Both the position numbers and the translations under genes were made by a program. From assembly GCF_964019385.1 (NCBI RefSeq), contig NC_088653.1, positions 13,078,154 to 13,142,153 on the forward strand: 64,000 bases of DNA. The letters run 5' to 3'. The notes beneath the pieces were generated by a model. That model was not told where the DNA came from. It searched no databases and saw nothing but the letters and a program-made list of their open reading frames with translations. Source of the DNA: Sycon ciliatum. Its lineage: Eukaryota > Porifera > Calcarea > Leucosolenida > Sycettidae. Shown here piece by piece: positions 1 through 64,000 of this stretch; position 1 is the first letter of the stretch; each line of letters begins with the position of its first letter.

Positions 1-554
1 AGTTCGAAGCGAAACTCGTACGGGTCATGAGTACACGCTCTTGGAGGGAAATCATAAAGTGCATAATATAACCTCTCCGTCCACTGGTACCTCCCATTAT
101 GCTGTTCATTCGATCCATAATTGAATCTCACTACAGCTGGCCGCCGGATAAAATGCGAATTTTATGTCTGGTACATTTCACTGGGCGCGTGGTTCTGCAA
201 TGTTGATGGACTAACACATAACGTGTATTTGTCCACTCCAGTCTTCAGAATCAGTTACCACTGGGCAAATAACTCCTCCACGACAGTCGCAATCCAGTGA
301 TATTGGCAATCTATCGCAGTTACCTCCATATGGCATGTAATATAGTAGTTTTTACATGTCATGGCATATACGAAAGAGGAAAGCGATGGAAATGCTCTCA
401 GTGCTGAGGTTCTCTGCATTGAAAGAAACAGTGTTTTCCGCCTATCCACTAGAAAACTGAATGATGAAAAATATATGTCCGAATTTCATCGAATCGATTC
501 CGTCATAATCAAGCATAATCAGGACCACGTCAGCACACGATGTCATTCTCGCCT
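1..554 (-). pseudogene. Family F copy 1, partial and degenerate
   Basis: This is a minus-strand relic of the repeated family described at 15,638-16,618, cut off by the window start. Seen: the stretch at 150-330 matches the family block that in other copies encodes a Cys/Trp-rich segment (residues like HWIA.VVEELFA..) and the following SELYQTS segment. The stretch at 390-520 matches the amino-terminal block (RFxxE.....FPLST.KLN pattern when read in the other copies). Reading frames are interrupted, so it is called a pseudogene. Its upstream end is next to a MULE-like MITE at 564-1,043. Function unknown. Confidence 0.55.
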
Positions 555-563
555 GTCGTAGTT

Positions 564-1043
564 AGCCCTTTCCCAAAGGTGCTCTTTTAATTCACACTAA
601 GTGCTTTTCGCGCCCCTCAAAGTATGCTGAAAAAGTGCTCTTTTTTCAGTGAAAACAGACAAAAAGTGCTCTTTTTCAGGGAAGCATAGCCATTAAAGGC
701 CCACGATGCATGTTCAGATAAGAACTCAAGGCAAAGCTGAGAAATGAATACGCACTCTTCGAGGAAGTAAAGCTCAAAAAACCCTACTTTTTACAGCATT
801 GTGTTAACCGGGTACAAGCTTCGCCAACTTGTTGCCCCATCACACCCAAAAAAGCGGCATGCCAAGGCCCATCGAGCACTCGGAAACTGAGATCGCATGC
901 ATGAGCAAACAGATTTTATCTCTTTTTTAGCTGAAAAAAGCTCAAAAAGGGCGATATTCACCAAAAAACGCAATAAGGGGCGAAAGAAACGGGCTTTTTC
1001 AAAAAGGGCGAAAAAACGGGGCGAGCACCTTTGGGAAAGGGCT
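564..1043. mobile_element. MULE-like MITE with 9-bp target duplication
   Basis: A 21-bp inverted repeat AGCCCTTTCCCAAAGGTGCT(C) lies at 564-584 and, inverted, at 1,023-1,043. The sequence GTCGTAGTT is directly repeated at 555-563 and 1,045-1,053, with one extra A on the right. A 9-bp duplication is usual for Mutator-like elements. The interior (about 440 bp) has AAAAAGTGCTC-type subrepeats and no credible gene, so this is a non-autonomous copy. Confidence 0.7.
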
Positions 1044-1053
1044 AGTCGTAGTT

Positions 1054-2412
1054 GGTTTGCCGATTTGGGTGTGCCTGCCGTCCTGTGCACCGATGGCGTC
1101 CCCCAGGTCGCGTCCAAGAAATTAGATTTTTGTAGATTTTAAATGTACTCAGCTGGTGCAACCGGTCTGTTACGACATGTACAACTACTACTGCTACTAC
1201 TACTAGCACAACATTGCTCTTCATGACAAGATGCAGCCAGTACGTAGTTTAAGGAGAAACGGAAACTATAGTAACAGGTTACAACTACATGTAGCTTGAA
1301 GCTGTCGTGATGTCCACTTCTGGATTGTCGAAGCAATTGGCTCACCACAGCATTGATAAGTTGCAAAAAATAAATCTGCTGACTGAATGGTCTCGTTCTT
1401 TGTGGGCTCATCAGCTGAGCACTGCTAAAATTACATATCATACCCCAGCCCTCCCCCCCCCCCCTCTTTCTTCCGGTCCCCCGATACGAGAAGGCGACTA
1501 TTCGCACTTCATCTCTTTTGACTACCATATTCATGTATAATCCACACTTCCTACACGTCGCAATAACATCGATTATCTAAAGTGTAGCTGAAATGTATCC
1601 ATGCACACACAAAGGAAGATTGTCGCGAATATCAAAGGAAATTGAACACTCATAACCCGCGATATTCATTTCCTGCGTCTTTTGCAGCATACAGGATAGA
1701 CTCATCACTGTAAAGTCCACTACTTCGTGATTTTTATTTGTAGAATACATGACAGGCGTATTCAGTGTGCCTCGCAGGACTGCGAGATGCTGCAGAAGAC
1801 CAGGTTCGACCTTTCTGGACCACCATTCACCGACGGTGGGCTACACGATGCTGGAGGAACTAGATTCCAGTGAAAACCCAAGATTCCTTTGCTCCTGGAC
1901 GCTCCGACGTGTTGTGATATCTGCCAGGTGCGCAGTAACTAGTATTTTCATCGCTATAGCGAGGACGACGCCGATCGGCAAACTCTCGCTCACAGCCATC
2001 ACCAGCCTCTCAAAACCATCACATGGCATCCCCCAGAGGTATAGGAGAAAGCCAAAACAGCTCTCAACAAACAAAAGCAAAGGACGAGGGAAAGAGAGCA
2101 TGTCAAAAAGAAGACGAACAGTATGAAGTTCAAATGTGTTTGAACACTCGTACCACCAACTATACCACTTTCAATAAATCGTGACGCCATTTTGTTTTAA
2201 CACGCATACGGTCCACTCAATAGGAGAAGAAGGAAGAGATAATGAGATAAATATCCTTAGGTTAGAGGTAATTAAAAGGAACAGTTGTACGCTTGTAAAT
2301 GTGCATGCCACAGGAACTCAAAGGTCAGAATCGTACAGGGAAAAATCAAGCTGTTTCTTCAAGATCTACCACAGGTGGTTTAGTTCGGTTCTTCATCAAT
2401 CTTCTCTCACGT
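1054..2412. other. No gene recognised
   Basis: I see only short open frames with no family signature, a C-rich run near 1,455-1,467 and a TAC/TACTAC-rich patch near 1,190-1,210. Nothing else can be supported. Confidence 0.5.
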
Positions 2413-3233
2413 TCACGGTTTAGGATAAATCCGTGGTCCACATGTCCCACCAGCTGAAGAAGAAATATACATATATCTCGACCTATTTTTCAAGAACGTG
2501 GTTTGCGGAAAAGGAATCAAAAGAGTGAGATCATTCCTGTTATCAACCACATAGAAATATAAACTATGCCTTTCGATTAGACTTTCAGATGAGTTTGGCC
2601 GACTTTCACTTCTATCCCAAGACAATCGAAATTTGCACCATTTTTGATGCGGGCTGTCAGTTGGAAAGAATGAGTGACAGTCGGCCAAGATATTAAGGAT
2701 ATAGCGCACAACAGAAGTTATGAGTGGTAAGCAATTGGTGCGAATGTGAAACGTGATACAGAACTCAAATTGTAATCTTCCTTCCATCACAGAAGTCGAA
2801 TTTAAGAAAATGAAAAACACACTAAGCAATAACCGTCTGAAATATAGGAAATCGATCTGCTTTTCGGAATCTTTACTCCTGTTTTCACAAATGATTTCGC
2901 AGCGAAAGTAGGACGTGCGATCAGTAAATGCTGGTGTGGGCGAATTATTCAGGAGGTGAAAATCCTCCTTCCACGGATAATTCCCATCAAACTGATGTTG
3001 CACACAGCCACTAAATATCTCTGGAGCTGCCCGCAGAACAACATTCGTAATGGATGTCTGGTACAGTTCACTGGGTGAGAGGTTCTCCAATGTTGATGTA
3101 CTTACAGAAAATATGTATCTCTCCACTCTAGCGTTTAGTCGCAGTTTCCGCCAGGCGCAGAGCTCCGCCGCGATACTCGCAATCCAGTGACTAGGGCAAC
3201 CTTTCGCAGTTACCTTTACATCCAAGTGATATT

Positions 3234-5767
3234 TATATGTAGGACTCAGTATAGAGTCCATGCACTATATGATGTCCAGCACCCTATATAGAGTCCATTG
3301 GTCCAAAATCCACTATACAGAGTCCACGAGTCCACTCAGTTTTGATCAGCTTCAACCTGCCGCGCAATCCCCTATAAGGAGTACACTTTTTCTACCAGTC
3401 CCCTATTCACAGTCCAGGAGTCCAGTTTATCCAGTCACGCCGTCCTGTGACTGTGTCTTGTGCCCGAAAAAGAACAAACACATTTTCAGTTTTGCTTGCC
3501 TGGTGGCAGCGCATTCCTTTCTTCACTTCAGCCATGGCTGCCAGTTCTGCTGTGAAGTTGCTGACAGTAATCTGTCACGAGGTAACCAAGGAGGATAAGG
3601 AGACGTTCAAAATCAAATCTGGAAAGCGTCTTGTGGTTCTCTGAAGACGTTTCATCAGTGCGCGGGATGAAAGCAGAAATTGCAGAACGAGAAAAGTTCA
3701 GCACAGTTCAAATCTGACGAGTCAGGTACACTGACACTCTCTTTCGTTCGACGCCACAAGGATCCCCTGTTTGGCTGGCCATTGCTGCCAGTCTGAAGAC
3801 GTTTGAACGGTTTCATCAGAGCGAGGGATGAAAGCAGAAAGCGGAGAAAGAGAAAAGTTCAGCACAGTTCCAATCTGACGAGTCAGATACACTGACACTC
3901 TCTTTCGTTCGACGCCACAAGGATACCCTTGTTTGACTGGACAAGAGCTGCCTGTACCACCGTGTCAAAAGGCTGTCCAACTACATGGCAGGACGATGAC
4001 TGAGGTAAGGAAGCTTTTACTCGTTTCGATTGGTCTGCTGTTCTGTCGTTATGCTTGAATTTTTTTCCATTTTCAAGGAGCGTATCGCGTTTGTTTGATG
4101 TTGCTTGAATGAATGCCCTAAAAGTAATCAACCACTTCGTAATAGTCCTCAAGGACTGCAAGGACTTTGCATCAATCGTATACGATCGTCTAGCTATCAT
4201 CAATTATAATAATTATTTCATGAGAAATGTATTTTTATCCCTGTGATAATTATGTGAAACTCCACGACACTCTTCCTCTAGTATGATGTCAAATACAATG
4301 GGATCCACAAACGCAGTGCCAGTGTACTAGTAGTAGTAGGAGGATTGCGTGTATGCCAATGACAAGAAAAAGCTTCTCAAGCTAATACTCGTATTCCCTG
4401 AAGTAACCGTTTTGATGTCACGAACATGACATTGTGTCAGTGAAACTGCCTCGTGACAACAAATCATTGCATTTTCATCTTGGGGAAGACTGACTGACGG
4501 CAACGCTGTACAGATTGTTCAAATCATCTCATTTCAATTTAGTTGCAGTGAAGTGAAACACTGTGTACACTACATGTATGGTGGTGTGTCTGTGCGTCTT
4601 GAGTGTGCACAAACGATCTTATTCCTCGTATTACTAATAGATTATTGTCCCCACCGTCACCTGTTCACAGGTCTTTGAGTGGATTGATTTTCATTGAGCA
4701 TCACATTCGTTGAGAACTTGGTAGTTGTGTGCTCCCATGCATCATTACGGTAATAAGCGTATCCTTGTGCTATCTATTTGTTGCAGGTGTGCTGATTTTC
4801 AGAAGCTTGCGGAACTGAGTGCTGCTGAACATTTGCATGGCCATGAGCAATGGCGAAGCTTGCTATTGCACTCTCAGCATGTGCTAGTATTATGCCGACT
4901 ACTGCACTATGTTAATCTCTTACACTACTACATGTATGTAAACGTGCGTGCATCCGCCCACGTATGCATTCGTTTCGTATAATTATTTGTTATCCCTCTT
5001 GACTTTACTTGTAAATGCGTGGACGTTTGCATGGCTGTTGGAGTTGCGCGTGTATTGTGTCTCTACTCTTTTTTTGGTGTTTTCTTGGCGTTGTACAAGT
5101 TTGTGTGTGTGCGCGCAATAATTTGAAAACAAATAATTAATCCCGGGCTCTCCATTATTCTCTTTCGATTCTTGTTTTTTTCTAGGTATTTTCTTGGCGT
5201 TGTGTGGGTGTGTGCATGTGTGTGTGTGCGTGCACAATTATTTGGCAACACTACATGATTGAGATATTGTAATTTACAGCGTCTGCGAAGAGACCACTTG
5301 ATTTGAGGATGGTGTTTGTAGGGTTTTTCATGTAATGAAGTGGCTGCAGTGGCGCCTCAATACATATTTTTTACCTTGAGAAGTGAATGATGCAAAGGAT
5401 TAAAGGGGGAGGCCGTTTTCTGGTTAATATTCACTGCTTACAGCAGATCCTATGTCTAATTTCAAACTCGATAGGGGATGCCTAATTGGCTGGACTTTAT
5501 ACAGGGAGTGTTGTCCACATAAGACTCTTTAATCTTTATAGTTGATTTCAAAGTTTGGACTCCGTACAGTTAATTTTGGACCAATGGACTCTATATAGGG
5601 GTGAAGACAATTGGCTGGACTCTATACAGGGAGTGATGTCCATCTAAACTTTGAGCTCACAGTTGATTCCAAGTTTGGACTCTGTACAGTGGATTTTGGA
5701 CCAATGGACTCTATATAGGGGTTGGACATCATATAGGGGCCGGACGCTCTACTGAGTCCAACATATA
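3234..5767. mobile_element. TIR DNA element interrupting family F copy 2
   Basis: The ends are inverted copies about 85 bp or longer: TATATGTAGGACTCAGTA at 3,234 and its reverse complement (TATATGTTGGACTCAGTA) ending at 5,767. They continue inward through 'ctatatagagtccattgg' and 'ccaaaatccactatacag' blocks. A second half-copy of the right-end motif at about 5,490-5,660 makes the right end a partial tandem. No transposase was seen, so it is a non-autonomous element of about 2.5 kb. A clear target duplication was not resolved; the terminal TATATGT could be part of the TIR. Confidence 0.65.
3643..3945. repeat. Direct duplication of about 145 bp
   Basis: Two adjacent copies of a block beginning 'gaagacgtttcatcag' and containing 'gttcagcacagttc' and 'ctctctttcgttcgacgcc' (about 3,643-3,790 and 3,793-3,945). 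They lie inside the TIR element at 3,234-5,767. Confidence 0.7.
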
Positions 5768-6197
5768 TAGAATGGAATATGGTGAATGGAATGGAAAGCC
5801 TCGCAGTGCACGTCGAAAGTTCTCTGCATTAAAAGGAACATTAAATTCCGCTGCTGCACTAGAAAACTGAATGTTGAAAACTATACATCGGGCTCTGCAC
5901 GGATCACTTTCAGTATAATCAAACGTCGATAAATCGTGACTAAAAATTAAATTCACAGCCTGAATCGGCCTGCGGTAAAGTTCCACATCCCAGCGCTCTT
6001 CGGTGAGCAAAGCTAGTTTGAAATTTGCCATACTGGTTCGGGGTCATACAATATCACATTTACTTCAAAAGAAGTATTCAAAACTGTCTTGGAATGTCTC
6101 AATCTCTATCACGGAGGTTTTGGTATCTGAGTTGATTATCACTGTCCCTCTTCAAGCGATCCTGATGACTATTGTTGATCACTAGGCAAAAAAAGGT

Positions 6198-6222
6198 TTT
6201 TATAGGTGAAAACTAAGGTGAA
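6198..6222 (-). promoter_or_regulatory. Conserved upstream box of family F copy 2
   Basis: Read on the minus strand this is a CACCTTAGTTTTCACCTATAA-like block about 170 bp upstream of the M-A-N-F start at 6,031. The same block recurs upstream of copies 3, 4 and 5 (about 7,965, 16,790 and 22,160). It contains a TATAA-like core, so a core promoter is a reasonable inference. Confidence 0.45.
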
Positions 6223-6829
6223 ACTAAGGGTGTAGTGTCCAACGTCACATCAAGTGAGAATTCAAGTCGCCAGGAGAGAGCGAGCTCCTACGCAGGGAGC
6301 AACATACAATTCCACAAGTATCGCTCAAATCGCACCAACCTCTTCTTCACAATGTGGTCACCAGCGTGGGCTTGCCAATTAGATTGTTAGGAGACAACGG
6401 TCGTCAGCGCTTCCGTAAATCCAGGAGCGACACTGACTCTCGTTGCTATCTGGTCTTCACGAGGTGTACCCGCTGCTTACTCTCTTCACCGTCCGTGTCA
6501 CCTTTTCAGCAGATGAGAAGCATGCTTTACGCTGTGTTATCAACTGTACCGATAAGAACCTCGGAACAGTTGTTCTCAATACTGCAGATTATGTAGCAGA
6601 AGGCTATAGAAGTGCACACGTTGCAATGTTACCTTTGCAAGTGTAACTCCAATATATACGCTCACGCAAAGAGGGATTGACAGGAACAGCGGAGAAAATA
6701 TAACGAAATGAATAGAATAAAATCCTCACGTTTCATGTATTTGAATGAATCATATGCCCGATTGTTACATATACCTGTAACTTCAAGGTCGAAAACGTGC
6801 AGGGAAATATTCATCAATCTGTTCTCACG

Positions 6830-7860
6830 TTCATGGTTTAGGCAAAAGTAGTGAGCGAGGTGTGCCATCGGTTGTGAAAGGAACATTTTCCGGAAAATAA
6901 ATGGATTCCGTGGTTCGATTAAGAGGAATCTTAATACTGATATCATTCCAAAAAGCAAGAACATCGAAACATAATATGCTTTTCAATTAGATTTTCCAGA
7001 GAATAGGACGAACCCGTATCTCTACTCCCAGAAAAACCGAAATAGCATTTTTTGTGATGTGGGCTGTAATTACTTGTCAAGAATGGGTCACAATCAGCCA
7101 AAGTATTCAGGGTGTATCCCACCACAGATGTTATGACTGACGAGCAGTCGATATTAATGTGAAACGTGATATGGAATTTAAATTGTGATCTTTCACCCAT
7201 CGCAAATGATGATTTTATCACAATAGCAAGCACACCAAGCATTAATCGCCTAAAATATAGGAGCCCGAGCTGCATTTCTAACACTTTCCTAACGTGGCCA
7301 AAGAGGATTCCGAAGTGAAAGTGATATGGGTTATCAGGATTCCCTGTTAGAGTCGATTTTTATTGTAGAATCAAGCCCTCATTCGTATCCCAAAGAAAAT
7401 ACGCAAACATATAAAACATCTCTGGAGCTAACCGATGGTCAACATTGGCGATGGATGTCTGGTACAATTGACTTGGTGAAATTCTCTCCAATGTTGATGC
7501 AGTTACCTCCAGATTTGATGTGTCCACTTGAGCTCGTAGTACTAGCTTTTGCCAGGCACATACCTCCTCCACGATACTCGCAGTCCAGTGCCCTTGGCAA
7601 TACCTCACAACTACGTTCATATCAACGTAATTTTCATCTTAATTGCAATATCCTGAAAGGTATTAAAATGCTCCCAGTGCGCACCTGAAGTTCTCCGTAT
7701 TGGAAGGAACACGGGTTTGCGCTGCTTCCCAAGAAACCTGAATGTCGAATTCTATAAATCGGAATTAAACCGGGTTGATTTCGTCATACTCATACGTTGA
7801 TAAATCGTGACTGAATTTCAAATTAACCCTCAGGCCAGGACATTTGTCAAATCTTAACTC
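6830..7860 (-). pseudogene. Family F copy 3, degenerate
   Basis: Minus-strand segments match the family in order. 7,360-7,620 carries the CQGHWTASIVEEVCAW and SPSQLYQTSI segments. 6,943-7,284 carries the LYFRRLMLGVL, FHITFHI and ITSVVGYTLNTLADC segments. The amino-terminal block at about 7,690-7,860 is recognisable only as DNA similarity. The pieces lie in different frames, so the copy is broken. Its upstream 200 bp (about 7,960-8,190) also resembles the region upstream of copy 5 (22,160-22,390), indicating a segmental duplication longer than the coding part. Confidence 0.55.
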
Positions 7861-8167
7861 GTATACATGTTCTTTTTCGAGTTTCACGTATCTGAGCTTA
7901 TTCAAAATGTGCTCCTTCAACGATTCAGATGAAAACTGACTGCTATTCTCTCGACTCCAAGTGCTTAAAGGTGAAACCTAGAGTGAAAATTTGCAACCGT
8001 GCGTGCACTCTTGTAAACCTTATCAACTGTCTTGGGCAAAGCTAGGCATGTCTAAGTACAACTTGGCATGTACGTACTCCTAACTGTCAACAACCAATGA
8101 TTCGGGAAAGAGCAGATTCACTGGGTGAACAATTGACCCCAAGTGCAAAGCTCCGGCCATAATCAGC

Positions 8168-8460
8168 TCACACTACAACAGTATCCTGTGAACCTATACT
8201 GCTTCGTACGCTGGCTCTGCTGAAGAGCTTGATTATTTGGGAGAACACTACTTGCCTTGGCAATGGCGGCTTCCATGAGGGAGACACAACTTCCTGACTC
8301 AGGCCTGACACTTGCCGCGAAAGGTCATTGATTCTTTTGTTGAGGCGATCCTCGCGATCGGCCGACTCGGACGCTGAGTTCGCAAGGGTCTTGATAACCT
8401 CAGTCACAGACGACTCGATACCCGGGAGGGAACACACCAGTTTTGTCTCTACCTCTGAGA
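8168..8460 (-). pseudogene. Short coiled-coil coding fragment
   Basis: An open minus-strand stretch encodes a heptad-like segment (ESSVTEVIKTLAN then DRLNKRINDLSRQVSGLSQEV), compatible with a coiled coil. Coiled coils of this length are common in LINE ORF1 proteins, and a LINE carboxyl-terminal fragment follows immediately on the other strand. It could be a LINE ORF1 relic or part of an unidentified host gene. Confidence 0.3.
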
Positions 8461-8609
8461 GCCCCTTGAGGGCGACCTTTGTAGCTGGGGCATGGCCGCC
8501 AGAGGTGGGTCAGCGCTACTACCCGATACTAACTAACTAATACTGCTGGTGGTCCACTTGGCCCCGCCGACGGGCTGCCAGGGACTGAAAAACTGCGGAG
8601 CTCAAAAAT

Positions 8610-9083
8610 TTGTTTCCACTTCAGTTGTTGTTGTTTATCATGGCTATAAATGCGCGTGTCCTCCTTTACATCTGTGAGACTTGGGGAGTACCCCAGGCAG
8701 TCTTTCAGCGACTGGACTGTTTTCACCGCCGACAGCTCAGAAACCTGGTGGGAGTGCGATATCCAGACAGAATTACGAATGATGATCTGTATTCCAGATG
8801 TGGCTCGCAGCCACTGTCGGAGCTTGTCGCCAAGCGACTCCGTAGCCTCACTGGCCATGTGCTGAGGATGAGTGAGCAGTCACCCCCTTGCCTTGCGATG
8901 TCCTGCTATTTTCAAACGGGGTTACGTGGACGAAGGGGCCGTCCCGCGACTACTCTCCCTGCCACCATCATAAAGGACCTGGCAGGGCACGACACCCCTT
9001 TGAAGAATGCCAGCGACCTAGAAGGAGCACGAGCATTTGATGCAGACAAGTCGAAATGGAGATCAGACATTGTTTATGGATGA
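8610..9083 (+). pseudogene. LINE reverse transcriptase carboxyl-terminal fragment
   Basis: The open frame encodes the region that follows the RT domain in many non-LTR retrotransposons: a CETWG motif, then FHRRQLRNLVG, RITNDDLYSRCG, LVAKRLRSLTGHVLRM and finally GRRGRPATTL and a W..DI end. This pattern (ETW, R.LR.., GH.LRM, RGRP.TT) is characteristic of the tail of LINE ORF2. The RT core is absent, so this is a 5'-truncated copy. A related tail fragment lies inside both arms of the palindromic element (30,760-31,053 and 38,866-39,160). Confidence 0.75.
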
Positions 9084-9479
9084 GTTTTTTGTTGACTGGA
9101 GACAGAAGCGGACTTGGCTTAATTTCAATGTATTCTCATGCATTGTTCTTTGGCCTTTGTACGCGTGCTGTGGTATTATTATATACATGCGCAGCGTGCG
9201 CGCACGCGCCACTCTCCCACGCGTGCTTTCCAAATCTTGCTTTGCACAATACTCCTTAATAGTCACTTCTGTTTTCCGACGACTTGACTGTTCACTGGTT
9301 TGTCCGTCAGTTGTCAATTATTTTCCCTTCCCTCCCAACTCCATTTGACTGGGGATCACTATCTCTCCGTCACTGTCACCATCATTTCCTCAATCACAGT
9401 GTCAGTACAATTTTTGTCAATATACTTATTTCGGGTGAGGGCAGTCTATTTCCGCAGCTGGCTCATTTCAATCTCTACT

Positions 9480-9660
9480 GATCGCAGCTCCTGCCCACCG
9501 CAGGCCGACCGTCTGCTGTTCACACTCTGGGTGCTCCATGTCACAGCTCCTGCGCAGAGCAGGCCGACCTGTCTGTCTGTCTCTCTCTCACTCACTATGT
9601 GTGCCCCGGGTCACAGCTCCTGCGCAGAGCAGGCCGACCTGTCTTTCTCATGCACGCCAG
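9480..9660. repeat. Imperfect tandem repeat, about 65 bp x 3
   Basis: Three copies of a unit containing 'cagctcctgcgcagagcagg' followed by 'ccgacctgtctg' variants. Confidence 0.6.
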
Positions 9661-11480
9661 CTGCTCCGCCCAATATCCCTGATATGCCAACCAGAAAACA
9701 ATGGGTTCTGAGCCGGGTGCATGCCTGTATGTGGAGAGTGCGTTAACTTGGAAATTTCATGGTGTCCGAACGCTAACGAAATACGTCCATCTTCTCTGCT
9801 GAATCTTTTTGTGTTCAATGGTGATTAGGCTACCTTATTTACTGGATATCTTCACACGGAACTTGACTTTGGAGAATGAGTTTGAAGATTCCTCTGCAGA
9901 TGTACTGATGTTGACTAGTATAGCGGAAAATTCACACCTGACAATATGATGTAAATGCACACCTGGCCATATGGCAGGTCATAATAGCGCCCACACTCCC
10001 ATTTCGTGGTCTTTGTTTGCTGCACCTTCTTACGTAAGTCTGTGCGCTCTGAAAAAATATATAAGTTTAACTAATGGCGGTAAATACATACCAGACATGA
10101 GGACGATAAAAACGCGCCAGCCCACACAAGCTCTCCACGCTACGAAGTTTCTCTGGTAAAGGGCTCTCTTTCTCAATTCCTCCTACAGCACCATTAGTTC
10201 TGTCTTTTTAAGTCTGGCGTCTAGTCATCAGAAAAACTTTGCCGCATGGAGAGCGTGTGGTTGCATGCGTGTATTTAACGCCAGATTAATCAACAGGAGA
10301 ACCAGTTTTGTTAATTTCAACCTTATCTTCCTCGTGGAATTACTTTGGGTATCGATCGTGAATGCAGGCACTCCATGCATGTTTTCAAGGTGTTTTCCAA
10401 GTTCCAACGTTTCCGCAGGATTCCGTTGCTTGTGCTACGATGCTAACGCAGAGGATCCCAACCTCGTCGTTTTGACAAGAAAGGCTTCCCTGCCTCTGCC
10501 TCCATCCAACCTATCTTAGCTAGACAGAACCTAACACCGCTAAATATTTGCTATGGTGCCAACCTCTATGTGTTTCTGTCGCAGTAATGTAGTTAGTGTG
10601 TGTTAGCATCCACCGATCACACTGCCATGTTTGCATCTGCCATGCACCGCTGCATCATGGCATTGCGCACTGCACTCACACTGCCAGCGCATAGATTTGG
10701 GCACGCTTAGCCTGACGTCACACAACTGCTTCCTTTGAACTTTTGCTCACTGCACCTACACTGCCAGCGCATGTATTTGGGTGCGCTTAGCTTGACATCA
10801 CACAACTGATTCCTTTGAACCTTCTCGTTCTTTCTTCACTTCAAAGTCTAATAATATTATTAGTGGTGACTTTTAGCTTGTGCCAGCGTCAAATTTTTAC
10901 CCTCCATCACTCCCATATTATCATCTTGCTAATAGTACTAGGGAACATTAAGCTCTATCGCTCCTAACTGGTCATGTGCTTCGCTAGTTGCGGCTGTTCA
11001 AGGGCCACTTGTTGCCAATTGCGTTCACTTTGCCTTGCAACCCCATTGTGGCACAATGTGGGTTTATTGCGGCTCCTCGCGAGCCAGTTGCTGCCAGTGG
11101 CCTGGCATTGGTTTCCTGCTCTTTGAGCTTTTGCATTACAAGACAAGTTACTCGAAGCAACACACTCTCTTCAAAACAATTCCTTGTTGCCTTGGGCTGA
11201 GTATGAGTGTGTGAGGGATATGGTGCTAATACATAGATGCATAAATGCTCGTGCTAGTCCCCTAATTTGCCGACTTTTCACTCCTCGTGCTGTCTCATCT
11301 CCCCGCACTGCTTGAATTACCCGTTCTCAGGAATCGCTCGGCCTGGTACTGCCGCATGCTAGATTGTATTTTGGCTATTGCTCTGCATATTTTCTTGGAG
11401 CTGACAGATGGAAGTCCCTCCCTGCCGCGATTCGGACCATATCCCAGCCTGCTGTATTTTGCTCCGCTATCTTCACGTGA
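9661..11480. other. No gene recognised; one direct duplication
   Basis: Only short open frames. About 10,665-10,825 holds two direct copies of an 80-85 bp block (containing 'acactgccagcgcat' and 'cacacaactg.ttcctttgaac'). Confidence 0.5.
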
Positions 11481-11489
11481 CTAGGCACC

Positions 11490-11570
11490 CTGTAAGAAGA
11501 CCATAGGTCTGTGGGGACTGCCTTAGTAATATAATAATAAATAATAACAATAAATAATAATGCATCAAGC
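11490..11570 (+). repeat. Retroelement 3' tail ending in (AAT)n
   Basis: The block 'gaccataggtctgtgggg' plus 'actgccttagtaat', followed by an AATAAT run, matches the 3' tails at 28,178 and 32,428 (and their mirror copies). It is interpreted as the conserved 3' end of a LINE or LINE-dependent SINE with a microsatellite tail. Confidence 0.55.
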
Positions 11571-11825
11571 GAGGGTCCCTGGTTCGAGTCCTGGTGGTGA
11601 CAGTCTATTTTTTCTTCAGACTTTTCCTGTTTGTGTCTTTCCCTCAAACTAGTCAAGATTTTATAACCTGGGGCTCCCCGCGTGCTGTGGGTACGTAAAG
11701 TGTGTAGGTACAGTGATAGCTGCGTCCCACCCGCCTGTGTGGATTCACAGGAAGTGTGAGTTACGAAGTCTGAAGAAAATGTTGAATGGTCTCTGCTGGA
11801 ATGACGACTACACCATAGCTCAGTG

Positions 11826-11861
<36 letters not shown>

Positions 11862-11862
11862 G
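11563..11862 (+). repeat. tRNA-derived SINE with permuted box order
   Basis: A B-box-like GGTTCGAGTCC lies at 11,581-11,591 and an A-box-like TAGCTCAGTGGTTA at 11,816-11,829, i.e. in reverse of the normal order. The A-box is followed directly by an (ATT)n run to about 11,862, and the B-box half is preceded by an AAT run. Joined the other way round the two halves would make a tRNA-like unit (CACCATAGCTCAGTGG with a CCTGGTGGTG 3' arm). Interpreted as two tandem SINE copies, or one unit broken at a microsatellite. Confidence 0.5.
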
Positions 11863-12281
11863 CAATGAAAAATATCAATTGTGCACTCATAACCATGTAT
11901 AAAAAATTAAAATGAAACAATTCCAGAACGTTTTCGTGTGACCATCATCAGTGGAACATCGTCACATAGTAAGAATCACTAAAACAACCAGTTATATAGC
12001 TAGAGTAATATGAAAAGAAGCGTGAGAATGCAGCACAGCTAGCGGTTATGCATAACGCGTGTGGTGTGAACCTTTGCAGTGTATCTGAGAATGGTAGCAG
12101 TAGATGAATGTGGCAGCTGTGAGTGCGTGTGAACAAAAACTGGTGAGTGCGTATTATTTAAAAAGTGTGAGTGCTACAACATTTTCTTTTTGCTTGCATA
12201 GAACAGGGTCACGTGTGCGAATATATACAGCTTCCAACACCTGCAGCTGCTTAAAGAAACGCGCGCGACAAATAACACTTA

Positions 12282-13139
12282 GGCCTCGGTCACACTACGG
12301 CAGTTTGAAGCTGGACGCAGCGTCAAGCGGCAGCACTTGACGGAGACGTGGGGTCACACAGTGTTTTGTTTTTTTTGCAGCTCATGACTGCCGCGGCTTG
12401 ACGCATTTGTCTACGTCACAAAACCACCAGGAAAACTCAATGACGACACGGATTCCCACGGAAACCGGCCTTTTGCTTATTATACAAAAAAATTGTCGGA
12501 CAAAGTTTTCGAATTTTTCATTGATTTTTGATTACAAGAAGACGAAAGGTACTACATGAAGGTCCACGCGTGCACGATCGTTGTTGTTTCTTTCCGAATT
12601 TGAAGCCATTTTCAGTTGTAGTGTCATTGATCAGGCAAGAAAAGTCCGCATCGCAGCTGTGTTTCTCCTGACTTCGTCATACTGGTTGTCCTTTTTGGGG
12701 CTCTTGACGACAACACAACACTCACAAGTCAACAGGCTCCAGTTGGCCGATGACACACTCAAACAATTGGTCCTTTCTCGACATCATTTTCTTCTCAGAA
12801 AACGCCTCGCTCTTCCGCCAGGTTCGGAGCAGAGCAGCCTCGGCCTCGTAGGTCCACGGACTCATCTCGAACAAAAAGAGGGAACAAAACAAACCTTGAA
12901 CAGACGAATGTCGAATAACTGCTCAACTCAAGCAAAGACAAATGTCTTGAAACTAATTTTACTTGAAAGACACTGTTTTTCCGCCAAGCGTCACTCCCAC
13001 CAGCGGCAACGCAGCCGATTTCCCCACGTCAGACGCAGCAGCGTCTGACGCTCAAACTTCCCGCGTTGCGTCAGTTGCCATGGAAAAGCTCATGATCCTG
13101 ACGCTGACGCAGCATTTTTGCCGTAGTGTGACCGAGGCC
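12282..13139. mobile_element. TIR element with GGCCTCGGTCACAC ends
   Basis: The termini GGCCTCGGTCACACTACGGC (left) and its reverse complement (right) are flanked by TA on both sides (12,280-12,281 and 13,140-13,141). Subterminal regions share 'gacgctgacgcagc'-type motifs. No transposase is recognised in the 858 bp; an open frame at 12,581-13,048 has no family signature. Related termini (GGCC.CGGTCACACATGCAC) occur inside the foldback at 45,067-46,379, so this is a family. Confidence 0.65.
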
Positions 13140-13339
13140 TAAACCAGGAATCGTCAAACAACTTACGACAATCCGGACTGGACACCAAATGCTTGTAGAT
13201 GGCAGACTTGCTCTTGTCGATGTCGAACTCCTCCTCGTCCGTATCACTCTCATCCTCCATTTCCTGTTCCTGCTCACCCTTGCTTTCCTCCTGACCATCC
13301 CTTTCTACCTGCACGTGCGAAACGACAAGTCTGGTGGAC

Positions 13340-13550
13340 TCTGTAGTAGAATGACAGGGGGCAATCTACTATATAGTAGAACGACCCCCCGGGCATTTTA
13401 CTAATTAGTAGAGTGACCCCCGGGCATTTTACTATATAGTAGAACGACCCCCCCCCCCCGGGCATTTTACTATATAGTAGAACGACCCCCCCCCCGGGCA
13501 TTTTACTATATAGTAGAGTGACCCCGGGGTCCCTCTACTATATATTATCC
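13340..13550. repeat. Tandem repeat, about 35-40 bp x 5
   Basis: Units contain 'gggcattttactatatagta' followed by GA(G/A)CGACC and a C-run of variable length. A related motif appears at 14,820-14,860. Confidence 0.7.
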
Positions 13551-13654
13551 CTTGGTACGGTACTATAGGCCTGTTTCAGCCAATCAGGAGCCTTGCTGAC
13601 CGGGAAATAATAGCCAATACAATCCCGCGCGGGATGATATTCATTATTAACTGG

Positions 13655-13845
13655 GTTCACTTTTACCGTACCTACTACGGTGCACCCTGCATTGGCATGC
13701 CCCCACCCCCTCTCGATTCGATGCAATGCATCTTGCCACTGGAGTCCTTTGGATCAGAACCCAGCGACAAAATGCACTACACAGAACCGTGAGAGGGTGA
13801 GAGCATGCCAATGCAGAGTGCACCGTCGGTACAGTAAAAGTGAAC
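13655..13845. mobile_element. Hairpin MITE of about 190 bp
   Basis: The left end 'gttcacttttaccgtacc' with 'gcattggcatgc' and the inverted right end 'gcatgccaatgc' with 'ggtacagtaaaagtgaac' form arms of about 50 bp. No coding content. Confidence 0.6.
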
Positions 13846-14850
13846 GGAGAGAACTTACCTCCGCGACTACGTCCAAAACCAGATTCCACACAAACAAACA
13901 ACGAACTCCAATCAGCTCTCATTCACTCTTTGTAAACTCGAAAACTACACAAAGTATCACCATCCGAGTGAAAATTACTACATGTAATTGCAAGGAGAGA
14001 TACCGCAACAACTCGAAAAGTACAAGACGTGAAAGTGAGAGGAAAAATCTTGTACAGAATATTCAACAGTGTGAAAGAAGAAGAGCTCAGCAATCCATGT
14101 GTGATGAAGATAAGATATGGATGCAAGATGCGACCCGCACTGAGTGATTATCATGACATCGTATCCAGCACGATTACCACAAGAACAATCTAAAACGTAG
14201 ATGCTGCTACAAATCCAGTATGCCTAACAAGATAAACGTTCTTCTGATTGCATAGTGGCCGATAGTGATACAACCAAGAGTCTTGATAGAACGAAATGCA
14301 CTTTACTCACTGGTGCCTATGTCCGACGATAATTATGTACAATGTGGTTACTGCCTGCACGGACGGTGTTCAGCAAGGATCCCAAACCGTTGAAAGTTCC
14401 ACGCCGATCCAATGACAAGGAAGTCAGCACCAGCATCCACAATGACGTTGTTTCTCACCGTGACTTGAAGTATGGCCCTTACTTTGAACCAAATGACTAT
14501 GTATCATAACAGTGCAATCTTCGTCAATTTTCTAGTCCAACTACAAAAATGCAACTTGTCTCCCGAGCTCCATCGCTCTCAAACCTTGACTGGATTGAAA
14601 AGAAAGGCAGCATCTTGTTTTTGGTATATCTGTACCTTGGTATTCAGAACGCAGTTGCGTCGATCCCCAAAATGCGTAGATGTACCTGGGATAAGTAGGA
14701 TATTGACCCGCGTACTCGGGTGTTACCGTACCCTCATATCATCCCTCCTGCTACGCAGTCGGGATGATATTCGGGAGGTAACACCCTCGTACTTGGGTAA
14801 TGTCCTATACGTACAATGTCCGGGGGTCCATCTGCTGGGGGGTCATTCTA
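13846..14850. other. No gene recognised
   Basis: Short open frames only. At 14,725-14,795 there is an imperfect inverted pair around 'cgggtgttaccgtacc' and 'gggaggtaacaccc', possibly another small MITE. Confidence 0.4.
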
Positions 14851-15294
14851 CTATAGTACACCGGCAGTGGTCTTGCGTTGGTGCATACCCAGAACACCAT
14901 AGAATCTCGACATGTCCAGTCTCGCCACAACTAGGCGATGGTCGGAGAATACATATCTTCCCGCATATGACCTTGCGTCTGTTAGAAGGGGACTCTGGTT
15001 CTGACGGCAGCAGATGTAATCTATCATATTGTAAACAGGAACACCGGAATTGTCACGGCAAGGGCCTTGCCACGTTGTTTTATGTCTAGCGCTGTGCTGA
15101 AATGCTGTGTTGCCAGCGAACAGGTTGTGAGCTTCAAGGAAACTAGCAAAAACTCCACCCCTCAAGTTTCGTTGACCGCGGCCATGGCGTCCAAGAAAGG
15201 ACTCGCCACTTTTGCGTATCCCTAGCTTCAAGTTGAAGTCACCAGCTACGAACAATAATCCACTGGAAGCGTAGTCAGTCACGGCGTTCGCCAT
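14851..15294 (-). pseudogene. LINE endonuclease fragment (EEP fold)
   Basis: The minus-strand frame has the carboxyl half of an apurinic-like endonuclease domain: a LLFVAGDFNLKLG motif near residue 13, an NLFAGNT segment, MIDYICCR (the D-Y strand) and the terminal SDHRLVVARL motif. These are catalytic landmarks of endonuclease/exonuclease/phosphatase domains in LINE ORF2 proteins. The amino-terminal half and RT were not found adjacent, so it is a fragment. Endonuclease sequence of CFDP2-like proteins is an alternative source. Confidence 0.7.
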
Positions 15295-15637
15295 ACTTCA
15301 TACTTTGCCATATATTACTTGACACCAATACGTATCTATTTCAAACACATTCCATAAACCATAAATGACCATAAGGTTTCATTCAATCTGCCAATGGGGA
15401 AGCCTGAACAAACTCAAATTTCAGCATTCTAACACAATGAGAAACTGCAACGAGTTCAAAAGCAGAATAAAACAAAAAAGAATAAAATATTGAAATTTAT
15501 AGAAAAGAAAAAGGACCAAGAATCTCTAAGTTAGTGAAATATCATTCTATTTGACAAAGACCATCTGGAAATTAATCATGTAACTGCTGAATAGCAAAGT
15601 TGGATGAAAGATTGGTTCCTTGTTCATAGAGCTGTGT

Positions 15638-16618
15638 TTAGGGTTTACAGGAAAGCAACACAGCAACGGAATCTTTTTCACCTGATTCGGACAACAGTAC
15701 AGGAGTCATTAGACAAATCACTGGTCTCTTCATGTCCTCCTGCCTCGGGCAGCGAAAAGACTCATGCTTCCTACAAAAACGAGCTCCATTGGAAATATCT
15801 TCTCGCGTAAAGTATTGAAATTCAAGGAGAACATTTCGGCAAAATGTGGCGGCAGAAGCAGCCAATATCTTGCATAGCTCGCAGCCATCAATATCGATGA
15901 ATAAAGTGATAGGCATCACATGAGAATTCTTGACCAAATAAGCTATGATAAACACCAACAATGGTCTGGCAAATTGAAGCGGTAGACTGTTAATTGGATC
16001 TACGTACTTGTGTAAACATTTCAAATAACATTGCATGAAAAGTTCATTATCAGTTTGCGTGAAGTCATCTACCCGTTCAGTTTTAGGTCTGATGAACAAC
16101 TCCTCCCTCATCGACTGCGTACCATGAAAGCGGTGGGAGTAATTTCTGGTGTCTATGGAAAGGATAAAATTCAACAGTGATGTCTGGTACAGTCGACTGG
16201 GTGTGAGCGCCTGCCATCGTGACTTCCTTACTACATACAGATATATTCCTTTCACGCTTCCTTTGCCGAACCACCTGTGTCGCCAAACACATAACTCCTG
16301 GACAACGTTAGCGGCCCAATGGTTAGGACAACCGATGACTTTTATCTTCACAATCCTGGGAGGAACCAATCGAATGTTATCTAACGCACACCTGAAGTTC
16401 TTCTCAGGAAAAGAGCCAAATATCCGCGATGCACTTCTGCAAAATCGGAGGTTGATATTTAGACCTCTGTACCGGGATAGATCGATTTGGGTATAGGTCC
16501 TCAATATCAACTTGGGAATAAATTTCACATCCACTGTCAGAACGTCATCAAGATCCAAGCGTGACGAACCCTGCAGAAATTTGTATATTACGGTAAAGGT
16601 CTTGCTAAATTTGACCAT
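15638..16618 (-). CDS. Family F copy 4: unrecognised 326-residue protein
   Basis: This is the longest open member of the repeated minus-strand family. The start at 16,618 is supported because copies 2 and 5 also begin M-(A/V)-(K/N)-F. Visible order: an amino-terminal part ending near SRIFGSF, a GCPNHWAANVVQELCVW segment (about residues 115-130), LTPSRLYQTSL (about 160), a charged stretch, a hydrophobic RPLLVFIIAYLV segment (about 220-232, a possible membrane helix), then a Cys-containing tail. The carboxyl part aligns only loosely with copy 2, so the tail may be diverged or spliced. I recognise no domain. It may be an expressed gene or a slowly decaying duplicate; transcript data would decide. 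Confidence 0.45.
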   Translation of the reverse strand: MVKFSKTFTVIYKFLQGSSRLDLDDVLTVDVKFIPKLILRTYTQIDLSRYRGLNINLRFCRSASRIFGSFPEKNFRCALDNIRLVPPRIVKIKVIGCPNHWAANVVQELCVWRHRWFGKGSVKGIYLYVVRKSRWQALTPSRLYQTSLLNFILSIDTRNYSHRFHGTQSMREELFIRPKTERVDDFTQTDNELFMQCYLKCLHKYVDPINSLPLQFARPLLVFIIAYLVKNSHVMPITLFIDIDGCELCKILAASAATFCRNVLLEFQYFTREDISNGARFCRKHESFRCPRQEDMKRPVICLMTPVLLSESGEKDSVAVLLSCKP

Positions 16619-16782
16619 CTTCTACGGATTGCCAGGAAGAGACCTGCTCAATTCAAAGTTGTCCTAGCTTTGAAAGACTCAGTCACTATGAAAACTTCGA
16701 CTGTGATAGACCAGATTGCAGCTGACCTTCTTGAAATGAAAATGATGAACACTGCCCACCTTTCACTAGACACGAAGTACTT

Positions 16783-16808
16783 ATAAGTGAAAACTAAGGT
16801 GACAACCC
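16783..16808 (-). promoter_or_regulatory. Conserved upstream box of family F copy 4
   Basis: Minus-strand CACCTTAGTTTTCACTTATAAG, about 170 bp upstream of the start at 16,618; counterpart of the box at 6,198. Confidence 0.45.
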
Positions 16809-17414
16809 ACAGCTCTGGTCTACCTCTTGCGTAGAAAATAGACAATAGGCAGAACGTGGTATACATGAAACCGGGCAAGTGTAGGAAATAGGTAGGAATG
16901 TTCGTTCTTTCTATGCCACTGGTAAAGTCCAATGACTGTGGCGAAAATGTTAGCAGTTAGGCAGTAGCTGTTAGCAGTTAGGCTGGTTGCAATGTGAGAA
17001 GCGTGTGGATTTGTTAGGAAAACGCTCTGTACGACAATGATTAGTGTATTCCCTCTCTATCTAAGGATAGGTGTTAGGACAAGGCGATATTGGGGGATGA
17101 AATGGTTGAATGGATGGCGATAATCCCTACCTTATTCTCGAAAGGTGATTTAAGGCGCGTATGTTGCTGTGCTGCAGTGGCTCTGAGAAAGGTCGGAGTT
17201 CTGATGAGATCTCCCGCCAATCGGTGTTTCTCATGGGGATGGCTTATAAATGCAAACCGCGGGGTTCAGTTCATTTTATCAGGCATTGTAATCAAAGAAG
17301 AGGAAGATTGTCGAATACCAGCTCGTGGCTTAGTGCCAGCAACGTCCTCTACCAACTGAATTGCGACATGTACTAGAACTTGCCTGGCAGAACAATACTT
17401 CTAGAGTGGTAAGG

Positions 17415-17912
17415 TTACTGTAAATCATGAATATGTAACGAACAAGTAAATCTAACGAGTTAACGAGCAAAGATTTGTCGTTATTTTAAAATTCGTTAGC
17501 AAAAGTCGTATGATTTGGGCCTCGCACGATTGAAATCGATCATGTCACATTATGGCATGCAGCGCGTGTTCAATGGATCGTAACTCAGTCAATTCGCAAC
17601 GGAATGCAACAATCGAAAGATCTAGATGATAGCAGAGACGCTCAGCAGTCGGCTCGAACAGTTCCGAAGTCTCTCAGATGAAGCGGCAGGAGATCGAAAT
17701 ATTTTTTACGCTCTTACGCTGGAAAAATTTCATTTTCTTTATTCTTCTGACATCGAGGTATACTGTGATGGACAACAATGAATGTCCTTGATGAGCATTC
17801 CTAGCATCATTGCATCTGTCTGAGAAAATTGTTAACTTTTCAAACCATTAACCTTCGAAAATCAGAAAATCGTTAACTTTGCGGGTCGCTAAAATAATAA
17901 GATTTACAGTAA
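17415..17912. mobile_element. MITE with TTACTGTAAATC ends
   Basis: TTACTGTAAATC at 17,415-17,426 and GATTTACAGTAA at 17,901-17,912 are perfect inverted termini. Inside, 'cgttaac'/'taacgag' motifs recur near both ends. No coding content. Confidence 0.55.
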
Positions 17913-19171
17913 TATTGAAATCCATGTACACTGATACATATCTGTGAGAATTATCAGACCGGTACGGTTTGAATGTAACGTGAAATACAGGGAGATGTCA
18001 TTTTGCCCCGCTGTGTTGTTACATACCCACCGGGAGCTGTAGCGTGAGATTCAAATCCCGAAAGTGCATTTCCAGTGAACAACCAGAGCATACGTAACTG
18101 ATTACAGCGTTAGTTTGCTGTTAAGAGAGCATGTCTGAGAGTACCAAAGTACGTATGTGTGCAAGCGGATCTCTCCGATTTCGCTCACAATTTGCAGGTA
18201 GGTTCCCTTTGGGGTGTGGATCGATTGTGCAAAGTCCTTGAAAATGTTTCTGAAGAGACCTTGAAATTTGCATACCCGCAAAAAAATGGCCGAAATATCA
18301 CATTATACATGGGTCTAGGAACGAGTCACACCACAGCGTATACGGACAAGCTATGAACAAAACCCCATCAAGTCAACATTGCCTCACCTTAGAAGGGTTA
18401 CTGGAGCAGTTCCGCTTAGCCACGCCAGGATCCCAGAACACGAGGTCCATCATCCCCTGATGCAACAAATGATCGTCTTGAATTTATCCAATTTTCAAGC
18501 GCTGGCAAAACAGCTAGCTACGTCCTCAATTGGCCAGAACTATGCACCGGCAGATAGTAGAACACCTGTTCTAGCGCTGAGGACATGTCCACCATCTTCC
18601 TTTTGGGGTTTTCTTGAAATAAACTGTTTTGCATTTTTCCACTCGACCATGCTGAAATACGGCCAAAGTCATACCTGCGTAGGAAAGCTCGCCCCTCCGC
18701 GACGTTTCCTCAGCAATTTCTACTCCAGCACTACTCCCAAGGCCGCAGAACAAAGTGTATTGTTGGCTTTGACAAGGAAAAGCAGCGGTGATCACTTGTC
18801 ACTCCAAACGTCAAGCTTCTCCTTGCGCGACCAATAATTTTTTGTGCGATTGTTGATGCAAAAGTGACTGAAAGCCTGAGCGCAGTTTTTGAATTTTATT
18901 GCAAGATGCACGGTGACATCGCGTGCTATGTGACGTAGGATGACGCTTCCTCGATCACGACACGCGGCCTTCGATCGCGAACGTGCCTGGAACGCTACTC
19001 GGAACAGACCATGATGGCAGAGGTAAGATGAGCTGCATTTCCTGCTTGATCTGCTGAGAACCCCCACAAACTGTCCTAGGAGTGTTGCAATGGCAGCAAA
19101 CCGTTGAAATATGCCCCGTACAGCAAGGAGAGTTATTCATCTTTCACATTAACCTCCTGCAATCCCGAACA
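17913..19171. other. No gene recognised
   Basis: An open frame at 18,379-18,837 (152 codons, plus) has no motif I can name, and the region shows no repeat structure by eye. Confidence 0.4.
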
Positions 19172-19543
19172 TACCCGTAGAATCCCGCGGATAAGCCCAT
19201 GGGCTGATCAGTCGGTTTCACATGGACATGGGCTTATACGCGGGCATGGGCTTATACGCTGACACCAAAAGTGTGCATTGACAAGTACCAAGGAAGTGAG
19301 CAGTACATTGCTGAAAGCCACTGTACGAACAAAAACAAAAGATGATTGTGTTGAAATGTACAAAAAAATACATGACTACGTACATGGTAGATAAAAAGTC
19401 CGTAATCTATGGACTCTTGCTACAATTTAGGGCCATGGGCTTGTACGATGAAGCTTTGTGATGTTCGAACTTTCCCTGGGCTTATGCGCGAGCATGGGCT
19501 TATACGCGGGTCCGGGTGGGCTTATCCGCGGGATTCTACGGTA
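19172..19543. mobile_element. MITE with TACC(C)GTAGAATCCCGCGG ends
   Basis: Inverted termini of about 27 bp at 19,172-19,199 and 19,516-19,543, each running into 'ATAAGCCCA'. The interior carries repeated 'gggcttatacgcggg' motifs in the same sense. Confidence 0.65.
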
Positions 19544-20039
19544 GTTCGACAGTAAAAGTCCCTTGTTTTCATGTCGATATTCGACAAAAGCTGCTAGCTC
19601 AGTCGCTTTGTGTTGACTGGCACGCGAGCAGCACTGGCTGCACGCACTTGTTGCGTGAGCTGCATGAGAGATGTCTTACGTCATAAAGAATGTGATTTCA
19701 TCATCATTTCACTGGTCTTCGACCTACATGGTCAGGGAAAGTCCCGGTTCGTACACCTACAACACGGTAAGGGTGTTCTTGAGCGCAGTAACAACACAAG
19801 TGTGATCACTTCCAGACCAACAAGCGTTCAAGGCGGGTAACAAGCGCACTTGACGAAGGGGACTCTGAAATCTCGTGAGCCGTGATCCACGCGACTTGGC
19901 ATTCTTGCGTGACGAGACGTTTGATTTCACTGTACCTCTTGCAGTAAAATTCAGCACTTACACAAGCATCCATTTGCTTTTGGAGAATCCTTTTAAATAA
20001 ATACAATACAATACAATACAATACACACATACTTTGGTA

Positions 20040-20262
20040 TTCTCCGACATGCTCTCTTAATCTCTAACACGTTCTTTGCCAATGGTCTAGCTAATCCTTT
20101 CTCCAAACTACCTGTCGCTCTTACCATTGCTACTGTATATGGAATGATCACACCGTAGATGGTGACTGGATGAAGTCTAACTGTACTTCTTAAAATAATC
20201 CTGGTGAACACAGATTACTATTTTTTAACACACCCATCGCTTATAGGTGAAAACGAAGATCA
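20040..20262 (-). pseudogene. Upstream remnant of another family F copy
   Basis: The block at about 20,240-20,262 (plus strand CTTATAGGTGAAAACGAAG) matches the family upstream box. The sequence before it is only faintly similar to other copies. A CAATA/ATACA microsatellite lies at 19,997-20,032. Confidence 0.3.
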
Positions 20263-21024
20263 ATACCTATAACAAAAATGATTAACAAATATTGTCCCTA
20301 GAACTTGTTGAGCACAAGACTAGGCCTGTGTACAAATGCACACAGACGTTGGTGTAACTTGTCACAAGCAATTTCTCTGGCACGTGTTGTTTGTTTTTGT
20401 ATTTGTATTGATGGACTCCCTACAGGCTTTGTTTCGAGGTAGGGCCTGAAGACATGCTTTAATAGTGAGCTTATCCCTGGAAGAACGAAAATAGAATTTT
20501 GGAATAGGACTGGCTACTAGATTTTCAAGGGATTACGGCGACCTCTCATTTCTATCCACAGACAGATGAAAAAAGAAACATTTGTGACCTGAGCTGTAAG
20601 TTGGCATGAATGTGTGACAATCCTCCAACATATTAAGGATATATCCAAACACAGAGGTTATGAGTAGTCAGCAATCCCTACAATTGTGAAACGTGATGCA
20701 GAAAACAAATTTTAATCTGGAATGCATCGCCGCAGATTATGTTTTTTAATAAAAATAGCAAACACACTAAGCATTAACCGTCGGAAATATGGGAAGTCGG
20801 TCTCCTTTACGGAACTTTAAATCCAGTGTTCACAGAGGATTTCGTAGCGAAAGTAGTTCGTGACATCAGCATTCCATGGCAGACTCCCTTTATTTTGGAA
20901 ATGAAAGTCCTCCTTCCATGGGTACCTACCATCCAAATGATAATACCTATTAGAAATTTCTCCAGCTGTCCGCGGGACACAGGTTCAAAATGGATGACTG
21001 GTACATTTGACTGGGTGAGACGTT

Positions 21025-21316
21025 CTCCACTGCTGATGCCTTGATACACAATATGTATCTGTCCACTGCTGATGCCTTGATACACAATATGTATTGTCCA
21101 CTGCTGATGCCTTGATACACAATATTTATTGTCCACTGCTGATGCTTTGATACACAATATGTATCTGTCCACTGCTGATGCCTTGATACACAATATGTAT
21201 CTGTCCACTGCTGATGCCTTGATACACAATATGTATGTGTCCACTGCTGATGCCTTGATACACAATATGTATCTGTCCACTGCTGATGCCTTGATACACA
21301 ATATGTATCTGTCCAC
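21025..21316. repeat. 36-bp minisatellite, about 8 copies
   Basis: The unit 'ccactgctgatgccttgata' plus 'cacaatatgtatctgt' is repeated from 21,025 to 21,316. Read on the minus strand it is an in-frame 12-residue unit (DRYILCIKASAV). Single-copy counterparts sit at the same place in copies 1-3, so the array expanded inside copy 5. Confidence 0.85.
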
Positions 21317-21423
21317 TACAGCCGTCCATAAACGTTTCTGCCAAGCTCACAATTCCTGCAAGACATTTGCAATCCATTGATCAGGGCAATCTGTCGCAAT
21401 TACGTTCACATCCAAGCTACCAA

Positions 21424-21733
21424 ATTTCCCCGTAAGTTAGTACGTACTAACTTTCGAACTTAGCAGCCACATGAGTACAAACTTTCGGGGGTGGTACTAT
21501 CTTTCGGGAGTACTTTTTTATCGGGGGTAAATGACACGCATTGGGAAGCCTGCGCAACTCTAGTGTCCGTGCATATGATGTATGTACTGTACGGTGTCTG
21601 TACATGTAGGACGGGTACGAACTTACTATCTTTCGGGGGGAACTGTCTTTCGGGGTGATAACCTCGGCAGTGAAAAATGTATTTTTTATAGGGGGGTACT
21701 AAGTCATTGGGGATAACTTACTTACGGGGAAAT
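21424..21733. mobile_element. MITE with ATTTCCCCGTAAGT ends
   Basis: ATTTCCCCGTAAGTTAG at the left and its inverted counterpart (ACTTACTTACGGGGAAAT) at the right bound 310 bp rich in 'ctttcgggg' motifs. It splits family F copy 5 within about 15 bp of where a different element splits copy 2. Confidence 0.65.
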
Positions 21734-22927
21734 ACGGTATGCTAATATGGAATTGGAAATCCTGAATGGATGGAAATGCTCTCCGTGCACGCCTGAAGTT
21801 CTCTGTTTTAAAAGGAGCACTGGTTTCCGCTGCTTCGCTGCAAAACTGAATATCGAGAACTATAAGGTTTCGTTTGGCCAAGGCGGTATAGGCATAATGA
21901 TATATCGACAAATCATGACTGAAAATCAAATTCAAACCTCGAAACGCCCTGTTTTGCCTTCTCCCATAGTTTGGAAAAGCCAAGTAGAAATTTACCATTC
22001 TGATTCTTGGTCAGACGCTCTCAGCTTAAAACAATATTGTCTTGCCTTTTGAATGTCTCAGTCTCTATGACAAAGTTGACGAAACCTGATCTGATTCTAC
22101 CTATGCTTCTTCAAAGATTCCAATGAACACTGAGTGAGATCATCATCACAACAAACACGTATAGGTGAAACTAACGCTGACAGTCTACAACTCTACGACT
22201 TTGTTTGTAAAGATAATGACTTACTTTGCAAGACACTAGACATGTCTGAGTACAAATGTAGGTACTCTGATTTCACTGTTCACAACTATTGACTCAGGCA
22301 CGTACAGTTTTCGATGAGTGAAAAATCGACCCAAGTGCAAATCCGGCACCATAATCTGTTCCCACTACATCAGTGTAGGCTCACAGAACAACAACGTACA
22401 AAGTTAGTTTGTTGAAACTTGGAGTTTAAAATTATATGCAATCATTAGACATCATGAATACGCTGTTGGTCATCCTTACACTTATGCCATTAGAGATATG
22501 TGTGGTTTTGTGGTGTGTTCCAAATCTTTAGGTGTTGGAGTGTTGTATGTAGGTCGACGTTACAGCGAGCAGTGTGTCAAACTGTGTGCGTGTATGGGAA
22601 GGATAAATGAGTTTCTTTGCAAGAAGTGTTAAATTATTAATAATTTTTATTTTATTTTATACGAAAGTCCACTATATTCCCGAATATGTGCGAGAAGTGG
22701 TGGCGGGGCCAGGCTGCTCTGCCGACCTCAAAGGTCTCGGCGTCTACCCAGACAAAGCTCGCCATAATGCAGTAAAACCATGAAGAGGGGAGGAAGAGGG
22801 GAAATGAATAACAGTGAGAAACTAGGACAATGGGTAGATGGTCGTGAGAGAAGCAGAGTGAAAGATAACGTCACATTGTGGTAAGGGGGGGGGGGAGGAT
22901 GCTAGTGAGGCACTGGTCTAAACCGTT

Positions 22928-25816
22928 TCATAGGGCGTCGGTGGCTGCTTGCCAGTTCAGGTGCAGCAGATACTTGTTGCATTTTTCTTTGAATGATTGG
23001 AGCTGGCTGGGTTGCTGCCGTGCTGGTAGAATGGTCGCTGGTAGGCTGTTCCACAAGGGAATAATGCAGTCTGGGTAGGAACCCTGGAGGCTGCTACGAA
23101 TGCGCAAGGGCAGCGTCGACTTGAGCTGGAGCGGGTGGCAGTGGGCAGTCTCCGTGGCTAACCTAGTGGATCGACCACCCACTGGGCGGGGATTGGCTGG
23201 AGGTGGGAGGATGGGCTTCAGGGGGCTTGTTGTTGGAAGGTAAGACAGCTTGAACGTGAACGAAAGCGCAGCAACCAGTCGGCAGTGTTTCAGGCTGGGG
23301 AGCCAGGCGCCTGGGCCAATCACCTTCAGTGCCTTGTGCTGGATTTTGTCCAGTCTGGATGTACCTGACCCCATCCACACCAGGCAGCAGTATTCCATTG
23401 TTGGCCGCACGAAGCCTTTGTAGACTGCCGTGCGGCCGCTGGAGTCCAACAGGGGCACAACCTTTCTCAGGAAGTGTAGGCGTTGGGCAGCCTTTGAGGC
23501 CACAGCCCGGAGGTGTACTGCGTAGGACAGTTGCGAGTCGAATGCTATGCCCAGAAGTTTAATTTCCTTCTCTTCAGGAACAGTCACTCCATTGAAGAGC
23601 ACTGGTGGGAACGCTGGGGGAGGCTTGCGGTGGTCGATGATGAGGGCCTGAGATTTGGATGGCTCGAAGGTGACCTTCCACTTGGAACCCCAGTGGGAGA
23701 CGGCGTCCACTGCTTCCTGGAGTTGTGCTGCAGAGTCGGATATGCTGGCGGTGGCAGAGATGCACTGATACAGTGTCGTGTCATCTGCATACGTGGCAAG
23801 CTCAGCACCAGCAGGCAAGGTGTCCTCGCAGTCATTTACGTACAGGAGGAATAACGTTGGTCCAAGGATGCTACCTTGTGGTACCCCTGCTTGGATATGG
23901 TGCAGGGAGGACTCTTGGCCGCCCACAACAGCCTGCAGGCGCCGGTTGTGCAGGTAGCTTTCCAGCCATCCGAGAAGCGGGCCGTCTAGACCGTACACGG
24001 AAGCCTTATGCAGCAGGCCAGCATGGCTGACTTTATCAAAGGCGCCTGCTATGTCTATCGCCAAAACATGGGCGGCTCCTCCTAGGCCGGCTGCTCGGGA
24101 CCATTCACAGTGGAGCTTGGTTAAGACGTCGGCTGTGCTCAGGCCCTTTCTGAACCCGAACTGTTTCGCAGAGATCACATTGTGGGACTCCACGAAACTG
24201 GTTATCTGACGATTGACAATTGTTTCCATCACTTTGGATATGATAGACAGCAGAGACACAGGTCTATATTGTTGAGGCAGGTTCTGATTTCTTCTTGTGA
24301 ATGGGTGTGACTCTAGCTGTTTTCCAGGATGTCGGCATAACCATGCTGTAGAAGCTAAGGGAGAACAGTTTGGAGAGTGGCTTACTTAGGGGGTCGGCAC
24401 ACATCTTCAGAACTCGCGTGGGAATGCAATCCGGTCCAGTAGCTTTCGATGCATTTAGGCGCCGGAGTTCTCTCTTGACAGTGGCAGGGCGGAACCGAAC
24501 CGTTGAGAGCTTTTCAGCCGTGCGCTGAGCAACGTGGGGGAAATCAGTCGCTGGTTGGTTGGCGGGGAAGTCGTCGGCGCCCAGGCTGCACTTTGAGGCG
24601 AAATACTGCCCAAAACACTCAGCTTTTTCGGCATTCGATACGCATTCCAAACCAGGCTGCTGCGTAAGAGTTGGGATGGACGTGTTTCTGCTGCTGCCAC
24701 CTGCTTGCTTGATGGTAGACCACCACGAGCGGTCACTCAGGCTAGCTTTGGAGAGCTTAGTACGCAGGGTAGCCAGGCGGGCCACCTTGGCATGCTGGAG
24801 GATGTCATTACAACGTAGAGTGGCTGCTGAAGCTGTCTGCCGTGCTGCTGTTGACTTCTGCCGTCTGGCAGTAGCCCAAGCCCTCTCTTTTGCTTTTATG
24901 GCATCCGTGCACTCAGGGGTCCACCAAGCTGGATCCGTCGGCCGGGATGTGAGTTGCCGGGATGGGATGAAACGTGACATACCCTGGAGGATAACTTCGG
25001 TGATGTTGGCGCACTACTCATCAGCGCTGGTGGTGAAGGCAGTTGACCAGTCATAGGCTAGGAAAAAGTGACAGAGGCGGTTCCAGTCTGCTTGGTTGTA
25101 CCTCCAGACAGTGCGTGTGGTTTTTGGTTCACGGAACGCAGAGATAGGGAAGTCCATGGTGAGGACAGCGTGGTCAGAGGACCCCAGTGGGGCATGGCAT
25201 TTCACCTGAACCGGTTCACTGAAGTCAGACATCACAAGGTCCAGGGTGTTGTCTCCACGTGTGGGGATGTTGACATGTTGCTCCAGGCCATGAACATAGC
25301 AGAGTTCCTCGGCTGCTTCTCCTGCCGAGGTAGTCTTGGTGCTCCCTAGCCATGATGCATCGTGGACATTGAAGTCCCCTGCGAGGATAACATAGTCACC
25401 GTGGCTGCGGGCCTCATCTAGGTGGGTATCAAGGTATTCGATCAGCTCGGTGTCTGCCCGGCTGTGGAGCCTGATCGGTAGAGTGTACAGATAACAATCT
25501 TGGACCGGCTAGCTGTTGATACAGATATCCATATCACTTCGTGGTGTTCCGTGCTGAACCGGTCCAGGTGCTGGAAGGCCATGTTTGATTTCACCCAGAT
25601 GGCAACTCCGCCTCCATGAGCGTTTGTGTCATGTCGGATTGGGGGAGCGTATCCGGACAGACAGACCTCACTGTCAGTGACCTTTGCGGTTGAGAATTTT
25701 GTCTCCGTAACAGCGATGACATCAGGTGAGGAGCACTTTGCAACATGTGCAAGTTCACCAAGCTTTGACTTTAGGCCAAAAGCATTGGTGAGTAGGAGCC
25801 TGAGGAAGCGCTTCAT
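22928..25816 (-). pseudogene. LINE-A ORF2: endonuclease and reverse transcriptase, broken
   Basis: The protein would copy LINE RNA at nicked DNA. Order: MKRFLRLLLTNAFGLKSKL start at 25,816; endonuclease with a VTETKF motif, GGGVAIWVK, then GDFNVHDASWLG and SDHAVLTMDF (other frame, to about 25,020). Next comes a linker with DPAWWTPEC, then RT with ASKATGPDCIPTRVLK, QFGFRKGLST, IDIAGAFDKVSH, GVPQGSILGP and the catalytic ATYADDTTLYQ motif. The carboxyl-terminal region with YKGFVRP.MEYC and LWNSLPATI ends at 22,928. Lesions: a frame change near 25,440, a stop at about 25,015 and a frame change near 24,262. The copy is dead. Confidence 0.85.
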
Positions 25817-26221
25817 TGGTGACCATCAGGGAGTCGTACTCAAACTAGGGAGGTAACACGGCACAGAAATCCGTGTCACAGGAGTTGACTCGCACCCGTG
25901 ACCCCTCGTTGTTATTTTTGGAATAGTTCAGTCCAGTCCAGTCCGAAAGGTCATACTCGGATCGACTCGCCTTCTGTACTTCACCTCCAAGCGTGCAGCA
26001 TGGGTGTCTAGTTTTTGAAATTATTGAGGCAGCACATTTCGTTTACAGCCCATCACTCGCCAGTATTCTTTGAAAGACTACCAGCAATTTGTTTACCTCC
26101 TGCCATGTCCGAACTACTTGATAGCAGTGATGGCAACAGCAGCAGTTATGAGACAGCTTGTAGTGTTACGGTAACTGTTCAGAACTGTTCAGAGTCGTAT
26201 CCTAGGTTAATCCGAATACTA

Positions 26222-26750
26222 AAAATTGACCCAAATTGCACATAGCACGAAGCTGGTTTTTGAAAATTGTTAGTCGTGTATCTGCCCCATTTCTTCTTTA
26301 TGACTTGCACAATACACCAGTCTTCCTAAACAACACATTTATAGCAGGGGTTAAGTACCATATAAGAGAAGTACAGCCAGTGATATTGTCATGTTGAAAT
26401 ACTACAATTTTGACACAAATTACACATAACACGAAGCCAGGTTTTGAAAAATGTAGGTCGTATATCTGCCCCATTTCTTCTTTATGACTTGCACAATGGT
26501 CCAGTCTGCCTAAATAACACATTTATAGCAGGGGTTATGTACCATGTTAGATAAGTACAGCCAATGATATTGTCATGTCTAAATAATTCAATTTTGACAC
26601 AAATTAGATATAACACGAAGCTGGTTTTTGAAAATTGTAAGTCGTGTATCTGCCCCATTTCTTCTTTATGACTTGCACAATGGTCCAGTCTTCCTAAACA
26701 ACACATTTATAGCAGGGGTTAAGTACCATACAAGAGAGCTACATTGTACA
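26222..26750. repeat. 184-bp tandem repeat, about 2.9 copies
   Basis: Units begin 'gtcgt.tatctgccccattt' at about 26,272, 26,457 and 26,641 and contain 'tatagcaggggttaagtacc'. They form the core of the hAT-like element. Confidence 0.85.
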
Positions 26751-27222
26751 TCTAGTCATACTGTCATAAACAGCCAGCATTTTTCCTGCAGCAGTCACAC
26801 CACCATCATCATTATTTCCAGGGAAATCCTCTTACATTGTCAGCTCCTACGTCGTTAGATACAATGTAGGGGGCTGTAGGACCGGCTCGTCAAAAATAGA
26901 GAACCTGAACAAGCGTGCTCGGGACGTCTCAGCAATCGTAGTATGCTTGAGCACTCCTATAAAAACTTGATCAATGGCAAAATCGTTCCCCACAGAAAAA
27001 TCATACTTTGCGGGTCTTGCGTTGCACGCTTGGAGGTGAAGTACAGAAGGCGAGTCGATCCGAGTATGACCTTTCGGACTGGACTGGACTGAACTATTCC
27101 AAAAATAACAACGAGGGGTCACGGGTGCGAGTCAACCCCTGTGTCACGGATTTCTGTGCCGTGTCACCTCCCTAGTTTGAGTACGACAGTAGTAAGTGCG
27201 GGGCGGGTTCTGGCCCACTTTT

Positions 27223-27311
27223 TGACCTTTGACCTTTGGGCCAAATAAGGCACACTGTGTCGGTCGTGCTTGGTCTGGCCCCGGGACCCCCCAGAGTTTG
27301 ACCTTTGACCC
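27223..27311. promoter_or_regulatory. Two DR1-type nuclear-receptor motifs in the left end
   Basis: Minus-strand AGGTCAAAGGTCA at 27,223-27,235 and GGGTCAAAGGTCA at 27,299-27,311 are direct repeats of AGGTCA with one-base spacing. Mirror copies are at 42,577-42,589 and 42,501-42,513. DR1 is the classic site of RXR/HNF4-type receptors; use by the host is an inference. Confidence 0.45.
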
Positions 27312-27352
27312 CTGGCATGCCATAAATGTGCCATAAAGGTTCTTTTCCGTGG

Positions 27353-27648
27353 CGAACGTGCACTTGTGCACGTTCGGTGCATTCGCACCGGGGAGTAGTA
27401 AAATACGTACTATTCCCTGATTCGCACATCATAGATGTGCATTGCATGCAGCGAATGACATATTGCGCATGCGAGCATACGCACGCGGAGCATGTGACCT
27501 TCAGTGGCCCTGCGGAAAAGACGCAGTGCAACACAAGGTGTACTAGTACACGTGTCATTATACTACTCCCTGATTCGCACTTCGTAGATGTGCAGCAAAC
27601 AAGTTCACGTTCCGTGCATTCGTTTTATTCGCACATCGTAGATGTGCA
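27353..27648. repeat. Cluster of short palindromes in the terminal region
   Basis: A perfect palindrome with 11-bp arms and a 2-base loop (CGAACGTGCAC...) is at 27,353-27,376. Three copies of TTCGCACATCRTAGATGTGC (one with a single change) lie at 27,421-27,441, 27,574-27,594 and 27,628-27,648, each a hairpin with GCACATC/GATGTGC arms. All recur mirrored near 42,164-42,459. They could be origin, packaging or regulator-binding sites. Confidence 0.7.
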
Positions 27649-27706
27649 CTGATTGACAAGTTGCCCATACAGAGCATGCCTAATCGGCTTTTCGATCGAG
27701 AATTTA

Positions 27707-27755
27707 TTATTCTTTATTTCCACGATGGCCCATGGCCAATAAGGAAGATAATATG
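27707..27755 (-). repeat. LINE 3'-end fragment in left arm
   Basis: Minus-strand TTATTGGCCATGGGCCATCG followed by TGGAAATAAAGAATAATAAA matches the LINE 3' end at 62,627-62,660. Mirror copy at about 42,057-42,105. Confidence 0.55.
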
Positions 27756-28177
27756 ATTCAAATCAGTCCAGAATCATATAAAATCAGTCTAGCAAGTAAG
27801 GAAATCAACACATTGCAGGGGGATGGGGTCACGATGGGGTACAGAGAATGTTCAAATTCGGCCATATTATGAGTCCCAAGATCAGAATACGGCTCAACGT
27901 AGTACTTGAAGTCACCGTTTCCATTACGTCATGTACATTTACACACACTCTGTTGAAGCACTGAAACATCGATTTTCGGCGAATTCAACAAGCGAAATTT
28001 GAAAATTCGGCGAAAAGATGGGTGATTTCTTCAAAACCACTTTCTTCGGCGAATTTTTCGGCCGGCCGATTTGGGAAATGCCTACTGTCCATGCAGGTGC
28101 ATTAGATGCATATTTCTATTTTGATCGGGATACAGTTAGAATCAACCGGCTACGCCCGGAGTATCATGCATCAAAAA

Positions 28178-28240
28178 AGACCATAGGTCTGTGGGAAACA
28201 CCCTAGTAAAATAAATAAAATAATAATAATAATAATAAAA
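28178..28240 (+). repeat. Retroelement 3' tail in left arm
   Basis: 'agaccataggtctgtgggaa' then 'acaccctagtaaaataaata' and an (AAT)n tail; same family as 11,490 and 32,428. Mirror copy at about 41,572-41,634. Confidence 0.6.
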
Positions 28241-28430
28241 CAATTATTGAAGGGGTATCACAGTGAAGCAGTGTTGCTACGCACCACAAATCCCCTCTGC
28301 ACTGTACCGAATTTATACTGGAGAATCCAGAGTGGCCAGCAAAGAGTCACAACCCGCGGGTATCCAGTCACACTAAGGCATGACCACCATTCCCCACATA
28401 TTCACTGTAACAAAACACAATACTGTTTAT

Positions 28431-28537
28431 TTGTTTCGCTCTGTAAAGAGCACTTAGGGTTCCCTGTAACAAGACGGCAACGTCTGTAGGGCCTTCCCTA
28501 TCAAAATAATAAATTCTACTACTACTACTACTACTAC
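28431..28537 (+). mobile_element. 107-bp retroelement tail present only in the left arm
   Basis: The left arm carries 'gtaaagagcacttagggttc', 'gcaacgtctgtagggccttc' and a (TAC)n run between 'caatactgttta' and 'ctataatacac'. In the right arm these two flanks are joined directly (about 41,380-41,392, opposite strand). It reads as the 5'-truncated 3' end of a LINE/SINE with a microsatellite tail, inserted after the arms formed (or lost precisely from the right arm). Confidence 0.75.
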
Positions 28538-28584
28538 TATAATACACTTTTATTTAAATTGACTTGGATGAGTCTGTAGAAGAG

Positions 28585-28650
28585 AACACAATGCACGCAC
28601 ACGCACGCATGCGCAGACACACACACGCACACACGCACACACACACACAT
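28585..28650. repeat. (CA)n-rich microsatellite
   Basis: Alternating CA/CG-rich tract in the left arm, mirrored at about 41,269-41,334. Confidence 0.8.
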
Positions 28651-29084
28651 ATAGGTTATATTGCTATACACGTATCTAGGGTTTAGGAAGCACGAGAATA
28701 TGTCGAAGCACCCACACATACCCCTTCATGCAGTGTACTTCAGTAGCCCAACACATTACGACTGCTCAGGACCATCACAAAATACATAACGACTGCTATA
28801 GCACAGGACCATCACAAAACACTACACACTGTTACTACACTGCACACACAGTTACTACACTACGCCTGTTACAAGTACTTACAAATAATTTTGAAACAAA
28901 TGGCACATCCTGAAGGCGGCAGCCCCAGACCTTCATACATCATCATCTGTGAAACCAAACATGAGCGCACACAAACACTATTAGTGTCACGAACACGAAA
29001 GCAGGGTAAGACAAGAGGATACGAAACAAGTAAGTATCGCTATAACGAGGGGGTAAGTATACATGTAAACAGAGCAGTGCTTAC

Positions 29085-29514
29085 TTACAGGGTCCTAATA
29101 CGCTCTACGGCGTCCTGGTATTCGGACTGCAACAGCAGTCCGACTTGCCGACCCTCCCAGTAACGGGTTAGATGGGCCGTACCCGTGAGGTGGGCGACCA
29201 CGGCTGGGCCTCCCACCAGCCTTTCTCCACTGTAAAAACGAAAGAAACCGCAGAAAGCAGAGTGTCTTAGAGCTCTTTTGTTGGGGGAGAGAGCTAGGAG
29301 CACTGCACACTTACCATTTGTCACAATATATGATGAGAAAGAGGCGGCGCTTGACGCACCGCCTCAGGTGCTGGAATAGGGGTATTACCCCTGACATTCG
29401 AACGCTACAGTGACAAGTGAAAGCCATTTGGACTGTAATGATACTGAAGTGAAGGTGTGAACCGCAAAGCAAGACCTTTACCTTCTTCCTGTCGAATTCG
29501 CTCCCCAGCTGCAT
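29085..29514 (-). CDS. Two-exon gene, 114 residues, unrecognised (left arm)
   Basis: Exon 1 is 29,315-29,514 and exon 2 is 29,085-29,229, separated by an 85-bp intron (29,230-29,314) with donor GTAAGT and acceptor TTTTTACAG after a pyrimidine-rich stretch. The two exons join in frame at a split Cys codon and the stop falls at 29,085-29,087. The product has a basic region (RRCVKRRL) before the junction and a hydrophilic, weakly helical end (EYQDAVERIRTL); no domain recognised. It is divergent from the MORN/RING gene, with starts 175 bp apart, suggesting a shared promoter region. A start at an internal Met is possible. The frame crossing the splice and its identical copy in the other arm support a real gene. 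Confidence 0.55.
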
Positions 29515-29689
29515 ACCGACATCATCCGCTAAAATCCAATCATACCAAGTAACGCAAAGGTCATCTGTTGACCTTTTGGACTTTTCAACTCTTATCCAAA
29601 ACCACCAAGAGGAAAAAACCAGGATGAAGAAGACGTCAGTTGTAGAAGCGTTTGTGGAGGAGTTGTTACATTATTCTCAGTAAATAGAT

Positions 29690-30742
29690 ATGGCTGATAC
29701 ATTCGGTGTAGACTTGGACGACCGGTCGTGGTCTCTCACCACGGGTCCTTTACTAATAGAAAGGCGGACGCCAATAAGAACAGTTGTGGAGTTGGCAGAT
29801 CAAAACGCGCAGCAAGAAATTTGGCACGTCGATGGTAGACTCCATCGGGAGGACGGACCAGCTCTTGTTGATAGTAGGGGAGTGTCCGCCTGGTGCTATG
29901 GAGGTCGCCTTCATCGCGTTAATGAACCGGCTTGGATAGGACGGGGTAGCATAGAGTACTACCTTAACGGCGCCCGTCATAGAGCCGGCGGTCCTGCAGT
30001 CAGTTATTATGACGCCACATGCGGTATTCTACGGTGGTATCACCACGGAAGACTCCACAGGTATGATGGCCCTGCAGTGGAAACATTTTCAGACCTTGGT
30101 GAAGACTCTGAGGGGTTCTACCGACACCGCGAAGAGTGGTATTGGAATGGCGTCAGACAAAGGATCGGCGACGGCCCTGCTCTGACGGAGAGATTTGATG
30201 GCGCCTATTTGCTGGAAGCCTGGTATGTCCAAGGGCGTCTACACAGAGTAGACGGACCAGCCAGGATCACTCGGAGTGATGATGGTATCACCATCCAGTG
30301 GTATTATCACGACCGGCTCCACAGGGAGAATGCGCCAGCCGTGATACGCAGGGAAGGTAACAACCGTGTACGGGAGTGGTACCGATACAACCTTCGGCAT
30401 AGGGAAGATGGGCCTGCTTTCATCTCTCAGGAGGAGGAGGGTATCTATCAGTGGTACCTCAACGGGGTGTATTACGGTGACCACCATCAAGACCAGGCAA
30501 TACACCCCATGGAGCTGCAGTACATCAATGTAGTGCCTACTAAGGTAGACTCGTCAGCAATAAGTCATGAGTCCATTTGTGTGATTTGTCAGGATACCCT
30601 GGACCGTCCTCTATCCAAGTTGGAGTGTGGTCATGAATTTCACTTCCACTGTATCAAGGAGTGGATCAGTTCTGCCCCCAGCCCAACTTGCCCAACCTGC
30701 CGCTACTCCATGACTGCTGAGGACTTGGTTGAGTTCTTGTAG
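29690..30742 (+). CDS. MORN-like-repeat protein with carboxyl-terminal RING-H2 (left arm)
   Basis: 350 residues. About nine repeats of a W-Y-x-x-G-R-L-H-R-x-D-G-P-A pattern fill residues 40-270 (e.g. WHVDGRLHREDGPA, WYHHGRLHRYDGPA, WYVQGRLHRVDGPA). A RING-H2 finger follows with ligands C297, C300, C313, H315, H318, C321, C334 and C337. Such repeats are frequent in large DNA viruses and some bacteria; RING fingers typically make E3 ubiquitin ligases. Inferred role: a ubiquitin ligase whose repeat fan binds a substrate, possibly a host factor. Single exon; start chosen as the first ATG, in the context gatATGG. The right-arm copy differs by Arg to His in the third repeat. No truncation. Confidence 0.85.
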   Translation: MADTFGVDLDDRSWSLTTGPLLIERRTPIRTVVELADQNAQQEIWHVDGRLHREDGPALVDSRGVSAWCYGGRLHRVNEPAWIGRGSIEYYLNGARHRAGGPAVSYYDATCGILRWYHHGRLHRYDGPAVETFSDLGEDSEGFYRHREEWYWNGVRQRIGDGPALTERFDGAYLLEAWYVQGRLHRVDGPARITRSDDGITIQWYYHDRLHRENAPAVIRREGNNRVREWYRYNLRHREDGPAFISQEEEGIYQWYLNGVYYGDHHQDQAIHPMELQYINVVPTKVDSSAISHESICVICQDTLDRPLSKLECGHEFHFHCIKEWISSAPSPTCPTCRYSMTAEDLVEFL

Positions 30743-30749
30743 TAATACA

Positions 30750-31060
30750 TCACACAGTTGCATGTAGGCGACTACGAATGACCAGTCATGTGCTACAGAC
30801 GGACACGGACATGCCACCCTAAGTAGCCATGAGCGGCTATTTGGACAAGGGCAACAAAGCACCCCGTGGGCGGCCAAGGTTGACACTAGCCACAAGTCTG
30901 GTCGCTCAGTTGAATAAGCTGGGTGTGCCCATGAAGACCATGGAAGACCTTTCCAGGTGTTGGCAACAAGCAGAGGACAAGACAGACTGGAAGAAACTGT
31001 GCAGCTCGACACTCGAGGACAAATCAGTATCGGCAGCTACTACACCTTGCTGATGATGCT
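30750..31060 (+). pseudogene. LINE ORF2 tail fragment just after the RING gene (left arm)
   Basis: A degenerate frame has MTSHVLQTDTDMP, then GRPRLTLATSLV and a W-ending segment, matching the GHVLRM...RGRP end of LINE ORF2 as at 8,860-9,080. It contains an internal stop. It starts within tens of bases of the RING stop codon, so the retroelement landed in the 3' flank of the gene. Confidence 0.6.
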
Positions 31061-31194
31061 CACAAGACAGAAGTGGGAAAAACACTGAATTTCTTTATTT
31101 AATGCTCAACTACACGAAATGTGTTATTATTATTATACATATTCAACTGTACTCAGTCTGGCTGACTGCCATTCTCTACCACACATTACCGGAC

Positions 31195-32232
31195 ACTGTT
31201 GTGGGTGTTGTCGTTATCGTCGTCGTTGTTGATGTTGTTGTTGTTGGTTGTTGTCGTCGTTATCGTCGTCGTTGCTGATTTTGTTGTTGGCTGTTGTTGT
31301 CGGTTGTTGTCGGTTGTTGTCGTCGTTTGTTGTTGGATGTTGCTGGTTATTGTTGGTTGTTGTTGGTTGTTGTTGGGTGTTGTTGTTGGTTGTTGTTGGC
31401 TGTTGTCGGTTGTTGTCAGGTGTTGTTGGTTGTTGTTGGTTGTTGTTGTTGTCGGTTGTTGTCGGTTGTTGGGTGTTGTTGTCGGTTGTTGGGTGTTCTT
31501 GTTGGTTGGTGTTGGTTGTTGTTGGTTGTTGTCGGTTGTTGTCCGTTGTTGTCGGCTGTTGCTGGTTGTTGTTGGTTGTTGTTGTTGGCTGTTGTTGGTT
31601 GTTGTTGGATGTTGTTGTCGGTTGTTGTCGGTTGCTAGTTGTTGGTTGTAGTTGGTTGTTGTCGGTTGGTGTTGGTTGTTGTTGGTTGTTTTCGGCTGTT
31701 GTCGGTTGTTGTTGTTTATTGTTGGCTGTTGTTGGTTGTTGTTGGGTGTTGTTTGGTATTGTTGTCGGTTGTTGCCGGTTGTTGTTTGCTGTTGTTGGTT
31801 GTTGTTGCCGGTTGTTGTCGGTTGTTGGGTGTTGTTGTCGGTTGTTGGGTGTTGTTGTTGGTTGTTGTTGGTTGTTGTTGGTTGTTGTTGGTTGTTGTCC
31901 GTTGTTGTCGGTTGTTGTTGGTTGTTGTTGGTTGTTGTTGGCTGTTGTTGGTTGTTGTTGGTTGTTGTTGTCGGCTGTTGTCGGTTGTTGGTTGTTGTTG
32001 TTGTTGGTTGTTGTTGGCTGTAGTTGGTTGTTATCGGTTGTTGTTGGTTGTTGGATGTTGTTGTCGGTTGTTGTCGGTTGTTGTTGGTTGTTGTTGGTTG
32101 TTGTTGGTTGTTGTTGGTTGTTGTTGGCTGTTGTTGGCTGTTGTTGGTTGTTGTCGGTTGTTGTCGGTTGTTGGGTGTTGTTGTTGGTTGTTGTTGGTTG
32201 TTGTCGGTTGTTGTCGGTTATTGTGTTTTAAT
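31195..32232. repeat. TTG-rich minisatellite (left arm)
   Basis: About 1.04 kb of variants of GTTGTTGGTTGTTGTCGGTT, with nearly all G and T on the plus strand. All three plus frames stay open for long distances (Val/Leu/Cys/Gly-rich), which is a by-product of the repeat and not evidence of genes. Mirror copy at 37,687-38,724, with C/A on the plus strand. Confidence 0.95.
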
Positions 32233-32427
32233 CATTATTTTGTTCATTATCCAGGAGGATGTTGCTATGATCCAATACTATTTTTCGCATATATGAGACA
32301 AGTTTGTGTAGCGTTAGTGTGACGTGGGGTATGCTGATTGGATGTGAGGTGGTGAGAGTATGCTGATTGACCGATAACAATTAGTGGAAGGGATAAAGTA
32401 ATGCACTGCTTGTGCAGCGTAACCAAA

Positions 32428-32480
32428 CACATGGTCTGTGGGAAACACCTTAGTAAAATAAATAAAATAATAATAACATG
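32428..32480 (+). repeat. Retroelement 3' tail in left arm (second)
   Basis: 'catggtctgtgggaaacacc' then 'ttagtaaaataaataaaata' and AAT repeats, as at 28,178. Mirror copy at about 37,439-37,491. Confidence 0.6.
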
Positions 32481-32625
32481 AATTGCCACCGGCACTTGAG
32501 AGACTCGAGCCTCGCCGCCTTGTTCAAATCGGACTTGGTAGCTTCGTACTGGAACTTAATCTTCTTCTTTTTGAGGTATGACCGTACAAAAACGCGCTTG
32601 GATTTTTTCATTTATTTTATTTATT

Positions 32626-33000
32626 TTATTTTATTTTTTTCATTGCAACATTTTTAGCAGATGTCCACTCGTGAAACAAAGGTGAATCTGGAACGAATAA
32701 ATGGGCCATGTCAAAGGCATGACGAGTCTCGAAGTCTTCACATTCACGATGGAACCTTGTCATGATTGACGCATTCCTTGATGGTGCGCACATGAAATCA
32801 CCCTGGCTCATCTTTTCCAACTCCATTCTTTTCACATCCTGCAACCCATACCCTACTAGTATCAGTGGGGACGCTAGAATCAGAAGAGGCAAGGCAGCAC
32901 TCTTCCGTGGATGTATTACTCGACACAACACCACCCATACTTGTTTTCTAGAAGTTTTGACTATAATGATATATTGCAGCAGGAAGTAGTATACAGTCAA
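32626..33000 (-). CDS. Possible small membrane protein or exon (left arm)
   Basis: An open frame of 124 codons whose first in-frame ATG is at codon 59, giving only about 66 residues. The upstream part includes a hydrophobic segment (ALPLLILASPLILVGYGL) that would be a membrane helix. A TTATAG-type acceptor upstream makes it possible that this is a downstream exon. The two arms carry the same frame. No family recognised. Confidence 0.3.
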   Translation of the reverse strand: MTVYYFLLQYIIIVKTSRKQVWVVLCRVIHPRKSAALPLLILASPLILVGYGLQDVKRMELEKMSQGDFMCAPSRNASIMTRFHRECEDFETRHAFDMAHLFVPDSPLFHEWTSAKNVAMKKIK

Positions 33001-33060
33001 ATAGGATAGGATAAGAATGAATGATCAACTGTCTGATAAAGAATGCAGTTCATTAAGGAC

Positions 33061-33831
33061 TTATTGGAAGGTCTCTACCAGCTGATCGTCATGTTGGACG
33101 GCGACACTGCATAATGATATGAAGCTCTCAGTTAGCTGTTTCAGTTCCGTGGTAGAAAGTGTCATGTGTGCGTCCAAAGAACGATGAAAACATCTGGGGT
33201 CCACGTTGATGCAGACGATTGGAGCAACAGCAAGACGTACCTTCAACGCTTGCTCGTCAATGTCGAGGGAGACTGCCCCGGGGTAGATGAAAACATCTTG
33301 TTCCACATCCAGTTCGAACCAGCTGGTCGGGACTAGCTTGCTTTCACCGTTGATGTACACCCGACATTGACCGTAGGACGAACATGATGGGTAGAAGTTG
33401 GTCTTGATCTTCTCCACACGTCCTCTTCGGAGAGTGTCACGGAGCGATGGACAAGTCTTGATCAAGTTCGTAATGATGAACTCAGTGGACTCATTCAGTT
33501 CGATGTAAACCTGTCCTTGAGCATCTTTGCGAGCTGTTGCCGTACTACCACAGGCTGGTAGAGCTCCTGAAGGGAAGTACATCTTATAACCAGGCTTGTA
33601 GAAGGATCTACCTGATGACTTGTAGGACAGTTGCATGTCCTCCTGAAACCCATCTACCACAATCTCTTTGTGGAGCTTGGTAGGAGCAGGTGACACATAG
33701 CGACGCTTAGCCGGTACTGCCTTCGAAGAGAGCACAACTAGAGGAGGGTCAGCAGGAAGAGCGAAATTCTTCCTCACCCGCCGCTCGTATAGGTTATCCA
33801 TCTTCCAGGAAGCGAAGGGAGAACAACTCAT
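33061..33831 (-). CDS. Unrecognised 256-residue protein (left arm)
   Basis: The start is set at the first ATG after the TATA box (TATAAATA at about 33,881-33,888). A second Met ten codons on (M-D-N-L-Y) is an alternative. The protein begins with a basic segment (ERRVRKNF), has a central region with FPSGALPACGST and FIITNLIKTCPSLRD, then CSSYGQCRVYINGESKLVP and a beta-rich region with DVFIYPGAVSLDIDEQALKVRLAV. No transmembrane helix or zinc site is evident. I do not recognise the family; structural, DNA-binding or capsid-associated roles are all open. Arms differ at two residues (Leu/Gln and Ala/Val). Four CCAAT-bearing 33-bp repeats lie upstream. Confidence 0.75.
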   Translation of the reverse strand: MSCSPFASWKMDNLYERRVRKNFALPADPPLVVLSSKAVPAKRRYVSPAPTKLHKEIVVDGFQEDMQLSYKSSGRSFYKPGYKMYFPSGALPACGSTATARKDAQGQVYIELNESTEFIITNLIKTCPSLRDTLRRGRVEKIKTNFYPSCSSYGQCRVYINGESKLVPTSWFELDVEQDVFIYPGAVSLDIDEQALKVRLAVAPIVCINVDPRCFHRSLDAHMTLSTTELKQLTESFISLCSVAVQHDDQLVETFQ

Positions 33832-33879
33832 CAGCACTGTATTCGATGAACGAATGACTCGACTACAGGACAACCACCC

Positions 33880-34074
33880 GTATTTATACAAGGCAGAGAC
33901 GGAGGCGGGTTGAAGTGATAAAATATGTGTCAGCTAGGTCAACCAATCACCATCAAGCCCGCCAAAAACATTTGACCACTCAGCATTGAGCCCACCAAAA
34001 ACATTTGACCAACCAGCATCAAACCCGCCAAAAGCATTGTGTCCAATCAGCGGCATGCCCACCAAAATCATATC
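33880..34074 (-). promoter_or_regulatory. TATA box plus four 33-bp CCAAT repeats (left arm)
   Basis: Minus-strand TATAAATA at about 33,881-33,888. Upstream, four imperfect 33-bp units of the form TTTTGG(T/C)GGGC..GATGCTG.TTGGTCAAATG fill about 33,930-34,070; each has an ATTGG/GTTGG core (CCAAT reversed). The repeats sit in the 180 bp between the TATA and the upstream TFIIB-like stop codon. Confidence 0.6.
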
Positions 34075-34857
34075 TCATCTTAAAGATTCCTTACATGATA
34101 CCGCCACTTTAGTGAACTGATACAGTATGGAAATAAGATCAGAGTCAAACGTGTGCAAGTTCTGAATCACGTGATCAAGTGAATAGGTTTCCCAACAATA
34201 GGCATCAATCAATGATACCATAAGAGATGTATCAGATGGAGATAAAATCAGCAAATTCGTACGCAACGTGGACAGTTGAGAAGAAGACACCATCCTGGTC
34301 GACTCCATGAGACGCAGTACATATAGGAGTGGAAAATGCTGAGGAAGAGGTTTCATGATTCGACTGAACCTCAACCATGATACATTGCTACGAGGTAAGT
34401 AGGAACGCAGTTTACGTAGTACATCCACATTCGTATCGTATACTATGCAGGATAATGCTATAGCATAGTTTATACTCTTGTACAAACAGGATTTTTTCAT
34501 CGCAAGTATCTGCTCCCGAAGAGTGTGTACGCAAAGCTGATCGGATAAGAGTTCAGTTTTCGAAAGTAACTGCAAAAGATGACGATCCACACCGCTTAAC
34601 CGCTCATGTACCGCGTAAGGCTTCTTCATCAAACTACATCTCCTATGCACATCATCTTCAGGGAAGTAAATCACCGCCATGACAAGTCCACACGAAGAAC
34701 ACACGTATCTTCCTTCATGTAAAACATGATCAAGATGTTGACACTGTTTTTCCTCCCCGTATTGCTCTTCTTCTTCTTCTTCTTCTTCTTCTTCATCCTT
34801 CTCATGAAGTCTCCTGTCACGTACATAAGCAGGTAAGATCTTAAATTCAGAATCCAT
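34075..34857 (-). CDS. TFIIB-like zinc-ribbon protein (left arm)
   Basis: 260 residues from the ATG at 34,857. An acidic run of about ten Glu residues (about 22-31) is followed by a zinc ribbon with C-Q-H...C-S-S-C-G spacing (CQHLDHVLHE and YVCSSCGLV), the amino-terminal signature of TFIIB-type factors. The remainder is helical and Leu/Ser-rich and could be a diverged cyclin-like core. TFIIB recruits RNA polymerase to promoters; TFIIB-like genes occur in several large DNA viruses. Inferred role: transcription of the element's own TATA-type promoters. A TATA box lies 55-65 bp upstream, next to the palindrome centre. The right-arm copy has one Glu fewer. Confidence 0.65.
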   Translation of the reverse strand: MDSEFKILPAYVRDRRLHEKDEEEEEEEEEEQYGEEKQCQHLDHVLHEGRYVCSSCGLVMAVIYFPEDDVHRRCSLMKKPYAVHERLSGVDRHLLQLLSKTELLSDQLCVHTLREQILAMKKSCLYKSINYAIALSCIVYDTNVDVLRKLRSYLPRSNVSWLRFSRIMKPLPQHFPLLYVLRLMESTRMVSSSQLSTLRTNLLILSPSDTSLMVSLIDAYCWETYSLDHVIQNLHTFDSDLISILYQFTKVAVSCKESLR

Positions 34858-34912
34858 CTTCACTCCTCACCAACATCCTCATTATGACACTATATCCAGC
34901 ATGATATCTACT

Positions 34913-34920
34913 TTATATAA
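34913..34920 (-). promoter_or_regulatory. TATA box of the left TFIIB-like gene
   Basis: Minus-strand TTATATAA, about 56 bp upstream of the ATG. Confidence 0.6.
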
Positions 34921-34932
34921 CCAATCCTATCC

Positions 34933-34989
34933 CGTGTCGGAGAGGGTATGAGGTCCTCCACCCCAATGGTTGTACCTGATAATTGCCCT
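34933..34989. other. 57-bp asymmetric centre of the palindrome
   Basis: The only part of the element present once. It has no obvious internal symmetry and separates two divergent TATA boxes. It would be the loop if a single strand folded back. Confidence 0.9.
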
Positions 34990-35001
34990 GGATAGGATTG
35001 G

Positions 35002-35009
35002 TTATATAA
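35002..35009 (+). promoter_or_regulatory. TATA box of the right TFIIB-like gene
   Basis: Plus-strand TTATATAA, mirror of the box at 34,913. The two fire outward from the 57-bp centre. Confidence 0.6.
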
Positions 35010-35064
35010 AGTAGATATCATGCTGGATATAGTGTCATAATGAGGATGTTGGTGAGGAGTGAAG

Positions 35065-35844
35065 ATGGATTCTGAATTTAAGATCTTACCTGCTTATGTA
35101 CGTGACAGGAGACTTCATGAGAAGGATGAAGAAGAAGAAGAAGAAGAAGAAGAGCAATACGGGGAGGAAAAACAGTGTCAACATCTTGATCATGTTTTAC
35201 ATGAAGGAAGATACGTGTGTTCTTCGTGTGGACTTGTCATGGCGGTGATTTACTTCCCTGAAGATGATGTGCATAGGAGATGTAGTTTGATGAAGAAGCC
35301 TTACGCGGTACATGAGCGGTTAAGCGGTGTGGATCGTCATCTTTTGCAGTTACTTTCGAAAACTGAACTCTTATCCGATCAGCTTTGCGTACACACTCTT
35401 CGGGAGCAGATACTTGCGATGAAAAAATCCTGTTTGTACAAGAGTATAAACTATGCTATAGCATTATCCTGCATAGTATACGATACGAATGTGGATGTAC
35501 TACGTAAACTGCGTTCCTACTTACCTCGTAGCAATGTATCATGGTTGAGGTTCAGTCGAATCATGAAACCTCTTCCTCAGCATTTTCCACTCCTATATGT
35601 ACTGCGTCTCATGGAGTCGACCAGGATGGTGTCTTCTTCTCAACTGTCCACGTTGCGTACGAATTTGCTGATTTTATCTCCATCTGATACATCTCTTATG
35701 GTATCATTGATTGATGCCTATTGTTGGGAAACCTATTCACTTGATCACGTGATTCAGAACTTGCACACGTTTGACTCTGATCTTATTTCCATACTGTATC
35801 AGTTCACTAAAGTGGCGGTATCATGTAAGGAATCTTTAAGATGA
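35065..35844 (+). CDS. TFIIB-like zinc-ribbon protein (right arm)
   Basis: 259 residues; same protein as at 34,075-34,857 with nine instead of ten Glu in the acidic run. The ATG at 35,065 is preferred over the upstream in-frame GTG. Zinc-ribbon ligands C..H and C..C are intact, so both copies look functional. Confidence 0.65.
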   Translation: MDSEFKILPAYVRDRRLHEKDEEEEEEEEEQYGEEKQCQHLDHVLHEGRYVCSSCGLVMAVIYFPEDDVHRRCSLMKKPYAVHERLSGVDRHLLQLLSKTELLSDQLCVHTLREQILAMKKSCLYKSINYAIALSCIVYDTNVDVLRKLRSYLPRSNVSWLRFSRIMKPLPQHFPLLYVLRLMESTRMVSSSQLSTLRTNLLILSPSDTSLMVSLIDAYCWETYSLDHVIQNLHTFDSDLISILYQFTKVAVSCKESLR

Positions 35845-36038
35845 GATATGATTTTGGTGGGCATGCCGCTGATTGGACAAAATGCTTTTGGCGGGTTTGA
35901 TGCTGGTTGGTCAAATGTTTTTGGTGGGCTCAATGCTGAGTGGTCAAATGTTTTTGGCGGGCTTGATGGTGATTGGTTGACCTAGCTGACACATATTTTA
36001 TCACTTCAACCCGCCTCCGTCTCTGCCTTGTATAAATA
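35845..36038 (+). promoter_or_regulatory. 33-bp CCAAT repeats and TATA box (right arm)
   Basis: Mirror of 33,880-34,074. TATAAATA at 36,031-36,038, with the first ATG 50 bp further on. One visible difference between arms in the first repeat (ggacAaaatgc against ggacCaaatgc-type reading: A here, C in the other arm's complement). Confidence 0.6.
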
Positions 36039-36087
36039 CGGGTGGTTGTCCTGTAGTCGAGTCATTCGTTCATCGAATACAGTGCTG

Positions 36088-36858
36088 ATGAGTTGTTCTC
36101 CCTTCGCTTCCTGGAAGATGGATAACCTATACGAGCGGCGGGTGAGGAAGAATTTCGCTCTTCCTGCTGACCCTCCTCAAGTTGTGCTCTCTTCGAAGGC
36201 AGTACCGGCTAAGCGTCGCTATGTGTCACCTGCTCCTACCAAGCTCCACAAAGAGATTGTGGTAGATGGGTTTCAGGAGGACATGCAACTGTCCTACAAG
36301 TCATCAGGTAGATCCTTCTACAAGCCTGGTTATAAGATGTACTTCCCTTCAGGAGCTCTACCAGCCTGTGGTAGTACGGTAACAGCTCGCAAAGATGCTC
36401 AAGGACAGGTTTACATCGAACTGAATGAGTCCACTGAGTTCATCATTACGAACTTGATCAAGACTTGTCCATCGCTCCGTGACACTCTCCGAAGAGGACG
36501 TGTGGAGAAGATCAAGACCAACTTCTACCCATCATGTTCGTCCTACGGTCAATGTCGGGTGTACATCAACGGTGAAAGCAAGCTAGTCCCGACCAGCTGG
36601 TTCGAACTGGATGTGGAACAAGATGTTTTCATCTACCCCGGGGCAGTCTCCCTCGACATTGACGAGCAAGCGTTGAAGGTACGTCTTGCTGTTGCTCCAA
36701 TCGTCTGCATCAACGTGGACCCCAGATGTTTTCATCGTTCTTTGGACGCACACATGACACTTTCTACCACGGAACTGAAACAGCTAACTGAGAGCTTCAT
36801 ATCATTATGCAGTGTCGCCGTCCAACATGACGATCAGCTGGTAGAGACCTTCCAATAA
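36088..36858 (+). CDS. Unrecognised 256-residue protein (right arm)
   Basis: Mirror of 33,061-33,831. The codon at 36,178-36,180 is CAA (Gln) where the left arm has Leu, and a Val replaces an Ala in the CGST(V/A)TARKD segment. The frame is fully open. Confidence 0.75.
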   Translation: MSCSPFASWKMDNLYERRVRKNFALPADPPQVVLSSKAVPAKRRYVSPAPTKLHKEIVVDGFQEDMQLSYKSSGRSFYKPGYKMYFPSGALPACGSTVTARKDAQGQVYIELNESTEFIITNLIKTCPSLRDTLRRGRVEKIKTNFYPSCSSYGQCRVYINGESKLVPTSWFELDVEQDVFIYPGAVSLDIDEQALKVRLAVAPIVCINVDPRCFHRSLDAHMTLSTTELKQLTESFISLCSVAVQHDDQLVETFQ

Positions 36859-36918
36859 GTCCTTAATGAACTGCATTCTTTATCAGACAGTTGATCATTC
36901 ATTCTTATCCTATCCTAT

Positions 36919-37293
36919 TTGACTGTATACTACTTCCTGCTGCAATATATCATTATAGTCAAAACTTCTAGAAAACAAGTATGGGTGGTGTTGTGTCGAG
37001 TAATACATCCACGGAAGAGTGCTGCCTTGCCTCTTCTGATTCTAGCGTCCCCACTGATACTAGTAGGGTATGGGTTGCAGGATGTGAAAAGAATGGAGTT
37101 GGAAAAGATGAGCCAGGGTGATTTCATGTGCGCACCATCAAGGAATGCGTCAATCATGACAAGGTTCCATCGTGAATGTGAAGACTTCGAGACTCGTCAT
37201 GCCTTTGACATGGCCCATTTATTCGTTCCAGATTCACCTTTGTTTCACGAGTGGACATCTGCTAAAAATGTTGCAATGAAAAAAATAAAATAA
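36919..37293 (+). CDS. Possible small membrane protein or exon (right arm)
   Basis: Mirror of 32,626-33,000 with the same open frame. The first ATG is at codon 59; the hydrophobic segment lies before it. Confidence 0.3.
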   Translation: MTVYYFLLQYIIIVKTSRKQVWVVLCRVIHPRKSAALPLLILASPLILVGYGLQDVKRMELEKMSQGDFMCAPSRNASIMTRFHRECEDFETRHAFDMAHLFVPDSPLFHEWTSAKNVAMKKIK

Positions 37294-37686
37294 AATAAAT
37301 AAAATAAATGAAAAAATCCAAGCGCGTTTTTGTACGGTCATACCTCAAAAAGAAGAAGATTAAGTTCCAGTACGAAGCTACCAAGTCCGATTTGAACAAG
37401 GCGGCGAGGCTCGAGTCTCTCAAGTGCCGGTGGCAATTCATGTTATTATTATTTTATTTATTTTACTAAGGTGTTTCCCACAGACCATGTGTTTGGTTAC
37501 GCTGCACAAGCAGTGCATTACTTTATCCCTTCCACTAATTGTTATCTGTCAATCAGCATACTCTCACCACCTCACATCCAATCAGCATACCCCACGTCAC
37601 ACTAACGCTACACAAACTTGTCTCATATATGCGAAAAATAGTATTGGATCATAGCAACATCCTCCTGGATAATGAACAAAATAATG

Positions 37687-38724
37687 ATTAAAACACAATA
37701 ACCGACAACAACCGACAACAACCAACAACAACCAACAACAACACCCAACAACCGACAACAACCGACAACAACCAACAACAGCCAACAACAGCCAACAACA
37801 ACCAACAACAACCAACAACAACCAACAACAACCAACAACAACCGACAACAACCGACAACAACATCCAACAACCAACAACAACCGATAACAACCAACTACA
37901 GCCAACAACAACCAACAACAACAACAACCAACAACCGACAACAGCCGACAACAACAACCAACAACAACCAACAACAGCCAACAACAACCAACAACAACCA
38001 ACAACAACCGACAACAACGGACAACAACCAACAACAACCAACAACAACCAACAACAACCAACAACAACACCCAACAACCGACAACAACACCCAACAACCG
38101 ACAACAACCGGCAACAACAACCAACAACAGCAAACAACAACCGGCAACAACCGACAACAATACCAAACAACACCCAACAACAACCAACAACAGCCAACAA
38201 TAAACAACAACAACCGACAACAGCCGAAAACAACCAACAACAACCAACACCAACCGACAACAACCAACTACAACCAACAACTAGCAACCGACAACAACCG
38301 ACAACAACATCCAACAACAACCAACAACAGCCAACAACAACAACCAACAACAACCAGCAACAGCCGACAACAACGGACAACAACCGACAACAACCAACAA
38401 CAACCAACACCAACCAACAAGAACACCCAACAACCGACAACAACACCCAACAACCGACAACAACCGACAACAACAACAACCAACAACAACCAACAACACC
38501 TGACAACAACCGACAACAGCCAACAACAACCAACAACAACACCCAACAACAACCAACAACAACCAACAATAACCAGCAACATCCAACAACAAACGACGAC
38601 AACAACCGACAACAACCGACAACAACAGCCAACAACAAAATCAGCAACGACGACGATAACGACGACAACAACCAACAACAACAACATCAACAACGACGAC
38701 GATAACGACAACACCCACAACAGT
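37687..38724. repeat. CAA-rich minisatellite (right arm)
   Basis: Reverse complement of the array at 31,195-32,232; the units I compared are in the same order, so the array was copied as a whole and has not visibly re-expanded. Confidence 0.95.
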
Positions 38725-38858
38725 GTCCGGTAATGTGTGGTAGAGAATGGCAGTCAGCCAGACTGAGTACAGTTGAATATGTATAATAATAATAACACAT
38801 TTCGTGTAGTTGAGCATTAAATAAAGAAATTCAGTGTTTTTCCCACTTCTGTCTTGTG

Positions 38859-39170
38859 AGCATCATCAGCAAGGTGTAGTAGCTGCCGATACTGATTTGT
38901 CCTCGAGTGTCGAGCTGCACAGTTTCTTCCAGTCTGTCTTGTCCTCTGCTTGTTGCCAACACCTGGAAAGGTCTTCCATGGTCTTCATGGGCACACCCAG
39001 CTTATTCAACTGAGCGACCAGACTTGTGGCTAGTGTCAACCTTGGCCGCCCACGGGGTGCTTTGTTGCCCTTGTCCAAATAGCCGCTCATGGCTACTTAG
39101 GGTGGCATGTCCGTGTCCGTCTGTAGCACATGACTGGTCATTCGTAGTCGCCTACATGCAACTGTGTGAT
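38859..39170 (-). pseudogene. LINE ORF2 tail fragment (right arm)
   Basis: Mirror of 30,750-31,060. Confidence 0.6.
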
Positions 39171-39176
39171 GTATTA

Positions 39177-40229
39177 CTACAAGAACTCAACCAAGTCCTC
39201 AGCAGTCATGGAGTAGCGGCAGGTTGGGCAAGTTGGGCTGGGGGCAGAACTGATCCACTCCTTGATACAGTGGAAGTGAAATTCATGACCACACTCCAAC
39301 TTGGATAGAGGACGGTCCAGGGTATCCTGACAAATCACACAAATGGACTCATGACTTATTGCTGACGAGTCTACCTTAGTAGGCACTACATTGATGTACT
39401 GCAGCTCCATGGGGTGTATTGCCTGGTCTTGATGGTGGTCACCGTAATACACCCCGTTGAGGTACCACTGATAGATACCCTCCTCCTCCTGAGAGATGAA
39501 AGCAGGCCCATCTTCCCTATGCCGAAGGTTGTATCGGTACCACTCCCGTACACGGTTGTTACCTTCCCTGCGTATCACGGCTGGCGCATTCTCCCTGTGG
39601 AGCCGGTCGTGATAATACCACTGGATGGTGATACCATCATCACTCCGAGTGATCCTGGCTGGTCCGTCTACTCTGTGTAGACGCCCTTGGACATACCAGG
39701 CTTCCAGCAAATAGGCGCCATCAAATCTCTCCGTCAGAGCAGGGCCGTCGCCGATCCTTTGTCTGACGCCATTCCAATACCACTCTTCGCGGTGTCGGTA
39801 GAACCCCTCAGAGTCTTCACCAAGGTCTGAAAATGTTTCCACTGCAGGGCCATCATACCTGTGGAGTCTTCCGTGGTGATACCACCGTAGAATACCGCAT
39901 GTGGCGTCATAATAACTGACTGCAGGACCGCCGGCTCTATGATGGGCGCCGTTAAGGTAGTACTCTATGCTACCCCGTCCTATCCAAGCCGGTTCATTAA
40001 CGCGATGAAGGCGACCTCCATAGCACCAGGCGGACACTCCCCTACTATCAACAAGAGCTGGTCCGTCCTCCCGATGGAGTCTACCATCGACGTGCCAAAT
40101 TTCTTGCTGCGCGTTTTGATCTGCCAACTCCACAACTGTTCTTATTGGCGTCCGCCTTTCTATTAGTAAAGGACCCGTGGTGAGAGACCACGACCGGTCG
40201 TCCAAGTCTACACCGAATGTATCAGCCAT
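39177..40229 (-). CDS. MORN-like-repeat protein with RING-H2 (right arm)
   Basis: Mirror of 29,690-30,742: 350 residues, all eight RING ligands intact. His replaces Arg in the third repeat (NGA-H-H-R-A-G-G). Both copies appear able to encode the protein. Confidence 0.85.
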   Translation of the reverse strand: MADTFGVDLDDRSWSLTTGPLLIERRTPIRTVVELADQNAQQEIWHVDGRLHREDGPALVDSRGVSAWCYGGRLHRVNEPAWIGRGSIEYYLNGAHHRAGGPAVSYYDATCGILRWYHHGRLHRYDGPAVETFSDLGEDSEGFYRHREEWYWNGVRQRIGDGPALTERFDGAYLLEAWYVQGRLHRVDGPARITRSDDGITIQWYYHDRLHRENAPAVIRREGNNRVREWYRYNLRHREDGPAFISQEEEGIYQWYLNGVYYGDHHQDQAIHPMELQYINVVPTKVDSSAISHESICVICQDTLDRPLSKLECGHEFHFHCIKEWISSAPSPTCPTCRYSMTAEDLVEFL

Positions 40230-40404
40230 ATCTATTTACTGAGAATAATGTAACAACTCCTCCACAAACGCTTCTACAACTGACGTCTTCTTCATCCTGG
40301 TTTTTTCCTCTTGGTGGTTTTGGATAAGAGTTGAAAAGTCCAAAAGGTCAACAGATGACCTTTGCGTTACTTGGTATGATTGGATTTTAGCGGATGATGT
40401 CGGT

Positions 40405-40834
40405 ATGCAGCTGGGGAGCGAATTCGACAGGAAGAAGGTAAAGGTCTTGCTTTGCGGTTCACACCTTCACTTCAGTATCATTACAGTCCAAATGGCTTTC
40501 ACTTGTCACTGTAGCGTTCGAATGTCAGGGGTAATACCCCTATTCCAGCACCTGAGGCGGTGCGTCAAGCGCCGCCTCTTTCTCATCATATATTGTGACA
40601 AATGGTAAGTGTGCAGTGCTCCTAGCTCTCTCCCCCAACAAAAGAGCTCTAAGACACTCTGCTTTCTGCGGTTTCTTTCGTTTTTACAGTGGAGAAAGGC
40701 TGGTGGGAGGCCCAGCCGTGGTCGCCCACCTCACGGGTACGGCCCATCTAACCCGTTACTGGGAGGGTCGGCAAGTCGGACTGCTGTTGCAGTCCGAATA
40801 CCAGGACGCCGTAGAGCGTATTAGGACCCTGTAA
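40405..40834 (+). CDS. Two-exon gene, 114 residues, unrecognised (right arm)
   Basis: Mirror of 29,085-29,514. Exon 1 is 40,405-40,604, intron 40,605-40,689 (GTAAGT...TTTTTACAG), exon 2 40,690-40,834. A second GTAAGT overlaps the stop codon at 40,831-40,837, so an alternative third exon after an acceptor near 40,970 is possible but would stop almost at once. Confidence 0.55.
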
Positions 40835-42822
40835 GTAAGCACTGCTCTGTTTACATGTATACTTACCCCCTCGTTATAGCGATACTTACTTGTTTCGTAT
40901 CCTCTTGTCTTACCCTGCTTTCGTGTTCGTGACACTAATAGTGTTTGTGTGCGCTCATGTTTGGTTTCACAGATGATGATGTATGAAGGTCTGGGGCTGC
41001 CGCCTTCAGGATGTGCCATTTGTTTCAAAATTATTTGTAAGTACTTGTAACAGGCGTAGTGTAGTAACTGTGTGTGCAGTGTAGTAACAGTGTGTAGTGT
41101 TTTGTGATGGTCCTGTGCTATAGCAGTCGTTATGTATTTTGTGATGGTCCTGAGCAGTCGTAATGTGTTGGGCTACTGAAGTACACTGCATGAAGGGGTA
41201 TGTGTGGGTGCTTCGACATATTCTCGTGCTTCCTAAACCCTAGATACGTGTATAGCAATATAACCTATATGTGTGTGTGTGTGCGTGTGTGCGTGTGTGT
41301 GTCTGCGCATGCGTGCGTGTGCGTGCATTGTGTTCTCTTCTACAGACTCATCCAAGTCAATTTAAATAAAAGTGTATTATAGTAAACAGTATTGTGTTTT
41401 GTTACAGTGAATATGTGGGGAATGGTGGTCATGCCTTAGTGTGACTGGATACCCGCGGGTTGTGACTCTTTGCTGGCCACTCTGGATTCTCCAGTATAAA
41501 TTCGGTACAGTGCAGAGGGGATTTGTGGTGCGTAGCAACACTGCTTCACTGTGATACCCCTTCAATAATTGTTTTATTATTATTATTATTATTTTATTTA
41601 TTTTACTAGGGTGTTTCCCACAGACCTATGGTCTTTTTTGATGCATGATACTCCGGGCGTAGCCGGTTGATTCTAACTGTATCCCGATCAAAATAGAAAT
41701 ATGCATCTAATGCACCTGCATGGACAGTAGGCATTTCCCAAATCGGCCGGCCGAAAAATTCGCCGAAGAAAGTGGTTTTGAAGAAATCACCCATCTTTTC
41801 GCCGAATTTTCAAATTTCGCTTGTTGAATTCGCCGAAAATCGATGTTTCAGTGCTTCAACAGAGTGTGTGTAAATGTACATGACGTAATGGAAACGGTGA
41901 CTTCAAGTACTACGTTGAGCCGTATTCTGATCTTGGGACTCATAATATGGCCGAATTTGAACATTCTCTGTACCCCATCGTGACCCCATCCCCCTGCAAT
42001 GTGTTGATTTCCTTACTTGCTAGACTGATTTTATATGATTCTGGACTGATTTGAATCATATTATCTTCCTTATTGGCCATGGGCCATCGTGGAAATAAAG
42101 AATAATAAATTCTCGATCGAAAAGCCGATTAGGCATGCTCTGTATGGGCAACTTGTCAATCAGTGCACATCTACGATGTGCGAATAAAACGAATGCACGG
42201 AACGTGAACTTGTTTGCTGCACATCTACGAAGTGCGAATCAGGGAGTAGTATAATGACACGTGTACTAGTACACCTTGTGTTGCACTGCGTCTTTTCCGC
42301 AGGGCCACTGAAGGTCACATGCTCCGCGTGCGTATGCTCGCATGCGCAATATGTCATTCGCTGCATGCAATGCACATCTATGATGTGCGAATCAGGGAAT
42401 AGTACGTATTTTACTACTCCCCGGTGCGAATGCACCGAACGTGCACAAGTGCACGTTCGCCACGGAAAAGAACCTTTATGGCACATTTATGGCATGCCAG
42501 GGGTCAAAGGTCAAACTCTGGGGGGTCCCGGGGCCAGACCAAGCACGACCGACACAGTGTGCCTTATTTGGCCCAAAGGTCAAAGGTCAAAAAGTGGGCC
42601 AGAACCCGCCCCGCACTTACTACTTACGACTCCCTGGTGACCATGTAGGTCATGTTGTGGCGCAGATCCGTTTGATCTCTTCAGGTCTCCAGCCTCTGGT
42701 GGGGAGAGGTGGGAGTTTCTCCGTTTTTGGCCACCAGGGAGTGGAGTGGAGATGATGTCTACCGGTGGTGGTGGCGGCGGTGGTGGCGGCGGCGGCGGCG
42801 GGGAGGAGGTTGAGCCCTGCTG

Positions 42823-43449
42823 CTATTGTTGCTGTTGCTGTTTAGTCAGAACACTGGCAGAGGTGCTGTTTCTGCTACTGTGGCAGCGACTGCTGGTGCT
42901 GCCCTCAGGGCTGGTTTCAGAGAACCTCCATGGCCTGCAGTATAGGGGTCTTGGCCAGAAGTTGTGCGCTGTAACTGTGGAGAATGAAGTGGCATCGATG
43001 GTCACTCTGGCGGAAGCACGCCCACTTTCTGACAGCCATACACTGCAGGTGTGGACAGGACTAGAGGCGCCCAGAAACTCACTCCTGGTTTTGATAAATT
43101 GCCTGAAGTGGCTCTCAGTGCTATCTGTGGCGATATTGCCCACGTACACTACGGCACGCTTGTTCTTGGGTGGTTCTGAGGAGACAAGCTTCCATGAGTC
43201 ATCCTCGATAACATGGAAGATTGGCCAGCAGGCTTTAGAGGACAGGTTCATGTAGGTACATTGCGGGCGCTGTTCCGCCCTAGACCTATGAACGATGGGC
43301 TGTTTATTTGCGCATGGCACACACCTGGATAAACTGTGCATACGAAGGCAAAACCTGGTCGTTCGTGTACCATTTCCCCAACAAAATGTGTCGGGATATC
43401 CTCCACGGTCCAATCTGTTAAGCCGCAGTCTCGCGATGATAGAAGACAC
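42823..43449 (-). CDS. LINE-A ORF1-like protein
   Basis: 208 codons, ending in a poly-Gln stretch before the stop near 42,821. A Cys-containing region (CLRMHSLSRCVPCANK) is followed by an RRM-like strand-helix segment (RAVVYVGNIATDSTESHFRQFI), an arrangement found in ORF1 proteins of CR1/L2-like LINEs, which bind LINE RNA. Position and strand match ORF2 at 25,816 once the insertions are removed. The start is uncertain, and the amino-terminal part may be lost through 5' truncation. Confidence 0.5.
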   Translation of the reverse strand: MSSIIARLRLNRLDRGGYPDTFCWGNGTRTTRFCLRMHSLSRCVPCANKQPIVHRSRAEQRPQCTYMNLSSKACWPIFHVIEDDSWKLVSSEPPKNKRAVVYVGNIATDSTESHFRQFIKTRSEFLGASSPVHTCSVWLSESGRASARVTIDATSFSTVTAHNFWPRPLYCRPWRFSETSPEGSTSSRCHSSRNSTSASVLTKQQQQQ

Positions 43450-43587
43450 TGTGTTTCCAGTTGTTTGGGAAATCTCTAGCGCACATGCCTCACACCAGCT
43501 ACGTTGAGCACTCTGTTTTTTTTGTATTAAAGTTTTGTGTCATAATATTATGTGAGCACATTTGCTTTATTATTATTGTTATTATTA

Positions 43588-43725
43588 TTTTAAAAAACAT
43601 TTTACCGCCCACGGCCGCACAACGTCCTTGGCTTCAAATATAAAATTAAAATCTCTCCAAATCTCTCCAAACCAAACTTCAAATTCCAAGGACTTTGTGC
43701 GGCCGTGGGCGGTAAATTTTTTTAA
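43588..43725. mobile_element. Hairpin MITE of about 138 bp
   Basis: Arms of about 45 bp: TTTTACCGCCCACGGCCGCA then CAACGTCCTTGG, and the inverted CCAAGGACTTTG then TGCGGCCGTGGGCGGTAAA. It is followed by (CTT)n and (ATT)n tracts at 43,760-43,800. Confidence 0.75.
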
Positions 43726-43819
43726 ATCATGACAAGGCTACTGAGGAGTTACGCCATTCTTCTTCTTCTTCTTCTTCTTATTATTATTATTATTATTATT
43801 CAAATGATCAATTGGGGAA

Positions 43820-44835
43820 GTGAACTGCCTGAAAAGAGAAAAAATCGCCAGACCCACCAGCAAGCGAGACTCGTGCAGCTTCTATCGCAAGTATCCTACC
43901 CCTAGCAATCACGAGCATTACAAGTGCGAACGTAACAGAGCACGAATCCTATCTAGAGAGGCTCACCGCCAGTATGTGTCTTCCATTAGCACTAACCCCT
44001 CATCCATTATTGCATCCACCCCTAGTTTGTTCAAGTTCGTTAAGCAGCTTCGTTCGCCGTCCCGTGTTGGAAACCCTATTATCACTCAACTCCAGGAGAA
44101 TAATACAGTACACAACGACCCTACCCAGATTGCCAATGCTCTGAATCGCCAATTCATCAGCATTGGAACACCGGATGATCCTGCATGGTCTCTTCCTGGT
44201 ATTCCATACCACGGGCTCCCAGCACTACCCTCTTTTAGCACTACTCCCACCGCTATTGCCCAACACATCCGTCGCCTAAAGCCCAAGAAGGCGGCAGGTG
44301 CAGATGGCATATCCCATGAACTCCTAAAGCCATGTCTCCTAGTATAGCTATCCCTCTCAGCCTAGTTTTCATCCAGTCCTTCGCCACCGGAATCGTCCCT
44401 GATGTCTGGAAGGCAGCTGCGGTTGTGCCTATTTACAAGAATAAAGGCAGTAAACTGTCTGCATCCAATTACCAGCCGATTTCATTCCTTTTCACCATTT
44501 CAAAGCTCTGTGAACGTGTGACATTTGGCCATTTATACCAACATGTGAACCCGGTCCTTGACCCGTCACAGTCTGGATTTCGGCGAGGCGATTCGACCGC
44601 CTCGCAGTTGCTGAGGCTTGTGCAGAAGCTATATGAATGCAAGTATCAGAAGCAATTTAGCCTCCTATGTTTTTTCGACCTGAGCAAAGCATTTGACACT
44701 GTCTGGACAAGGGGTCTCCTCCATAAGTTAGCAGCGTTTGGCGTAGCCGGGACGTGTCTGCAGTGGCTCACCAGCTATCTCACTGAACGTCGACAGAGTG
44801 TCCGAATTGGACATGCCCTGTCCGGTGTATTTGAA
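43820..44835 (+). pseudogene. LINE-B reverse transcriptase fragment
   Basis: The first part (to about 44,340) has a SCSFYRKYPTPSN segment and the RT-preceding motif HIRRLKPKKAAGADGISHELL. After a frame change at about 44,335 come AAVVPIYKNKGSK, NYQPISF, QSGFRRGDST, FDLSKAFDTVWTRGLLHKL and LTSYLTERRQSVRIG. The frame ends where an inserted repeat starts at about 44,830, before the catalytic A-x-D-D box. It is a different lineage from LINE-A, probably CR1/Jockey-like, and is inactive. Confidence 0.8.
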
Positions 44836-45066
44836 TTATTATTACTAGTTTGGTTTACATCAATATCAAATTCAAATAGTTGTATAGCAGGGTGTCGTTG
44901 CCTCCTTCTTGTCCGAGTTGAAGCGACCTTCGCTAGTACAAGTAGAGCTATCGTGGATCGCTGACAGGCTGCTGAATGTCTCCTGTCAAGTACACTCGTT
45001 GATTTGGGGCACATTCACTGCGGCCCAGTCCAGGTGTATTTGAATATTAGTTTAGTTTACATCAAT
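44827..45066. repeat. Partial extra copy of the foldback end
   Basis: 'tcaatatcaaattcaaatag' followed by 'tatagcagggtgtcgttgcc' at about 44,860-44,912 repeats the end of the foldback at 45,060-45,112, and 'aggtgtatttgaat' precedes both copies. It suggests two successive insertions or a target-side duplication. Confidence 0.5.
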
Positions 45067-46379
45067 ATCAAATTCAAATAGTTTTATAGCAGGGTGTCGT
45101 TGCCTCCTCCATGATCCATCATCGACCCCAGCGACTGCGTGGAAGCCTGCAGCTGCAGTGGGGGTGTGGCAGAGTACTCTACTACTCCCTGGTTGCAGTC
45201 CTAGTGTTGCATACTCTGGTGGACGTATTGCTTGGAGAGAGAAGGAGAGAGTTGGAGATCGTCCGCGATCGGGGCCAATGAGTTGGGAGACGGATCCCTC
45301 AGCAACTATCCACTCATAACGATGCAGTATCGTTTGCGAGATCTCCAGAACGTACAGTACATAGGCAAAGAAGAACAATATGAAAACTGAATACCAATCG
45401 GCAACCAAACAACACCAGAACTCAGCGCAGAAGTAGCACACCAAACTCCAAAGCCATCAACACGCAGGTTCCGCCAAAGCGGATCCGCGAAAGCGGAGGT
45501 TCCGCTCGCATATTTTTGGCGTAGCGAAATCCAAACTTTCCGCCAAAGCGTAACTTACGCCTTAAGCGTAAGCTACGCTTTGGCGGAACCGCCAAAAAAA
45601 GTGCATGTGTGACCGAGGCCTTATTTTTTTGGCGTAGCGAAATCCAAACTTTCCGCCAAAGCGTAACTTACGCCTCCGCAATTGCCGAGGCAACGGCGGA
45701 AGCGTAAGTTACGCTTTGGCGGAACCGCCAAAAAAAGTGCATGTGTGACCGGGGCGGCCTAAGGCCCCGGTCACACATGCACTTTTTTGGCTACACATGC
45801 ACTTTTTTTGGCGGTTCCGCCAAAGCGTAACTTACGCTTCCGCCGTTGCCTCGGCAATTGCGGAGGCGTACGTTACGCTTTGGCGGAAAGTTTGGATTTC
45901 GCTACGCCAAAAAAATGCGAGCGGACCCTCCGCTTTCGCGGATCCGCTTTGGCGGAACCTGCATGGTGATGGCTTTGGAGTTCGGTGTGCTACTTCTGCA
46001 CTGAGTTCTGGTGTTGTTTGGTTGCCGTTTGGTATATAGTTTTCTATTAAAATATTGTTCTTCTTTGCCAATGAACTGTACGTTCTGGAGATCTCGCAAG
46101 CAATACTGCATCGTTATGAGTGAATAGTTGGTGAGGGAATAACTCCGAATCCGTCTCCCAACGAGTCATTGGCCCCGATCGCGGACGATCTCCAACTCTC
46201 TCCTTCTCTCTCCAAGCAATACGTCCACCAGAGTATGCAACACTAGGACTGCAACCAGGGAGTAGTAGAGTACTCTGCCACACCCTCACTGCAGCTGCAG
46301 GCATCCACGCAGTCGCTGGGTCGATGATGGATCATGGAGGAGGCAACGACACCCTGCTATAAAACTATTTGAATTTGAT
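45067..46379. mobile_element. 1.3-kb foldback element with nested MITEs
   Basis: Both halves are inverted copies (ATCAAATTCAAATAGTTTTA then TAGCAGGGTGTCGTTGCC at the left; the reverse complement ends at 46,379). Arms are about 550 bp or more, with scattered differences. The centre (45,470-45,960) is built from nested MITE copies with ends GGCC(T/C)CGGTCACACATGCAC and inner TTCCGCCAAAGCGTAACTTA motifs; one left-side copy is duplicated. No coding content is credible here. The termini relate it to the element at 12,282-13,139. Confidence 0.75.
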
Positions 46380-46667
46380 ACTATTTTTTTACTTATTATC
46401 ATGATTGTAGAGCTCAGATCAGCTGTCTCATTTCTGCTGTCTACAACGCGACTTGCATGGCAAAGGCGAAGGGGAGTCGAACAATAGATCGCTGTTGGTG
46501 ACGGCCTGACGGCAAGGCAGTGATACTTTTGACTTTCGTGATGGCAAAGTAAGTATTCACGTAAAGCCGTGAGATCCGTAGATTCTACTATTTCATGTGT
46601 AGATCGACTACAGACAGATAAGGGCTTGAAAGTGCTACGTCACAGCATAGCAACAATTTCAAAAATT

Positions 46668-46699
46668 CAAAAACTGGATCCACTTGGATCCAGTTTTTG
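46668..46699. repeat. Short perfect hairpin
   Basis: CAAAAACTGGATCC and its complement with a 4-base loop. Confidence 0.7.
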
Positions 46700-46977
46700 T
46701 ATGGATCCAAGCACATTTCAAGCGGTCTTATTCACAGCAAGGTGATGTAACCAGTGAAACCGACTGATTTGGCTACTGGGGGCGGGGTTACAACTGGAGG
46801 CGAAGTAAAAGTCACCGCTGCATACGACATGAATGGGTTGCTATGCACCCACATACTGAGGCAATAGCAAAGTCACACCTTAGTGGATCCAAAATAGAAA
46901 TCTGATGTCAACTTACTACTCCCTGGCCGTTTTTGACGTCATCACTTTCAAGCCCTATTGGGATTGGCATCTACACA

Positions 46978-47103
46978 ACTCCCTGATCATGACATGAGTG
47001 ATCTAGACGACTCCCTGATCATGACATGAGTGATCTAGACGACTCCCTGATCATGACATGAGTGATCTAGACGACTCCCTGATCATGACATGAGTGATCT
47101 ACA
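46978..47103. repeat. 32-bp tandem repeat, about 3.8 copies
   Basis: The unit 'ccctgatcatgacatgagtg' plus 'atctagacgact' is repeated essentially without change. Confidence 0.9.
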
Positions 47104-47386
47104 CTACACTCTACAGTCTACATGGTCTACAGCAACAGGATCACTAAACCATGGAAAACACCGTCAGGCGTCAATATGAATGAGTCATATCTGTCTGTCG
47201 TCGACTCGTCGGACGGTAGTATAGTACTTCAGCAACCGTGTTGACCATGCAGAGGCAGGGAGTCGTAAAAGCCCTTTACGGCTTCGCCGTTCGTGCAGAT
47301 ATCGGCCGGTATTGCACTGGTCCTTGTGCAGTAATACATACTTATGATTCCCTGGTGTTGACTTAGATCTGCTCGTATTCGTAGTA

Positions 47387-48448
47387 CAGTCGTCGGCAAA
47401 AAAATCCGGCCAATGCCAAGTATACGCGTACATAGGTATGGTAGGTAGATCTACGCGGTACTTCATCGCGGGTTCATGCACTGGGGAGTGGAGTGGCATA
47501 TGCATTAGACTCAGTATTAGTCTAGGCAATTGTACTGCCACTTGCACTGGACAGCACTGAACAGTCTGCGCCGCACTCTGCCTGCTGCAGTCGGGTTGAG
47601 CACTGCGCTGAGCCTGAGTCTGACTCTGAGTGAGTGTAGAAGGCGACGGTTTCAAATACTAATAGGACATACCGGTAGGTTACCGGACCGGACTCAATAT
47701 TCACTTTCTCTCTTGGTATTTTGATTAGAAAACATATGTCACAGTGAGACTACGATGTGTTATAACTTATACTCCGAGCCAAAATTTCATGGCTCCGCGA
47801 TGACCAGAAGCGCCACACCAAGCAGGTGAGTTTTTGACGTGTTGCTTCGCACTGCGACTTGAGTTTTACGACTTTCGAAAAATCAACTTCTTGTCGCAGG
47901 TAAACAGCGGCTCGCCTCTCGCCAATAAAGCACCGCATACCAATCAAAACTAATGGAGAAGCACACACAAGGCTTATTGTTACTCTGTACTGGCCGTCGT
48001 GGAGCGATAGCATTTACCTAATTTCAGACTAATAGAGTGAATTTGACGTGCACTCTAAAACCTTTCCGATTTGGAGCCACCTCTGATTTGAAGCGAAAAA
48101 TTGGGCAACTTGGAGGCAATGGGTCAACACAAAGGAGTGGCTCAGTTCGATTGACTCTGGCCTCAGAGCAAACTTCAACATGCCAGTTTCCTTCCACAAA
48201 CATATTCGAGTGAACAATCAACGCTGATGATAGGTTTGCATGGTTTGGGCCTATCAAATTTGGCTGACCTGTCAAGCCGTTGTCGCCTCTACGTGGTGTA
48301 TGCGGGCCTAGCCTGTCAGCATGTGAACAGTGAAGTAACTGCAGACCCGGTCTACCAGTACCTTACTAAGTATGATACAGTGCATGCGGCCCAGTACAGC
48401 TACCGGTAGCTAGCATTGCATTTGGCCGGATTTTTTTGGCGACGACTG
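47387..48448. mobile_element. TIR element of about 1.06 kb upstream of the kinase gene
   Basis: CAGTCGTCGGCAAAAAAATC then CGGCCAA at the left is preceded by TA. At the right the inverted copy (GGCCGGATTTTTTTGGCGAC then GACTG) is followed by TGTA. TA flanks and CAGTC ends resemble Tc1/mariner-type elements. No transposase was recognised, so it is non-autonomous. Its right end lies about 150 bp upstream of the probable kinase start. Confidence 0.55.
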
Positions 48449-48597
48449 TGTAGTACAATCTAGTAGTAGGCGGCGCACTTCACGATCGATCGTCCTTCGT
48501 GCATTACTTTGTTTTCGTCTCTTTCAAGACTTTGTCCCTGGTCGCTTACAATTATTATTCTATAGTGCCAGTGGTCGGCGGTACGCGAGTTGCTGGA

Positions 48598-49545
48598 ATG
48601 GCCGCTGAGGAGAATGCGGTGTTCACCGCTTTGGGCTTGAACCAGGCTGAAGTGCCCTATCTGGGTACATTGGACGTGAATGAAACAGAGGATGAGTTGG
48701 GTCGAGGCTCATTTGCGGTGGTTTACAAGTCTAAATGGTGTGGATTGAAGGTGGCCGCAAAGGCATTTCATTCTATCCTGATTGATCGAGGAAACCAAGG
48801 ACGCGACGTCGTACTGCATGATTTTGGAGCAGAGATTGCACGCATGGCACGTCTTCGCCACCCGCATCTGTGTCCTATTTTCGGCGTGGGCATGGTCGGA
48901 ACCACTCCAGCCATTGTGGTGGAATTGATGTCCGACACACTGGAAACAATGAGCGTTGGTGCACGCAGACAGGACTTGCTTCAGCTGATGCGCTACATCG
49001 AACACACTGCTGCAGGTCTTCGCTACTTGCACTCCATCCCGATGGTGCATCGCGACTTGAAGCCAAGCAATGTCCTCGTTGCCAATGGTGTAGCCAAAAT
49101 CACGGATTTCGGCGTCTCCAAGCTACTGCCTAGCGTTGCCGATCTGTTCCGAGAAGCCGCTCAGTCCATGACCCGACAGCCTGGTACACCGTTATTCATG
49201 CCGCCAGAGGCGTTGCAAGAGACGGAATCTGGCCGAGCAAGGTACGATCTTTCGCTTGACGTCTTTTCGTTCGGAGTGACGGCAATGAGCGTGCTGAGCG
49301 GTGTGATGCCCTCCATTGAGCTCATGTTCGCACCAAGATCGCGCCAGGCAGCTGACGGCAGCCACGTTGCTATATCCGAGCTGGAGCGGCGACGCGCGGA
49401 GTTTGCTCGCATCCCTGACGGCCACCCGCTGAAGGACCTGCTGAGACGCTGTCTAGCTGACCCACCGGCCCGTCGACCAGACGCAGAGGAGATTCACGAA
49501 TTCGTCCAGGGTGTTGTGCAGTTCTTGTCCTCATTGCCGCAGCAG
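48598..49545 (+). CDS. Protein kinase, first coding exon(s)
   Basis: The start is taken at the ATG at 48,598 (M-A-A-E-E-N, good context gctggaATGG); an upstream in-frame ATG at 48,499 adds 33 residues of unlikely sequence. Kinase landmarks: Gly loop LGRGSFAVVY (residues 34-43), VAAK with Lys55, Glu79 in helix C, HRDLKPSN with Asp153, DFG at 170-172 and MPPEAL, so it should be catalytically active. The style is Ser/Thr or tyrosine-kinase-like. The kinase domain nearly completes before AGCAG|GTACGT at 49,545, a strong donor, so more exons are expected downstream and the in-frame stop at 49,558 is probably intronic. Confidence 0.8.
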
Positions 49546-49875
49546 GTACGTGTGTGTTGAATTGTTAGAACTACAGTGTAGGTTAAAAGAGGATAAATAC
49601 GAAATGAAAGCAATGTTGTGTTGTTGTGGCACGAGTTCCCAAGAACTATAAGAGCTTCATAGTGTTCAACTTACTTTGCCTTGCCACCTGGACCTTGTCA
49701 TTTTCCTGTGTTAGAACATCTCGATATCCGGGAGAAGAGGGGGGGGGATGGGGTTGTGAGTAAATCTAGAGTTTCCCCCGGTCGTTGGTTCCAACATTAT
49801 CTCGAAGCCTGCAGTCCACGAACGTTGAGACGGCCATGTACATGTACGCACATGTCTTCTGTAAAATTCCCTAGG

Positions 49876-50627
49876 CGTGCGCTACACACTAGGTGTGCGC
49901 TGCAGACTACGCGTGCGCTGCACTCTACTAGTGCGCTGCACTCTACTAGTTCGCTGCACTCTACGCGTGCGCTGCACTCTACACATGCCCTGCACTCTAC
50001 GCGTGAGCTACACACTACGAGTGCGCTGCACTCCACGCGCGCGCGCGCTGCACACTACGAGTGCGCTACACACTACTAGTGCGCCGCACTCTAAGCGTGC
50101 GCTGCACTCTACACATGCCCTGCACTCTGCGCGTGCGCTGCACACTAAGAGTGCGCTGCAATCCACGCGCGCGCGCTGCACACTACGAGTGCGCTGCACT
50201 CCACGCGTGCGCTGCACTCCACGCGTGCGCTGCACTCGACGCGTGCGCTGCACACAACGAGTGCGCTGCACTCCACGCGCGCGCGCTGCACTCCACGCGT
50301 GCGCTGCACTCCACGCGTGGGCTGCACTCTATGCGTGCGCTGCGCACTATGAGTGCGCTGCACTCTACGCGTGCGCTGCGCACTATGAGTTCGCTGCACT
50401 CTACGCGTGCGCTGCACACTGCTAGTGTGCTGCACTCCACGCGTGCGCTGCACACTACGAGTACGCTGCACTCCACGCGTGCGCTGCACTCCACGCGTGG
50501 GCTGCACACTACGAGTGCGCTGCACTCTACGCGTGCACCGCGCACTCTGAGTGCGCTGCACTCTACGCTTGCGCTGCACACTACGCATATGCTGAACGCT
50601 ACGCCTGCGCTGCACACTACACTGATT
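49876..50627. repeat. 18-bp minisatellite, about 40 copies
   Basis: Units of the type TGCGCTGCACTCTACGCG vary mainly in the last six bases. Being a multiple of three, the array leaves several frames open on both strands; these are not genes. If the kinase donor at 49,545 is used, the array lies in that gene's intron. Confidence 0.95.
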
Positions 50628-50814
50628 ATATTGTAGATGAATGCATGCGGGCATAAAATCATTCTCACACTAGACTTCTTAAAACTTGGATGTTCAGCCA
50701 ATACAGTCGTATTTAAGCGAAGAGAAATGGGAGGGAGAATTTCCCTCCTTGGAACTCTCCGCATCTGAGCCTTTCAAGTTGGAAGGTTGTTGGTTTGCGC
50801 TTGGTAGATGTGTA

Positions 50815-51091
50815 AAAGCTAAGTGTTAGGTGGTTGAATGTTTCAATGTCCTTGTCAGTGTTGTCCCTTGTTGTCGCACTAAAATGAGTAAATTATCGTG
50901 TCCGTTCCCAAAGGGAACTCACGACAGCCGCTAACATACTGTTAAACACTAGCGGCTGGTCACAAGTTCCCAGTTAACTGTGGCCTACAGTGGGTAGCAG
51001 CACGGCTGGAAAACCGCTCGCAGGCAGGACTGGAACAAGGTACCTCTTGTATCTCAACGTTGGTCTTTGACCAAACCACTGCGCCTGCCTG
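50815..51091 (-). repeat. tRNA-derived SINE
   Basis: On the minus strand an A-box-like GGCGCAGTGGTTTGGTC (51,069-51,085) is followed by a B-box-like GTTCCAGTCC (51,027-51,036), and GGCAGGC/GCCTGCG ends could pair as an acceptor stem. The tRNA-unrelated body continues to about 50,815 and contains a 'agccgctaacat'/'tagcggct' inverted pair. Normal box order, unlike the copy at 11,563. Confidence 0.6.
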
Positions 51092-52375
51092 TTGTCGCAC
51101 TATCAGACTGTATAATGTCTCGTCGCCTTGGTGAACTGTTAATAATGACTCGTAGCTTACTGGTCCCTTTGACTCTAGACTTCATTTCAAAGAAGTCTAT
51201 AAGGAATTTTATGATTATCACGCAACAGAATCATAGAAAAATGAGTTTTTTCAACTGATAATCCCTCTAATTAGTTGCTATTCACGATCTACGCATGCGC
51301 TGCAAATGAAAATTCTTTTATGGTTGATGTAAAGGTTATGACGTTTCGAGACAGTCACCCACCCCCTTGTAAATTGTTCTGTTGATGGGTGACTAGCCCG
51401 AAACATATTTTTCACATCTTCAATTACATCTGGCTTTGGAATTTTTATTTCCATTGCTATAAGGTTCGGCCTCATTACCTCTGTGCTGAGCTGATGAGCC
51501 CGCAAAGGTCGGAACAGTTCTGTCCGCAGATTGAGTACATCTACAATTAATGAATATCTAATGCAGCGGAGAGAATCATGAACAGCAACGTGATAGTGCG
51601 GTTGTCAGTTGACAAACCACCTCTTCTATCACTCCTTCTATTACCATCATTCAGTTGCAAGCATACGACGAGTGGATTAAATTAATGGGGGGGGGGGGGT
51701 GTTCGGGGAGCAGGTGTTAATGATCAGTGTCCTGTACTGAACTGAACCACCGTCTTTTCTTATGTAGAGTATGACTGGCTCAGTCGGATCAGTCAACAGG
51801 CAATAGAGATGCCTTAACAGCTTGGACAGTCCTTCACGGCACACAATTATCCTTTTGATACATTCCTTGCAACAGCATTATCTCAAGGTGTGCTAGATCC
51901 ACAGCAGCCATTACATACCAAAGTACAGTGTGACATTAAAGCCGAGACCTTTGGTCGGTGGAGCCCCTGGTACCTCTCCATCACTGCTGCCCAGTGCAGC
52001 CCCTACTCAGTACCTGTTTGTTTTTGTCCACATAATTATTTATTTTACGAGTTGGGTTTGTGTATATTAAATAGTAATAAAAACAAACAAACACAGAAAA
52101 CCCTACACACACCATCGTCCAAGCAATTAGTTTCCTCACTGCAAACTCTATACATGTAACCGTAACCAAATTTTGGTTCAGGAGCCATGCCGAGCATGTG
52201 GTTATAATTATAGGAATAGTAGAGAAGAAACCACTTGCTTTGACAATGGTGTGTGTAGGGTTTTCTAGGTTCCTTTGCAGCTGAGGTTAGGCTTGCTTGT
52301 CCATGGTGTGAATGGCTTGCAGTGCATACATGGTGCGTGCAATCACGCAGCTTACTGTTTATGCTCTGAAGTAAA
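51092..52375. other. No gene recognised
   Basis: Short open frames only; a G-run of about 10 at 51,689. Confidence 0.5.
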
Positions 52376-52402
52376 TGCCTTGGTGTGTAGGTGTGTGTAG
52401 GT

Positions 52403-52450
<48 letters not shown>

Positions 52451-52457
52451 GTGTGTG

Positions 52458-52501
<44 letters not shown>

Positions 52502-52518
52502 TGTGCATGTGTGTGTAT

Positions 52519-52586
<68 letters not shown>

Positions 52587-52735
52587 GTGTGTGTGTAGGT
52601 GTGTGTGTGTAGGTGTGTGTGTAGGTGTGTGTGTAGGTGTGTGTAGGTGTGTGTACGTGTGTGTACGTGTGTGTACGTGTGTGTAGGTGTGTGTACGTGT
52701 GTGTACGTGTGTGTATGTGTGTACGTGTGTGTACA
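52376..52735. repeat. (GT)n microsatellite, 360 bp
   Basis: Long GT tract with interspersed TAGGTG and TACGTG variants. Open frames on both strands are artefacts of the repeat. Confidence 0.95.
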
Positions 52736-53499
52736 TTGTGGAGTAATGCACGCACAACAATTATTCACCACTACTACTACTCCGCACATGCACACAGCAC
52801 TCACAACGGCGGACTCCGACAGTAGTGTAAATAAAAGGCCTGATACTTGGAAATGAATTAGTTAGGTAAGGATATAGAAAACAACAACTCAATATTGGGA
52901 GAGCTAATCAACAAGGAGAAATAAAACCGAAACTCCACGGAATCGGCGGGGGCGGGGCAAGGCGACGTGGAGAAGCCCGGCTGACGTGTGCGAGTACGCA
53001 CGCGGCGCGGTCAATGGGGCTTCGGCCAGCAAGCGTGAAGACGCTAACCTTTGTAGCAAGCGCAGCGTGCAAATTAGGCAGAAGGCAAAAGCAATGCGCA
53101 TGCTCACAATAATGACGCGTAGCTGATAGGGCATGACGTCAACACAACTCGTGAAAATGCCTACGCAAAAATGTGTTCAAAAAGTAACCGTGAGCTACGA
53201 TGCAGGAAACGATCTCTGCGATCTGGCAGACGATGAAACAATTTGAAACTAGACAAATTGACAGTCAGTTTGAGTCAGAGAAGAAAGTAAACATGATAAT
53301 AGCAAGAGAAGAAAGGAACAGAGCAGGCGCGGAGAATGCAGAGTATGGGTAAAAGAACAGAACGGTAAGCAAAGTCTCAAAACGAAGAACACGACGTACA
53401 AATTCAAAATCTATAACTTGAAGCAATAAATAAACGTGCAGTATGGTATCAAATACTTGTGGAGAGAGAGGCGAACTATTCTACTTCACCATGTGTGTA

Positions 53500-53940
53500 C
53501 GTGTGTGTACGTGTGTGTAGGTGTGTGCGTAGGCGTGTGCTGCTTGTGTGAGTTAATGTGGAGTGCATGTGGGGGTGTCTGTGGGGGTGTTCGCGCGGGG
53601 ATGCTTTCGGTGGTATTCTTGGGAATGCTTCTGGAGTGTGCTTGTGGGAGTGCGTGTGTGGTGTTTGCGTGGTTACCTGTGGGGGTATTTGTGGAAGCGT
53701 TTCTGTGTTTTTCTGGTGGGGGAGATTTTGGGTGTGTTTGTGCTGGAAGTTGTGTGGGAATGCTTGTATAGGGGTGGTTCTAGGGGTTCTTGTATAGGGG
53801 TGGTTCTAGGAATGCTTGTATAGGGGTGGTTCTAGGAATGCTTGTATAGGGGGGGGGGGGGGTGTTTCTAAGGATGCTTGTAGGAGTGTTTCTAGGGTGC
53901 TTGTGTAGGGGTGGTTCTAGGGATGCTTGTATCGGGGTGA
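53500..53940. repeat. GT-rich tract and 26-27-bp minisatellite
   Basis: After a GT/TAC tract, 'tgtataggggtggttctagg' plus 'aatgct' style units repeat about six times between 53,760 and 53,935. Confidence 0.85.
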
Positions 53941-54240
53941 CTGTGATAATCATTGTGGAGTTGCTTGAGCAGCGGCAAACCAACCGGTGGACCTGTACCT
54001 GGCACATCTCTTCCATCTTGTCAGTCATGGGTACATCCAAGTGCGGCTATTGTACACCAGGCAATCTCAGGACTCCTGATTGAGTTCCAACCGGGTCAGA
54101 AGTAGCGCAGTGTTCTTTTTCCATGTGGGTCCGAGTACCGCCCACATTAGTAGTCAGGTTCTTGGAGGAAGGTAGGGAAGGGAGGGGGGGGGGGTTGAAC
54201 CATATAGCCCTCCGGCTACAGTTCTTCCTGCTCCGCTGCT

Positions 54241-54573
54241 CTTGTGCGTCGGACCAAGAGTAGATAAACAAGAGCGTGCAACTCCGGATCTCTTCTGCAC
54301 AATCTGCAGATACCCCGCCTGTGGCGGAATTTTTTGTTGATGTCACCTTTTTTCAGAAGAACGCGCATTTTGCCCCAGAACAGTGTGAGAGCATGTGCTG
54401 GGCACCGTCTTAGTAATGTAAAGCCCGGCCAAGCGCACGAGACAAAACTTTCCAAAGACTCGCGCCGCGTGCATCGTCGAAAAGATAACGTCAACAAAAA
54501 ATTCCGCCACGGGCCAACCCACCCCGGAGTTGCACACTCTTGTTTATCTACTCTTGTGCATCGGACTGATAGC
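54241..54573. mobile_element. MITE of about 330 bp
   Basis: Inverted ends: 'agagtagataaacaagagcg' then 'tgcaactccgg' on the left, and the complement (ccggagttgcacactcttgt) on the right. Inner 'ggcggaattttttgttga' and 'tcaacaaaaaattccgcc' also pair. No coding content. Confidence 0.65.
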
Positions 54574-54729
54574 CCAAGATATCTGTATATCCACTAGACT
54601 ACAGTCAGCTATACGTACATGGTGCTGCGGGGTTGAATGCCTCAATGCCTCACTGGTCCATATTGGGGAAATATGCTTGGTGACAGCAGCAGGTATTTTG
54701 TTAGTGATCCCGGGCGGATGGTTGATCTG

Positions 54730-55357
54730 TGTTGCGGCCCTGTGGCCATGGTAGACAAGATTTCCTTCGAACCATTACTTGTTCTTTACAAAGTGGAATA
54801 AAACTGAATCTCAAAGAGTTCTGAAAAGGCAAAGCGCGACACGCGTACATGTAGCCTCAAACAGAAAAGCTGCCAGCGCAAAAGGAAACACGCAGCCAAA
54901 AAATGCCTAGCTCTGGCGTACATCGTAGAGGTCACTGCGCATCCGGTGCACTGCGCCCCAAAGGTGCAGGCACGGCGCCCCAAGGAGTGACCACATCCAT
55001 AAACTGCATCGCGTCATGCAGATAGAGCGATAGCGTACAAAGTACAAACAAAACAAAAGTAACTGATCATGAGAGAAGCGAAAATAAATAAATCGAAGAG
55101 AAGAAGCGAGAGAGAAGAGAGAAGGAATTTAATTCTAGTTATTTAGAGTTGGACAGGTATTATCAAGGAGACATGCAGATACACAATAGAATCGACTCGA
55201 CTGCATGTAGAGTAGCTGCCTCTAACTGCAGCAGAGTGGAGCACGCACGTACGTGATCAACTCGGGAATAGTGAAAGGTGAGAGAAACAAAATACAAATA
55301 AATTCGAACGAGCAAATACAATAATAATTGTGAATTCATGTGCAAGTGTCTGTAACA
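54730..55357 (-). repeat. 3' LTR of the BEL/Pao element
   Basis: 628 bp, same as 58,483-59,110 in every stretch compared. Confidence 0.95.
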
Positions 55358-55410
55358 TTCTCCCCCCTGGTAACAGGGAACCGATGACCTGTTACAAGTC
55401 ACAAACAAAG

Positions 55411-58400
55411 TTAGCGCAGCACGTCCAGCTTGGCAAGCTTAACGACTGGGCGCCGGTACAGTCCAGACTTGGTGCGCACATCTGCCACCCGCACAACGCC
55501 ATCACTGCCCGGGTGCACAGCCTCTAGTCGGCCCCGAGGCCACTGCCCTCGTGGCTGGTTGCTGTTGACGACCACCACGACATCACCTACAGCTAGTGAC
55601 GTTGTCCCGTCCTGCTCGGTGAACATGAATGGTCCCAGGAACGGGGTCAAGCGCTGGACAGGTAGATTTCCCATTACAGGTGGCTTGGGATTGGCTCGTT
55701 GGTTCTTGCAGTATTGACACTCAGACCATGCTCGCTTCACAGCTGCTCGACCTGCCGTCACCCAGTACTGCTGGCGAAGCTCATTCAATGCCCTCTCGTG
55801 TCCATGATGGCCAGAACGCAGATGGTATTCATGGACTAGGAGCTGTGTGTACCTATGCTTTGGACACAGGATAGCTGGATGTTTCGCACTGTACGCCATT
55901 TCCGCCGTCGCATGTGTGAGGCGACCCTGAACCCGCAGGATCCCGTCCTCATCAATGGCTAGTGCTAGCTGTCGTAGACGACTGCTGGTGCTGACAGGCT
56001 GGCCATCGCTCAACAAAGCCACTTCTTCGGCAAAACACTCTGCCTGCACGGATTTCATCCAGAGCTGCTCGGCCGCATCCATTTCCTTGGCTGAGATGGC
56101 TGCGGTTGATTCGACAGTTTGGCCGCGAACTCTGGCCCGTGTGTTTGCGATGAACCTGGCAACATACGCGGTTGTGCAGATGAGACGTTTCCATGACGAG
56201 AATCGGTTGACGTCAGGCAGCGCTTCGGCAATTTGCTGGGGCCTTGGCGGAGATGTTGTCGCCGCAACGAACTCCTTCTTCACTTCGGTCGTGTCGATGC
56301 ACTCATCCGACGTTGGCTGCGAGATGTGGTAGATCGCCTCCGGTTCGAGTTGATCTTGGTGAGTCCGGGCTCCGATGCGACCGTGCACTACCCAACCAAG
56401 AAGGGTTCTCGTCAGCATAGGTGCATTTGGCGGGCCTTCGACGACTTCACGTGCCACTGTGAGGTGTCCATTGTCTTGCCCAATGAGCATCCTCGGTTGT
56501 ACTGCTGGGTACGACGCCACTCTGGAGTCATCTAAATGAGGCCATCGATTCGCCAGCCCTCTGCCATCTATTGACTGCGAATGCAACTTGAGGTCCTTGG
56601 CTGTTCTCACATCATCCAGTTGATGCTGGGTGCCATCGCTGCCATTGACCAATACAGAGACTCTGCATGACGAGTTGTCCGTGTGCGTCGTCGAATTCGT
56701 CCATGCCATATGCAGGGGATCCGACTGTCCAACAGCACCTATGTCATCCGCTAAGGCCTTGTCCATTAGCGTGACAGTTGAGGCTTCGTCCAGCAGAGCA
56801 AGTGTCTCCACACAGCCCTTTGGGCCACTAACCGTCACTGGCAACACTCTCAGCAACACTCGGGTTGTACCCGGAATACCAGTGTGCCCACAAGTGTCGA
56901 CTGGCTTCTCTGCGGCCTTGCCCTTGTGCAGGAGCACGTGATGGTGGTACTTGCAGTCAGGCTCACTGCACTGCTTCCTGCTGCCACACTCCCTGGTAGC
57001 GTGTCCACTGGCCAGGCAAGAAAAGCAAAGACGATGACGTTTTACCAGCTCAAAACGGGCTTTCTGGCCAAGCTTCGTGAATGTTGAACACTTACTGAGG
57101 GCATGCTGCACTTGTTTGCAGCAAAGGCAGGCTGACTGAGTTTTACTGGTTGCACTTGCTGGTGCCGTCGCTGCTGCTGTGCTGTGTACTGTCGAAACTT
57201 CCTGGTGACTGTACACCCGCTGCGTCTTGTCGGTTCGGGTACCCGGCAGATCCACGACGCGCACAGCTGCTTCAGCCTTGTCCGCCAGCCACAAAGAAAA
57301 CACTCGCAAGCTGATGTCATGGCTACCCTGACGCACAAGTACTTCTCCCCACTGCAGTCGCAGGGATGTTGGCAACCTACCAACAAGCTCTTGACGTAGC
57401 TGAGGGTTATACATGTGACCTTCACTTCGAAGGTGTTCCATGGTAGTAACTAGAGTCGTCACAGCAGTGGACAGGTTGATAAGACTATCAAAGTCTCCTG
57501 GCTTGACCTGTCCAATGGCCTTGGCTTTCCCGATCATGGCAGCAATCACAGCATCCGGTCGACCAAACCGGCTTTCCAGGACCTGGAGTACCGTCGGCAG
57601 GTTCTCCGGCACGGTGAGCATCGCTCCGACGGCAGCCTTGGCTGGGCCTTTTAGGCAACGTTGCAGACGAATTACATTCTCCGATGGCGAAAACCCACAC
57701 TCGTCTGACGTCCTCTGGTAGGTAGAGGCAAATATGGGCCACTCCTCCGAGTCGCCAGAGAATGCCGGCAAGTCACGACCAACCGTCTGTCGGATCAGAA
57801 ACTTCTGCATGCCGTTTGCTGCTTGCGCTGGGTGCAGGCCTCCAGCCTCAGGACTCTCCTGAGCTGGCTTTGTTGCTGTTGTCCCTGCCGCAAGTGTGGC
57901 GTGTGCAGTGCCGGGTTTCTGGGTCTCTACCCAATGCCTAGTAGCGGTCAAGGCGGACTTTCCCGGAAGTTTACACACTGTTTCTAATCGGGGCTGAGAT
58001 GAGCTTACTTCTACTTTATTCTCCTGGCCAGAGCTGATCAACGACGCTGCTGATCGGGTAGTCGACGATGCCAACAACGGCCTCAAATGCTGAGTCGGCG
58101 CACTGGATGCAGGACGAGACGATCGTCGCGAACGAGAGGACGAGGTGTTCTCGATTTGGGCATGGCGCGCCTCCAACTCCAATTCAAGCAAACGCCTCTG
58201 CCTGTCCAGTCGTTCTTGCGCATCCGCCTCCTCAATTGCCATCAAACGTCGTGCCATCTCCAAATTGGCCTCCGCTTTTTGCCGTTTAACGGAGGAGGAC
58301 GATCTCATCGATGAGGCGAGTGAGGCAGGGGATGCTGGCAACTCCAGCTCAGCAGCCTGCTCGGCGACATCGGCCATATCCGTTTCGCCCTTACCTCTAC

Positions 58401-58416
58401 GATTTCGCAGCAACAT
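55411..58416 (-). CDS. BEL/Pao fused Gag-Pro-truncated Int polyprotein, 1,001 residues
   Basis: Order: an amino-terminal Ser/Ala-rich part with a charged coiled coil (about 45-95); the gag region (about 200-400, FLIRQTVGRDLPAFSGD and WPIFASTYQRT); a Cys-rich zinc region (CLCCKQVQHALSKC and CFSCLASGHATREC, about 435-490). Next is a DUF1758-type protease region with LLDEASTVTLM (about 545). The frame then passes directly to the region that normally follows RNase H (QIAEALPDVNRFSSWKRL). It continues to the integrase H2C2 zinc domain (HEYHLRSGHHGHERAL and CQYCKN), then jumps to the carboxyl-terminal domain (VGDVVVVVNSN..RGQWPRG). RT, RNase H and the integrase catalytic core are missing, yet the frame is intact. 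The protease motif is DEAS, not the usual D-S/T-G. Confidence 0.9.
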   Translation of the reverse strand: MLLRNRRGKGETDMADVAEQAAELELPASPASLASSMRSSSSVKRQKAEANLEMARRLMAIEEADAQERLDRQRRLLELELEARHAQIENTSSSRSRRSSRPASSAPTQHLRPLLASSTTRSAASLISSGQENKVEVSSSQPRLETVCKLPGKSALTATRHWVETQKPGTAHATLAAGTTATKPAQESPEAGGLHPAQAANGMQKFLIRQTVGRDLPAFSGDSEEWPIFASTYQRTSDECGFSPSENVIRLQRCLKGPAKAAVGAMLTVPENLPTVLQVLESRFGRPDAVIAAMIGKAKAIGQVKPGDFDSLINLSTAVTTLVTTMEHLRSEGHMYNPQLRQELVGRLPTSLRLQWGEVLVRQGSHDISLRVFSLWLADKAEAAVRVVDLPGTRTDKTQRVYSHQEVSTVHSTAAATAPASATSKTQSACLCCKQVQHALSKCSTFTKLGQKARFELVKRHRLCFSCLASGHATRECGSRKQCSEPDCKYHHHVLLHKGKAAEKPVDTCGHTGIPGTTRVLLRVLPVTVSGPKGCVETLALLDEASTVTLMDKALADDIGAVGQSDPLHMAWTNSTTHTDNSSCRVSVLVNGSDGTQHQLDDVRTAKDLKLHSQSIDGRGLANRWPHLDDSRVASYPAVQPRMLIGQDNGHLTVAREVVEGPPNAPMLTRTLLGWVVHGRIGARTHQDQLEPEAIYHISQPTSDECIDTTEVKKEFVAATTSPPRPQQIAEALPDVNRFSSWKRLICTTAYVARFIANTRARVRGQTVESTAAISAKEMDAAEQLWMKSVQAECFAEEVALLSDGQPVSTSSRLRQLALAIDEDGILRVQGRLTHATAEMAYSAKHPAILCPKHRYTQLLVHEYHLRSGHHGHERALNELRQQYWVTAGRAAVKRAWSECQYCKNQRANPKPPVMGNLPVQRLTPFLGPFMFTEQDGTTSLAVGDVVVVVNSNQPRGQWPRGRLEAVHPGSDGVVRVADVRTKSGLYRRPVVKLAKLDVLR

Positions 58417-58482
58417 TGCTGTGTTTCTGTAATCTGAAGACTGTATATTTCTTTAGAACTGCTCATCCGGCTCGAAGGACCA

Positions 58483-59110
58483 TGTTGCGGCCCTGTGGCC
58501 ATGGTAGACAAGATTTCCTTCGAACCATTACTTGTTCTTTACAAAGTGGAATAAAACTGAATCTCAAAGAGTTCTGAAAAGGCAAAGCGCGACACGCGTA
58601 CATGTAGCCTCAAACAGAAAAGCTGCCAGCGCAAAAGGAAACACGCAGCCAAAAAATGCCTAGCTCTGGCGTACATCGTAGAGGTCACTGCGCATCCGGT
58701 GCACTGCGCCCCAAAGGTGCAGGCACGGCGCCCCAAGGAGTGACCACATCCATAAACTGCATCGCGTCATGCAGATAGAGCGATAGCGTACAAAGTACAA
58801 ACAAAACAAAAGTAACTGATCATGAGAGAAGCGAAAATAAATAAATCGAAGAGAAGAAGCGAGAGAGAAGAGAGAAGGAATTTAATTCTAGTTATTTAGA
58901 GTTGGACAGGTATTATCAAGGAGACATGCAGATACACAATAGAATCGACTCGACTGCATGTAGAGTAGCTGCCTCTAACTGCAGCAGAGTGGAGCACGCA
59001 CGTACGTGATCAACTCGGGAATAGTGAAAGGTGAGAGAAACAAAATACAAATAAATTCGAACGAGCAAATACAATAATAATTGTGAATTCATGTGCAAGT
59101 GTCTGTAACA
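58483..59110 (-). repeat. 5' LTR of the BEL/Pao element
   Basis: 628 bp; carries the promoter for the minus-strand ORF. Confidence 0.95.
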
Positions 59111-59356
59111 ATCTGTTTGCTAACGTAGAGGGGTTGTCATTTGGCTTTCGAAGAGGTTGAAATTTGCCCATATCCAGGTTCATGGTGATATCCAAGAAAT
59201 CCACTACTGTATTAAAGTTTGTTTCGATAGTCATTCCCAGGTCAAAGCGCTTGAAGATCTATATCCACGTTGTCTGAGAGCTTGTTGAGCTGAAAAGTGC
59301 CCACAAGCTTACAGGTCTTGGCACCATCATAGCCGCATATCATTAGATCGAACATA

Positions 59357-59544
59357 CAGTCAACTTCGCTAATAATGACTGCGGATATAAATACAATTCG
59401 CGAATAACGACAGAATTCCCATGCCCAGAGCAAAGTCCCATCCAACTGTAATACATATAATGAGACTTCGGATATAAGGACAATTCGCGAATAAGGACAC
59501 TTTTCTGATGCCCCGCCGAGTGTCGTTATAGGCGAAGTTGACTG
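59357..59544. mobile_element. pogo/mariner-like MITE, 188 bp
   Basis: CAGTCAACTTCGC and its inverted copy form the ends, flanked by TA at 59,355-59,356 and 59,545-59,546. The interior has 'attcgcgaataa.gacag' style motifs. A degenerate relative lies at 62,755-62,945. Confidence 0.75.
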
Positions 59545-59787
59545 TATATTGTCCTTGTCTTATATCTAGGGATGGCCGCTGTCATAAAAAAGGAGCAATT
59601 TTCGGCCGTGAATGATGTCCATATCATGCTGCTCTATTGGAGTGAACTGATGTGCAAACGATAGAGCAGAGAACAAAGGATTCGGTCACCAATCAAGGAG
59701 TAAAATTCTACCACATCAAAGCATAGTAACGTGTGCTGTGCTGCTTGTCTGCTATCTCCTTAATTAGATCACTCAATCACATGACAC

Positions 59788-59876
59788 AGGACATACAGGA
59801 CATCCAGGACATACAGGACATACAGGACACACAGGACATACAGGACATACAGGACACACAGGACACACAGGACATG
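59788..59876. repeat. 9-10-bp tandem repeat
   Basis: About nine copies of CAGGACATA / CAGGACACA. Confidence 0.9.
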
Positions 59877-59939
59877 GTGTGTCTCCATAGGTTTACTTCT
59901 GTTTGGCCACGCATAGCAGCCATAATTCTCTCCAGTACC

Positions 59940-61288
59940 ATGTAGTACTATTCTCTATATAGTTTGGGGACGATGAGATAATAGAAGAGTAAACTAATGA
60001 GGAGTAAGAACATGCACAACCAGCAGGTCAGTGAAACACAAAGAAATTCCCGAGCCCTGGAGAGAAGCCCACCAAACGTTCTGGCCTACGGGTGATAGCC
60101 TGCATGACGTACATACGGCATGCAGCGCAAACGGTCATAAGTGGACAGTGGTTTACGCATAGCAGTCAGGATATCACTTCATCTCCCCTTTTAAGGCGTG
60201 CAGCAAAAAAAAGAGAGAGAGGGAGATAGCAAAGCAGGAAAAAAGCTAAAGACAAAAGAGTGGCGCGAAATGGCTAATATAATCTGTCAAGACTGTGCCA
60301 TGTGAAGAGAAAGAGTCTGAGAGACATTATGCAAGTATCCTGGGAAACAATTTCAAGAAATAATAGAGTTCAGCATATCTGATGGGTGTGTGAACAGCAC
60401 GTCCAGAATGGGTGATTCTACCTGAACCATCAGGAACGGACACACGGACTTGGCCGGGTTAATGAGTCTGTAGGGCAGCGCTCTAGCAAAGTTGTCCTTA
60501 TCGTCTTTGAGCACTATTACTTAATGCTTCAGACTTAGCCAGTACGTACATGGCAAGGTTTAGACCCTCTGTGATCTCCTTTGCCTCGCTGCTGACTTCA
60601 TCGTATGCTTGCTCAGGCGCGATTTTAGATTTTTGTTGCTATTATCTTTCATCAGCTTGCTGTATTGCTCCTTTGGTACTTGCTACAGGTTCTGGATTTT
60701 ATCGGCTTTCACATTGATTTCCTGAACTGGAATTGCAATAATTATTATGAATTGGTACAATATTATGTTAACCTTTACACCCTGGCCATATTTTTGATTC
60801 TGGTTCTCAGATTTCCATAACCTTGGCCTGTATAGAAGGACCCCTACCCCTGCACAGAGAAGAATGAGCCCAATCTCAACACCACACTTGTCACATATCA
60901 AATACCGCAGCACCTCGAATAGTCCACCGAGCTGAATATACCAGCAAATTCTCTCGATGCCAGCCATTTCACACTCATTCATCCCAGAATGCTCCAATTG
61001 CGCAACGCTCCATTGTAGCCCGTTGGCAATTATTGCATTGGAGAGCTGCGCTGCTCTCCTTCTTTACTGGTATTTTGATTGTGAACTTTCGTCAGGAACG
61101 GTATCAGTTGTGAGCATTTCAGTGCAAGCAACTACATCGACCAAAAACAGATGATTTTGTATGGTCTTGTATCAGAGGGTTTTACTATCTTCTCCACGCC
61201 GCTTTTTTATACATTTTTCCCTGCTGACAATCTTCATTGCTTGCTCTGTTGTGTGGTTTCACGTTTGTCTTTTACCCGATTTCCGCAG
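59940..61288. other. No gene recognised; likely intron
   Basis: A minus-strand open frame at 60,683-60,997 has hydrophobic stretches (GLILLCAGVGVLLY) but no motif. Given the plus-strand exon at 61,289, much of this may be an intron or upstream flank of the coiled-coil gene. Confidence 0.4.
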
Positions 61289-61586
61289 ACTGCATCTCCA
61301 CTGGAAGAATCTATGGGTGCTTCTGCAGGCCTCGTTACCACTATACTCGACACTGTGAGGAGTGTGTCAACTGCCGTACGGGATCCCTCCACATCTCATC
61401 AGCAACTAGGCACCAGGTTGGATAATCTCTCTGCACAGGTTGAAGTCACCAACAACCGCATGACTCAGGTCGAGCAGGAGCTCTCTGCTGAAGCTCGCAC
61501 AACCAACGACAAGATGGATGAAATGCAACTGGAAGCCCGGACTACCTATGAACAAGTGGCACAGCTGAGCGACACAATGGCGAGAG
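61289..61586 (+). CDS. Coiled-coil gene, exon A
   Basis: The exon starts after acceptor TTTCCGCAG and ends AGAG|GTAAAT. It encodes about 99 residues, largely heptad-patterned (RLDNLSAQVEVTNNRMTQVEQEL, two EARTT(N/Y) repeats), so a coiled coil. Exit phase 1 matches the entry phase of exon B at 63,442. No further domain is visible, so the full gene extends beyond the window at least downstream. Function unknown; coiled coils of this sort form oligomerisation stalks. Confidence 0.6.
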
Positions 61587-61948
61587 GTAAATCATTTTGC
61601 TGTCAACATTTCTGCTGAAATGATGTAAACGCTCCGATGTAGTGTCATCGTAAAGCAGGGAATGGTGGTTGAAACACAAGTGGGGAAATGGCCGTAAATA
61701 CATGCCTGCCCACACAACCCTATCGAAAAATGGGAAATTCTCGCACCAGGCTTTCTTCTCCCTCTACAATGATCTGCTTCTAGGTTTGTCAGATCGCATA
61801 AAAGAAATCCAAAATTGCCCATTGGGTGATCCATCGTCGACATAGCAAATACCTACAGCAACATCACAAACAGGTCCCCGCTCAAGTTACCCCCCAGAAT
61901 AGCCTTCCACTCACCTGCACTTAGCGCCTCCCACCCACCAGAACCGAC

Positions 61949-62130
61949 TGTAGTGACAGACTCCCCACTGTACAAGTCCCTATAATACTATTGTAGTGAC
62001 AGACTCCCCACTGTACAAGTCCCTATAATACTATTGTAGTGACAGACTCCCCACTGTACAAGTCTCTATAATACTATTGTAGTGACAGACTCCCCACTGT
62101 ACAAGTCCCTACAATACTATTGTAGTGACG
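61949..62130. repeat. About 54-bp tandem repeat, 3.5 copies
   Basis: Units contain 'tgtagtgacagactccccac' then 'tgtacaagtccctataatac'. It lies in the intron between exons A and B. Confidence 0.9.
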
Positions 62131-62399
62131 CACGTAAAGTCACATGAGCTTATCAGTGAGTGTTTTGCGTTATTTGCTTTTTTTTGCAGGTCGCTTTGTC
62201 TCACACATAGGCGTATGCGCTTGAGTTGCAAGTGCACCGGTACCATGCATAATTATGCACATATGCACATTTAACCATGTGAACATGGTATTTTTGTGGT
62301 GGGTGTATGTCACGAGGTGGACTGCATCTAGGTTCACTTAGAAGTCCATGCGCTTATTTGTGAGAGCGCATTTATGCCCGGCACATATAGGCACATGCC

Positions 62400-62662
62400 C
62401 TTATATGCGCGTCACAACGGTACGATGCCCTCCCTGCTAGCATTCGTGATGTTCCCTCCATCCCTGCTTTCAAACAAGAAATCTGCTCACTGCTGATTAA
62501 CTCCTTCTGCTCCTGCAGTGCACGCCCTCTCCCATACTTGCAAAATTCAAAGTGGCATACAACACTTTCCAACTGCATAACCCGCAGCCCTACTCACTGT
62601 ATCTCACCTTCTCATAAACTTATCTCTTATTGGCGATGGTTCCATCGTGAGAATAAAGAATT
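62400..62662 (+). pseudogene. LINE ORF2 end plus 3' UTR
   Basis: The sequence reads (in one frame) DALPASIRDVPSIPAFKQEI, the conserved last part of CR1/L2-like RTs (LPxxIR...FK..). A short 3' region follows, ending in the hairpin ATTGGCGATGGTTCCATCGT and GAGAATAAAGAATTC. The same 3' end occurs in both arms of the palindromic element (27,707 and 42,057). 5'-truncated. Confidence 0.7.
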
Positions 62663-62754
62663 CAAAGGTGAGGTCTGTGCTTAGCTGAAAAGGTGAAGAT
62701 GGATCCGCACTGATGCATCCACGCTTCTAAACAAAAATACAAAAATGTCAAAAT

Positions 62755-62945
62755 ATGGACACGAGAATAAGTGAAAATTCTCGAGCACAATTCGCGAATA
62801 ACGACAGAATTTCCATGCCCAGAGCAAAGTCCCATCTAACTGTAATACATATAATGATACTTCGGGTATCAGGACACTTCGCGAATAAGGACACTTTTCT
62901 CATGCCCCACCAAGTGTTGTTATGCAACGTTGACTTTAGTCACCT
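62755..62945. mobile_element. Degenerate pogo/mariner-like MITE
   Basis: Shares 'attcgcgaataacgacagaa' and 'cgcgaataaggacacttttc' with 59,357-59,544; termini eroded. Confidence 0.6.
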
Positions 62946-63184
62946 GGCCGCCATTGCTGAGACTTGACTGTCACCACTCCTTCTTTTCAACTCACATGTA
63001 AATTGACACAATCCGCATCATGTCTCACTAACTTTGATGCTAGACTAAACTAGTTGCCTGTAAATATGTTTGCAGCAATGTGATGTGGAGGTTATCAGTT
63101 GTCTGAGATTGCCTTAGTCTTGCTATGCACATCAAACAAAGCGTTACAATGATATAGCCGGTTGTCTCTGTTTTCTCTGCCTTT

Positions 63185-63325
63185 GTGTGCGTGTGTGTGT
63201 GTGTGTGTCTGGCGCGTGCGTGCGTGCACATGTGTGCATGTGAGTGTGTTTTGTGGGAAGGTATTTGTCTGCTGTGTGTGGGTGTTTGTGTTTGTGTGTG
63301 TCTGTGTCTCTGTGTGTTTGTATAT

Positions 63326-63360
<35 letters not shown>
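63185..63360. repeat. GT-rich microsatellite
   Basis: GT/GTTTGT tract just upstream of exon B. Confidence 0.9.
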
Positions 63361-63361
<1 letters not shown>

Positions 63362-63441
63362 GTGTATTCGTACATGGGTGCATACACATGTGTGTGCACG
63401 TGAGAGAGTGTTTATGTGTACCTATCTAATCATGTATATAG

Positions 63442-63627
63442 GTGAACAAGATACAACTGCAGCATGTGAACGCATGGAAATGCAAAACCAGACCAACACA
63501 ACTGTCCGTCAACTACAGGAGCAAAGTGCTACAAGTACCACAAGCATTGGACAACTACTGGAGCACCAGCAAGACACTAGTGATAAGCTTTCACGTGTCT
63601 CAGCAGCTGTTACCACCATTCAACAAG
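63442..63627 (+). CDS. Coiled-coil gene, exon B
   Basis: 186 bp, after acceptor ATGTATATAG and before donor GTGAGT. Phase 1 at both ends (symmetrical), 62 residues: NTTVRQLQEQSATSTTSIGQ, then a helical QQDTSDKLSRVSAAVTTIQQ segment. A symmetrical exon can be repeated or skipped without shifting the frame, consistent with a modular stalk. The next exon is not in the window. Confidence 0.6.
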
Positions 63628-64000
63628 GTGAGTACATTTTTTCTAGGTCTGCTGTAAAACCTATAACTAAAGATCAATGTGACTATTGACCAGTCTACTC
63701 CTACTGACTACTTTACCAGGCATGTACACTATCACTGTGACTTGCGACAGCCTGGTGAAAGAACAGCAACCAACTTTTCTTGTCCCATTGGGCGGGCGGG
63801 CAGGTGATTGTGTGTGTGTGTGTCTGTGTGTGTGTGTACAATACTGTCGTTGCCGCAGCCGATGATGTATTGGGCCCGAGCGAACACCGTCAGGCCGACT
63901 GGTATGATGACAACTCTGCAATCATACAACCCCTTCAGCGCACCCGCAATGAGTGCTACGCCTAGTGACTTGCCCACGTTCAGTAGAGGGGCGACACGTA
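63628..64000. other. Intron of the coiled-coil gene, no other feature
   Basis: Includes a short GT tract at 63,808-63,838; no further exon was recognised. Confidence 0.4.

Follow-up and report, generated by a model that had tools for sequence, protein, structure and literature searches.

What kind of element is an inverted repeat from end to end, and how is it copied? This question is raised by positions 27,188 to 42,624 of the window (the whole 64,000-nucleotide stretch of Sycon ciliatum contig NC_088653.1 that was analysed), which form a single palindrome of 15,437 bp. A sequence-only reading had described inverted arms of 7,745 and 7,635 bp around 57 bp, AG...CT ends and a TACGAC duplication; alignment of the arms bore out this geometry, the termini read AGTAGTAAGTGCGGGGCGGG, and TACGAC is present directly outside both ends. 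The left and right arms differ by five substitutions and two indels (107 bp, and 3 bp at 34766). The features of the element are as follows:

27182..27187, 6-bp target duplication TACGAC, left copy
27188..34932, + strand, left arm, 7,745 bp
27188..27670, + strand, left outer end (arm positions 1-483), common with the Polinton terminal inverted repeat, 87-94% identity by pieces
28428..28534, 107-bp insertion in the left arm only, skipped in both arms by alignments of ten other copies
29690..30742, + strand, 350-aa protein with LHREDGPA-type repeats and a RING finger, left copy
31228..32224, minisatellite with a 10-bp unit, left copy
31993..32404, + strand, Polinton-like stretch, left copy
33061..33891, - strand, 276-aa frame (256-aa form), left copy
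34075..34863, - strand, 262-aa protein with a weak TFIIB-type zinc-ribbon match, homologue of a Polinton gene, left copy
34933..34989, asymmetric 57-bp centre (spacer), the shared centre trimmed on one side
34990..42624, - strand, right arm, 7,635 bp
35059..35844, + strand, zinc-ribbon protein, right copy
36028..36858, + strand, 276-aa frame, right copy
37515..37926, - strand, Polinton-like stretch, right copy, mirroring 31993-32404
37695..38691, minisatellite, right copy
39177..40229, - strand, LHREDGPA/RING protein, right copy
42625..42630, 6-bp target duplication TACGAC, right copy

Each arm contains one 997-bp minisatellite built of the 10-bp unit, and the stretches holding it are letter-identical between the arms. 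An Rfam search of positions 27000-42800 returned no match.

The window palindrome belongs to a large family

Beyond what had been claimed from the sequence, the window palindrome belongs to a large family: the 17-bp end of the element occurs 341 times in the genome (165 + 176), with 0 occurrences of the reversed-pattern control. Whether other copies with the same ends are also palindromic was answered in the affirmative by all ten further copies fetched from both ends; these represent 10 of the 15 other end pairs, 40 of 474 candidates having been scored, and are biased towards close relatives of the window element. In two more copies the parts that were read, the central 8.5 kb of one and a 9.9-kb piece of the other, are palindromic as well, and palindromy holds for 13/13 window-class copies with both arms read wholly or in part. 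Copy L030, considered as a different element, was rejected as such, as it is a copy broken by two other insertions, presumably Harbinger-like and LINE-like, and its palindromy is not judgeable. Among the first 100 listed ends of the 341, 27 of 38 end pairs are 14-16 kb apart; the longest pair (24.6 kb), a candidate for an autonomous element, was discarded on account of its palindromic middle with an inserted retroelement-like frame.

Of 31 elements that have these ends, 29 are bordered by exact 6-bp duplications: the window element, nine of the ten further copies and 19 of 20 end pairs (the Polinton described below included). These 20 pairs stand first on a list of 35 unfetched ones, drawn from the first 100 of the 341 ends. 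No duplication was found for copy L021 and the pair L081/L082, which are counted against our preferred explanation. Polintons are characterized by 6-bp target duplications and AG...CT ends, and the window-type elements display 6-bp target duplications and terminal inverted repeats with AG...CT. With its 15,437 bp, the window element also lies within the length of ~15-25 kb given for Polintons/Mavericks in PMC6431247.

A Polinton with the same ends and a second class of palindromes

The same genome harbours a non-palindromic Polinton of 15,485 bp with the same ends as the palindromes and a 6-bp duplication, that is, an autonomous-type partner as expected for satellites; its terminal repeat is 436 bp long, whereas the repeat of the palindromes measures 7.6-7.7 kb. 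This Polinton codes for an integrase (rve, PF00665, above the cut-off) and an adenovirus-type protease (PF00770, just below the cut-off), and it also carries collagen-repeat and zinc-ribbon genes, the zinc-ribbon gene being homologous to that of the palindrome (E = 1e-20, ~30% identity). Matches to an ATPase were weak and below the cut-off. Pfam searches of the Polinton pieces gave no polymerase match, the element is absent from the whole-genome PF03175 list, and the polymerase piece had no match among phage records; we take this piece to be the polymerase on the basis of two motifs, YTDTDS and DANNLYG. The window arm and the Polinton have in common the ~480-bp end, the minisatellite plus ~180 bp, and one gene with distant homology; most of the window arm is not derived from this Polinton. 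Because the window class contains little helper sequence and the zinc-ribbon proteins are only ~30% identical, an unseen closer helper is possible.

A second class of palindromes has the same ends and other content: the polymerase side of the Polinton is duplicated and the polymerase stretch is carried along. Midpoints were inspected in the first 20 of 26 unfetched 14-16 kb pairs from the first 100 of the 341 ends; of the four Polinton-type midpoints found, one belongs to an element that was also read further out, and L056 and L057 were assigned to the second palindrome class by their centres alone. The earlier proposal that the element derives, by full inverted duplication, from a Polinton-like or another integrating dsDNA virus is supported by a Polinton of the same genome that matches the palindromes in ends, kind of duplication (6 bp) and length. 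The window element is a member of a family of whole palindromes with the ends, duplications and length of this Polinton; with a probability of roughly 0.7, these are Polinton satellites, copied and inserted by Polinton enzymes.

Genes of the arms

The inner arm genes were found in all ten further copies, with L009 and L015 having them in broken or split form. A scan of 14 window-arm frames, read unspliced, detected no domain of an integrase, a transposase or a polymerase; of the genes typical of Polintons, the retroviral-type integrase gene, present in the helper, is absent from these frames, as are the protein-primed PolB gene, the adenovirus-like protease and the packaging ATPase. Two otherwise unassigned arm proteins had no relatives in IMG/VR, a search of PHROGs gave two weak matches, both to families without assigned function, and comparison with solved structures gave no significant match. 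Structure models of these two proteins were too poor for use (mean pLDDT 33 and 47), and a fold search with one of them returned nothing at E <= 0.001.

These genes bear on the alternative that the palindromes are independent integrating viruses and not satellites, with the 256-aa, zinc-ribbon and RING proteins serving replication and integration. All 18 arms compared, out of 22, have an open 256-aa frame and an open zinc-ribbon frame over residues 51-262, and homologues occur in other contigs at 48-53% identity, both in favour of this alternative; however, the 14 scanned frames lack the enzymes named above, and the ends and target duplications match those of a Polinton, making this alternative improbable.

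Near-identical arms and inherited centres

Left and right arms of the same copy differ by 0.03-0.18% (mean per block), that is by ~0.1%, and arms of different copies are 2.9-4.2% apart (median per block); out of 22 arms, the comparison covered 21 (block A), 22 (B), 22 (C), 21 (D) and 19 (E), arms without a full-length match being dropped. Among the sites that are asymmetric between left and right, 45 of 46 are private to one copy. L025 has an insertion of ~2.2 kb in one arm only, and its row with 308 substitutions, a misalignment around this insertion, was dropped. The minisatellite stretch varies from 1,017 to 1,575 bp across copies, and in 6 of 10 copies this stretch is equally long in the left and right arms. 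In block trees, arms of the same copy are sister to each other in 9 of 11 cases (block C) and 8 of 10 cases (block D), and in these two blocks identity is also seen between some different copies; both observations are counted against the satellite reading. One common centre, intact and nearly perfect, was found at 45 places (at most 44 elements, two of the places being 752 bp apart), and at its tip one left/right difference is common to 12 places and another to 7. L011 and the window element show the same one-sided trimming to a 57-bp centre, with one base different, and have no arm difference in common. Centres are inherited from copy to copy.

Missed hairpin adapters are a known source of false long palindromes and could in principle have created those described here by read folding or misassembly. 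Against such an artefact stand the duplications outside both ends of 29 of the 31 elements, the private substitutions and insertions in the arms, the recurrence of one centre at 45 places and the normal assembly of a non-palindromic element with the same ends, and we regard it as extremely unlikely. The earlier argument that the palindrome is genuine is strengthened by the recurrence of the design at many loci, with arm differences that are private to single copies. A one-off foldback was rejected in view of the further palindromic copies, the duplications, the private arm differences and the recurring centre.

The arms of large sex-chromosome palindromes are kept alike by gene conversion, and the elements might likewise move by ordinary transposition, with chromosomal gene conversion keeping their arms alike after insertion. 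In line with this, arms within a copy are near-identical regardless of the distance between copies, and since asymmetric centres are inherited through transposition, the arms need not arise anew from one half. Against gene conversion stand the second palindrome class, which shares these ends, differs in content and suggests a helper-linked common cause, and the persistence of insertions in one arm (107 bp in the window, ~2.2 kb in L025); we consider gene conversion the less probable explanation.

A proposed replication cycle for the putative palindromic satellites

For Polinton satellites, we infer replication in trans, a folded strand, repair and packaging. The helper polymerase would start at the common ends and displace a full-length strand, which, being self-complementary, would collapse into a 7.7-kb hairpin whose loop is formed by the centre. 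Once the arms are paired, differences between them would be removed by mismatch repair or by self-templated synthesis, and those in the unpaired loop would survive; the second strand would then be made and the palindrome inserted by the helper integrase, generating the 6-bp duplication. We lean towards a history in which both sides of the Polinton repeatedly gave rise to satellites that are whole palindromes and that are now heritable chromosomal families passing through a folded strand in each cycle, with arms identical at birth and heritable marks in the loop. Near-identical arms with private differences, as observed within copies, would result from renewal of the arms in each cycle, and chromosomal conversion would give the same. 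Folding of the displaced strand predicts arms identical at birth, inherited loops and a conserved total length, all of them measurable, and the family represents a natural test of Polinton replication in cells. If the model is true, the arms would constitute a built-in, LTR-like insertion clock for a DNA element, and the palindromes a new life form of mobile DNA, namely transposons that are self-complementary and depend on a helper.

Relation to known elements

The palindromes resemble Polintons/Mavericks (adintovirus-like) in their 6-bp duplications, AG...CT ends, length of ~15 kb and a terminal repeat common with a Polinton of the same genome, but differ in being an inverted repeat throughout (7.6-7.7 kb) and in the arm, where neither an integrase nor a protease was found. 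Foldback and Galileo-type transposons also have very long terminal inverted repeats able to fold, whereas here the repeats make up the whole coding element and are combined with Polinton ends and 6-bp duplications. Palindromic defective adenovirus genomes (symmetric recombinants) and self-complementary parvovirus genomes are known, and share with the present elements a linear head-to-head duplication, a terminus at each end and the dependence on a helper that is predicted here; in contrast to these genomes, the elements described here are heritable chromosomal families with genes of their own and target duplications. Among the listed titles and abstract openings of papers on Polintons with a palindromic or inverted-duplicated structure, on non-autonomous Mavericks, on transposons that are palindromes and on analogues in adenoviruses, none describes such elements. 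Virophages, described in PMC6431247 as Polinton-related satellites of giant viruses, are comparable in the predicted parasitism on the machinery of a larger dsDNA element, but the elements reported here are palindromic and their predicted helper is an integrated Polinton rather than a giant virus. The palindromes would extend the Polinton-adenovirus world by one more type of satellite. In chromosomes, great instability is expected of long perfect palindromes, and despite this the genome maintains dozens of palindromes of 15 kb.

Structure of the palindrome and its family

Self-alignment of the window confirmed the arms and the 57-bp centre at the coordinates and sizes proposed by the sequence-only reading:

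27188-34932, left arm, inverted relative to the right arm
57-bp spacer between the arms
34990-42624, right arm, inverted relative to the left arm

Apart from 5 substitutions, a 3-bp indel and 107 bp inserted in the left arm, the two arms match over ~7.6 kb. The element starts with AGTAGTAAGTGCGGGGCGGG at its 5' side and finishes with the complement of AGTAGTAAGTGCGGGGCGGG at its 3' side, and the TACGAC duplication that the same reading had described is indeed present outside both ends.

The genome (538 Mb, 313 contigs) was searched for further family members. Searching for the end motif AGTAGTWAGTGCGGGGC gave 165 forward and 176 reverse matches, against 0 for the reversed control. Among the first 100 listed ends, 76 formed 38 inward pairs, spaced 14-16 kb apart in 27 cases, and 24 had no partner. 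Ten further copies, out of the 15 other end pairs found initially, were retrieved from both ends and all ten were palindromic, including L009 and L015, in which the centres are unpaired over ~1.7 kb and ~4 kb, respectively. Palindromic sequence was likewise found midway between the ends of the longest of the 38 pairs, and in a 9.9-kb piece adjoining an end without an exact partner. Together with the window, all 13 window-class copies with both arms seen wholly or partly are palindromes (copy L030 stands outside this count), which answers positively the question, raised from sequence alone, of whether other copies with the same ends share this architecture. L030 is split by what we take to be a Harbinger-like element within the terminal repeat and a LINE-like element farther inward. 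An exact 6-bp duplication flanked 9 of the 10 further copies and 19 of 20 elements with these ends in a second sample. One palindromic copy, L021/L022 (G000:C13:2659880-2675101), lacks it; its arms show 7 differences in the outer 3.6 kb, 6 of them transversions, and recombination between copies may have produced it.

Inherited centres and renewed arms

A centre with a spacer of 8 nt, GACGTGTT, recurs in three of the ten copies (L021, L023 and L026); L019 carries the same core within a 14-nt spacer, and the remaining copies have trimmed or rebuilt centres. Genome-wide, the pattern for the shared centre matched at 45 places (control, 0), of which two are separated by 752 bp. At the tip site adjoining the spacer, 26 of these places are symmetric, 12 carry one common left/right difference and 7 another. 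The trimmed, asymmetric 57-bp centre of the window is shared with copy L011, from which it differs by one base. Given these shared asymmetric centres and repeated tip differences, the palindromes are copied whole, loop included. How centres get rebuilt is indicated by L017 (G000:C9:704801-718840), a copy with an exact duplication, where the zinc-ribbon gene contains a new, shorter centre at a brief shared ATCTT.

Across five blocks in 11 copies, which as a sample lean young, the mean arm difference within a copy was 0.03-0.18% and the median between copies 2.9-4.2%, the closest different copies being identical in blocks C and D. A copy's own two arms were sisters in the trees of blocks A-E in 10/10, 11/11, 9/11, 8/10 and 9/9 copies, respectively. 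Of 46 left/right asymmetric sites, 45 were private to one copy and one was common to two copies with opposite polarity. The minisatellite stretch varies from 1,017 to 1,575 bp across copies; in the ten copies compared (the eleventh, not measurable, was left out), it was of equal length between arms in six and letter-identical in five. It measures 1,091 bp in the window and 1,239 bp in L011, and is identical between the two arms of each. Low within-copy difference, private sites and matched minisatellites together mean that the arms are made alike again, either between successive transpositions or through later conversion. The main rival explanation for the near-identity is chromosomal gene conversion between the arms.

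Gene content of the arms

The arm encodes a 350-aa protein with LHREDGPA-type repeats and a RING finger, a protein of 256-276 aa that has no known relatives, and one of 242-266 aa that weakly matches a TFIIB-type zinc ribbon; no domain exceeded a cut-off in ten additional frames of the window's arm. As none of the 14 arm frames contained a polymerase, integrase, protease or ATPase domain, we provisionally class the element as a Polinton satellite that is palindromic and non-autonomous. In all 18 arms compared (18 of 22), the 256-aa frame and residues 51-262 of the zinc-ribbon frame were open, with pooled pN/pS values of 0.61 and 0.69, respectively, from non-independent pairs. The RING protein was broken or shortened in 12 of 22 arms, and its pooled pN/pS was 0.90 (first 260 codons, 10 arms, pairs likewise not independent). 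In L009, L013, L015, L017, L025 and L027, this gene has lost either a similar internal stretch or its reading frame, and has done so in both arms. P0099, a relative of the RING protein, has its own relatives at seven IMG/VR loci, of which five lie on 174-316-kb contigs, a size that would fit large viruses. A 174-aa fragment in EukProt (scpid42763) is 98% identical to the 256-aa protein; its identifier has the form used for the calcareous sponge Sycon ciliatum, and Sycon or a relative is thus the likely host.

A Polinton with the same ends

The midpoints of 20 further 14-16-kb pairs fell into three groups: 12 were of the window class (the palindrome centre was visible in 10, arm sequence only in 2), 4 were self-inverted with a central frame resembling a Harbinger transposase, and 4 had different content without self-inversion and were 98.8-100% alike. 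One of the last group, read as four separate pieces, is the proposed helper:

C2:32810202-32825686, 15,485 bp, duplication GGCCAG

Its inverted repeat is confined to 436 bp at the ends (97.7%), with short echoes alone elsewhere in the outer pieces compared. A single frame matches an rve integrase (PF00665, E = 6.6e-11), an adenovirus-type protease (PF00770, E = 4.6e-4, slightly below the cut-off) and, weakly, a chromo domain. Among the other frames, one encodes a zinc-ribbon protein, one a protein of collagen repeats and one a protein whose AAA matches are weak and below cut-off; some look capsid-like. The motifs YTDTDS and DANNLYG we take to indicate a polymerase, which Pfam did not recognise and which is absent from the genome-wide PF03175 list. 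The combination of ends, duplication, length, protease and integrase identifies this element as a Polinton.

The outer 483 bp of the window arm are common with the helper (87-94% by pieces), and the minisatellite and ~180 bp beyond it, adjoining the zinc-ribbon gene, are 91-94% alike. The zinc-ribbon proteins are distant homologues (E = 1e-20, 30% identity), and for most of the arm this helper copy has no related sequence. The shared end, minisatellite stretch and zinc-ribbon homology point to the left side of the Polinton as the source of the window class.

A second palindrome class and a proposed mechanism

Two palindromes match the polymerase-side end of the helper:

C1:15316938-15331735, arms identical over 1,001 bp compared, 96.8% to the helper (985 columns)
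C3:4421474-4436676, arm identity 99% (395 bp) and 100% (42 bp), ~360 bp in the left piece only, 97.7% to the helper (390 columns)

In the first, the distances from the polymerase stretches to the ends are 4,231 and 4,226 bp, compared with 4,240 bp in the helper. When 40 of 163 candidate matches to the helper polymerase stretch were scored, 20 formed 10 inverted pairs 4.6-7.0 kb apart, and the other 20, helper included, were single among the matches listed. Palindromes of about parental length were made from the polymerase side of a Polinton, and likely also from its other side, which points to fold-back during Polinton replication, rather than a single accident, as their origin.

The palindromes share ends, kind of duplication and length with an integrase-bearing Polinton in the same genome, and have inherited centres and renewed arms. 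We propose that the Polinton polymerase would copy the palindromes starting from the shared ends, that the displaced strand would fold into a hairpin in which arm pairing allows repair to identity while the unpaired loop retains its own marks, and that the Polinton integrase would insert the product. That total lengths are equal may reflect a constraint imposed by packaging or replication. The nearest working analogues are the palindromic defective genomes of adenoviruses and the self-complementary genomes of parvoviruses; none of the literature matches listed, from a search that took in neither subscription literature nor preprints, describes Polintons or satellites that are palindromic throughout.

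Elsewhere in the genome, PF03175 matches with ~1,189-aa frames occur in inverted pairs whose members score equally or similarly and are separated by 6-23 kb, and other Polinton families may also form palindromes:

G000:C2:9349260/9372360, inverted pair
C1:6025908/6032442, inverted pair
C3:2883515/2889830, inverted pair

Other features of the window

22928-24980, likely LINE-like element: reverse transcriptase domain in a 443-aa frame that adjoins one of 238 aa
45066-46380, inverted repeat with ~0.5-kb arms, 92% identical
48499-49560, uninterrupted 353-aa frame with a protein kinase domain
49871-50620, minisatellite, 18-bp unit, ~41 copies, several frames open
54730-59114, LTR element with 632-bp repeats, 99.8% identical

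The LTR element has no reverse transcriptase match; its 1,001-aa frame contains DUF1759, H2C2 and DUF5641 domains, and we take it to be a young BEL/Pao-like element.
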